This document shows positions 1 through 39,382 of a stretch of 39,382 nt of DNA, piece after piece. Source of the stretch: a virus. Each line of letters starts with the position of its first letter. Positions within the stretch are counted from its first letter, which is position 1. The notes beneath the pieces were generated by a model. The model did no database searches. It was given only the letters and a program-made list of their open reading frames with translations, and had not been told where the DNA came from. The stretch spans positions 1 through 39,382 of the IMG/VR virus record IMGVR_UViG_3300027763_001786, one strand, 5' to 3'. Made by a program: the position numbers and the translations under genes.

Positions 1-1643
1 CAGTTGTTTTCCCAATCGTGAGAAGAGTATTCTCTAAATTATTAGCTAACGACATCGTGTCTGTACAAGCAATGAACTTACCAATCGGTAAATTGTTCTA
101 CTTCGTACCTAAAATTCAAGGTTATTCTGGTGGTACATCAACAGATGGTTACTTTGGAAATAGTGGTTCACACTACGCTCCAATAGGTTCTCCAGGAAAC
201 TACCAAGGTGACCCTGACGCTGGTTATACTTCAGGTAATGGTTCATTTAACCCAATCTACAACAAAGATTTGTATGATTTATTCTACGAAGGTAATGAAG
301 CTGGATTAAATCCTCCTGGTTTGTTTGACTATTCAAAAGGTCAGTGGACGGCAGTAACTGCTGGTACAGTAACTTACGCTTGGTCTAATGCTGGTTATTT
401 ATTACCACAAGCTTATCCATTAGATAACTACAGAAAAGTAATCATTGTTATGAGTGGATTCTCTAACGCTGGTGCTGGTCAGTTGATTGGTCCTAATGGT
501 AATACAATGGATACTGAAGAATTTTTGTCAGGTTTGAACATCTTTGGTGTTACAGCTAACCAATATACTTCAGCTAACACAACTAACCCTTACTTATTCA
601 GAGTTGTAACTCAAAGATATGGTAAAGGTATTGTACAATATGGTAGTAATGTTACTGTTAACTACCCTAATGGTCCTGCAGGTTACAATGCTAACTCAGG
701 TGGTTCATATTACAACGTATGTGATGCGGCTGGTTTCATATTCTTAGAACTTGACTTACAAGCACCAGTTTGTATTACTTGTGGTGATTCATCTATGGAT
801 GGTTATACAGGTTCTACATTCTCATCTAACACTACTAATAACGGTGCGTTTATCGCGGTTTATAGATTGTATAAAGAGTTAGAATTTGAAGACCAAATTG
901 GTGAAGTTTCTTTTGACCTTGAGTCAGTAACAGTTTCTGTTACAGAAAGAAAATTGAGAGCACAATGGTCTCCTGAATTAGCTCAAGACGTTGCGGCATT
1001 CCACAACATTGACGCTGAGGCTGAATTGACAGCATTGTTATCTGAGCAAGTTGCTGCAGAAATTGATAGAGAAATCTTGAGAGATTTGAGAAAAGGTGCA
1101 GCTTGGAACTTGAGATGGGATTACAACGGTTGGAAGAGACTATCTTCTAGCGGAACAACTCCTTACACTCAAAAAGATTGGAACCAAACTTTGATTACTG
1201 CAATTAACCAATTGTCAGCTCAAATTCACAAATCAACTTTAAGAGGTGGTGCTAACTGGATAGTTGTATCTTCTGAAGTATCTGCAATCTTTGATGACTT
1301 GGAATACTTCCACGTTTCAAACGCAGCTCCTGAGCAAGACCAATACAACATGGGTATTGAAAGAATCGGTACTTTGTCTGGTAGATATCAAGTATATCGT
1401 GACCCTTACTTCCCAGCTAACCAAGTGTTAATCGGACACAAAGGAACTAGCTTGTTGGATACTGGTTACATTTACGCTCCATACGTACCTTTACAGTTGA
1501 CTCCAACTATGTATAACCCATTCAACTTTACACCTATTAAGGGTATCATGACAAGATACGCTAAGAAAATGGTTAACAACCGTTTCTATGGTAGAGTTAC
1601 AGTTGACGGAGTTAGAACATTCAACTTACAAGAATTGAGATAA
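1..1643 (+). CDS. Major capsid protein, T4 gp23-like (5' partial)
   Basis: This is the shell-forming subunit of a T4-like head. The reading frame is open to the left edge (frame from base 3) and 546 residues are visible. The GTG at 18 is an internal valine, because the upstream codons continue the gp23 pattern V-V-F-P-I-V-R-R-V-F. The visible N-terminal part contains the gp23-type segment ending VSVQAMNLPIGKLF. The C-terminal part has YAPYVPLQLTP, then a GIMTRYAKKMV segment and FYGRVTV, all typical of gp23. The Gly/Ser/Tyr-rich stretch near residues 35-85 is probably a surface insertion. The pro-region and prohead protease site lie outside the window. A strong terminator follows the stop codon. 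Confidence 0.93.
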   Translation, partial: VVFPIVRRVFSKLLANDIVSVQAMNLPIGKLFYFVPKIQGYSGGTSTDGYFGNSGSHYAPIGSPGNYQGDPDAGYTSGNGSFNPIYNKDLYDLFYEGNEAGLNPPGLFDYSKGQWTAVTAGTVTYAWSNAGYLLPQAYPLDNYRKVIIVMSGFSNAGAGQLIGPNGNTMDTEEFLSGLNIFGVTANQYTSANTTNPYLFRVVTQRYGKGIVQYGSNVTVNYPNGPAGYNANSGGSYYNVCDAAGFIFLELDLQAPVCITCGDSSMDGYTGSTFSSNTTNNGAFIAVYRLYKELEFEDQIGEVSFDLESVTVSVTERKLRAQWSPELAQDVAAFHNIDAEAELTALLSEQVAAEIDREILRDLRKGAAWNLRWDYNGWKRLSSSGTTPYTQKDWNQTLITAINQLSAQIHKSTLRGGANWIVVSSEVSAIFDDLEYFHVSNAAPEQDQYNMGIERIGTLSGRYQVYRDPYFPANQVLIGHKGTSLLDTGYIYAPYVPLQLTPTMYNPFNFTPIKGIMTRYAKKMVNNRFYGRVTVDGVRTFNLQELR

Positions 1644-1660
1644 TTTATCTCAAACGTCAT

Positions 1661-1689
1661 AAAAAAAGGGAACTTCGGTTCCCTTTTTT
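1661..1689 (+). terminator. Intrinsic terminator of the capsid gene
   Basis: GGGAAC and GTTCCC form a six-base-pair stem closed by a TTCG tetraloop in a C(UUCG)G context. The stem is flanked by seven A and six T residues. It begins 17 bases after the capsid stop codon. The A tract before the stem means it could also act on leftward transcripts. Confidence 0.93.
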
Positions 1690-1701
1690 GTTTTATAAAA
1701 G

Positions 1702-1708
1702 TATTTAT
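1702..1708 (+). promoter_or_regulatory. TATTTAT start-proximal motif
   Basis: GTATTTATAT lies 16 bases before the ATG at 1725. It is one of nine coding-strand copies placed just upstream of genes that have a leader. Its role is inferred only. Confidence 0.35.
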
Positions 1709-1724
1709 ATAAAGTAAAAATAAG

Positions 1725-2663
1725 ATGGCTTGTAAAAAATCAATTATAAAAAATAATTCTGTAACATCTATTGGTGTTATTAATTATACTAGATGTTCAG
1801 ATAATTTAAATATAAATAATCACGAAGTATTAGAAAATGAAACTATTAATATATGGTATATTGATGGTACTTATTCAACGGCGTCTAAAAGTATTCAAAT
1901 TCTTTCAACAATTGATTGGCCACCAGCAGTAACTCCAACGCCAAGTATAACACCATCAGTTACTCCAAGTTACGGTGCAACACCAACTCCAAGTGTAACA
2001 TCAACTGTAACACCAACAAAAACTGTTACACCAACTGTTACATCAACCGTAACTCCAACAATAACCCAAACACCAACACCAACAAGACCTGTATTTACAA
2101 TAACCTCATTATCTAGTGGTACTACATTGTCAGATGCATGCTCAAGTCCAAGTCTTCAAACATATTATAGTAATACTGATATTGGTTTTTGGACTACAGG
2201 AACAACAATTTATTTAAATAGTAATTTTACAACACCAATTTTTGCAACATATCTTTCAGATTCAGGAGGATTGCCTGGTAATACAATATGGCAAACAAAT
2301 GGGTCGGGTAATATTATTTTGATAGATTCTTGTCCCGCACCAACACCTAGTGCAACAAGAACACCAACACCTACACCAACTCCAACAATAACACCAACTG
2401 TAACTCCGACTAATACAGTTACACCAACTAATACACCAACACCAACTGTAACGGATACTCCTACTCAAACTCCAACTACTACATTAACACCTACTGTAAC
2501 AGAAACTCCGACTAATACACCAACTAACACACCAACACCTACGGTAACGGATACTCCTACTCAAACTCCGACTAATACAGTTACACCAACAATTAGTGAA
2601 ACATCAACTAATACACCAACACCTACGGTAACAGAAACTCCAACTCCTACACCAACATCTTAA
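1725..2663 (+). CDS. Thr-Pro-repeat virion-type protein
   Basis: The function is not recognised; it is probably an extended virion surface or fibre-linker protein. Residues 1-65 form a small folded domain with an NIWYIDGTY motif. Residues about 66-123 are a Thr/Pro/Val/Ser-rich linker. Residues about 124-204 form a second folded module starting FTITSLSSG, with Cys near each end. The rest, to residue 312, is a second Thr-Pro array built on TPTxTxTPT. Repeats of this kind form stiff spacers and are often subject to slippage and size change. The gene lies directly after the capsid terminator. A similar but shorter Thr-Pro linker occurs in the fibre protein at 27957-31133. No signal peptide or membrane segment is visible. 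Confidence 0.75.
   Translation: MACKKSIIKNNSVTSIGVINYTRCSDNLNINNHEVLENETINIWYIDGTYSTASKSIQILSTIDWPPAVTPTPSITPSVTPSYGATPTPSVTSTVTPTKTVTPTVTSTVTPTITQTPTPTRPVFTITSLSSGTTLSDACSSPSLQTYYSNTDIGFWTTGTTIYLNSNFTTPIFATYLSDSGGLPGNTIWQTNGSGNIILIDSCPAPTPSATRTPTPTPTPTITPTVTPTNTVTPTNTPTPTVTDTPTQTPTTTLTPTVTETPTNTPTNTPTPTVTDTPTQTPTNTVTPTISETSTNTPTPTVTETPTPTPTS
1921..2094 (+). repeat. Thr-Pro codon repeat array 1
   Basis: Degenerate tandem ACN-CCN (Thr-Pro) codons are mixed with Val, Ser and Ile codons inside the gene at 1725-2663. Confidence 0.7.
2338..2660 (+). repeat. Thr-Pro codon repeat array 2
   Basis: This is a longer Thr-Pro array. Near-identical blocks coding for TNTPTPTVTDTPTQTPT recur at about 2431-2480 and 2518-2570, suggesting recent slippage or unequal exchange. 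Confidence 0.75.
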
Positions 2664-2680
2664 GAATTTATAATTCTTAA
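2660..2680. repeat. Perfect inverted repeat at convergent stop codons
   Basis: TTAAGAATT, a 3-base spacer TAT and AATTCTTAA make a perfect 9-bp palindrome. The first TTAA supplies the stop codons of both convergent genes. There is no U tract on either side, so it is at best a weak bidirectional terminator. Confidence 0.6.
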
Positions 2681-2899
2681 AGACTTTGAAACTGCTTCGG
2701 TTTCTTCCATTGTAAATGCACCTCTAACGTGACAGGCAATTAATGCTTGTTTTAAACAATACATCGCTTGTTCTTCATTCATACCATCAATAAATGAATT
2801 TAATTGTTGATTTGAGGTGTAATGTATTGTATCAAAAAGAGAACCAATAATTTCTTGTGTTTTTTTTGATATTTCTTCCGTATTTTTAGTATTTTCCAT
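2660..2899 (-). CDS. Hypothetical protein, 79 residues
   Basis: This protein is not recognised. It is small, charged and probably all-helical, with an acidic-polar N-terminus (MENTKNTEEISKKTQ) and two Cys in its second half. There is no signal peptide or membrane helix. It is convergent with the Thr-Pro gene and overlaps it by four bases. It is divergent from the cysteine-motif gene at 2949, separated by a 49-base AT-rich intergenic region. I accept it because it fills the space exactly and has ordinary amino-acid composition. Confidence 0.6.
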   Translation of the reverse strand: MENTKNTEEISKKTQEIIGSLFDTIHYTSNQQLNSFIDGMNEEQAMYCLKQALIACHVRGAFTMEETEAVSKSLRIINS

Positions 2900-2908
2900 A
2901 TGGTTTTA

Positions 2909-2915
2909 TATTTAT
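2909..2915 (+). promoter_or_regulatory. TATTTAT motif in divergent intergenic region
   Basis: ATATTTATG lies 33 bases before the ATG at 2949. On the minus strand the same bases read ATAAATA, 9 bases before the ATG of the gene ending at 2899. Either gene could use it. Confidence 0.3.
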
Positions 2916-2948
2916 GTAAAGTATCGTAATTTTTTTCACAAAAACAAC

Positions 2949-3506
2949 ATGGAACAACAATTAAATGAAGATTTGGCAGTATGGTTTGGCAAAAAAAAGA
3001 AGCCAAAAGGTGGTAGTCAGCCTAAAGGACCATGGGTTAATATTTGTAGTAAAGATAAAAACGGAAAACATCCACCTTGTGGTCGTTCAGACACTGATAA
3101 AGGTGCTTATCCAAAGTGTAGAGCGGCAGGTGTTGCGGGTAAAATGAGCGATTCCGCAAAACAAAATGCTTGTAGACAAAAAAGAGAAGCCGAAAAAAAA
3201 GATACTCAATCAGGTAAAGGTCAAAAACCAATAATGACCTCTTATAAACCCAAAAAGAAAAATACTAATGAAGGTATGAGACAATTTATAAAGTCCATCC
3301 TCAACGAACAGGTCAGAAAAAACAAAATGATAGACCTTGGAGAAATGGTTGAATCGCAATATGCTAAAAATTTACAAGAAGCTCGTAAAATTGCGCAACA
3401 ACATTTAAATGAAAATCCAAGATATTATTGCGTACTACACAGAATAGGACTAATTGAAGAAGGACAAACTGAAAAAATCGCTAAGGAAGTTTGTCCGTCA
3501 AACTAA
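2949..3506 (+). CDS. Cysteine-motif protein, possible DUF5872-like
   Basis: The biochemical role is unknown. Residues about 12-75 hold a basic cysteine motif: WFGKKKKPKGG, PWVNICSKDKNGKHPPCGR, AYPKCRAAGVAGKMSD and a further Cys. This resembles a short domain seen in many environmental phage and algal-virus proteins; I think it is DUF5872 but cannot confirm. The spacing of the four Cys would allow metal binding. A Lys-rich linker follows, then a helical region from about residue 108 containing FIKSILNEQ. That motif resembles ones in the proteins at 3943-4413 and 25924-26319 and matches the (L/I)-x-E rule for T4-type prohead protease cleavage. The 3' end overlaps the next convergent gene by nine bases. 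Confidence 0.72.
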   Translation: MEQQLNEDLAVWFGKKKKPKGGSQPKGPWVNICSKDKNGKHPPCGRSDTDKGAYPKCRAAGVAGKMSDSAKQNACRQKREAEKKDTQSGKGQKPIMTSYKPKKKNTNEGMRQFIKSILNEQVRKNKMIDLGEMVESQYAKNLQEARKIAQQHLNENPRYYCVLHRIGLIEEGQTEKIAKEVCPSN

Positions 3507-3905
3507 TGTTTGTAATATATTCTTAAGAGAGTGTTTAATATTGGAAGTAATCTCTTCTTCCATTTTTAATCTTTGAGTTTCTAAAACTTCGTTAAAGTAG
3601 TTAGTTATTTCAATTTTTGATTTATCTTGAATTACAACCGTGTATGAATATTTGTGGTTAATGACATTAACCGTATTACCTTCTATTGTGATAAAAATAG
3701 AATTTGCGGGATTGTGTATGTATTTTTTATTTGAAAGTGGTGTCATTAATAATTGAGTATCGGGTTTATCAATTAATTTTTTACAAATTGATAAACAGTC
3801 CAATTCGTATTTTGACCTTTGACCACGTTCGTAGTCCATTTTTCTTGCAGAATCAATGTACATTCGTTGAATCCATCTTTTGAATATGTGTTTGTATTCT
3901 TTCAT
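3498..3905 (-). CDS. Hypothetical protein, 135 residues
   Basis: This protein is not recognised. Its basic N-terminal helix (MKEYKHIFKRWIQRMY) leads to a central part with alternating hydrophobic residues that looks like beta strands (SIFITIEGNTVNVIN, YSYTVVIQD). It ends in an amphipathic helix rich in Glu/Lys. There is no membrane segment. It is one of the few genes here with a recognisable host-type promoter just upstream, so it may be expressed earlier than its structural neighbours. That timing is inference. Confidence 0.65.
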   Translation of the reverse strand: MKEYKHIFKRWIQRMYIDSARKMDYERGQRSKYELDCLSICKKLIDKPDTQLLMTPLSNKKYIHNPANSIFITIEGNTVNVINHKYSYTVVIQDKSKIEITNYFNEVLETQRLKMEEEITSNIKHSLKNILQTLV

Positions 3906-3918
3906 TTTAATGTAGATT

Positions 3919-3949
3919 CAAAGATAATAAAATTTTTTTGAATTAACAA
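3919..3949 (-). promoter_or_regulatory. Candidate Bacteroidota-type promoter
   Basis: The minus strand reads TATCTTTG (3926-3919), an exact match to the Bacteroidota -7 consensus TAnnTTTG. A TTG lies 20 bases further upstream (3949-3947), a suitable place for the -33 element. The ATG at 3905 follows 13 bases after the -7 box, so the leader would be very short. Confidence 0.5.
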
Positions 3950-4413
3950 TAGGAACCTGAACAATGTTTTTTTCCGTCTAAACCAGGCATCCTACCTTTA
4001 CATACTTGAACCGCATAACCATTGGCATATGCTGAAGGGTAAACATCATATTTTGCTTTAGCAGCCGCTTTACCACGAACACATAATTTTGTTCCCGTTT
4101 TTTTCTTACCTTCCATTACATTAGGTTCAATATCCATTGTTTCTTCTTCACCCCCATTGATTTCATTCATTAAGAAATCAAAGACTTGGTCCATATTGTT
4201 TTTGGCTTCAGAAATATGGTCTTGAGCCCAATCATGACCATTGTCAAGAATACTTTCAATTTGTGATTCATCTAAATCTAACAACATTTCACATTGTCTT
4301 TTCATTTGTTCTAAATTAGAGAAGAACATGTATCTTTCATTTTTTTGTTCTTGTAAAACTTTTCTTACAAGTTTTTGAATCATAGATTCGTTAAGTCTAA
4401 CTATTTTTTTCAT
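3943..4413 (-). CDS. Small protein with C-terminal KLCVRGKAAAK/YPSAYAN motif
   Basis: The function is unknown. Residues 1-24 form a basic amphipathic helix (LNESMIQKLVRKVLQEQ) with two (L/I)-x-E sites. The middle is acidic and helical, with clusters such as NGGEEE. The C-terminal 50 residues have KLCVRGKAAAKAKYD, VYPSAYANGYAVQVCKG and a final HCSGSYC, a compact domain with four Cys. I recall similar YPSAYAN domains in environmental phage and algal-virus proteins, but the role is not established. The start overlaps the stop of the upstream gene (ATGA). The N-terminus may be a capsid-targeting or protease-processed segment. Confidence 0.72.
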   Translation of the reverse strand: MKKIVRLNESMIQKLVRKVLQEQKNERYMFFSNLEQMKRQCEMLLDLDESQIESILDNGHDWAQDHISEAKNNMDQVFDFLMNEINGGEEETMDIEPNVMEGKKKTGTKLCVRGKAAAKAKYDVYPSAYANGYAVQVCKGRMPGLDGKKHCSGSYC

Positions 4414-5888
4414 TTTTTGTTTACGATTTGGAACATTAATTCTTTTTGATAAGTATCTCTTTCTCCACTAGTATTCACTCTAATATCAACATAATATTGA
4501 TTTGGTATTTTATCTCTTGTATCAAACATAAAGTAGTACTCATTAGGTGTTCTATTGATTGGTGTCCAATCTTGAACTTGCACTTCAGTATTACCTTCTC
4601 TAACATAGATTCTATAAAACGCTTCAATACTGTTTAATACTACTTGACTTGTGTAGGCTTGTTTGATTGTAACCATTACTTTTCTAACATCGGTATTCAA
4701 AATCTTTTCATTTTGTTTAATACCACTGAAATCAAAACCATAAAGAATTGGGTCTTTTGACTGACTACCAATTTGATAAACAGATGATTGACCTTGTAAA
4801 ATAAACTCATTTTCAACATTATTTAATGTCTGACCATCTTTAATTAAGTTTGTCCAAACATCAGAGAACTGACAAGGAGTTGTCCAACCTGTAATAGGTG
4901 GTATTGTAACCTCATAAACCCCCTGTGTACGGAGGCAAGTAGTCAAACCTGTATAACCTGACATAATATCACCGTTAGGGTCGTACAAGTCAACTATGGG
5001 GTTTTCATCCAAGTTCATAAAGTTACCATTTGAATATACGTAAATATATAACTGGTTTACTCTATTTGATGCAAAGGTATTTCTATCATCTTTGATAATA
5101 TCATCATAAGTTGTTTGAAGGAATGGTTGATAAAAAGTTTGTGTATGTCTTGTAAAGAAACCAACAGAATATGTTTCTGTCAATCCTGTAATGTTTTCAA
5201 TTTCAGGAACATAAGCAATTCCCCAACCTGTTACACCTGTTATTGAACCATTTAAAATACCATTGATTTCACCTGACATGTCAAATGTGATATCCTCATT
5301 ACCAAACTCAAAATGTTGTCTATCAATAATTGTAAGTCCTGAATAATTTAAACTTGGTATTTGTGATGAATTTATGTTACTATAAATTCCTGGTACAGAC
5401 CAATCTGTAATTGTTGTTCTTTCAATCCAGTTTGATGGTCTACTACTAAAAGGTATGTTATTTGAAAATTCGGCAACTATGGGTTGGTATACATAATCAA
5501 AACCAACTCCTTCATCCCAAGATTGTGGACTACTTGTGGTTCCTGAATAAAGTGGGATTCTAAATAATACTAAATCAAATGATGTTGCTCTTCTTGACCC
5601 TTGTGATGTTGTATCATTTAACAAATCAATATCAAATGATGCTGAATTTGTCATAATTAAGTTATGGGTCATTGCTGTGGTACATCCTGTTGAGATTTCA
5701 CCTGTAGCAATACTTTCTCTTAATAGGTCTAAATCTAAATCAAAGATGAATCTTGTATAACCTTTTGGTGCGTATGTTGCAAGGTCTGAACCAAAATATA
5801 ATTCCATTACGGGGTTTCTACCCGTGTTGGTTAAACTATTTAATTGAATAGTGTTATTTTTGCTGAAATATGACCTTAAAATTGACAT
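4410..5888 (-). CDS. Putative virion (baseplate or neck) protein, 492 residues
   Basis: No named family is recognised. The start (MSILRSYFSKNNTIQ, then NTGRNPVMELYFG) resembles hypothetical structural proteins I have seen in T4-like environmental phages. The sequence is beta-rich and has many Thr/Ser/Asn/Gly turns and few charged clusters, as is usual for virion proteins. There is no signal peptide or transmembrane helix. It directly follows the gp5-like gene in the same transcript, so a baseplate or tail role is most likely. That assignment is contextual. Confidence 0.6.
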   Translation of the reverse strand: MSILRSYFSKNNTIQLNSLTNTGRNPVMELYFGSDLATYAPKGYTRFIFDLDLDLLRESIATGEISTGCTTAMTHNLIMTNSASFDIDLLNDTTSQGSRRATSFDLVLFRIPLYSGTTSSPQSWDEGVGFDYVYQPIVAEFSNNIPFSSRPSNWIERTTITDWSVPGIYSNINSSQIPSLNYSGLTIIDRQHFEFGNEDITFDMSGEINGILNGSITGVTGWGIAYVPEIENITGLTETYSVGFFTRHTQTFYQPFLQTTYDDIIKDDRNTFASNRVNQLYIYVYSNGNFMNLDENPIVDLYDPNGDIMSGYTGLTTCLRTQGVYEVTIPPITGWTTPCQFSDVWTNLIKDGQTLNNVENEFILQGQSSVYQIGSQSKDPILYGFDFSGIKQNEKILNTDVRKVMVTIKQAYTSQVVLNSIEAFYRIYVREGNTEVQVQDWTPINRTPNEYYFMFDTRDKIPNQYYVDIRVNTSGERDTYQKELMFQIVNKK

Positions 5889-5904
5889 TTGATATTATTT
5901 CTAT

Positions 5905-5911
5905 ATAAATA
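5905..5911 (-). promoter_or_regulatory. TATTTAT start-proximal motif
   Basis: On the minus strand GATATTTATATAG lies 16 bases before the ATG at 5888. It sits in the 23-base gap after the gp5-like gene and overlaps that gene's first possible downstream bases. Confidence 0.35.
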
Positions 5912-7402
5912 TCAATTAATGCGAATATTTGGATTAAGAACTTTATTTGCTGCGTTTTGTAATTGAAATAATATTTCTGTTGAACTTGTTCCATCGGTTG
6001 CAACAGGTACTGGTGGGGTTCCCGGTAATGCGTGAACGTGAGCAACCAAGTATCTAACTATTAAATTTAAAAGTTCTATTAACTCCTCACCCCTTACGGT
6101 TGAAGATGTGTTTGGTAAAATTTTTTCTTGGATGTCCGGTTGTGAAAATCCATAAATACTATTTTGTAAGTAGTCCACATTTTTATTGGACTTGCTTGAA
6201 AGTAAAAATAGGGTGTCGGCACCTGCGGCGTAAACAGTACCATAATTGGCTTCAATATCTTTTGGGGTTATTGTTTCAATATCAACTTTAATTGGTTTTC
6301 CAATTTCCCCCTTAGAACGAACCAAAGCAAACTTATAACTCTGACTACCTAAACCTGAATTAAGTGTAATGGCGTTGACAAATTTAGTTACATTTGCAAA
6401 AATAATTGGTTGGGTTAATGTAGAAATTGAATTTATATAACCTCGGGCTGTTGCATCAGGTCTATAAACAAACGGGAATTGGTTTTCAATTTTTGGACCA
6501 TTTGGTATTTGACCATTATTAACTCCAATAATAAAATTATTTATTTTTGAGACTGCATCATTGAATGATAGTCCTATGAAATTTTCATAATATTCTAAAA
6601 ACTTAACATCATCTAAATTTGAATCGTAATTTATATTATCGGTAAATGTTTTATTTGTAGGTTTTAACGAAAATAAACGTATTGAACCTGTAAAAGCATT
6701 TTGTTGATTTTCTAAATTTTCAATATCCCACTCTACTAATTTTTTTACTTCTTGATTTACGGTATTTAATTTAAGAAATGATTGTGGTTTTTTACTAACA
6801 ACTTGCGTGTCAAAACTTGAAAGTTGTACATAGGCTCTTGTGTTGTTTGCAATTGGTTGTTTACTAGTATCTAATCTTTTTGTCTTACCAGCTCTTAATA
6901 ATACTGTGTCAGGTTTGACAATAACATCCGCAGCACCTCTACCTAACAACGCATTGTCACCAGGTTCAGGAAAAATACCTTTTGATTTTTCACTTTTATG
7001 TGTACCGTTTTTATTTTTTAACGCTAATAATCCTTTTACCCTATTACCTAAAGATGTGTATTTGTTTGCCGCTTGTAAGTTTTCATATGGTAAACTCATT
7101 GGACTTGAAAATGCTGCTTGAACATAGTAAACATCCTGATATGGATACAACGGATTTTGATAGATTAAATTAACACGTTCACCTACTTCAGGAACTTGAC
7201 TAAAAAACATTGGTAAAAGTGGAAGTTGTACAAACGGGTCTTTTGGTCCCCACATGTCAGTCGCTGGGTTATATTGATACCCTTCTAAAACCGCTCTATC
7301 ATTTTGGTCCAAAGGATACGCACGAATTCTACCCAACATCATTGGGTCCTGATTATCCTCAACTTTGGCGGGAAATATTAATTTACGAAATGACTTGTCC
7401 AT
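5912..7402 (-). CDS. Baseplate hub protein, T4 gp5-like, without lysozyme domain
   Basis: This is probably the central spike or hub component of the baseplate. Residues 10-75 carry the gp5-type OB-fold start: AKVEDNQDPMMLGRIRAYP, followed by PLLPMFF and VPEVGERVNLIYQN. A long middle part of unknown fold follows. Near residues 455-466 there is HVHALPGTPPVP, a His/Pro motif often found in gp5/VgrG-type proteins. I see no lysozyme (glycoside hydrolase) domain between the OB fold and the C-terminus, nor a clear triple-stranded beta-helix repeat. The cell-wall-cutting activity must lie elsewhere or be absent. The start overlaps the preceding small gene by 20 bases. Confidence 0.8.
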   Translation of the reverse strand: MDKSFRKLIFPAKVEDNQDPMMLGRIRAYPLDQNDRAVLEGYQYNPATDMWGPKDPFVQLPLLPMFFSQVPEVGERVNLIYQNPLYPYQDVYYVQAAFSSPMSLPYENLQAANKYTSLGNRVKGLLALKNKNGTHKSEKSKGIFPEPGDNALLGRGAADVIVKPDTVLLRAGKTKRLDTSKQPIANNTRAYVQLSSFDTQVVSKKPQSFLKLNTVNQEVKKLVEWDIENLENQQNAFTGSIRLFSLKPTNKTFTDNINYDSNLDDVKFLEYYENFIGLSFNDAVSKINNFIIGVNNGQIPNGPKIENQFPFVYRPDATARGYINSISTLTQPIIFANVTKFVNAITLNSGLGSQSYKFALVRSKGEIGKPIKVDIETITPKDIEANYGTVYAAGADTLFLLSSKSNKNVDYLQNSIYGFSQPDIQEKILPNTSSTVRGEELIELLNLIVRYLVAHVHALPGTPPVPVATDGTSSTEILFQLQNAANKVLNPNIRIN

Positions 7403-7613
7403 TTGTTCTTGCGGTATGCTCTTTTAAAACTTTATCATATAAAGTTTCTATATTATCTATATGAACCGTTAGTTCAATAATTAAATTTTTTGTTTCTTCA
7501 AAATCATCGGACAAAAAATCCATAACCTTAGTTAAATCAGAATTACCCCTATTTTTCATGTCAGAAACAATTTCATTCATTTCTTCAAATGATAATTTAT
7601 TTGATTGTATCAT
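7383..7613 (-). CDS. Hypothetical small helical protein, 76 residues
   Basis: This protein is not recognised. It is acidic and predicted to be almost entirely helical, with heptad-like spacing in LIIELTVHIDNIETLYDKVL, so a coiled coil or chaperone-like role is possible. It is translationally coupled on both sides, overlapping the 653-residue gene by four bases and the gp5-like gene by 20. Its position inside the baseplate operon suggests an assembly factor, but there is no direct evidence. Confidence 0.65.
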   Translation of the reverse strand: MIQSNKLSFEEMNEIVSDMKNRGNSDLTKVMDFLSDDFEETKNLIIELTVHIDNIETLYDKVLKEHTARTNGQVIS

Positions 7614-9571
7614 AATAATATTCCTGACATTGGCATTGGTATGGTTATTCCTATTGGAAGTACAATTTGTTGTGGTGTTAAAGCACTCATCTTACTATTT
7701 TGAGTTCTTTCTGATTCAACACCTTCAATTTGACTTTTAATTGATTGTAGATATAAATTTGGACTACCATCTGGTAATGGTCCTGTTGGTATTCCTAATT
7801 TTTGCATTTGTGCGATTACCTCTAACATTGCTCTAGTATTGTTAAAACCTGTTCTTAATGCCGCTAACGGTAATAAGAATGGTGGTATTTGAATATTAGT
7901 TCCTCTTAAGGCAAATTCAATAATATTTAAAATATCATCAATAACACTTTTACACCTTCGGTAGTCATCAATAAATTTTGCCACTAAAATTGCCGCCTCA
8001 ATTAATTGTGATATAATTGCATATTTTTTTGTTAGTTGATTTTTCTTTAAATCGGCAGTTATTTTTTGAAGTAATTTTCTAATATCACGAATTATAATAT
8101 TTCTAAGAATTTTTATGAACTCAGCTCCAATTTGAGACATAATTTCAATATTCATCTTACTGAATATTTTCATGTAAGATTTTAAATCGTAAACTTCGTC
8201 TACAGCTGAACCAGCACCATTAACCACAATTTGTTCTAAGGCTTTAAACATTGTCATAAATGGTAATAATACTTTTGGTGAGATTATGGCCGAGTATAAA
8301 GCGTTTGGTAATGCTTTAATTATACCACCATCAATTGATAAACCGATTTCATCAATTTGAGGCCATTGTCTATTCTTTTTAACTGAATCTACGGCTTTGT
8401 TAAATACTGCGGTATTGGCTGCGGAATCGGTGTCACTGATAAACAATAACTCATTTAGAGTATCAAATAAATCATCTGTGTTAACAGGTAATTTTACAGT
8501 TGTACAATCAGGATATTCAACAACACCTCTTTGAATATTAGATAGTTCGGATTCAATCTGTCTAATATCAATATCGGTTAATTCAAAAAAACTATCATCA
8601 ACACCATCTAATGGTGCAACTTTCGCGTTTCCACTAACGTCAATTTCGGCTCTATCATCAAAACATAAACCCATAATTCTTGTAAGAATTTTTTGAAAAT
8701 ATTGTTGGTCTTCAATTTCACCAGCACCCATTTTAACATTTATTGAAATGGCTCCAAATAATATTTGAAATACTTGTAAAAAAACATTTTTTAAATCAAC
8801 AATTTTAATTGTTGTGAAATAATCAGTCATAAACTGACTAACCAAATTTTGATTATTATCTCTATTGATTAATTGTACTTGAAAAAAATCTCCTTTATTA
8901 CCAAAACCATCTTGTTTTACATATGTTATATTAAAAAGACTTTGTTTTGATGACCCTAAATAATTTTTTCCATTATCATCATCATACGAAACACCTTCAT
9001 TTTGAATGCGGTTGTACAATTCTCTATTCATTGAAAATGGATTTTGTTGAACTTGAATATCTTTTGTTTCATAACTTAATTTACCTAATGGTGTGTCAGG
9101 AGAAACTTTTAATAATCCAAATAAATCAACACTTGAAACAGGTACATAAATACCTTTACTGGCTGTTGATGAATCGTAAGTTTGTTCTTGTGAACAACCC
9201 AATTGTTTCATCATTTCTTTAGTTATAATTTCAGGAATTAACGCGATAATAGTATTTAACGCTTCTGTAAATTGGTTTTTAACTAACCCAACACTTGAAC
9301 TAGTTGTTTTACCAGACATTCTATTATCCGGTAAAAGTTTGTTAATATCTACAAGTTTTTCTAATTGGCTACTAACTTGTCTTTGATATCTTTTTTTTTG
9401 TTCCGCCAATTGGTCTATTGGACTACTAACACTATCTTCAGCCTTTTCTAATGATGATTGTTGTTGTGAAATAATTTGTTTTGTTGCATCAGTAACTTGA
9501 TTGTAAGTTTCTAATGATTTAACTCGTTCTTCAACACGGTCATATTGTTTATTTAAATCAATCGCTGGCAT
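7610..9571 (-). CDS. Large putative baseplate or tail structural protein, 653 residues
   Basis: No named family is recognised. Residues about 1-90 are polar, Gln/Lys/Glu-rich and coiled-coil-like. The central part is mixed alpha/beta, with acidic patches such as GVDDSFFELTDIDIRQIESE. The segment from about 430 to 560 is strongly helical with Ile/Leu repeats (IIRDIRKLLQKITADLKKNQ). The C-terminus is rich in Pro and Met (QQIVLPIGITIPMPMSGILL). There is no clear signal peptide. It lies between a small coiled-coil gene and the gp5-like hub gene in one transcript, which makes a baseplate or tail role likely. Confidence 0.6.
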   Translation of the reverse strand: MPAIDLNKQYDRVEERVKSLETYNQVTDATKQIISQQQSSLEKAEDSVSSPIDQLAEQKKRYQRQVSSQLEKLVDINKLLPDNRMSGKTTSSSVGLVKNQFTEALNTIIALIPEIITKEMMKQLGCSQEQTYDSSTASKGIYVPVSSVDLFGLLKVSPDTPLGKLSYETKDIQVQQNPFSMNRELYNRIQNEGVSYDDDNGKNYLGSSKQSLFNITYVKQDGFGNKGDFFQVQLINRDNNQNLVSQFMTDYFTTIKIVDLKNVFLQVFQILFGAISINVKMGAGEIEDQQYFQKILTRIMGLCFDDRAEIDVSGNAKVAPLDGVDDSFFELTDIDIRQIESELSNIQRGVVEYPDCTTVKLPVNTDDLFDTLNELLFISDTDSAANTAVFNKAVDSVKKNRQWPQIDEIGLSIDGGIIKALPNALYSAIISPKVLLPFMTMFKALEQIVVNGAGSAVDEVYDLKSYMKIFSKMNIEIMSQIGAEFIKILRNIIIRDIRKLLQKITADLKKNQLTKKYAIISQLIEAAILVAKFIDDYRRCKSVIDDILNIIEFALRGTNIQIPPFLLPLAALRTGFNNTRAMLEVIAQMQKLGIPTGPLPDGSPNLYLQSIKSQIEGVESERTQNSKMSALTPQQIVLPIGITIPMPMSGILL

Positions 9572-9577
9572 ATCAAA

Positions 9578-9946
9578 TTATTTTAATTTGTATGGTTTAT
9601 CATTAATATTTTCAATATCTTTTGAAATTAATGATTGTAACATTTCATCATCAATATCACCTAAAGATAAGTCATCTTCAACCTTATTTGATTTTTCCCA
9701 TATGGTTGATTGTAGTTTTGCTAAAGTTAATTTCTTTTCAACTACATCATTAATTATTTTTTGTTGTTTTTCTAAAACAGGACCAATTACAGTCATGTCC
9801 TCAGGGTCTTTTAGCATTGCTAACATTTTATTTTGAACCCTAATTGCCGTAGACCTTTGTTCTACAAGCTCATTATAAATTTCTTGTAATAATGAAAGAA
9901 CGGAATCTTTATTTAACGCTATTTCCTTTTTTTTTGGTCTTGACAT
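9578..9946 (-). CDS. Hypothetical coiled-coil protein, 122 residues
   Basis: The function is unknown. A basic N-terminus (MSRPKKKEIALNK) is followed by two long helices with heptad spacing (residues about 17-95). The C-terminus is acidic (DDLSLGDIDDEMLQS). It is the first gene of the baseplate block, separated by six bases from the 653-residue protein, and a TATTTAT motif sits four bases before its start. An assembly or scaffold-like role is possible but unsupported by homology. Confidence 0.6.
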   Translation of the reverse strand: MSRPKKKEIALNKDSVLSLLQEIYNELVEQRSTAIRVQNKMLAMLKDPEDMTVIGPVLEKQQKIINDVVEKKLTLAKLQSTIWEKSNKVEDDLSLGDIDDEMLQSLISKDIENINDKPYKLK

Positions 9947-9950
9947 ACAG

Positions 9951-9957
9951 ATAAATA
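9951..9957 (-). promoter_or_regulatory. TATTTAT start-proximal motif
   Basis: On the minus strand ATATTTATCTGT directly precedes the ATG at 9946 with a 4-base gap. That is too close for an ordinary -10 box feeding this start, so an RNA-level role is also possible. Confidence 0.35.
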
Positions 9958-9973
9958 TTATTTTTAATGTTTT

Positions 9974-10711
9974 TTATTCTATCATGTGATTTAGAACTAC
10001 ATAATATAACTTTTTAAAACGTTTCATTGCCGTTCTAATTTCTTTTGTTGATAGGTTTGTCATTTCACGAATTGATAGTAAAATAATATTTTTATTAAAT
10101 TTATTATTATCCGTTCCTAAAAAAATAGTCTTATAATTTTCAAATAATTCAAGTAAGGCAATACCAAGTTTTCTTTCATTGTCAGTTAAAGATTCGTTAT
10201 CAACATAATCTTTCAGTTCATTTAAAAATTGTTGGATTACGTCATCGGCTTCAGTTTTTTCCAATTCCATATAATAAACCATATCAGGTCTTTGTTCTAA
10301 ACTGAATGAAATATCTTCGTATGAAATTTTTCTATTTGTATCTTTTTGGTCTTTTATAATTTGACCCATTAAATAATTTTTACAAATAGTACCAAAATAA
10401 GAATATGCCTTCTTTTCTTTTGAAGGTTTAAATTTATCAACCTTAGTCATTAAAAAAGAATGTGTATCAGTATGAATATCCGTAAAATTCATATCTTTAC
10501 GATATAATTTATATCTACGGATGATTGATGAAATCATCTTATCTAAAGGTCCTCTTAAAAACTCATTGTAAATTGCATTTTTTTCTTCAAAAGTTTCTGC
10601 GGTAAGATATCTCCTTACCGCAGCTTCTTCAGCAACATCAAAATAATTTACAGTAGTAGCTTTTCTACCTCTTTTTTTAACTAAATCTGAGGTTGTTTCG
10701 GCAGATAACAT
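9974..10711 (-). CDS. Late-transcription sigma factor, T4 gp55-like
   Basis: This protein probably directs host RNA polymerase to phage late promoters. Residues about 50-120 resemble sigma region 2. They run FLRGPLDKMISSIIRRY, then DIHTDTHSFLMTKVDKF, then FKPSKEKKAYSYFGTICKN. The last block matches the T4 gp55 pattern F-x-P-x-K-x-x-x-A-[FY]-x-[YF]-F-x-x-I. The C-terminal part has IREMTNLSTKEIRTAMKRFKK, which looks like a helix-turn-helix. At 245 residues it is longer than T4 gp55 (about 185), with a basic N-terminus (KKRGRKATT). Its start overlaps the stop of the glycosyltransferase gene by one base. The sliding-clamp co-activator (gp33/gp45-type) genes are not in the window. Confidence 0.8.
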   Translation of the reverse strand: MLSAETTSDLVKKRGRKATTVNYFDVAEEAAVRRYLTAETFEEKNAIYNEFLRGPLDKMISSIIRRYKLYRKDMNFTDIHTDTHSFLMTKVDKFKPSKEKKAYSYFGTICKNYLMGQIIKDQKDTNRKISYEDISFSLEQRPDMVYYMELEKTEADDVIQQFLNELKDYVDNESLTDNERKLGIALLELFENYKTIFLGTDNNKFNKNIILLSIREMTNLSTKEIRTAMKRFKKLYYVVLNHMIE

Positions 10712-11517
10712 TAAGCATTTTGAACTTCATACTTTATATTTCTGTCGTCTTTAAAGAAGTATTCTTTTTTTGCGGTAGAAATCCAAAATTTTACTTCGTT
10801 TTCAGTCATTACGTCATCACCATTTTTGTAGTTCCAAAATATTGAACCTTCTCTCATACTTGTGTGTTTGTAACCAAGTTTTGGTATTGTCATAATTCTT
10901 AATGAATTATATGTCATACGAAGTAGGAATTCATAAACAAATGTTAATCTAACTGATGATTTAAAACATCCAAATTCATCAATTTTTGATTTTCTAATTG
11001 CCATACCAGCAGTTTGAAAATTTTGATAATCTAACAAAGTTTCATTGTTCAAATATCCCATTTCTTGGGTAAAATTTGCTGCAAATGTTGCTTCATTTGT
11101 AAAACCCGCAAAAGTATCTTTACCATCAACGTCAACGACAATTGGTAAAAACGCATCTACATCAGGATAAATTTCACTATACTTTAAAATATTTTGAAAC
11201 CAAATGTTAGCGTACTCGTCATCAAATTCAAAAAAAGAAATCCACTCACTTGAGGAATTTTCTACACCAAGTGATATTTGACTTTGATAGTTAGGTGTAC
11301 CTGTATGTTCTACAAGTTTAACATTTAATGTTCCAAAATCAAAAGATTGTAATTTATGGACTAATGATTCTTCATTTGTATGAACAATAATTAATTCATT
11401 ACAAGGAACATTTTGTATTTGTAATGATTTAATTGCCTTTTCAAAATATTCATCAAAATCTCTAACAATTGATGATTTAATTGGTAATATTACGGATAAA
11501 TCTAATTTCTTTTCCAT
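10711..11517 (-). CDS. Glycosyltransferase, GT2-like (GT-A fold)
   Basis: This protein is expected to transfer a sugar from a nucleotide donor. The N-terminus (DLSVILPIKSS) and the pattern SLQIQNVPCNELIIVHTNEE fit a GT2 domain. The acidic metal-binding site is FEFDDEY (Asp99, Asp100), a variant of DxD. A second conserved-looking part is YQNFQTAGMAIRKSKIDEFG, the usual acceptor-side region with a Gly/Met-Ala-Ile-Arg pattern. There is no membrane segment, so it is probably cytoplasmic. It sits between the GT-B gene and the sigma factor gene with almost no spacing. Donor and acceptor cannot be told. Confidence 0.78.
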   Translation of the reverse strand: MEKKLDLSVILPIKSSIVRDFDEYFEKAIKSLQIQNVPCNELIIVHTNEESLVHKLQSFDFGTLNVKLVEHTGTPNYQSQISLGVENSSSEWISFFEFDDEYANIWFQNILKYSEIYPDVDAFLPIVVDVDGKDTFAGFTNEATFAANFTQEMGYLNNETLLDYQNFQTAGMAIRKSKIDEFGCFKSSVRLTFVYEFLLRMTYNSLRIMTIPKLGYKHTSMREGSIFWNYKNGDDVMTENEVKFWISTAKKEYFFKDDRNIKYEVQNA

Positions 11518-11519
11518 GA

Positions 11520-12572
11520 TTATACAGTTTCGGTTTGAATTTGTGCTTCAAAAGCTTCTTTACGTTTAGTGATAAATGATGTGAAGATTCCCATAACATC
11601 AGTATCAAATTTTTCTTTATTTGTGTATTTTTCTGCGGTTTTTTCACCTTCAGTATATAAGTCAACAAGGATGTTATCTTCTAACCAAGTTTGTGCAACA
11701 TCAGCTATTACATCAACAAGTTGTAGAGGGTTTTCTACCCATACACCATTTTTTTCTGTAATCCAATCAGATACCATATAAGGTGTTTTTCCAACAACAG
11801 GAATACCTGTTTTCATACATTCTAATGGAAAGGTACCAAATGAAGATGTTGGGTCAATCCAAACACCCAAGAAACATTCTTGTAAAGCATTTGCAAAATC
11901 ATCTTGTGATAATCCACGTAAATCTTTAAATGTGAAGAATCTATATTGTGGGTATTTGATGTAAAATTGTTTAATAACATTTAATCCTTCTCGTTGTTCT
12001 CTTGCAAGAACACCAATCATTGGTTTTGGAGGGTAAGCTTGTTTTTTAAATGACTCTGAAATTACAGGTTCAACAATATCAATTGAAATGTTTTTCATTA
12101 CTTTATTGATATATTCTTTTTGAGCCTCAGATGTTGTAATACATTTGTAAAACCCATATTGTTGCCAAGTTGCACCAGGATTTAAAGTTTCCAAAATGTG
12201 GTCATATGCCTGACATAAGACAATTTTTCCGCATGGTAGGTTTTTTACTTGTTCCATAATAAACCCAAAAATTTCTGATATAACCAAAACATCTTCAGGG
12301 GCAACAGCTAAATTTGTTCCCTCTAAAGTTTGATGTTGAATTTCATCATATGGTCCTGATAACCAAGAAGTTACCGGTGTGTATTCTTTTTTCTCATAAA
12401 GCATTACAACATTGTGACCATTATTTTTAAGTGTTAATGCCATTTCATAAATGTATCTAATAGATGCTTTGGCGTTCCCTCTTGTATCTTGAACAAAGAA
12501 GTAAATTTTGTTTAATTTTTCGTCAATATTCTTTATTGACCCTTTGACTTTTTCAATCATTTCGTTTTCCAT
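11520..12572 (-). CDS. Glycosyltransferase, GT4-like (GT-B fold)
   Basis: The protein has two Rossmann-like halves. The N-terminal half includes IYFFVQDTRGNAKASIRY and LKNNGHNVVMLYE. The C-terminal half carries the nucleotide-sugar site at residues about 243-261, SSFGTFPLECMKTGIPVVG, a good match to the GT4 E-x7-E region (only the second Glu is clear). The preceding CFLGVWIDPT fits the same fold. About 20 residues of coiled-coil-like N-terminal extension precede the fold. Donor and acceptor are unknown. It lies upstream of the GT2 gene, and the two may act in sequence. Confidence 0.8.
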   Translation of the reverse strand: MENEMIEKVKGSIKNIDEKLNKIYFFVQDTRGNAKASIRYIYEMALTLKNNGHNVVMLYEKKEYTPVTSWLSGPYDEIQHQTLEGTNLAVAPEDVLVISEIFGFIMEQVKNLPCGKIVLCQAYDHILETLNPGATWQQYGFYKCITTSEAQKEYINKVMKNISIDIVEPVISESFKKQAYPPKPMIGVLAREQREGLNVIKQFYIKYPQYRFFTFKDLRGLSQDDFANALQECFLGVWIDPTSSFGTFPLECMKTGIPVVGKTPYMVSDWITEKNGVWVENPLQLVDVIADVAQTWLEDNILVDLYTEGEKTAEKYTNKEKFDTDVMGIFTSFITKRKEAFEAQIQTETV

Positions 12573-12580
12573 ATCCGTAC

Positions 12581-12856
12581 TTAAAATTTTTCAATTAATT
12601 TATTTATTAACATTGTGTTCCACGCCAATTTAAAAGGTATTGTAAGTTGTGACGATACTTTATTTGCGAGTTTTTCATCAATGTCTTCATTTTCACTTAA
12701 AATTACATCAATAAGTGTTTTAACCATTTCGTATTTTACAATAGAAATATGTTGTTCGGGTTCTGTTGATGCCGATATTGGGGGAGTTTGAATATTAACA
12801 TATTTGTCAATATTATCTAAATTTATGTAGTAGTTTTCACCAAATAATGTAATCAT
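12581..12856 (-). CDS. Hypothetical protein, 91 residues
   Basis: This protein is not recognised. It begins with short beta-type stretches (MITLFGENYYINLDNI), continues with a polar linker, then helices ending in FKLAWNTMLINKLIEKF. It has no Cys, signal peptide or membrane helix. It overlaps the HAD-like gene by four bases and is co-transcribed with the glycosyltransferase genes. Its role is unknown. Confidence 0.6.
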   Translation of the reverse strand: MITLFGENYYINLDNIDKYVNIQTPPISASTEPEQHISIVKYEMVKTLIDVILSENEDIDEKLANKVSSQLTIPFKLAWNTMLINKLIEKF

Positions 12857-13446
12857 TTTTCTATTAAAATTTCAATTTTTTTATCTAATCCTTTTAAATC
12901 TGAAATGGTAATATCAGACTCTATTTTTAAATTATAAGAAGTTTCGTACTTAATTAAAGTTTTATTATCTTTTTGTGATAATAAATCAGGATTTGCTGTA
13001 ATTAAAACATCAAATTCATTCCAAACCTCATCTTTTGTTAATTGATTATAAAATACAATCTTTTCAATTTCACATCCAAATTTTGAAACAAAAAATAATG
13101 TCGCGGGTTTTGTTTTACTAACTTGTTTTGAAATTAATAAAAATTTTACATTATCTTTGTATTTTACAATTAAATCGTTTAAATCATAAAATGTTGACAT
13201 TTCGGTTGATGGTGAATGTCCAAATATTTCCATAGCAAACTCTTCATACATAAATGACAAATATTCTTCATCAGTTTTAAATTTAAAATGGTTTGAATAT
13301 TCTGGAGTATCATACGGTGTAATAATTTCATAATTAAAATCATCATCAACAAGTTCTAACTCATCAATAAAATACTTTTGATAGATTTGTTCTATTTTTG
13401 TAAAAGTATCTCGTAATACACCATCAATATCTATTGCTATTCTCAT
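12853..13446 (-). CDS. HAD-like phosphatase or nucleotidase
   Basis: Motif I is clear at the N-terminus: IAIDIDGVLRDT, with Asp6 as predicted nucleophile and Asp8 as acid/base. A motif II Ser is plausible in FLLISKQVSKTKPA, whose Lys could be the motif III lysine. The usual terminal acidic pair is weak: FDVLITANPDLL holds single aspartates. The length (197 residues) fits small HAD 5'(3')-nucleotidases or polynucleotide phosphatases. The phage could use it in nucleotide turnover or for a phosphosugar step. It overlaps PhoH and the downstream gene by four bases each. Confidence 0.68.
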   Translation of the reverse strand: MRIAIDIDGVLRDTFTKIEQIYQKYFIDELELVDDDFNYEIITPYDTPEYSNHFKFKTDEEYLSFMYEEFAMEIFGHSPSTEMSTFYDLNDLIVKYKDNVKFLLISKQVSKTKPATLFFVSKFGCEIEKIVFYNQLTKDEVWNEFDVLITANPDLLSQKDNKTLIKYETSYNLKIESDITISDLKGLDKKIEILIEK

Positions 13447-14195
13447 TCTTCGTATTTGCTTAGAATCTGTGAAATTAATGGGTTTCTAACAATATCTTTA
13501 TCATTAAATTCAAAAACACCAATATCATTAACATTTTTAAACTTTTCAATTACGTCCCATAATCCGGATTGTGTTTTGTCTTTATATCTATCAGTTTGTT
13601 CTAAATCTCCTGAGATGAAAAATTTACTTTTAAAACCAATTCTAGTTAATAAGAGCTTCATTTGTTTTGGTGTACTATTTTGAGCCTCTTCAAAAATTAA
13701 AATTGAATTGTCAATGTTCATACCTCTCATATAAGCCAAAGCAAAAACTTCAATGGCTTCAATATTTTTTAAATACTCTCTTTTATCTTTACCTATAATT
13801 TTATTTAAAAGATAGTAAGATGGAAAAATATACGGGTCTAATTTCTCTTCAACATTACCTGGTAATGCTCCAAGTTTTTCTTCAGCCTCAACCGCAGGTC
13901 TTACAATAATAATTTTTTCATACGGTGTTGTTGGGTCTGCAAGTAAATCTACCGCCGCTTTCATTGCAATATAACTTTTACCAACACCAGCAGGTCCTGA
14001 ACATATTATTATTTGATTTTTTTGTAATAAATCATAATACAATCTTTGATTTTCAGTTAAAAATTTTTCTTTTGTTGGTTTTGAAATTACAGAAGCAATA
14101 ATTTCTTTTTTTGATTTAGGTGTGGTTCTAGTTTCTCCACTAAACGATGTTGTTTTAGTAGTAACACTTGGTTTTTTTCTTGGTTTTTTTTCCAT
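13443..14195 (-). CDS. phoH: PhoH-family P-loop ATPase
   Basis: A PhoH-type ATPase of the kind common in T4-like and marine phages. Walker A is GPAGVGKS at residues 67-74 and the Walker B/DEAD-like part is LIFEEAQN near 166-173. The PhoH signatures IIIVRPAVEAEEKLGALPGN and FFISGDLEQTDRY are also present. The basic, Ser/Thr-rich N-terminal 40 residues are an extension of unknown role. The family has predicted ATPase or RNA-helicase-like activity; the role in infection is not settled. It starts the transcript that runs through the HAD gene to the sigma factor. Confidence 0.92.
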   Translation of the reverse strand: MEKKPRKKPSVTTKTTSFSGETRTTPKSKKEIIASVISKPTKEKFLTENQRLYYDLLQKNQIIICSGPAGVGKSYIAMKAAVDLLADPTTPYEKIIIVRPAVEAEEKLGALPGNVEEKLDPYIFPSYYLLNKIIGKDKREYLKNIEAIEVFALAYMRGMNIDNSILIFEEAQNSTPKQMKLLLTRIGFKSKFFISGDLEQTDRYKDKTQSGLWDVIEKFKNVNDIGVFEFNDKDIVRNPLISQILSKYEE

Positions 14196-14232
14196 TACTT
14201 ATAATTTATGAAATATAATAATAAAAGAAACA

Positions 14233-15291
14233 TTAAAAATTAATGTATACTCCTTTGGGCGATGTGCCTTCTTTAAAGAACTTTACTTTTTCACCAAAGT
14301 CAAATACTAATTCTTTAACAACTTTTACATTTTTAATAAACTCATCACTTTCAATGATAAAAACACTATAACCTTCTTTTAATAACCCATATACTAATTC
14401 AAGTTTAGAAGATTCTTTAATACTAATTGAATTATCTTTATACCCAATACCAGATATAACAAATGGTTGTGATTTATCAGGATTAGTTTTTATAAAATGA
14501 CTTTTTATGAACTCATTATGACTAATGTTAAAATCATCATTAACAAATGGTAATACAAATTCTAATTTATTACCATTGGCAACTTGACCAAAAACTCTAT
14601 TTTCTGTTGGAATCCAAGGTCCACCAACACCAAATCCAAAATTAAAATTTTCTTCAGAAATTGATTTATCATATCCTAAACTTTTAAGAAGTAATTTTGT
14701 TTCATCTGATGTTCCAAAATTTAACATTAATTCACCTAAAAAATTGGCAAAATTTATTTTATAGTAGATGTAAGAACTATACGCTAATCTATATATTTCA
14801 GCGGATTTACTTGTCATAGATACTATATTTATTTTTTTGTCTTGGGGTGGTTGAAATATGTCTGAGATAGTGTTAACTATGTGTGAATCAATTGTACCAA
14901 TTACTATAGTTTCTAATGATAATGTATTTTCTGAATCAATAATTAAAGGTAGATAACAAACACTTAAATTCATAGGGTTTAATATTTCAGATATTTGTTT
15001 TGTATCACCAGGATTTAAAGTAGAACAGATTACAAAAATTTTATTATATAATGGTACTTCATCTTCAAATGAAACACCAAAATCCTCAACCACATTCATC
15101 ACATTTTTTATATCTAAAAAATTTGATGGTAGAATATTTGTATCTACACAACAAAAAATAACGTCAGAGTTTTTAATAACTTCAACATTATCACCATCAA
15201 CATCTGAAACATAAATTTCATGTTCTTGTTCAGATAAAAAATTTAATAAGTTTAGACCTAAATTACCAAGTCCAATTATACCAATGTTCAT
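14233..15291 (-). CDS. UDP-glucose/GDP-mannose dehydrogenase-like protein lacking catalytic Cys
   Basis: The fold is that of nucleotide-sugar 6-dehydrogenases. It has an N-terminal NAD site (GLGNLG, residues 7-12) and the central helix region SAEIYRLAYSSYIYYKINFA with Lys178. A C-terminal domain has ISGIGYKDNSISIKESS. The active-site loop that normally reads G-F-G-G-x-C-x-P-K-D here reads GVGGPWIPTEN, so the catalytic Cys is Trp226 and the Lys-Asp pair is Thr-Glu. The usual R-E-S-P of the C-terminal domain is K-E-S-S. Four-electron oxidation through a thiohemiacetal is therefore unlikely. It may bind a nucleotide sugar without oxidising it or do a different NAD-dependent step. It is coupled to gmd by a four-base overlap. 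Confidence 0.78.
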   Translation of the reverse strand: MNIGIIGLGNLGLNLLNFLSEQEHEIYVSDVDGDNVEVIKNSDVIFCCVDTNILPSNFLDIKNVMNVVEDFGVSFEDEVPLYNKIFVICSTLNPGDTKQISEILNPMNLSVCYLPLIIDSENTLSLETIVIGTIDSHIVNTISDIFQPPQDKKINIVSMTSKSAEIYRLAYSSYIYYKINFANFLGELMLNFGTSDETKLLLKSLGYDKSISEENFNFGFGVGGPWIPTENRVFGQVANGNKLEFVLPFVNDDFNISHNEFIKSHFIKTNPDKSQPFVISGIGYKDNSISIKESSKLELVYGLLKEGYSVFIIESDEFIKNVKVVKELVFDFGEKVKFFKEGTSPKGVYINF

Positions 15292-16262
15292 TTTTTGTTA
15301 TAAAATCCCAACCAATATTCAATCATCTCATCAAGCATAGTCTCAAATGTGTACGTTGGTTCCCAACCCGTGTCTTGTTTAAGTTTTGTTGGGTCACCTT
15401 TTAAATCATTTAACTCTTCAGGTCTTAAAAATTTTTCATCCATAGTAACATAATCTTGGTAAGATAGTCCCAATTTATTAAACACGTAATCACACAATTC
15501 TTTAACGGTGTGAGATACACCTGTAGAACACACATAATCATCTGGTGATTCAAGTTGTAATATCATCCACATTGCGTGTACATAGTCTTTTGCATGTCCC
15601 CAATCACGAGTTGCGTCCAAATTACCTAAAGCCAATTTATTAGACAACCCTAATTTAATCTTAACCGCTTCTTTAACAACTTTATTTGTTACAAAATTTG
15701 TTCCTCTTCTTGGTGATTCATGGTTAAAAAGAATACCGTTAGAAATAAACATATTATATGAGTTTCTATAGTTTCTACAAATGTTATATGAATACACTTT
15801 AGCACATCCATATGGTGAAACAGGGTACATTGCTGTTGTTTCCCTTTGAAACCCATCAGAGTCAATTGAGTTACCAAACATTTCAGATGATGACGCTTGG
15901 TATATTTTTGCGTCAGGTTTTATTAGTCTAACAGCTTCTAACACATTCAATGTTCCAATTCCAGTCACTTGAGCTGTATAAACTGGTTGGTCAAATGAAA
16001 TTCTTACGTGAGATTGGGCTGCCAAATTGTATATCTCATCTGGTTGTGTTTTTTGGATTACTGAGATTAGTGATGATAAATCTGTTAAATCAGCATAAAA
16101 TAATTTTATTTTATCATAAACAGTTTCTAATCTTGCGGTTTGGTTTTCAGCAACTGAATTTCGTTTTAATGTTCCAAAAACTTGGTAACCTTTATCTAAT
16201 AAAAATTCCGCCAAGTAAGAACCGTCCTGACCGTTAATACCAGTAATTAATGCTTTTTTCAT
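15288..16262 (-). CDS. gmd: GDP-mannose 4,6-dehydratase
   Basis: This enzyme converts GDP-D-mannose to GDP-4-keto-6-deoxy-D-mannose with bound NADP. The extended SDR features are all present: GINGQDGSYLAEFL at the N-terminus, then NLAAQSHVRISF. The active site has ASSSEMFG (residues 123-130) and YGCAK (Tyr151, Lys155). Substrate-binding segments include NGILFNHESPRRG, DATRDWGHAKDYV and LRPEELNDLKGDP. At 324 residues it is slightly short of bacterial GMD (about 345-370). It lies between the ColD-like gene and the dehydrogenase-like gene with four-base overlaps. Its product is the known substrate for GDP-fucose, GDP-rhamnose, GDP-perosamine and GDP-colitose routes. Confidence 0.95.
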   Translation of the reverse strand: MKKALITGINGQDGSYLAEFLLDKGYQVFGTLKRNSVAENQTARLETVYDKIKLFYADLTDLSSLISVIQKTQPDEIYNLAAQSHVRISFDQPVYTAQVTGIGTLNVLEAVRLIKPDAKIYQASSSEMFGNSIDSDGFQRETTAMYPVSPYGCAKVYSYNICRNYRNSYNMFISNGILFNHESPRRGTNFVTNKVVKEAVKIKLGLSNKLALGNLDATRDWGHAKDYVHAMWMILQLESPDDYVCSTGVSHTVKELCDYVFNKLGLSYQDYVTMDEKFLRPEELNDLKGDPTKLKQDTGWEPTYTFETMLDEMIEYWLGFYNKK

Positions 16263-17410
16263 ACGTATTGATTGACAATATTAATAACTGTATCAACCTC
16301 TTCTATGGTCATTTGATGATTATTTGGTAAATACAACCCATATTCATGGACTTTTTTTGAAATTGGTAACTCCTGTTTACCATATCTTTCATACCAAAAC
16401 GGATGTTCATTTATTGAACCGCATATTAATGGTCTACACTCAATATTATTTTCGGTTAGTTTATCAACTAACTCTTTAATGTTTTTAGTGATGACTGGAT
16501 ATGAAAAGTTAGAAATAAAACTATTTGCTGGTGGATTAACTTTCCATTCATTATTCTTAATACCTTCGTGATATCTTTGATAGTTAGTATGTCTATTTTT
16601 GACAATATCATCCAATTTTTTTAATTGACCTAATCCAATAAAAGCTTGTAAATCAGTTGCTCTTAAATTAAAACCAGGGTAATAAAAAGTGTATAAAGAA
16701 CGAAAATCACCAATATTATACTTTTCACGTAATTCTATTTGTTTTGATTTTGGTAAATCTCTATCCCATCCGTGAGAACGAATTGATAACAAGATGTGAT
16801 ACAAATCTTCATCGTCAGTTGAAATCATACCCCCCTCAATCGTTGACATGTGGTGTCCAAAATAAAATGAGAATGTTGACAAATCACCAAATGTACCAAG
16901 TTTTTTACCTTCATACTCAGAACCAATAGATTCACAAGTATCTTCAATTAATCTGATGTCATGCTCTTTACACAACTCAACAATTTCGTTCATGTGATTA
17001 GGAAACCCTAATACGTGTACCAAAATAATACTTGATGGGTCATGTTCTTTAATAATTTGTTTCAAGTGTTCGATGTTTAATCCTAAATTATCTTCATCAC
17101 ACTCACACATTATTGGTTCCATTCCAAATTGTACCGCAGGAGTAACTGTTGTTACCCAAGATACTGCGGGAACTACAATTTTATTATTCCTTAATTTTCC
17201 TGATAGTAATAAACTATATAACGCCGCCAAATTTGCAGATGAACCTGAGTTAACAAATACTGAGTATTTTTTTCCTAACCATTCTGACCATTCTTTTTCA
17301 AATTGGACATTTAATTGTCCTTTAGTTAGTCTTGGATTTGTTTCTAACCAAGAGATTAATTGTTTAATGTCATCACCATCAATGGTGTCTTTAACTAAAT
17401 TTATATTCAT
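16259..17410 (-). CDS. DegT-fold PLP enzyme, ColD-like (GDP-4-keto-6-deoxymannose 3-dehydratase)
   Basis: A sugar-modifying aspartate-aminotransferase-fold enzyme. PLP-site features include NSGSSANLAALYS (residues 54-66), IEDTCESIGSEYEGKKLG and GDLSTFSFYFGHHMSTIEGG. In ordinary sugar aminotransferases the last block holds the Schiff-base Lys; here His186-His187 take that place. A His in this position marks the 3-dehydratases ColD and RfbH/E1, which remove the 3-hydroxyl instead of installing an amine. Because GMD, which makes the ColD substrate, is encoded next to it, a ColD function is the best reading. RfbH-type proteins carry a Cys-rich iron-sulphur insert that I do not see here, again favouring ColD. 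Coupled to gmd (4-base overlap) and the SDR (20-base overlap). Confidence 0.82.
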   Translation of the reverse strand: MNINLVKDTIDGDDIKQLISWLETNPRLTKGQLNVQFEKEWSEWLGKKYSVFVNSGSSANLAALYSLLLSGKLRNNKIVVPAVSWVTTVTPAVQFGMEPIMCECDEDNLGLNIEHLKQIIKEHDPSSIILVHVLGFPNHMNEIVELCKEHDIRLIEDTCESIGSEYEGKKLGTFGDLSTFSFYFGHHMSTIEGGMISTDDEDLYHILLSIRSHGWDRDLPKSKQIELREKYNIGDFRSLYTFYYPGFNLRATDLQAFIGLGQLKKLDDIVKNRHTNYQRYHEGIKNNEWKVNPPANSFISNFSYPVITKNIKELVDKLTENNIECRPLICGSINEHPFWYERYGKQELPISKKVHEYGLYLPNNHQMTIEEVDTVINIVNQYV

Positions 17411-18182
17411 GGATATCTTCTATTGTTAAGTTTATTAGTTCTTCGTAATTTGATGTTTTATTACAAGAATAATAATGGTTACGTTTATTTAATAAACTAT
17501 TAGAGATATCATAAGTGACATAATCATCCATTTTTTTATCTAACTTTGTAAATAAACCACTAATAAAGTCTTTTACATTATACAATTCACCACTACCAAC
17601 AATTATATCTTTATCAGTATCAAATGATTGGTTTACAATAATTTTTGGGTGAATTAAATCACGTTTGAAATCTATATTACCAACAATTATTTTTTCACCG
17701 TGTATTAATGAATTAAAAATTTTCTTAAATAAAAACCCATCTTTTCTATACGGTGAGTTAAAATTAAATGGATAAACAATAATCACATTTTTATACTTGT
17801 CTCTGTTTTGGTTGATTGTGTTACACAAAATTTCTTTTGACTTTATGTAAGGGGTTTCAAAATAATCATATGGGGTGTCAATAGATATACATCCGTCATA
17901 TTTGTTCCATAATTCTGATGTTGAGTAAACAATTATGTTATCACAACTATCTTTTAATTTATCTATAATATTAAGTGTGTAAGTAACATTTACGTCAATA
18001 AAAAAATCATTACCCTCGTTTAAAAATGTTCTTTGTTCTGCAAATAGTAAGAAAATTTTTTTGTATTTTTTTTCTTTTATATCATCAAAATTTATGTTTC
18101 TTGACGATATAAAATCATTATTTTCTTTTGGAAAAAAATGAGATAGTTGTGCTGTATTACCAACAATTAAATTTTTTTTCAT
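17391..18182 (-). CDS. Divergent SDR, possible ketosugar reductase/epimerase
   Basis: A short (263 residues) and diverged extended-SDR protein. The active-site pieces are visible: YSTSE (residues 86-90) and YIKSK (Tyr112, Lys116), followed by VIIVYPFNFNSPYRKDG in the substrate region. The N-terminal nucleotide loop is degenerate: LIVGNTAQLSHFF in place of the usual TGxxGxxG. It is the first gene of the cassette and overlaps the ColD-like gene. In the colitose route the step after ColD is a C5 epimerisation with C4 reduction by ColC, an SDR. This protein is the obvious candidate, but its weak cofactor loop leaves room for another role. Confidence 0.65.
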   Translation of the reverse strand: MKKNLIVGNTAQLSHFFPKENNDFISSRNINFDDIKEKKYKKIFLLFAEQRTFLNEGNDFFIDVNVTYTLNIIDKLKDSCDNIIVYSTSELWNKYDGCISIDTPYDYFETPYIKSKEILCNTINQNRDKYKNVIIVYPFNFNSPYRKDGFLFKKIFNSLIHGEKIIVGNIDFKRDLIHPKIIVNQSFDTDKDIIVGSGELYNVKDFISGLFTKLDKKMDDYVTYDISNSLLNKRNHYYSCNKTSNYEELINLTIEDIHEYKFS

Positions 18183-18183
18183 A

Positions 18184-18190
18184 ATAAATA
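18184..18190 (-). promoter_or_regulatory. TATTTAT start-proximal motif
   Basis: On the minus strand AAATATTTATT touches the ATG at 18182 with only one base between. It lies in the 12-base gap after the exostosin-like gene. Confidence 0.25.
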
Positions 18191-18194
18191 TTTT

Positions 18195-18965
18195 TTACAC
18201 TAATGATAAAATTTTTGATTCCCAATAATCTAAATCTAAAAGATTTTTGTCCCAAATTTTTGATTTGGCAATATCAATTTGTTCTCTCATAAAATTATAA
18301 TTTTTTAATAAACTAATATCTTCAATTAAAATAACAGGAAATTTATGATGTAATGATTTGTGAACATGTGGACCAGTTGTTATTGGAATTCTATTTAAGT
18401 ATAAAGTTTCATAAATTCTATGGTTATCACCTTGACCATTACCTTGTGGGCAAAGTACGGATTCAAAGTCTAAAATTCTGGTGAAAAATTCAACATCAGT
18501 TAAAGTTGGTTCTTCCCAAACAATATGTTCAGTATTTTTACAAACATTTATAACACTATTTCTATGGCGTGGATTAGTTTCACATCTAAAATTTGAATAA
18601 ATAAACTCATTTGGTTTTTTATCTATATAATTTAAAAAAAAACTTTCTTTTGTTTCACCTCTATCATATCCAACACCATGTTCGGGTCGTAGAGCCGGTT
18701 CAAAATTTTCAATACCCAACGGAATTGGAATTATTTTTGGGTGTTCAACAATTACATTTGTCGCAAACCACGCTTTAATATTACTTGGCATTCTCACACG
18801 ATGAAAATCGGTAATTGTATAATCCGAATTTCCTGAAATTAATATTACATCATTGTTTAATTGTTCTATAGTTTTGAAATCATCCATCAAATAATCTGTC
18901 TTAGTAAAAAAAATATTTTTACCATCATGTAATTTTGATAATTTATTTAATTGAAAAATGTTCAT
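18195..18965 (-). CDS. Exostosin/GT47-like glycosyltransferase
   Basis: The C-terminal nucleotide-sugar region is the identifying part: FESVLCPQGNGQGDNHRIYE followed by TLYLNRIPIT, residues about 167-197. It corresponds to the pattern S-P-x-G-N-G-x-x-x-H-R-x-[WY]-E-x-L-x-x-x-x-I-P-[IV] of exostosin-like and related GT-B enzymes. The N-terminal half has DVILISGNSDYTI and IIPIPLGIEN, typical of the same group. The protein is 256 residues and appears to be a reduced GT-B core. There is no membrane anchor, unlike eukaryotic exostosins. It is transcribed with the dideoxysugar cassette. Confidence 0.72.
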   Translation of the reverse strand: MNIFQLNKLSKLHDGKNIFFTKTDYLMDDFKTIEQLNNDVILISGNSDYTITDFHRVRMPSNIKAWFATNVIVEHPKIIPIPLGIENFEPALRPEHGVGYDRGETKESFFLNYIDKKPNEFIYSNFRCETNPRHRNSVINVCKNTEHIVWEEPTLTDVEFFTRILDFESVLCPQGNGQGDNHRIYETLYLNRIPITTGPHVHKSLHHKFPVILIEDISLLKNYNFMREQIDIAKSKIWDKNLLDLDYWESKILSLV

Positions 18966-18970
18966 AATTA

Positions 18971-20038
18971 TTATTTTATATTTGTAATAAGATTATTCCA
19001 TAAATTATATATTTTTGTTTTTCTGTCAACATTAAAAAGTTCCATATTTTTTGAAATCTTATTGGTGTCAATATTCTTAACCATTTCATTTAATTCTTTA
19101 AATGATTTAAAATAATTTATGTGTGGCATCCATTCTTCATCGTAAAAATCTGACAATTCTATCCATGTTCTAACTGATTTCATGTTTTTATAGTCATTTA
19201 GGTCTAACCCATATAATGGTGATACTGAAGATTTATTTGGTTGGTTATGAATAAGATTAAATGATGATTCACTCATTATGCCACCAAAATTAGATTGAAA
19301 CAAAGTTAACATAAATTGTTCTGTTGGAAAAAATAATGGTATATTTGAAGTGTATTGTTCAAATATTGACATTAAAGACATTGCGTATGGAAAATGTACA
19401 ATACCCCCTAAATTTGTTAAATCAGAATATTCGTGTTTTTTTAATACATCATTTTTCCATTTAATTTTTTCATTAGTGATATTTGGTATTTTAGCTCTTG
19501 AGTAATAAACTAAATCATTGTTATTTGGTTTATAATATTCATTATTATAGTCACAAATACTTGGTATATGTTGAACTTCTCTATCTATAAATTGTTCGGT
19601 ATAATTTTTATCGTACAAATTATTTGCAACTAATATTATTTTACCTGAGTCAACACCATCTTTTAGATAATCATTAAATTTTTTCCAATCATGACTTCTA
19701 AAACTAAATGGCCATTCATATCTGATTGGTACATTAATTATAATTGGTTTTTCAAACTTATCGTATAGTAATGAAAATGTTGGTGGATATGTAACAATAA
19801 ACGCATCATAATCATCCATCTTATTCTTATATTCATTATAAAAATCATTTGAGTATTGTTCAGCAGAAAGTCCCATCCATTTACCATTATCTAACATAGG
19901 TACACTATCTTTTTCTCTGTTAAATACCCAAGTATGGTCCGATAATGATAAATCGGTAACTTCATGATTAAGTTCCGTAAATATTTTTTTCATATCGGCA
20001 ATTACTGATATGTGTAAATCTATGTTAAAAAATTTCAT
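18971..20038 (-). CDS. Putative glycosyltransferase (GT-B-like), weak assignment
   Basis: I recognise no firm family motif. The arrangement fits a GT-B enzyme. The N-terminal half contains DAFIVTYPPTFSLLYDKFE and PIIINVPIRYEWPF. The C-terminal half contains LGGIVHFPYAMSLMSIFEQY, then NIPLFFPTEQ, where GT-B proteins have the donor-site helix. There is no signal peptide or membrane segment. It sits five bases from the exostosin-like gene and one base from the GT31-like gene, so a role in the same glycan pathway is likely. It could also be a non-enzymatic sugar-binding homologue. Confidence 0.5.
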   Translation of the reverse strand: MKFFNIDLHISVIADMKKIFTELNHEVTDLSLSDHTWVFNREKDSVPMLDNGKWMGLSAEQYSNDFYNEYKNKMDDYDAFIVTYPPTFSLLYDKFEKPIIINVPIRYEWPFSFRSHDWKKFNDYLKDGVDSGKIILVANNLYDKNYTEQFIDREVQHIPSICDYNNEYYKPNNNDLVYYSRAKIPNITNEKIKWKNDVLKKHEYSDLTNLGGIVHFPYAMSLMSIFEQYTSNIPLFFPTEQFMLTLFQSNFGGIMSESSFNLIHNQPNKSSVSPLYGLDLNDYKNMKSVRTWIELSDFYDEEWMPHINYFKSFKELNEMVKNIDTNKISKNMELFNVDRKTKIYNLWNNLITNIK

Positions 20039-20039
20039 T

Positions 20040-20666
20040 TTATTGTTTTAAAGTTAAATACAGTTCATTCATTACATCAGAACCCACATAATGAAATGTA
20101 AAATTATCTTTTATCATAGATAATTCAACTTTATAAAAATCAGGTGATTGAGATTTAAATTCGTCATAATTTTCAAATTCAATACCTAAATCTCGGGCAC
20201 AAATACCTAAACTAACGTCAGAATATCCTGAACCAGTCATTTTAATTGTATCTGAAAGTTTTGTTAAAATTGATTTGTGGATTAAGTAACCAGCACCACC
20301 AGAACAATATTTTAACTCATTATCTCTCGCCCAAGTATTATGTAAGATATAACCACTTATCTTGTCTTTATCAAATAAATCTAATTTAGATTCTAAATTT
20401 TTAGTATTAACAAATGTGTCATCATCACAAAAAAAGAACCATTCATATTGATAGTCATTTTCTACCAAATATTTTATAACATTTACATGTTTTGGTTCAT
20501 TAGATGAATATGTTGAATCATCAGAAACTTTAACAATTTTTTTATCTTCATTGTCACAATCGGCATAAAATAAAAAATCAACATCTTGACCCCAACTATT
20601 AACAATACCGTCATATCTATCAGGTCTTGTACAGGTGTGTAAAATTACATATAATATTTTCTTCAT
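20040..20666 (-). CDS. Fringe/GT31-like glycosyltransferase
   Basis: A compact GT-A enzyme (208 residues). The order of motifs fits GT31 (Fringe and beta-1,3-galactosyltransferases). These are an N-terminal CTRPDRYDGIVNSWG (compare the R-x-x-x-I-x-x-T-W pattern), WFFFCDDDTFVN with the metal-binding DDD at 81-83, YCSGGAGYLIHKS at 120-132, and YSDVSLGICARDLGI at 148-162, where Asp149 is the predicted catalytic-site acid. GT31 is mainly a eukaryotic family, with relatives in bacteria and large viruses. There is no membrane anchor. Donor specificity cannot be read from sequence. It is coupled by a four-base overlap to the next transferase gene. Confidence 0.78.
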   Translation of the reverse strand: MKKILYVILHTCTRPDRYDGIVNSWGQDVDFLFYADCDNEDKKIVKVSDDSTYSSNEPKHVNVIKYLVENDYQYEWFFFCDDDTFVNTKNLESKLDLFDKDKISGYILHNTWARDNELKYCSGGAGYLIHKSILTKLSDTIKMTGSGYSDVSLGICARDLGIEFENYDEFKSQSPDFYKVELSMIKDNFTFHYVGSDVMNELYLTLKQ

Positions 20667-21322
20667 GATACTGCCAAATGGTCTGTTCCAACTGGCATAT
20701 CATTGTGGTCAATACGACTTCCAATAAATTCACCAGGATTTCTCTTGATAGGGAAGGGTTTATTTTCAAAGAATTCATCGTGAGTACATCTGTCATCTTG
20801 GAAAATGGAATATATTGTTTTTAAGAACGTTTGGTCATTACCGTATTGAAGTTCTTTTGATTTTGGAAATTTTTTAATTAGTTCAGTTAGTGGAATAACA
20901 CTTGATTTAATACCCCACATTCCACCTAAGATACCCAAACCAGAATTTCCATAAGGAATCCTATGTGCTGGATGGTCTCTCATTACGTGAATTGATTTTC
21001 CACTATTAATCCATTCATCAACCGCTAATTTTTCTCTTTTAGTTAAACGAGCGTCAGCATCTCTAAATACAGAATATTGACAATCAGATTCATCATGTGC
21101 AAAAAATCTCCAAAACATACCATAGATATCAGTTCCTGTCATATCTTTAACCACAACATCTAATTCTACTAATTTATTAATGGTTTCAGATGGAACTGTA
21201 TTGTCATAGTAAACAATCATTTTCCAATCAGGGTAGATTGTTTTCATAAGTTCAGCGTTTCTGATTGTACCAACATTATATATTGGTTGATTTCCCCATA
21301 GACTAAAACTTACATAATTCAT
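20663..21322 (-). CDS. DxD-containing glycosyltransferase (GT-A-like)
   Basis: The start (MNYVSFSLWGNQPIYNVG) and the segment AELMKTIYPDWKMIVYYDNT resemble a family of phage and bacterial transferases. The metal site is SVFRDADARL with Asp88 and Asp90. A later part, HVMRDHPAHRIPYGNSGLGI, then GGMWGIK, is likely the substrate-binding region, followed by YGNDQTFLKTIY with another acidic pair. It has 219 residues and no membrane segment. It overlaps both neighbours (four bases and one base). Donor and acceptor are unknown. Confidence 0.68.
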   Translation of the reverse strand: MNYVSFSLWGNQPIYNVGTIRNAELMKTIYPDWKMIVYYDNTVPSETINKLVELDVVVKDMTGTDIYGMFWRFFAHDESDCQYSVFRDADARLTKREKLAVDEWINSGKSIHVMRDHPAHRIPYGNSGLGILGGMWGIKSSVIPLTELIKKFPKSKELQYGNDQTFLKTIYSIFQDDRCTHDEFFENKPFPIKRNPGEFIGSRIDHNDMPVGTDHLAVS

Positions 21323-22752
21323 TACTGTACTTTATTTTCAAGAAGTTCGTTTATAGTACTCTTTTCATCAACATAATGTCCTTGTGTTTTATGTGAATCC
21401 ATTTGATAATGTTTCAAAAATCCATTTGTTAAAATTAATTTTTTACTTTTCATTGATGCGAAAATAGTAATTGACCTTTCGTGTAGGTGACCAGCATTTG
21501 GGTCAACTTTAATCTCATCAATCATTGGTGACATCCAATTCATATATTGGTCAAATACATTTTTTCTAAATGTGGTATTTGATGTTGATGACCAATAACC
21601 CATTTTACCCTCATTTATTGCCCCCATTAGTAATCTCTGAATATCAACATGATATGTTTTCCTAATAGATTTAAAAAGAGTATCAATAAAAGGTGGATGT
21701 TGGACAAACATTGGGTGAGGTGCCGGAAATGGAATATACCCAATCATATCTTGTTTATCGTACAACATCTTTGAAATTTGTGGTAAAAAATCAGGAACAT
21801 AATTCACATCATATTCAAACAAATTTACATATTCAGTATCAATTAATTTATGTTTCCATAATGTATACCAACCACTAAATGATGTTAATTTTGGATAATC
21901 TTCTAAGTGACCATCATAATTACGAGAAATAATAACATTTGGTAAATTTTCAATTTTGTCAATAGGTCTATTACCAACAAACACGTATGTGTAATTATTG
22001 AATCCTTTGAATTTACTATTTTCCTCAAACAATTCTACTAAATCTTGGTCATGAACAAAAATAAATGTTTTTAATGTTTTATCTGTAATTGTAATATCAA
22101 CAGGTAATACATCTTCAAATTTTTTGGCAAATTCAACTCTGTTTGCTTCCCATTGTTCGTTTGTTTGACCAATAGATAAGTGTGTTACACGAATATCAGT
22201 ACAAACACCAACTTTAACACCTTCAAGATGATTTTGGAATGAAAATGTTACATCATAAAAATGAAAACCCTTAACAGTTTCATCAAAATTCTTTTTAATC
22301 CTTTGTTTGTGTAAAGCAAAAAACAAACCATCAACCATTAATGTTGGTTCAAGTTTGTTTCCAATTTCTTTTGAATATTTTGATTCCCATTTTTTACCTT
22401 CATTTTCATGATTTACAATACCATACATTGTTGGTTGTACTTCCCACCACATACCAGACTTTGGCATGTATTTGGAACCAGCTAAACCAATAATTCCATA
22501 TTCAGGGTTCTTTTCAAAATGAGATTTAATTTTATATGCCCAACCATGTGTATCAAATTTTAAATCATCATGACATAAAACAACAATATCATTTTCTGCT
22601 TGTTCTAAAATTTTATTGTAAACTTCAGACAATGAATATTCACCATTATTTTCAATTGGGATAATTTGAACATTCTTACTTCCACAACTTTTTTGTAATT
22701 GTGTAATATAATCTTCATTAATTTTCCGAGTACTAAATCCTATTGTAATCAT
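21322..22752 (-). CDS. Two-domain glycosyltransferase (GT2-like N-terminus plus second GT-A-like domain)
   Basis: Residues 1-215 look like a GT2/StrF-type domain. They show LSEVYNKILEQAENDIVVLCH, where HDD (61-63) is the metal site, then a strand-and-loop region YGIIGLAGSKYMPKSGMWWE, then GFHFYDVTFSFQ with an acidic catalytic-type residue. Residues about 225-470 are a second unit with FIFVHDQDLVE, TYVFVGNRPIDKI and a second acidic site LFEYDVNYVPDF (311-322). It ends with LKHYQMDSHKTQG, a His-rich loop. The whole resembles a bifunctional polymerase-like or two-step transferase. It overlaps dUTPase by four bases and the next transferase by one. Confidence 0.7.
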   Translation of the reverse strand: MITIGFSTRKINEDYITQLQKSCGSKNVQIIPIENNGEYSLSEVYNKILEQAENDIVVLCHDDLKFDTHGWAYKIKSHFEKNPEYGIIGLAGSKYMPKSGMWWEVQPTMYGIVNHENEGKKWESKYSKEIGNKLEPTLMVDGLFFALHKQRIKKNFDETVKGFHFYDVTFSFQNHLEGVKVGVCTDIRVTHLSIGQTNEQWEANRVEFAKKFEDVLPVDITITDKTLKTFIFVHDQDLVELFEENSKFKGFNNYTYVFVGNRPIDKIENLPNVIISRNYDGHLEDYPKLTSFSGWYTLWKHKLIDTEYVNLFEYDVNYVPDFLPQISKMLYDKQDMIGYIPFPAPHPMFVQHPPFIDTLFKSIRKTYHVDIQRLLMGAINEGKMGYWSSTSNTTFRKNVFDQYMNWMSPMIDEIKVDPNAGHLHERSITIFASMKSKKLILTNGFLKHYQMDSHKTQGHYVDEKSTINELLENKVQ

Positions 22753-23348
22753 TTAATTCCTGTTGAGCCAAAACCATTATCCCCTCTATCTTTTCCTGAA
22801 ATTTCAGAAACTTCAACGGGGTTTATCCATTTACCATTAACAACGGGACATACACATGCTTGAGCAATTTTTTGGCCTTTTTCTATGTAAAGAGTATTTT
22901 GTGTTGAATTGTATAATATAACTTTAACTTCTCCGTCATATCCTGAATCAATTGTGCCAGGTGTGTTTAATACTGTTAGTCCTTGTTTAGCGGCTAAACC
23001 ACTTTTGGGTCTAACTTGTATTTCAAAACCGTCTTTAATGTTAAATTTTAAACCAGTACCCACTATCATTCGTGATAGTGGTGATATACCAACACTTTCG
23101 GTTGAGTATAAATCAAAACCAGAATCTGTTGGATAGTTATAACTTGGTGATACAGCGTCAGGATGACACTTAACAAATTTTAAATCCATCTTTGGTTGCC
23201 CATCATTAAAAGTTTGTTCAAGTTCTTTTAAGTTAACACCACCAATTTCTTCAACCTCAATTTCATTGTCCATTTCACCTTGAAGTTGTTTTAAAATGTT
23301 ACTTAATTCTTGTTGTAATAAATCAATTTCTTGTCTTTCGTCGCTCAT
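22749..23348 (-). CDS. dut: dUTPase (dUTP diphosphatase) with N-terminal extension
   Basis: Hydrolyses dUTP to dUMP, keeping uracil out of phage DNA and feeding thymidylate synthesis. All five trimeric-dUTPase motifs are present: DSGFDLYS (75-82), RPKSGLA (113-119), NTPGTIDSGYDGEV (128-141), KGQKIAQ (157-163) and RGDNGFGSTG (188-197). About 53 residues precede the catalytic domain; they are acidic and coiled-coil-like (ERQEIDLLQQELSNILKQLQ). Typical enzymes lack this part. The complete motif V suggests an active enzyme. It is co-transcribed with the exonuclease upstream. Confidence 0.95.
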   Translation of the reverse strand: MSDERQEIDLLQQELSNILKQLQGEMDNEIEVEEIGGVNLKELEQTFNDGQPKMDLKFVKCHPDAVSPSYNYPTDSGFDLYSTESVGISPLSRMIVGTGLKFNIKDGFEIQVRPKSGLAAKQGLTVLNTPGTIDSGYDGEVKVILYNSTQNTLYIEKGQKIAQACVCPVVNGKWINPVEVSEISGKDRGDNGFGSTGIK

Positions 23349-23349
23349 A

Positions 23350-24051
23350 TTATTGTAGTTCTTTTAATTTTTTAATTATATCAATTAACACCATCACATC
23401 TCTTTCACAATACTCAACAATTAAGTCAAGTTGATTAAAATCGTAGTATGCTTCGTGTACTCGGTTACCTGTAACTTCACCTTCTTTTGGTGATTTAACA
23501 CCCATGGCAGCACACATAAGTTCCAATGATGATAATGCGAAGTTATTACCCATTTTCCATACATCCATAGTATCAATTGCTTTGATTTCCCAAGGTTTTG
23601 TATCATAAGATGGTAATAGTGGTGATGGTTTAATTCCATTGATAACCATACGTTTATTTAACACAGGAATATCAAAGTTTTTAATGTTATGTCCACATAA
23701 CCAAAAATCTAATTTGAATACTTTATTCAAAAGTGCGTTAATACCCAATAAGACTTCTTTTTCATCATCACCTGAGAAAGTTTGTGCGTGTGTTTTTCCA
23801 TCAGGACCAACAAAGGCAAAACTTGCACATACAATTTTTGAAAACTCAGGGACAAGTGCCGCTCTGTTTACAAAAACTTGTTGTGGGTCCAATCCTTGGT
23901 CTTCAGGAAATCTTTTCTGAAACCAATCAAAGTAATTGTTAAATTGTTTTGTGAGTGCTGGATGATTTTGCTCAAGACCATCGTAGTCTTTATGCAATCC
24001 AACAGTTTCAATGTCAAAAAATAATAGTTTAGTTAATGGTACCTGTATCAT
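23350..24051 (-). CDS. DEDDy-type 3'-5' exonuclease
   Basis: A DnaQ/PolB-proofreading-like nuclease. Exo I is LLFFDIETVG (Asp13, Glu15), Exo II is CGHNIKNFDIPVLNKR (Asp127) and Exo III is YCERDVMVLIDI (Tyr214, Asp218). These give the full DEDDy set. The length (233 residues) and the segment DTMDVWKMGNNFALSSLELM fit the predicted exonucleases related to the PolB exonuclease domain. No polymerase domain is attached. It probably works in DNA replication, repair or nucleotide recycling. Its start overlaps the preceding glycosyltransferase gene by four bases and it is followed after one base by dUTPase. Confidence 0.85.
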   Translation of the reverse strand: MIQVPLTKLLFFDIETVGLHKDYDGLEQNHPALTKQFNNYFDWFQKRFPEDQGLDPQQVFVNRAALVPEFSKIVCASFAFVGPDGKTHAQTFSGDDEKEVLLGINALLNKVFKLDFWLCGHNIKNFDIPVLNKRMVINGIKPSPLLPSYDTKPWEIKAIDTMDVWKMGNNFALSSLELMCAAMGVKSPKEGEVTGNRVHEAYYDFNQLDLIVEYCERDVMVLIDIIKKLKELQ

Positions 24052-25259
24052 ACTATAGATTTATAAAATTCTGCTCTTGTTTTAGTTACAACATTTAAGT
24101 CATACGTGTCTTTTACTGTCTCATACAACCTTTCACCTAAATCATACGCCCAATTTGGGTTGTCAATAAGTTTCTTAACATATTTAAACCAATCACTATG
24201 ATTTCTACCTTCATCAACCAACAATGCATTACCGTCAACAAAATTACCGTGTTGTAATGAATGTTTCAAATCAATTGTGTACGGTCCTAAATTTGACGCA
24301 ATTAATGCTTTTTTGTAAAAACCTGCTTCAATAACTTTTAATTGGGATTTAACTCTGTTAAAAACGTGATTTTTAATTGGTGCTAAAGATACATCAAATT
24401 TTGTGTAGTTTTTAGCGTAAGTTTGAACGGGTCTTGTCCATACACGATGATAAAATTCATCATTAAACATGGAATCATCTTCTTCTTTAAATTTGTATAA
24501 AAATTTTTGATATTCAGGTGAAATCAATTTGTTATTATCTGTGAAAATATTTTCATACTTATACCAAACAGTTTCATCTGGTTTAATATCTCTCTTTGTT
24601 TGTTCTTTTGTATCGGCATTAATTTCCGTAACAGTACCTCTAATATCAAAACCACATAAAAAGGCTTGTGATTTATTTTTATATGGTTCCATTCTTTGAA
24701 AAACACCATCTAACAACATCAAATCATATAAATGTGATGAACCACCTAACCATCCAAATCTTAATTTTTCAGATTTTATTGTTGGTTCACAAAATTGTGG
24801 TTCTTTTGGGTTAATAGCGTTTGGTAATACAACAACATTTTTATTGTGTTTTTTAATTTCGTCTGCAAATAATTTTGTTGTTGTAATAACGTATTTTGCA
24901 ACACGTAAATTATCTAAAATTTTTTCATGGATTTTATGAACTCTAACTAAATCATGAATTGGGTGTTCTTTAGTCGGTAACCAATAATCGTCTAAATCCA
25001 TAATAGTTATAATACCTAAATTATTAAGCACCGGTATAAAATCTTTAGTGAATTCGTAGTTATTTCCAATAACACGGTGAAAATGTACTATTTGGTAATC
25101 TTTCCAAAAATTTAAATCATTTGACGGTGGGTCAAACATAATATCAACATGGAAATCATCAGGATATAAATTCTGTAAAAAAATGTGTGGGTCAACAGAA
25201 CGGAATTTTCCTACACCTGTTCTGTCAGATGGTAAAACTAAAACTTTGATTTTTGACAT
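24048..25259 (-). CDS. Glycosyltransferase, GT4-like (GT-B fold)
   Basis: The N-terminal half has VLVLPSDRTGVGKFRSVDPH with a Gly-rich acceptor-side loop and IVHFHRVIGNN. A short ITIMDLDDYWLP segment is characteristic of phage and bacterial GT-B relatives. The C-terminal half has LRFGWLGGSSHLYD, a Rossmann start, and VSLAPIKNHVFNRVKSQLK followed by VIEAGFYKKALIAS, the donor-binding helix and loop. The length of 403 residues is normal for the family. No membrane segment is seen. It is the first gene after a stem-loop at 25261-25293. Confidence 0.78.
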   Translation of the reverse strand: MSKIKVLVLPSDRTGVGKFRSVDPHIFLQNLYPDDFHVDIMFDPPSNDLNFWKDYQIVHFHRVIGNNYEFTKDFIPVLNNLGIITIMDLDDYWLPTKEHPIHDLVRVHKIHEKILDNLRVAKYVITTTKLFADEIKKHNKNVVVLPNAINPKEPQFCEPTIKSEKLRFGWLGGSSHLYDLMLLDGVFQRMEPYKNKSQAFLCGFDIRGTVTEINADTKEQTKRDIKPDETVWYKYENIFTDNNKLISPEYQKFLYKFKEEDDSMFNDEFYHRVWTRPVQTYAKNYTKFDVSLAPIKNHVFNRVKSQLKVIEAGFYKKALIASNLGPYTIDLKHSLQHGNFVDGNALLVDEGRNHSDWFKYVKKLIDNPNWAYDLGERLYETVKDTYDLNVVTKTRAEFYKSIV

Positions 25260-25260
25260 A

Positions 25261-25293
25261 AGTAAACTTTTTCATAATAATAGAAAGTTTACT
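25261..25293 (-). promoter_or_regulatory. 10-bp inverted repeat directly before a start codon
   Basis: AGTAAACTTT and AAAGTTTACT form perfect 10-bp arms around a 13-base loop. On the minus strand the stem ends one base before the ATG at 25259. No U tract follows, so it is more likely a translational or RNA-stability element than a terminator. Confidence 0.55.
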
Positions 25294-25308
25294 CAATAAA
25301 TCAAAGTA

Positions 25309-25920
25309 TTATCTCATCTTTTTAATTTTTGTTACTACACCTTCAAATACGTGTTGACCAACTCTGAAACTAATTTGTTCTTTTGTCTTAGATGAACTTT
25401 CGGCAACCAATCCTTTTTCTGTTAAAACTTCAGTGATTGTATCTCTAATAATTGATTTTAACAAACTATAATCAATACCAGAGACACTTGGTTGTTGGTG
25501 TTGTACTTGTTGTTGTCTTGGAATGTTTGATTCTTGTACATTACCTCTTGCGTCAGTTTTCATTAATCTTGCCGCAGCTTCAACAACCTCATTTGATAAT
25601 GTTGGACCACCCATATTGTTTGGTTTGTCAATTGGATGTTCCATCATCAATTTTTTAATTTCATCAGGTAATTTTGAATTTAAAATTCTATCCTTTGTTG
25701 GTAATTGAGGTGGCGTAGTTGGTGAACTCATCATTGGTTGAGATTGTTCTCCCATAAATTCTTGAGGGATGTTATATGTTGCTGGTGGTGCATTAAATTG
25801 TTCTAACATAGGGGATGATAACATTCCACCATTATTACCAGCTCTTGGTGTTTGATTATGGACATCCATAATTTTTTTAGCCACCACTAATTTATTCATT
25901 AAATCATTTTCTTTGTTCAT
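25309..25920 (-). CDS. Pro/Gln/Met-rich hypothetical virion-type protein, 203 residues
   Basis: The function is not recognised. Residues 1-20 are helical. Residues about 24-70 are a low-complexity Pro/Met/Gln/Ser region (QSQPMMSSPTTPPQLPTKDR). Residues 75-120 are helical, then a short Gln-rich stretch leads to DYSLLKSIIRDTITEVLTEK, with two T-E sites preceded by Ile or Leu. The C-terminal 30 residues look like a small beta structure (ISFRVGQHVFEGVVTKIKKM). The arrangement suggests an internal or scaffold-like virion protein, but there is no direct evidence. The gene is followed by a stem-loop. Confidence 0.62.
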   Translation of the reverse strand: MNKENDLMNKLVVAKKIMDVHNQTPRAGNNGGMLSSPMLEQFNAPPATYNIPQEFMGEQSQPMMSSPTTPPQLPTKDRILNSKLPDEIKKLMMEHPIDKPNNMGGPTLSNEVVEAAARLMKTDARGNVQESNIPRQQQVQHQQPSVSGIDYSLLKSIIRDTITEVLTEKGLVAESSSKTKEQISFRVGQHVFEGVVTKIKKMR

Positions 25921-25923
25921 ATC

Positions 25924-26319
25924 TTATGTTGTTGGTTGGTCAAATTTAGCAATAATTATAACTTGCGTCATACTTTTATCACCATTAAAGTTATAACCAG
26001 GTTTGGGTTCTGTAAAGACATCACGTAAATGTTTATACATAGTTATTTTATCTACACGAAATAATCTCCAAGAAGGTAATGGTTGTTCACCCTTATAAGC
26101 CGTATGAGAAGCTCCGGTTCTATCCCATCCTCTAAGAACCATATTACCCGCTTTAGAGCGACCTAAAGCAACAGGTTCTATTTCTCTTAAACCTTTACCA
26201 CCAGGTTCATCACCATTATAATAAATTGAGCATACTAATTTTTGGTCAATTGATTTTTTAATATCATCAATTGACGCTGCTTCAGTTATTAATGATTTTA
26301 ATGAACCAAGTAATTTCAT
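25924..26319 (-). CDS. WYL-like domain protein, 131 residues
   Basis: Residues 26-95 look like a WYL-type small beta domain: SIYYNGDE, REIEPVALG (compare R-x-I-x-P-x-x-L), VLRGWDRTG and WRLFRVDKI, the last matching the usual R-x-F-R-x-D-R-I pattern. WYL domains bind nucleic acid or nucleotide ligands in bacterial regulators. Here no DNA-binding domain is attached. Residues 1-14 (MKLLGSLKSLITEA) look like a T4 internal-protein targeting peptide ending at an I-T-E/A cleavage site. It could be a packaged protein that acts in the host cell on entry, or an ordinary regulator. Both are inference. Confidence 0.6.
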   Translation of the reverse strand: MKLLGSLKSLITEAASIDDIKKSIDQKLVCSIYYNGDEPGGKGLREIEPVALGRSKAGNMVLRGWDRTGASHTAYKGEQPLPSWRLFRVDKITMYKHLRDVFTEPKPGYNFNGDKSMTQVIIIAKFDQPTT

Positions 26320-26615
26320 TATACTTCTCCTCTTACGTTATAGGGTTTGTTCACTTGAAAAGCATTAAACTTAATATTCATTTTTCGTTCAAAAATATCT
26401 ACAGATGTTCCGATTGCGTCATTGTGAACATCTAAAAATACTCCCGTACCTCTACCTATTGCGTCACCATCCGCAAGAGCGTCAGGGTTTGTTGATGAAT
26501 ACACGTTACCTTGTTGGTTGTAGTCGTTTTTAACAATGTTTTTCTTTCTTTCAACATCAGCAATAGCTGTTAATCTATTTGGTGGTTGAGAAAAATCTAA
26601 TGGTAGTTGTTCCAT
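26319..26615 (-). CDS. Hypothetical protein, 98 residues
   Basis: This protein is not recognised. The first 15 residues are Pro-rich (MEQLPLDFSQPPNRL), followed by a polar middle with a Gly/Asp-rich turn region (ADGDAIGRGTGVFLDVHN). There is no Cys, membrane helix or signal peptide. It overlaps the WYL-like gene by one base and lies six bases after the upstream gene. Its setting suggests a small structural or assembly protein. Confidence 0.6.
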   Translation of the reverse strand: MEQLPLDFSQPPNRLTAIADVERKKNIVKNDYNQQGNVYSSTNPDALADGDAIGRGTGVFLDVHNDAIGTSVDIFERKMNIKFNAFQVNKPYNVRGEV

Positions 26616-26621
26616 AATTTT

Positions 26622-27092
26622 TTATAATATTTTTTTCATAAGATTATTTATCCTTTTAAGGCTTTCAGTTACTTGTAAATCATATTTTTCAATACTAGTT
26701 TTATTATCATCATATTGTGAAATGTTTTGATTAATATTAGCGTTTGGAATTTCAACAAACTCTTTTTCCATTCCAGTATCTTGTCTAATTTGTTTTGATG
26801 TTTCTAATGATTGTCTAGCACCTGATAATGTTGAGTTAACAAAATCTCTCATTTTGTTTTCACCGTTTAAAATAAAAGGTGCGTCTTGTGGAGTTCCCGT
26901 ATGATTGTCAAAAAAATTTTTAATTCTTTTTAATTCAGGATAAGATATTGATGTTGCAGTTTGTAATCTTTTATTACGATTAAAACCTTCAATATTGGAA
27001 TCAACATTTTTTACTTTTGCAAAACAAATTTTTAAATGATTTTGTAAATCATTAGGAAAATCCCAAGTTTTACCATAAAGTTCCTTATTCAT
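26622..27092 (-). CDS. Hypothetical protein, 156 residues
   Basis: This protein is not recognised. It is mostly helical and charged, with a start MNKELYGKTWDFPNDLQNHL that I associate loosely with hypothetical proteins of T4-like environmental phages. The middle contains NFFDNHTGTPQDAPFILNG, and the C-terminus is a basic amphipathic helix (LQVTESLKRINNLMKKIL). It overlaps the 274-residue gene by eight bases. A virion or packaging role is possible. Confidence 0.6.
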   Translation of the reverse strand: MNKELYGKTWDFPNDLQNHLKICFAKVKNVDSNIEGFNRNKRLQTATSISYPELKRIKNFFDNHTGTPQDAPFILNGENKMRDFVNSTLSGARQSLETSKQIRQDTGMEKEFVEIPNANINQNISQYDDNKTSIEKYDLQVTESLKRINNLMKKIL

Positions 27093-27909
27093 GTTTTAAA
27101 AGTTTTAAAATATCTGAATTACTTAGACCTTCTTTATCCGCCATTTTTTTAAGGGTTTTTAAATTTTTCATAAGTAATTTAGATGCGTTTATTTCTTTTG
27201 ATTGGACATCAGTATTTTTAGATTTTTTTGTTACCATATCTTCAAGAACTTTAATCATTTTTTCTTTTTGAACTTCTTTTAAACGTTTTCTTGTAAATGA
27301 ACCAGGTAATTTTTTCTTTTCTAATTTTGGGTCATAACCCATTTCTTTCGCTCTACCCACAGGGTCCTCAACACCAAGTTCTTTAAATGTTTCAATCGCT
27401 TCTTTAGCATTTTCACCCTCTAATTCGGTCTCATCAAAACCAAACGCTACGTGAGCATCAATTTCAGTGATTGCCGTTTCATCTTCCAATGACTCTCCAT
27501 AGTAAACACGATAACCACGTAATAATGGATTTCCAGCTTGTCTTGTGGCAAATACTGTTTGGTCCATAGTTTTGGTTGGTGATAATGTTGGGTCGTGAAT
27601 TGGTACTTTTGAATTACTAAAACTTCCATCAAAATCAACAAGTTCTTCTAACTCGTCTTTTTCAGGTGAAATTTTATTCATGATATTTTTAATATCTTTT
27701 TTAGAAAATCTTTTTTTAGATTTTAATATTTTTTCAACAACTAATTTTGTAATTGTTTCGTGAATTAGTGGTATACTAATTATTTCCTCCATAGTTCTTG
27801 CTTCTGATATAGTATTACTAACAGAAAAATAAACGTCTACAGTATCCTTCCTTTTCTTAAGGAAAAAATACTTATTATCATCATAATATTCGCGACCAAA
27901 TTCAATCAT
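27085..27909 (-). CDS. Hypothetical protein, 274 residues
   Basis: The function is unknown. The N-terminus is Tyr/Phe-rich (FGREYYDDNKYFFLKKRKD) and strand-like, followed by a helical part and an acidic Asp/Glu/Ser section near residues 82-100. The segment TVFATRQAGNPLLRGYRVYYG looks folded. The C-terminal third is strongly basic and helical (SFTRKRLKEVQKEKMIKVLE). The protein is the first gene of the leftward block and shares a 47-base divergent control region with the fibre gene. A virion-associated role is a guess from context. Confidence 0.62.
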   Translation of the reverse strand: MIEFGREYYDDNKYFFLKKRKDTVDVYFSVSNTISEARTMEEIISIPLIHETITKLVVEKILKSKKRFSKKDIKNIMNKISPEKDELEELVDFDGSFSNSKVPIHDPTLSPTKTMDQTVFATRQAGNPLLRGYRVYYGESLEDETAITEIDAHVAFGFDETELEGENAKEAIETFKELGVEDPVGRAKEMGYDPKLEKKKLPGSFTRKRLKEVQKEKMIKVLEDMVTKKSKNTDVQSKEINASKLLMKNLKTLKKMADKEGLSNSDILKLLKHE

Positions 27910-27925
27910 AGCGATTTTTTATACT

Positions 27926-27932
27926 ATAAATA
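27926..27932 (-). promoter_or_regulatory. TATTTAT motif for leftward gene / TATAAATA for rightward gene
   Basis: On the minus strand GTATTTATAG lies 16 bases before the ATG at 27909. On the plus strand the same bases, with 27925, read TATAAATA, the exact T4 late-promoter consensus, 24 bases before the fibre ATG at 27957. Confidence 0.5.
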
Positions 27933-27944
27933 CTACAACAAAAG

Positions 27945-27951
27945 TATTTAT
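27945..27951 (+). promoter_or_regulatory. TATTTAT motif before the fibre gene
   Basis: GTATTTATG lies five bases before the ATG at 27957. On the minus strand it reads ATAAATAC, 35 bases before the ATG at 27909, so a late-type box faces each gene. Confidence 0.45.
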
Positions 27952-27956
27952 GTCAT

Positions 27957-30900
27957 ATGGCTTACCAGAACATTAACCAATATGTCTATAAAAAATGGTA
28001 TTTAACACCTTTTTTAGAAGTTACGGACCTTTCTTTAGCTTCAGATGAACGAGATTATAACGAAGAAGTTATATTTTCACCATTAATTATTGGTTCTGAT
28101 GACGGTAATGTTTTACCAGTAAAATTTGATTTAAATTTTTCAGGGTCAAATCCAGGATTTATATTAGAATATGGTGATTATAACTATGATAATGTTTTAG
28201 TATCTGAAAATTATTATAATCCTGAAAATATTGCAATTGATTGTTTTTCAGCAAAAACTATTTGTGACATTGGATTGACAGGGACTGATAATGGTTTAGT
28301 AACCCAAATGACTGGTGAAACAATACAGTTCACTCAAGGTCTTGTTCCTGAATCTGAAAAATTTGAAAGACTAATATTTGATAGAAGATTAAAAATGTTC
28401 CAAGTTACAGGATATACTTGGGAACCAAATACAAGATTTTCTGGTGTTAGTGCTGGTACAATGTATGAAGTTGTTTCGTATTCGGCAAACTCTGTTGGAA
28501 TTTATCACGAATTATATGGTGGTTTTTATCAAGGGTTTTATGAATTATTTGGGTATGATTATAAAATCTTACCTGAAAGATATCCAAAAGGTTGGACGGT
28601 TGAAATGACATTAAAGCCTCGTTTTACAAATGAGTATACTCCAAGTTCAGGACAAACAACATTAAATCAATATTACCCCAATAATTCGGGAATATTCTTT
28701 TATATGGGTACTCGTGCTGAAAACAAATATTGGCATCACGCAGATGGAACAAATCCAACTGACCCCAACTATGTTAGAGTTACTGAAGAATTAACAGGTA
28801 TAACAACATGTGCTTGTGTTGATTTATATACAGGTTATACAACATCATCAACAACGGTATTTAATTTGTCTACAAGTGGACAAACATTGGAAGTTAGTCC
28901 TAATTTATTGTGGACTGCGGGTGATGACGTTTTAGTATACCATAATGAAGTCCAATATGTGATTGGTGTTGTTTTAGGATATACCGCAGAAACAGGTAGT
29001 TTACAATATCTAACAACAAGCCGAGTAGGTAGGGGAGATATTAATTTTTCAATTGTAACAAAAGTTGGTTATTTAAGTTACGCACATTCAAATTGTGTTT
29101 TAATTTATCCACCAACAGGAACAACGGATACACATTATCAAGTTGATACTTGTTGTTGTCCACCACCACCGCCACCAATACCAGAACACAATCCAATTTA
29201 TGATTCAATGTCCAATGCGTTGGCAATTAAATTTAGTGGTGACCCCCACAATCCAAAAATCTGTGTTAGAACTTTGACCATGACAGGTGATTGTATTTAC
29301 ACTGGTTCTTGTGAAACTTTGGGACCTGAGTCGGTTACAGGATATTCAATAAATAATTTTTGTTCTACAAGAGGAATTTACGATGATTGTTCGGGAACAA
29401 CATATAACACAAATGAACATTGGGTTTTAGTAGATGCGGTTTTTGAAAGGTATACATGGTTAGATTTTTGTGATTTATATTATCGTGGTGGATTGGGAAC
29501 AATAACAATTGACCCATACACTGCAAGTACACATCAAAATTCAGTTTCATTAATTTCACCACCAACAACACATTACAGATTAACACCTGTTAAAGAAGAA
29601 TTGGTTGAGTTAAATAATCTTTGGTTATTAGAAAAACATTACCGTAAAGGTAAGTTAAAACTTTATGTAAATGGAAAACATTTTCACACATTTGATAATT
29701 TTGAAGAAATTATTCCTCGTGGATTGTTTGGACATAAAGAAACTCAGGTTGGTGTACCATTTAACATATCTTGGGGTGGTGGAACTCAAGGATTACATGA
29801 AAACTTGATATTCAGCGCATTACCTGAAACTACAAATTATTATATTCAAGACCCTGAGGCATTCCCACCAAACATTTTAAGTGGAACAAGTTTAAGTGCG
29901 TTGACAACAAACATATTAATTGAACAAAATTTTGCTGGAACATTTGACGGAGCAATATCAACATTTGGTATGTACGCAAAACCATTATCGGTTCCTGAAA
30001 TTCAACACAACGCTAGAATATTAAAAGACAAATATGATTTGTTAAATCCATATTGTTTGGATTGTGCAACAACAATTAATTTGGGTTATGAATTAATACC
30101 TAATGATGATTTATTATATACTAACATTCCGGGAAATAATATAAATTCTTTGGATATTCCTAATGATGATTTATTATATGGTAATATTCCGGGAAACAAC
30201 ATAAATGCTTTGAACATTCCTAATGATGATTTATTATATGGTAATATTCCGGGAAATAATATAAATTCTTTGGATATTCCTAATGATGATTTATTATATG
30301 GTAATATTCCGGGAAACAACATAAATGCTTTGGACATTCCTATTGATGATTTGATTTATGGAAATATTCCGGTAAATAATTTGGGTTCTTTGGATATTCC
30401 AATTGATAATTTAATTTATAATGACATATTTGGTTTTACCCCAACTCCTACACCAACACCGACTATAACACCAACAATTGGTTTAACACCTACACCAACT
30501 CCTACAGGTACTTTAACACCAACTCCTACACCAACACCCGCAGGATTTAATCAAGGTCCATTTACATTTGATTTTGATTATATGTTATGTGAATATTATT
30601 TTACTGACGGTACAGACATGGATACAGTATCATATATGACAGTACCATCAATTATGGAAAGTACTAGTTCTGACCCTAACGCTATTGGACCAGTTAGTGG
30701 TAGTGGTAAGTATTACAATTATGTTGGTACTTGTGCAGTATCGGATAGTGGTCCTCAATTCCCTCTATCACCAACAACACCATTTTTAACTTATGGTGGT
30801 GATAATATAAGTGCAAGTGGTACTGAATCAGTCTTATTTGATTTGATTGAGTTTAAGAGTCAAAATCTTGGTATTGTAAATATCCAATTCGCCTTCACAG

Positions 30901-31133
30901 CTGATTGGTATGGTAATGTTGGTACTAACCCTATTTATATGAGGGCAACATTATGGAAAGGTGGTACACCAGTACAAGTTGGATTTACTTGGGAAAATAC
31001 AACCGCAACAGGAACATATTTGGTTGAGTCAAATGGTACCGTAACAACGTTGAATGTACAAAATTGTGAACCTTATGAATTAGTTTCAAATTTACAATAT
31101 AATATTAACACATATAACGGACAATTTATATGA
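27957..31133 (+). CDS. Large tail-fibre protein with tandem repeats and Thr-Pro linker
   Basis: A 1058-residue protein with the composition of an adhesin or tail fibre. Residues about 1-400 are beta-rich with many Gly/Thr/Tyr and end at a Cys/Pro cluster (CCCPPPPPP). Residues about 480-700 resemble a LamG/concanavalin-like jelly roll: KGKLKLYVNGKHFHTFDNF, then FDGAISTFGMYAKPLSVPEI. Residues about 715-828 are a 20-residue tandem repeat (IPNDDLLYGNIPGNNINALD). Residues 828-862 are a Thr-Pro linker. Residues 863-1058 form a C-terminal domain that may bind receptor or glycan. Attachment probably uses the N-terminus. It opens the rightward fibre locus. No intramolecular chaperone motif is recognised. 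Confidence 0.75.
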   Translation: MAYQNINQYVYKKWYLTPFLEVTDLSLASDERDYNEEVIFSPLIIGSDDGNVLPVKFDLNFSGSNPGFILEYGDYNYDNVLVSENYYNPENIAIDCFSAKTICDIGLTGTDNGLVTQMTGETIQFTQGLVPESEKFERLIFDRRLKMFQVTGYTWEPNTRFSGVSAGTMYEVVSYSANSVGIYHELYGGFYQGFYELFGYDYKILPERYPKGWTVEMTLKPRFTNEYTPSSGQTTLNQYYPNNSGIFFYMGTRAENKYWHHADGTNPTDPNYVRVTEELTGITTCACVDLYTGYTTSSTTVFNLSTSGQTLEVSPNLLWTAGDDVLVYHNEVQYVIGVVLGYTAETGSLQYLTTSRVGRGDINFSIVTKVGYLSYAHSNCVLIYPPTGTTDTHYQVDTCCCPPPPPPIPEHNPIYDSMSNALAIKFSGDPHNPKICVRTLTMTGDCIYTGSCETLGPESVTGYSINNFCSTRGIYDDCSGTTYNTNEHWVLVDAVFERYTWLDFCDLYYRGGLGTITIDPYTASTHQNSVSLISPPTTHYRLTPVKEELVELNNLWLLEKHYRKGKLKLYVNGKHFHTFDNFEEIIPRGLFGHKETQVGVPFNISWGGGTQGLHENLIFSALPETTNYYIQDPEAFPPNILSGTSLSALTTNILIEQNFAGTFDGAISTFGMYAKPLSVPEIQHNARILKDKYDLLNPYCLDCATTINLGYELIPNDDLLYTNIPGNNINSLDIPNDDLLYGNIPGNNINALNIPNDDLLYGNIPGNNINSLDIPNDDLLYGNIPGNNINALDIPIDDLIYGNIPVNNLGSLDIPIDNLIYNDIFGFTPTPTPTPTITPTIGLTPTPTPTGTLTPTPTPTPAGFNQGPFTFDFDYMLCEYYFTDGTDMDTVSYMTVPSIMESTSSDPNAIGPVSGSGKYYNYVGTCAVSDSGPQFPLSPTTPFLTYGGDNISASGTESVLFDLIEFKSQNLGIVNIQFAFTADWYGNVGTNPIYMRATLWKGGTPVQVGFTWENTTATGTYLVESNGTVTTLNVQNCEPYELVSNLQYNINTYNGQFI
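30101..30440 (+). repeat. 60-bp tandem repeat with 120-bp higher order
   Basis: About five and a half copies of a 60-bp unit encode IPNDDLLYGNIPGNNINALD. Units alternate between an S-L-D form and an A-L-N/D form, so copies one and two match copies three and four closely as a 120-bp block. Later copies are more diverged. Confidence 0.92.
30440..30542 (+). repeat. Thr-Pro codon repeat in fibre gene
   Basis: Tandem Thr-Pro codons form a linker between the 20-residue repeats and the C-terminal domain of the fibre. Confidence 0.75.
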
Positions 31134-31139
31134 CAATGA

Positions 31140-31146
31140 TATTTAT
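31140..31146 (+). promoter_or_regulatory. TATTTAT start-proximal motif
   Basis: GATATTTATTAAT lies 14 bases before the ATG at 31161 in the 27-base gap after the fibre gene. Confidence 0.35.
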
Positions 31147-31160
31147 TAATTAAAAATATT

Positions 31161-32243
31161 ATGTCATCAATAGAAGGAATCAGAATAACAAGTAGCAATT
31201 TAATAGGTAAAACATCAAATCCTACTACTTTTTCAGCAACAACAGGTGGAACCATTGTTAATTTGGGTGTGCAAACAATCCCGTTTAATTATTATTCGGA
31301 GTTTCCATATGGAACATATGATTTATTTATTACCGAATATCAAACACACTATCCTTTATTTGTACCTGAACCACCACCAGCACAATCAGCCTATACTGCA
31401 ACAGTAAATGCTGTCTTTAGTGGGTCTGTTCTATCTAGTTTTTGGGGTTCATACACTACGGGATACATACAAAACTTAGGTTTTGCCCCCGAAGATATTG
31501 TTTTTGCTGAAGGAATTTGTTCTGATGATGTTGACGCACCTGTATTTCAAGGAATTAACAATATTGGTCAGTTTCCAACATCAACAAACTCACTTCTTGG
31601 TCCATTTATGTCAGGAGGTTTAGCTGGTTACCCATTTGTTGGTCAAGTTGGATTGGGAGCTTGGGCGAGTCATATCACAACAGGTACAACTGCTTCAGGG
31701 GGTACATTGTTTATTACAAGTACACCACACATTGGAATTACATCGGGTGGGTCTGTTGGTCAAATTTTCCGTAGAGGTAATGTAAGCGGTACCACACCTT
31801 CAAGTACTTGTGGAGCTGTCGCTGGAGCAGTATCTTTAGTTACCGCATCTGGAGCAACACAACCACAATATTCGGGTTGGACAGGTGGTGGAGATTATGA
31901 ATTTTATTATCTACAAAATATCTTATGGCCTGAAAGAGCGGTATTATCAGGTATGACTTATGGTAACGCAATGAAATATGCGACTGAAACAATTAGAGAT
32001 AGTGCGAAAGAATTTTTACTTGATAAGTTACCTGCAGCAATTACTGGTGGAACCGCAAGTGCTTTAGGTACACCATCTCAAAATCCTGTATTTTTCTGTA
32101 ATGGTCTGTTTATTAATACTGACGATGGATATGAATCATATGTTCAAGTTGATGGTTTTTCATCTTACACATATAATAATTCAATATCGGCTGGTACTTG
32201 GACAGATATGACAACAGATTATCTTGCAGGTCTTCTATCGTAA
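31161..32243 (+). CDS. LCIB-type carbonic-anhydrase-like protein in the fibre locus
   Basis: Residues about 75-345 match the conserved pattern of the LCIB/LCIC family, diverged beta-type carbonic anhydrases first known from algae. Key pieces are EGICSDD (Cys120, Asp122), SGGLAGYPFVGQVGLGAW followed by ASH (His171), GTLFITSTPHIGIT (His190), VGQIFRRGN (Arg204/205) and SSTCGAVAGAV (Cys217). Cys120, His190 and Cys217 are the probable zinc ligands. Residues 1-74 are an extra beta-rich domain (IRITSSNLIGKT, YGTYDLFITEYQ) like those on phage fibre accessory proteins. It lies 27 bases after the fibre gene and before a LamG protein. It may be a virion-borne enzyme, a metabolic gene or a fold reused for binding. 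Confidence 0.75.
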   Translation: MSSIEGIRITSSNLIGKTSNPTTFSATTGGTIVNLGVQTIPFNYYSEFPYGTYDLFITEYQTHYPLFVPEPPPAQSAYTATVNAVFSGSVLSSFWGSYTTGYIQNLGFAPEDIVFAEGICSDDVDAPVFQGINNIGQFPTSTNSLLGPFMSGGLAGYPFVGQVGLGAWASHITTGTTASGGTLFITSTPHIGITSGGSVGQIFRRGNVSGTTPSSTCGAVAGAVSLVTASGATQPQYSGWTGGGDYEFYYLQNILWPERAVLSGMTYGNAMKYATETIRDSAKEFLLDKLPAAITGGTASALGTPSQNPVFFCNGLFINTDDGYESYVQVDGFSSYTYNNSISAGTWTDMTTDYLAGLLS

Positions 32244-32276
32244 AATTAAATTTTGTATTATTTTAGTATTTACAAC

Positions 32277-32283
32277 TATTTAT
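32277..32283 (+). promoter_or_regulatory. TATTTAT start-proximal motif
   Basis: CTATTTATATTTG lies seven bases before the ATG at 32291. A related TAGTATTTAC occurs a few bases earlier. Confidence 0.35.
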
Positions 32284-32290
32284 ATTTGTA

Positions 32291-33310
32291 ATGGCAAATT
32301 TAATATCATTTTCATCAGGAGCAACATTAGAAGGAACGTTTAGATTAACACCAAATATTCTTTATAGTGTTAATTACAATAATAGTTTATCAGGTTTAAC
32401 TTGGTGGAATGGTGTTGAACCAAATGGTGGATATATTCTTTATTCAGACCAAATTACACAAACACCTTATTTTTCAGCACCGACAATTTTAACCGCTTGG
32501 AGTTCTGATGATACAAATTCAAGTCTTTTAAATACAATTAATAGAGTACCTCAAAGAAGAGGTCAAACTCCTTTTTCAGCAATAACTGATGCGATTACAT
32601 GGATGACGGGAACACAAATGTATTCAATTGTCAACCAAAATTATCCACAAATTACAATGAGTGGTTTAACAATGATTGCCGATGCTGGATTTACAGCGTC
32701 TTACCCATTGGCGAATAATACAATTTATGATTTGTCGGGTAATGAGTATAATTTGGGGTTAATAAATGAACCAACATTTACCAATAACTATAGTGGTGAA
32801 TTTACGTTTAATGGTACTAACCAATATGCTCAAACAGGAATTATCACACCAAATATTGAACTAAGAACTTTAAGTGTATGGTGTAAATTAGGTAATACTG
32901 GAACCACATTAGAAGGTGTTTTCGGTATATCGGATGATAATGGAAACATATTTGATAGTATTGCTTATCGTGCACAAGGCGGAAATGGTTGGGGTGTTTA
33001 CGGTAACGTAGGAGGTAGAAGTTATTTTTCAAATATTGTTGAAACGGGTACAACACAATGGGTCAACATGGTTGCGACATACGCCGCTGATGGTGGTGGT
33101 TTAGTTAAATTATATAGAAATGGTGTTGAAATAATTTCACAACCAATGCCGCTTATAACTTATACAAATGCGTTATTTTATATGGGACAGGCCAATGATG
33201 GTACGTATTTATGGGATGGTCAAATTGCCTGTGGATTTATCTATAATAGAGCCTTATCTCAACAAGAAATTACTGACAATTATAACGCCTTATTATCAAG
33301 ATTTATTTAA
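32291..33310 (+). CDS. LamG/concanavalin-like virion protein
   Basis: Residues about 1-130 form an N-terminal domain of unknown fold with aromatic-rich GLTWWNGVEPNGGYILYSDQ. Residues about 135-339 form a jelly-roll lectin-like domain: YPLANNTIYDLSGNEYNLG, FNGTNQYAQTG, LRTLSVWCKLG, WVNMVATYAADGGGLVKLY then RNG, and YNRALSQQEITDNYNAL. This order is typical of LamG/Laminin-G-3-like modules that bind sugars on phage fibres. It is probably a fibre tip or side-fibre subunit that recognises surface glycans. It follows the LCIB-like gene with a 47-base gap. Confidence 0.75.
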   Translation: MANLISFSSGATLEGTFRLTPNILYSVNYNNSLSGLTWWNGVEPNGGYILYSDQITQTPYFSAPTILTAWSSDDTNSSLLNTINRVPQRRGQTPFSAITDAITWMTGTQMYSIVNQNYPQITMSGLTMIADAGFTASYPLANNTIYDLSGNEYNLGLINEPTFTNNYSGEFTFNGTNQYAQTGIITPNIELRTLSVWCKLGNTGTTLEGVFGISDDNGNIFDSIAYRAQGGNGWGVYGNVGGRSYFSNIVETGTTQWVNMVATYAADGGGLVKLYRNGVEIISQPMPLITYTNALFYMGQANDGTYLWDGQIACGFIYNRALSQQEITDNYNALLSRFI

Positions 33311-33314
33311 ATCT

Positions 33315-33343
33315 AATACTCAATAGTAGTATTCATCTTTTTT
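33315..33343 (+). terminator. Weak candidate terminator after the fibre locus
   Basis: AATACT and AGTATT form a six-base-pair stem with a seven-base loop, followed by CATCTTTTTT. The stem has only one G-C pair, so it is weak. The position, just after the LamG stop and before the glycan operon, is sensible. Confidence 0.35.
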
Positions 33344-33376
33344 ATTCTTATATTATTTTTATGGAAAAATATATTC

Positions 33377-34624
33377 ATGAAAATATTTGTTCAAATTGCT
33401 GCTTATCGTGACCCCCAACTTGTTGCCACTATCAAAAACATGATAGAAAACGCAAAGAAACCCAAAAATTTAGTAATTGGTATTGCAAGACAGTTTCATC
33501 CTGAAGATGGATTTGATGACTTGTCAGAATACAAAAATGATAAAAGATTTAGAATCCTTAACATTCCATATGAAGAATCAAAAGGTGTTTGTTGGGCAAG
33601 ACACCAAGTCCAACAATTGTATCAAGGTGAAGAATATACCCTTCAAATTGACTCACACATGAGATTTGCTCCCAATTGGGACGATGAGATGATTAAGATG
33701 ATTAAACAACTTCAAAAGAAGGGACATGAAAAACCATTGTTAACGGGTTATGTGTCTTCATTTGACCCCGATAATGACCCTGCGGGACGTACTCAAGAGC
33801 CATGGAGAATGGCGTTTGATAGATTTATTCCTGAAGGTGCGGTGTTCTTCTTACCTGAAACAATACCAGGTTGGAGAGATTTGACTGAACCTGTAACGGC
33901 TCGTTTCTATTCAGCTCACTACTGTTTTACATTAGGACAGTTTTCAAAAGAAGTACAACACAACCCTGAATACTATTTTCACGGTGAGGAAATATCAATT
34001 GCCGCTCGTGCTTACACTTGTGGTTATGATTTATTTCACCCTCATAAAATTTTGATTTGGCACGAATACACTCGTAAAGGTAGAACAAAACAATGGGATG
34101 ATGATAAAGATTGGGGAAACAAGAATAGTCATTCACATTTTACAAACAGAAAGTTGTTTGGTATGGATGGTGAAACTCAAGAAGGTCATGATGGACCTTA
34201 TGGTTTTGGTACAGTTAGAACATTAAGAGACTATGAAAAGTATTCAGGTCTTTTGTTTGAAAAACGTGCGGTACAACAATATACATTGGATAAGAATTAT
34301 CCACCAAACCCATATGATTTTGAATCTGAAGAAGATTGGAAAAAGAATTTTGCTCAAATATTCAAACATTGTATTGATGTTGGATTTGATAGGGTTCCTG
34401 AAAAAGACTACGATTTTTGGGTTGTTGCGTTCCATAATGAAAATGATGAAACAATCTTTAGAAAAGATGCTGATAAGTCGGAAATTGACAGGATGATGAA
34501 TGACCCTGACGGATATTGCAAAGTTTGGAGAGAATTCCAAACAGAACATAAACCTAAGTATTGGGTTGTATGGCCACACTCCATCTCTAAAGATTGGTGT
34601 GAAAGAATTACAGGGAATTTATAA
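33377..34624 (+). CDS. GlcNAc-transferase-like glycosyltransferase (GT60-type)
   Basis: A GT-A enzyme of the family that includes Skp1-type polypeptide GlcNAc transferases. Distinctive parts are IFVQIAAYRDPQLVATIKNM at the N-terminus, CWARHQVQQLYQGEEYTLQI with DSHMRF (Asp92, His94) as metal site, TGYVSSFDPDNDP, and YYFHGEEISIAARAYTCGYD (HGEE at 202-205), which holds the catalytic-type acid. The last 120 residues form a charged Asp/Glu-rich tail beyond the core. An out-of-frame ATG 16 bases upstream is not the start. This opens the second glycan operon and is coupled to the next gene by one base. Confidence 0.82.
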   Translation: MKIFVQIAAYRDPQLVATIKNMIENAKKPKNLVIGIARQFHPEDGFDDLSEYKNDKRFRILNIPYEESKGVCWARHQVQQLYQGEEYTLQIDSHMRFAPNWDDEMIKMIKQLQKKGHEKPLLTGYVSSFDPDNDPAGRTQEPWRMAFDRFIPEGAVFFLPETIPGWRDLTEPVTARFYSAHYCFTLGQFSKEVQHNPEYYFHGEEISIAARAYTCGYDLFHPHKILIWHEYTRKGRTKQWDDDKDWGNKNSHSHFTNRKLFGMDGETQEGHDGPYGFGTVRTLRDYEKYSGLLFEKRAVQQYTLDKNYPPNPYDFESEEDWKKNFAQIFKHCIDVGFDRVPEKDYDFWVVAFHNENDETIFRKDADKSEIDRMMNDPDGYCKVWREFQTEHKPKYWVVWPHSISKDWCERITGNL

Positions 34625-35568
34625 TGAAAAAAATTGCATTTCACGCTAATCAATTATCTTTGCGAGGAACTGAAATTGCCTTATTTACTTATGCAAAATA
34701 TAATGAAGAAATTTTAGGTAATAAAAGTGTTATTTTTAGTTCGCCAAATAATAATTTAGATGCGTTAAAAAAATTTCAAGACAGATTTGAAGTTAAATTA
34801 CTTCATTTCTATGAATATGAACAATATCTCACAGAAAACAACTTTGATTACCTATATGTGATTAAAGGTGGTGATAATGATGGTTTATGGGTAAACACAA
34901 CACCTACATTAGTTCATGCGGTTTTTAGAAATAATGACCCTCATGGATATAAATATTTTTATGTTTCAGATTGGTTATGTAAAGACCAAGGGTATTCAAT
35001 AGAAACACACTCACTTCCACATATTTGTGAAAAATTACCACCACCAAAATATAATTTGAGGTTAAAATTGGATATTCCAAAGACATCAAAAGTTTTTGGA
35101 TGTTATGGTGGTGCGACAGAATTTAACATACAGTCTGTTAAGGATGCGATTATTGACACGGTTAATAGTCGTGCGGATATTGAATTCATTTTTATGAATA
35201 TAAATGAATTTTATGACCATCCTCAAATAAAATTTTTACCAGGAACATATGATTTAGAAGAAAAATCGGCATTTGTTAATGCTTGTGATGCTATGATACA
35301 TGCAAGAAGTGGTGGTGAAACTTTTGGTTTGGCCGTGTCTGAATTTGCGTTAGAAAACAAACCAATTATAACTTATGAATTATCAGGTGAAAGAAGTCAT
35401 ATTGAAATATTAGGAGAAAGGGGTATATATTATAAGGGTAGAGAAGATGTATTTGATATTTTTAATAATTTAGAAAATTATATAAAATACAGTGATTATA
35501 ACACACCTTATTTACAATTCTCACCCGAAATAATTATGAATAAATTTAACAATTTTATACAACAATGA
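34624..35568 (+). CDS. Glycosyltransferase, GT4-like (GT-B fold)
   Basis: The N-terminus is typical (KKIAFHANQLSLRGTEIALF), with the R-G-x-E acceptor-side motif. The donor site is at residues 226-250: HARSGGETFGLAVSEFALEN followed by KPIIT, with Glu232 and Glu240 as the E-x7-E pair. The middle section KVFGCYGGATEFNIQSVKDA is a Rossmann start. The protein is 314 residues, at the small end of the family. It shares one base with its upstream neighbour and four with its downstream neighbour, indicating coupled translation. Confidence 0.82.
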   Translation: MKKIAFHANQLSLRGTEIALFTYAKYNEEILGNKSVIFSSPNNNLDALKKFQDRFEVKLLHFYEYEQYLTENNFDYLYVIKGGDNDGLWVNTTPTLVHAVFRNNDPHGYKYFYVSDWLCKDQGYSIETHSLPHICEKLPPPKYNLRLKLDIPKTSKVFGCYGGATEFNIQSVKDAIIDTVNSRADIEFIFMNINEFYDHPQIKFLPGTYDLEEKSAFVNACDAMIHARSGGETFGLAVSEFALENKPIITYELSGERSHIEILGERGIYYKGREDVFDIFNNLENYIKYSDYNTPYLQFSPEIIMNKFNNFIQQ

Positions 35569-36344
35569 AAAAAATTTTAGTTTCAACAATATCTTTTGTT
35601 AACACAGAAAAAACAGGTTCTGAAATATATACAACGTTTGCCAAAAGATTAGTTGACGATGTATTAACAAAAACTCATTATGATGTTATGGTTTCAACAA
35701 ATAAATCCGAATTATTTGGTGATGTTTCAAAATCTGATAGAGTTAAAATTAATCAAGTTGATTTAGGAAATCACCGTACACATGTAGGGGCGTTTAATCA
35801 ACTTTTAAAGTTTTACGCAATTAAAGATATTAGTCCAATATATGATTGGGTTTTATATTTAGATTGTGATGCTGGATTTATTGAACAAATAAACGTTGAT
35901 GACATTGAAAATTATTTAAATTCTTGTGAACTTGATGGATATGATATGTGTGCTTTAAGAACAGATGCTACATATAATCAGTCTGAAAAAGAATTTTTAG
36001 ATACAATAGATTTAAATGCATATCCAAGACCATTATTCAATCCTAAATTTATATTCTATGGTACTAATGACCTTTGGAAAGGAGCTGTACTACCAAGTGA
36101 ACACATTTTATTATTAAAAAATAATGAAAAATTACCACAAATGTCAAAATATTTTGAAGATTTTTGTACAAAATTTGAAACTCAAGAATCTAATAATATA
36201 ATAACATTTGATATGGAAGCGTTTGAAATTGGTGTTTCTGCTCATTTAGCAGGATTTAAAGTTAAAGAACTTGGTTGGGGAAATCAAACAGGTTTATTAA
36301 AAGTTGGGTTTAACTATAATAATTGGGAAAAAATAAAAATATGA
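35565..36344 (+). CDS. GT-A-like glycosyltransferase
   Basis: The protein starts MKKILVSTISFVNTEKTGSE, then YDVMVSTNKSEL. The metal site is DWVLYLDCDAGFIEQIN, with Asp100 and Asp102 forming DxD. A downstream part, YDMCALRTDATYNQSE, fits the acceptor side, and FDMEAFEIGVSAHLAGFKVK holds a likely catalytic acid. It is 259 residues with no membrane segment. The family is not pinned down; it resembles small DxD transferases in phage glycan clusters. The stop overlaps the ATG of the methyltransferase gene (ATGA). Confidence 0.68.
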   Translation: MKKILVSTISFVNTEKTGSEIYTTFAKRLVDDVLTKTHYDVMVSTNKSELFGDVSKSDRVKINQVDLGNHRTHVGAFNQLLKFYAIKDISPIYDWVLYLDCDAGFIEQINVDDIENYLNSCELDGYDMCALRTDATYNQSEKEFLDTIDLNAYPRPLFNPKFIFYGTNDLWKGAVLPSEHILLLKNNEKLPQMSKYFEDFCTKFETQESNNIITFDMEAFEIGVSAHLAGFKVKELGWGNQTGLLKVGFNYNNWEKIKI

Positions 36345-37132
36345 ATACATTAAAAACACAAACAGATAATTTTATAATTAACACATTACCTAATGATTGG
36401 AGTGGTGTTAGTATACATGGTAGTAAATCGTGGGAACCACATATTACTCAAATATTAAAACGAAATTTTAAATCAGATTCTGTATTTGTTGATGTTGGTA
36501 GTAACTACGGATGGCACTCAATTAAAAGTTCACCATTTTGTAGTGTAATTTATAGTTTTGAACCTCAAAAATATATTCACGATGTTCAAAAAATGAGTAT
36601 TAATGAAAATAATATTTCAAATATTCAATTATATAATTGTGGTATTGGTGACAAAAATGAAAATAAAGAAATGTCACCAATTGACTATGATAGTCCAAGT
36701 ATTCACATGGGAGATTTAAGTGTTGGTATTGGTGGAGAATCTATTGAGGTTAGAACATTAGATTCATTTCAAATTCCAAAAGTTGATTTTATTAAAATTG
36801 ATGTACAAGGATATGAAAAATATGTGTTAGAAGGTAGTAAAAACACGATTATGAGTTCTAAACCAACAATTATTATTGAAATGGAAGACCACCAACTTAG
36901 AAGATTTAATTATGGTGTTGTTGAATTATTTGAACAATTAAGAAATATGGATTATTACATTTATTTTTTAGACTATCATTATCCGTCTGACCATGTTTGT
37001 GTTCATAAAGATAATTTAAATGAATTTATACAAATTAATAGTCAATATATTAAACCATTAACTGAAAGTAATGATTTAAATCGTAATGTTGAGAATGGTG
37101 TAACTGAAAGGATTATTTATGACCAAAATTAA
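36341..37132 (+). CDS. FkbM-family methyltransferase
   Basis: A SAM-dependent O-methyltransferase, often acting on sugars. Motif I is VFVDVGSNYGWHS (residues 48-60), SFEPQKYIHD matches the FkbM F-E-P motif, and FIKIDVQGYEKYVLEGSK is the family signature (K-I-D-V-x-G-x-E). A TTG lies upstream at 36323, but the ATG at 36341 forms an ATGA overlap with the upstream stop and is the better start, giving 263 residues. It sits between transferase genes, suggesting methylation of the same glycan. It overlaps the GT10-like gene by 14 bases. Confidence 0.88.
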   Translation: MNTLKTQTDNFIINTLPNDWSGVSIHGSKSWEPHITQILKRNFKSDSVFVDVGSNYGWHSIKSSPFCSVIYSFEPQKYIHDVQKMSINENNISNIQLYNCGIGDKNENKEMSPIDYDSPSIHMGDLSVGIGGESIEVRTLDSFQIPKVDFIKIDVQGYEKYVLEGSKNTIMSSKPTIIIEMEDHQLRRFNYGVVELFEQLRNMDYYIYFLDYHYPSDHVCVHKDNLNEFIQINSQYIKPLTESNDLNRNVENGVTERIIYDQN

Positions 37133-37979
37133 AGTGTTAGGTAATTGGGACACATCTGAAAATATTACAGAGCGACTTTTAAAACAATTTAAAACACCTG
37201 AAATTGATTTAACAAATGTAGTATTTGTTTATGATGATTCATATGACATAATTGTATTTTTTAATCATGTTTGTTCAAATATTAAAGAAGGTGCGGTTTC
37301 ATATATGTTTCCACATGAACCAAGTTGGCATGGAACTCATCAAAAAAATTTAAAAAATGGAACAATTGTTTTTGGATTTAAAGAAGAGTTATATGAAGGT
37401 ACTTGTATTGAAACATTAGCCCACACTTTTTATGGTGGTCGTGGTCCTTGGGTAGACCCATTATCATTTTGGAATTATGAAAATTTAATATCAAGTGAAT
37501 TTGTTAAAACTAAAAACATTTCATCTTCAGTAACTAAAATTGATACTAATTATGGTGGTACTTGTTTATATCCACAAAGAAGTAAAATTGCTGATATGAT
37601 TGAAAACAACAATTTTATTGATTTATTTAATGGTAATAACTCAAGTCCTAAAAGACAAGATGCTCTTATTGATTATAGATTTAATATTGCCATTGAAAAT
37701 GAATATCAAGATAATTGGATAACGGAAAAATTTTATGATTGTATTTTAACGGACACAATACCCATTTATTTTGGTTGTAAAAATATTAAAGAAATTTATC
37801 CGGAAGATGGTTATATATTAATTGATAATATTGATAATCTTGATGAGATTAATGATTTATTAAAAAATATTAATCGTGATAGTGAAAAAATATACAAACA
37901 AAAAATTAATGGGTTAAAAGAAATAAAAAAAAGATACTTTAAAGAGTATAATTTATTAAAAAAAATAATAGAATTATAA
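37119..37979 (+). CDS. GT10-like (alpha-1,3-)fucosyltransferase
   Basis: The identifying part is at residues 186-220: YRFNIAIENEYQDNWITEKF followed by YDCILTDTIPIYFGC. It matches the GT10 pattern Y-x-F-N-[IV]-A-x-E-N-x-x-x-x-x-[WY]-I-T-E-K-x-[YF]-x-x-x-x-x-x-x-x-[IV]-P-[IV]-Y-x-G closely. The N-terminal half has AVSYMFPHEPSWHG, typical of the acceptor domain. GT10 enzymes normally use GDP-fucose. The phage's GMD/ColD cassette could supply GDP-fucose-like sugars such as GDP-colitose (3-deoxy-GDP-fucose), so this transferase is a candidate user of that product. There is no membrane anchor. Confidence 0.85.
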   Translation: MTKIKVLGNWDTSENITERLLKQFKTPEIDLTNVVFVYDDSYDIIVFFNHVCSNIKEGAVSYMFPHEPSWHGTHQKNLKNGTIVFGFKEELYEGTCIETLAHTFYGGRGPWVDPLSFWNYENLISSEFVKTKNISSSVTKIDTNYGGTCLYPQRSKIADMIENNNFIDLFNGNNSSPKRQDALIDYRFNIAIENEYQDNWITEKFYDCILTDTIPIYFGCKNIKEIYPEDGYILIDNIDNLDEINDLLKNINRDSEKIYKQKINGLKEIKKRYFKEYNLLKKIIEL

Positions 37980-37980
37980 T

Positions 37981-38610
37981 ATGGAATACGAAGACAAAGT
38001 TTACAAAAAATCAAGTTTAGAACATAATGATAGTATATCAACTTATGATGGTTGGGGAGCTCAACAGAATCCAAACGCATTTGAAGTGTTTTATAACTTT
38101 TTAAATGAAATTAAACCATTAAGAATTTTAGAAATTGGAACATCTTTGGGTGGATTTACATCCTTTTTAAATTACGCATCAAAAAGATTAAATATACCCT
38201 GTAATATATTGTCTTACGACATTTATGAAAAAGATTGGTATGCTGATATGGTAAATGAAGGTATTGATGTAAGAGTTGAAAATGTTTTTAATCATCATTA
38301 CACTGAAGTTAAACAAGAAGTAATTGATTTTATCAATCAAGATGGTATTACTTTAATACTCTGTGATGGTGGTAGTAAAATACACGAATTTAATTTATTA
38401 TCTGATTACATGAAAGTTGGTGATTTTATTATGGCTCACGATTATTCTGAAAATGAAGAAACATTTAAAGAAAATGTTTATATGAAAATTTGGAATTGGC
38501 ACGAAATTGCAGATAAAGACATACAAGACGCTTGTGATAGAAATAATTTAATTTCATATAATAAAGAAATTTTCAATACCGTTGCTTGGGTTTGTAAAAT
38601 AAAGGAATAA
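37981..38610 (+). CDS. Class I methyltransferase- or CmcI-like protein
   Basis: Residues about 45-65 hold a SAM-type motif I (LRILEIGTSLGGFTSFLNYA). LSYDIYE follows as the acidic strand end, and ITLILCDGGSKIHEFNLLSD plus YMKVGDFIMAHDYSENEETF resemble the cephalosporin hydroxylase/CmcI and Methyltransferase_24 groups. Proteins of this shape occur in polysaccharide clusters and are presumed sugar methyltransferases. It is 209 residues, one base after the fucosyltransferase-like gene and one base before the last gene. Exact substrate unknown. Confidence 0.72.
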   Translation: MEYEDKVYKKSSLEHNDSISTYDGWGAQQNPNAFEVFYNFLNEIKPLRILEIGTSLGGFTSFLNYASKRLNIPCNILSYDIYEKDWYADMVNEGIDVRVENVFNHHYTEVKQEVIDFINQDGITLILCDGGSKIHEFNLLSDYMKVGDFIMAHDYSENEETFKENVYMKIWNWHEIADKDIQDACDRNNLISYNKEIFNTVAWVCKIKE

Positions 38611-38611
38611 T

Positions 38612-39382
38612 ATGTCAATTACACTAGTAACTGGGCTTTGGAATATAAAAAGAGACGGGATATCTGAAGGGTGGTCACGTTCGTTTCAACATTATTTAGA
38701 TAAGTTTGAACAACTATTACAAGTTGAAACTAATATGATTATTTTTGGTGATTCTGAGTTAGAATCATTTGTGTTTGAAAGAAGGGACCGTAAAACTACA
38801 ACATTTATCACTCGTCCACAAGAATGGTTTAAAAATGAATTTTATGACAAAATTCAAGAAATTAGAACAAATCCTAATTGGTATAACCAAGCTGGTTGGT
38901 TATCAGAATCAACACAAGCAAAATTAGATTTATATAATCCATTGGTAATGTCTAAAGTATTTTTACTTAATGATGCGAAAATTATGGACGCTTTTGATTC
39001 CGAACAAATGTTTTGGATTGATGCTGGATTAACAAATACCGTACATCCAGGATATTTTACACACGATAAAGTTTTAAATAAATTATCAAAATATATAAAC
39101 AAATTTAGTTTTGTTTGTTTCCCATACGAAGCCAATACAGAAATACATGGTTTTACATATGACAATATAAATCAAATTGCGGGTACAAAAGTTGATATGG
39201 TTGCCCGTGGTGGTTTTTTTGGTGGTCCAAAAAGTTTAATTGGTGATATTAATGGGATTTATTATAACTTATTAAGTTCAACATTATCCCAAAATTTAAT
39301 GGGAACTGAAGAATCTATATTCACTATAATGTGTTATAAACATTCTGATATTATTGATTACTTTGAGATTGAAGGTAATGGA
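38612..39382 (+). CDS. HtrL/YibB (WlaTC-type) glycosyltransferase, 3' partial
   Basis: The reading frame starts at ATG 38612 and is open to the right edge, with 257 codons visible. The start MSITLVTGLWNIKRDG matches the HtrL/YibB pattern (T-x-V-T-G-x-[WF]-x-I-x-R). It is followed by TNMIIFGDSELESFVFERRD, then FLLNDAKIMDAFDSEQMFWI and WIDAGLTN (135-142), the acidic metal-site equivalent. The family includes WlaTC beta-1,3-galactosyltransferase-like proteins of lipooligosaccharide clusters. It ends the visible glycan operon, which probably continues beyond the window. Confidence 0.8.
   Translation, partial: MSITLVTGLWNIKRDGISEGWSRSFQHYLDKFEQLLQVETNMIIFGDSELESFVFERRDRKTTTFITRPQEWFKNEFYDKIQEIRTNPNWYNQAGWLSESTQAKLDLYNPLVMSKVFLLNDAKIMDAFDSEQMFWIDAGLTNTVHPGYFTHDKVLNKLSKYINKFSFVCFPYEANTEIHGFTYDNINQIAGTKVDMVARGGFFGGPKSLIGDINGIYYNLLSSTLSQNLMGTEESIFTIMCYKHSDIIDYFEIEGNG

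Follow-up and report, generated by a model that had tools for sequence, protein, structure and literature searches.

ORF 31161-32243 of a tailed-phage contig encodes a homologue of the LCIB/theta-type carbonic anhydrases (CAs). The explanation we favour, with moderate confidence, is that its product is an exchangeable zinc CA, probably active, which the virion displays; both virion presence and catalysis are inferred. Established here are the family, the fold, the complete set of active-site residues, the modular re-use of the domain, its insertion into another protein, the phage-only clade and the placement in structural gene cassettes. Many uncultured tailed phages join the LCIB domain to differing predicted tail, neck, baseplate or head proteins. 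The window is the whole stretch of DNA analysed, 39,382 nucleotides in length, and its features are listed in Table 1.

Table 1. Location of the features discussed in the text, with the evidence for each
Feature	Position	Strand	Basis
Window analysed (IMG/VR record IMGVR_UViG_3300027763_001786)	1..39,382
T4-type major head protein	18..1643	+	phrog_138, E 1.6e-58
Conserved structural-type protein, 492 aa, uninterrupted ("empty") form	4410..5888	-	homologue of L014/L015/L058 host protein
Repeat-rich, P/T-linker adhesin-/fibre-like protein, 1058 aa, directly upstream of LCIB ORF	27957..31133	+
LCIB/theta-type CA homologue fused to N-terminal beta module	31161..32243	+	360 aa, ATG start, P0001
N-terminal beta module, residues 1-74, predicted virion anchor/display unit	31161..31382	+	recurrence in related phages, model
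LCIB_C_CA domain, residues 81-360	31401..32240	+	Pfam, phmmer, model, Foldseek
Pfam-matched part of LCIB_C_CA domain, residues 103-333	31467..32159	+
Cys120 (predicted zinc ligand), Ser121, Asp122 (dyad)	31518..31526	+	conservation, PtLCIB4 alignment
His171, equivalent of PtLCIB4 His88	31671..31673	+	invariant in 76 viral and 53 cellular sequences
His190, predicted zinc ligand	31728..31730	+	invariant in 76 viral and 53 cellular sequences
Arg204, probably paired with Asp122	31770..31772	+	invariant in 76 viral and 53 cellular sequences
Cys217, predicted zinc ligand	31809..31811	+	invariant in 76 viral and 53 cellular sequences
LamG-type lectin-domain protein, directly downstream of LCIB ORF	32291..33310	+	PF13385 Laminin_G_3, E 3.4e-17

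Family membership and surroundings of the gene

The ORF matched the Pfam profile PF18599 (LCIB_C_CA) with an E-value of 7.3e-27 and 94.5 bits, against a cut-off of 25 bits, over profile positions 15-219 of 223. Among solved structures, phmmer recovered 6kfs (E 1.8e-15) and PtLCIB4 (E 2.2e-10), and with a profile built from phage members the E-value was 1.7e-27 for PtLCIB4 and about 1e-9 to 1e-8 for CrLCIB/CrLCIC. The 360-aa protein was modelled by AlphaFold2 with 58 sequences as input (mean pLDDT 88.3, pTM 0.82). When the model was searched with Foldseek, ranks 1-7 were all LCIB/LCIC, among them 6kfs (E 7.7e-16, TMt 0.86), and classical beta-CAs came next. Since profile, solved-chain matches, model and Foldseek agree, membership of the LCIB/theta-type family is near certain. 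Chance motif resemblance was ruled out by the Pfam and Foldseek matches.

The sequence-only reading had assigned the ORF to the LCIB/LCIC family from the motifs Cys120-Ser-Asp122, SGGLAGYPFVG, His190, RRG and Cys217. These motifs are correct, and the assignment held for profile, fold and full residue set. The same reading would have been refuted by the absence of a profile match, by a fold unlike that of beta-CAs or by a missing zinc site. The profile match is significant and the LCIB/beta-CA fold was found, so neither of these counts against it; the zinc site is supported by sequence alignment and not by three-dimensional geometry. It had also described a beta-rich N-terminus of 74 residues, and the model confirms this as six beta strands separate from the LCIB fold.

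The phage form resembles PtLCIB4 and 6kfs in fold, in the set of Cys-Asp, His, His, Arg and Cys, and in the Ser at the S47 position, but shares only about 20-29% identity with them. They have no phage module, whereas the phage form has extra insertions, a longer C-terminus and a clade of its own. CrLCIB/CrLCIC of Chlamydomonas belong to the same family and fold (TMt 0.70) and are more distant. LCIB-like proteins of Bacteroidota, Balneolota and Planctomycetota carry the same residue set and are the nearest sampled cellular sequences (identity in tblastn reaches 34% across almost the whole domain), but at 230-250 aa they lack the anchor and fall outside the viral clade (100/100).

The T4-type major head protein identifies the contig as a tailed phage. 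In tblastn, Microcystis phage Mel-JY01 (222 bits, 41%) and Flavobacterium phage immuto (215 bits, 44%) were among its nearest cultured relatives. The two are about equally near, and the host remains undetermined. The LCIB ORF is separated from its same-strand neighbours by 27 and 47 bases. The downstream LamG-type protein also matches phrog_8510, a virion structural protein (E 1.5e-10). The upstream protein has no match in Pfam, and its residues 942-1058 match phrog_24956, of unknown function (E 3e-7); homologues occur in 18 loci, and the upstream position is kept in relatives. Only its general character makes it adhesin- or fibre-like. The earlier description of the gene as lying between two fibre genes is therefore fair but partly inferred.

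The upstream protein contains an in-frame 60/120-base tandem repeat at 30099-30413, of the IPNDDLLYGNIPGNNINSLD type and about 5 copies long, which is followed by a P/T-rich linker; similar repeats are present in loci L002 and L003. Elsewhere in the window, nucleotide-sugar genes at 14233-17410 on the minus strand (UDP-glucose dehydrogenase-like, epimerase, aminotransferase) and glycosyltransferases at 24048-25259 and 33377-35568 suggest modification of surface or virion glycans.

An invariant active site in a phage-only branch

A single-protein scan of IMG/VR returned close copies of the ORF, and profile scans returned 67 and then at least 94 viral LCIB loci, which comprise 76 unique proteins. 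A genome collection yielded 56 cellular loci, chiefly from Bacteroidota and Balneolota. In two maximum-likelihood trees all viral sequences grouped behind one branch with 100/100 support, and a long branch, of about 1.7-2.1 changes per column, separates them from all sampled cellular members. Five diverse LCIB queries gave no match at all among 50,697 cultured-phage records, PHROGs had no match for the domain, and BFVD gave no usable viral match for the protein. For the sampled sequences, viral LCIB is thus a phage-only branch that so far is metagenomic. A mis-binned host gene was considered and rejected: the window encodes a T4-type head protein, other viral contigs carry near-identical loci, and the clade is viral-only.

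Six residues (Cys120, Asp122, His171, His190, Arg204 and Cys217) are invariant across 53 viral and 53 cellular domains, and none of the 76 unique viral proteins in an enlarged set departs from this. Two fragments in that set stop short of Cys120; Cys120 and Asp122 are kept in 74/74 viral sequences that reach the site and in 53/53 cellular ones. This holds although pairwise identity among the 53 viral domains falls to about 33% (median 53%) and no more than 15 columns are invariant in viral and cellular domains alike. Nine of these are additional to the six residues and hold Gly, Pro, Ala, Phe or Asn319; every charged or metal-binding column among the 15 belongs to the active site, Asn319 being the only other polar one. 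As the viral search patterns contained the CSDD and GGLAG stretches, the way in which hits were found adds some bias to the conservation seen for Cys120 and Asp122, but that of His171, His190, Arg204 and Cys217 is unaffected. His171 and Arg204 had been overlooked by the sequence-only reading.

By alignment, the PtLCIB4 counterparts of Cys120/Asp122, His190, Arg204 and Cys217 are Cys46/Asp48, His102, Arg116 and Cys126, in a numbering derived from the S47R and H88A mutant positions. His88 and Ser47 are the positions mutated in PDB entries 5b5z and 5b60. Ser121 corresponds to Ser47 and is likewise small; the position is Ser or Ala in every viral member and never the Arg of the S47R mutant. From the sequence we infer Cys120, His190 and Cys217 to be the zinc ligands, in the order typical of the LCIB family, their geometry in three dimensions being unmeasured. 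One His and two Cys also hold the metal in theta-CAs (PMC8132391). The pairing of Asp122 with Arg204 as the dyad Arg is likewise inferred, by analogy with beta-CAs. Ala126, which aligns with PtLCIB4 Arg52, was considered as a lost catalytic Arg and rejected, as Arg52 varies in cellular members and Arg204 is invariant. Known LCIB structures are homodimers with the active site near the interface.

Among near relatives, dN/dS of the LCIB domain is 0.06-0.25, and it lies below that of the anchor module in nearly all pairs compared. Changes specific to the viral clade do occur near the site, namely Gly118, Asp123, Thr/Met188 and an insertion near 133-140. PtLCIB3/4 are apparently constitutively active, and CrLCIB is reported without measured in vitro activity (PMC9614477); family membership is therefore no proof of activity. 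We consider CA activity of the phage domain likely but unproven, since it is inferred from strict conservation and dN/dS without an assay. The sequence-only reading had left open an enzyme or a re-used fold. The low dN/dS together with the invariant site favours the enzyme, as it is unlike the pattern of a diversifying receptor-binding tip.

Carriers of the LCIB domain

Relatives of the N-terminal module were collected with a single-sequence query. In related phages the module begins neighbouring proteins without LCIB, including a 682-aa protein and P/T-repeat proteins, and in one case it is joined to a C-terminal papain-type peptidase (PF00112, E 1.2e-5). It also forms stand-alone ORFs of 75-127 aa. 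Genes bearing the module lie in series, several per locus, downstream of homologues of the 27957-31133 protein. Because it occurs on such varied neighbours, the module acts like a display unit whose cargo can be exchanged. That its partner proteins are part of the virion is inferred from gene context.

The peptidase-bearing protein (L004:9669-11051, 460 aa) ends in a Peptidase_C1 domain in which the catalytic Cys, His and Asn are visible. If displayed in the same way, this virion protease would be a second cargo of the same anchor. Examples of the module without large cargo are L039:13065-13325 (86 aa), L039:14231-14458 (75 aa) and L010:724-1107 (127 aa).

In three loci (L014, L015 and L058) an LCIB domain of ~280 residues is inserted in a homologue of the 4410-5888 protein, after 'SFDLILFRIPE'. 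The resulting proteins are 776 aa long in L014 and L015, and that of L058 is truncated by the contig end. Compared with the uninterrupted protein of the window, L014/L015 are 58-65% identical ahead of the insert and 59-62% past it. The flanking genes of these loci are syntenic with those of the window, the major head proteins being 74-76% identical. Two empty-site relatives, L175 and L207, have no insert and are 85-92% identical on both flanks. IMG/VR holds 382 relatives of this protein, of which the 80 retained match across its normal length. A model of the L014 chimera was of low confidence (pLDDT 43), and we set aside its Foldseek matches, which were generic beta sandwiches of very high rmsd. 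The 4410-5888 protein accepts the 280-residue insertion after residue about 112, which is a candidate virion surface loop; the role of the protein is unidentified.

Overall, the domain is carried on at least eight N-terminal contexts (about eight by our count), and the tree requires at least ten changes of context, with second tandem copies treated as a state. First or only copies bear extra N-termini, and two kinds of these are common to other proteins of the same phages. For instance, the L060 protein begins with the N-terminus of another neighbour-type protein, at 81-87% identity. The LCIB gene of L067 lies between an Ad2 neck gene (phrog_211) and tail sheath/tube genes (phrog_23, phrog_4542). 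Those of L226 and L231 adjoin head genes (T4-type in L226), Ad2 neck genes and genes with the motif 'KGS-LT-DGNF', which we take to be fibre-type. In L222 and L238 the domain occurs in a capsid-gene cassette, where a portal gene was confirmed for L222, and the head protein of L222 resembles those of crAss-like and Cellulophaga phages. Judged by these cassettes (phrog_138 head, phrog_23 sheath, phrog_211 neck), the phages hosting LCIB are T4-type, or crAss-like in L222/L238. The domain was present in 1/24 large records with scaffold or module, a count limited by incomplete records, which marks LCIB as accessory.

The crAss-like head protein was also seen in L224. In all three loci (L222, L224 and L238) the LCIB gene has the major head gene on one side and further structural genes on the other, and the crAss-like virion is of a wholly different type from that of the window. 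Two LCIB genes in tandem, the first anchored and the second not, were observed in L056:9590-11656, L069:9647-11702, L215, L232 and L233. Both copies retain all six active-site residues. Formation of a hetero-oligomer, as with LCIB/LCIC, is possible.

Proposed virion attachment, rival explanations and meaning

We regard a virion location of the LCIB protein as likely; it is inferred from gene context without virion proteomics. The sequence-only reading had suggested attachment from a single locus. Other phages now support it independently, through the module common to non-LCIB neighbours, the insertion in a structural-type protein, the neck, tail and capsid cassettes and the unrelated N-termini; it has not been shown physically. 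The unanchored second copies of the five tandem loci are evidence against display. That related phages carry or lack LCIB, on differing particle proteins, marks it as exchangeable accessory cargo.

In the favoured explanation, the beta module would fix the protein to the tail-fibre/adhesin assembly of a T4-type phage, and the C-terminal LCIB/theta domain would face outward, very probably as a dimer, as inferred from other LCIB proteins. Zinc on Cys120, His190 and Cys217 would activate water, with Asp122-Arg204 as gate and His171 aiding proton transfer, and CO2 and bicarbonate would be interconverted where the particle contacts the host envelope. For certain hosts or pH/CO2 conditions the cargo would probably aid adsorption or entry, and a local shift in protons, pH or bicarbonate may help fibre deployment, adsorption or entry; these benefits are speculative. 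A bolder reading, on which we could argue either side equally well, is that an old phage-only LCIB/theta branch serves as active, exchangeable cargo on T4-like and crAss-like particles, i.e. at least two unrelated virion types, and that phages thereby act on CO2/bicarbonate/proton chemistry at the surface of the host while they adsorb or deliver their genomes.

The strongest rival, which remains possible, is that the LCIB fold has been re-used on the fibre for binding a receptor or co-ligand, the old site being a zinc/anion pocket without meaningful catalysis. The position of the gene among lectin-type and P/T-repeat proteins, its accessory distribution and the precedent of CrLCIB without measured activity would fit this. 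Against it, Asp122, Arg204 and His171 are not needed for metal binding and yet are invariant across 76 proteins, and dN/dS is low and mostly below that of the anchor module, unlike in fast-evolving receptor tips. We find it unlikely that the gene is instead an intracellular auxiliary metabolic gene supplying the infected cell with bicarbonate/CO2, its proximity to fibre genes being incidental. The plain cellular homologues of about 230-250 aa and the unanchored tandem copies speak for such a role. It is contradicted by the extra N-termini of first or only copies, two kinds of which are shared with proteins of the same phage, by the three domains sitting inside a conserved structural-type protein and by the neck-sheath and capsid cassette positions in unrelated phages. 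Lowest in rank, and very unlikely, is a virion-borne catalyst of a reaction other than CO2 hydration, e.g. a zinc lyase or hydrolase acting on a host-surface molecule. Reactions such as COS or CS2 hydrolysis can also take place on beta-CA folds, and the long branch of the viral clade and its specific changes near the site would agree with this possibility; every site residue invariant among cellular LCIB members is retained, which speaks against it.

In the open-licence literature searched we found no description of a CA on a phage virion; that limit makes the absence weak evidence. The papers examined that mention CA alongside phages dealt with gel standards, a plasmid gene or community metagenomics, and not with virions. 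The LCIB family itself is known. Its phage-only branch as exchangeable virion-type cargo was not found described in this literature, PHROGs, BFVD or the cultured-phage records.

Phage tails carry virion-associated depolymerases, peptidoglycan hydrolases and sialidases. The proposed CA would likewise be brought to the host surface on the particle, but those enzymes degrade polymers and a CA acts on small molecules. If virion display is true, phage particles would bear a small-molecule gas/pH enzyme besides polymer-cutting enzymes, and CA would have been recruited onto many different structural proteins. Our analysis also reveals a modular display system, in which a 75-aa beta module is combined with CA, a protease or some different cargo, and shows where a conserved phage protein naturally accepts an inserted domain. 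The enzyme family, which is of interest for CO2 capture, gains a deeply diverged branch. Should the favoured explanation be correct, control of phage adsorption and entry by inorganic-carbon or proton chemistry at the cell surface would become directly testable.
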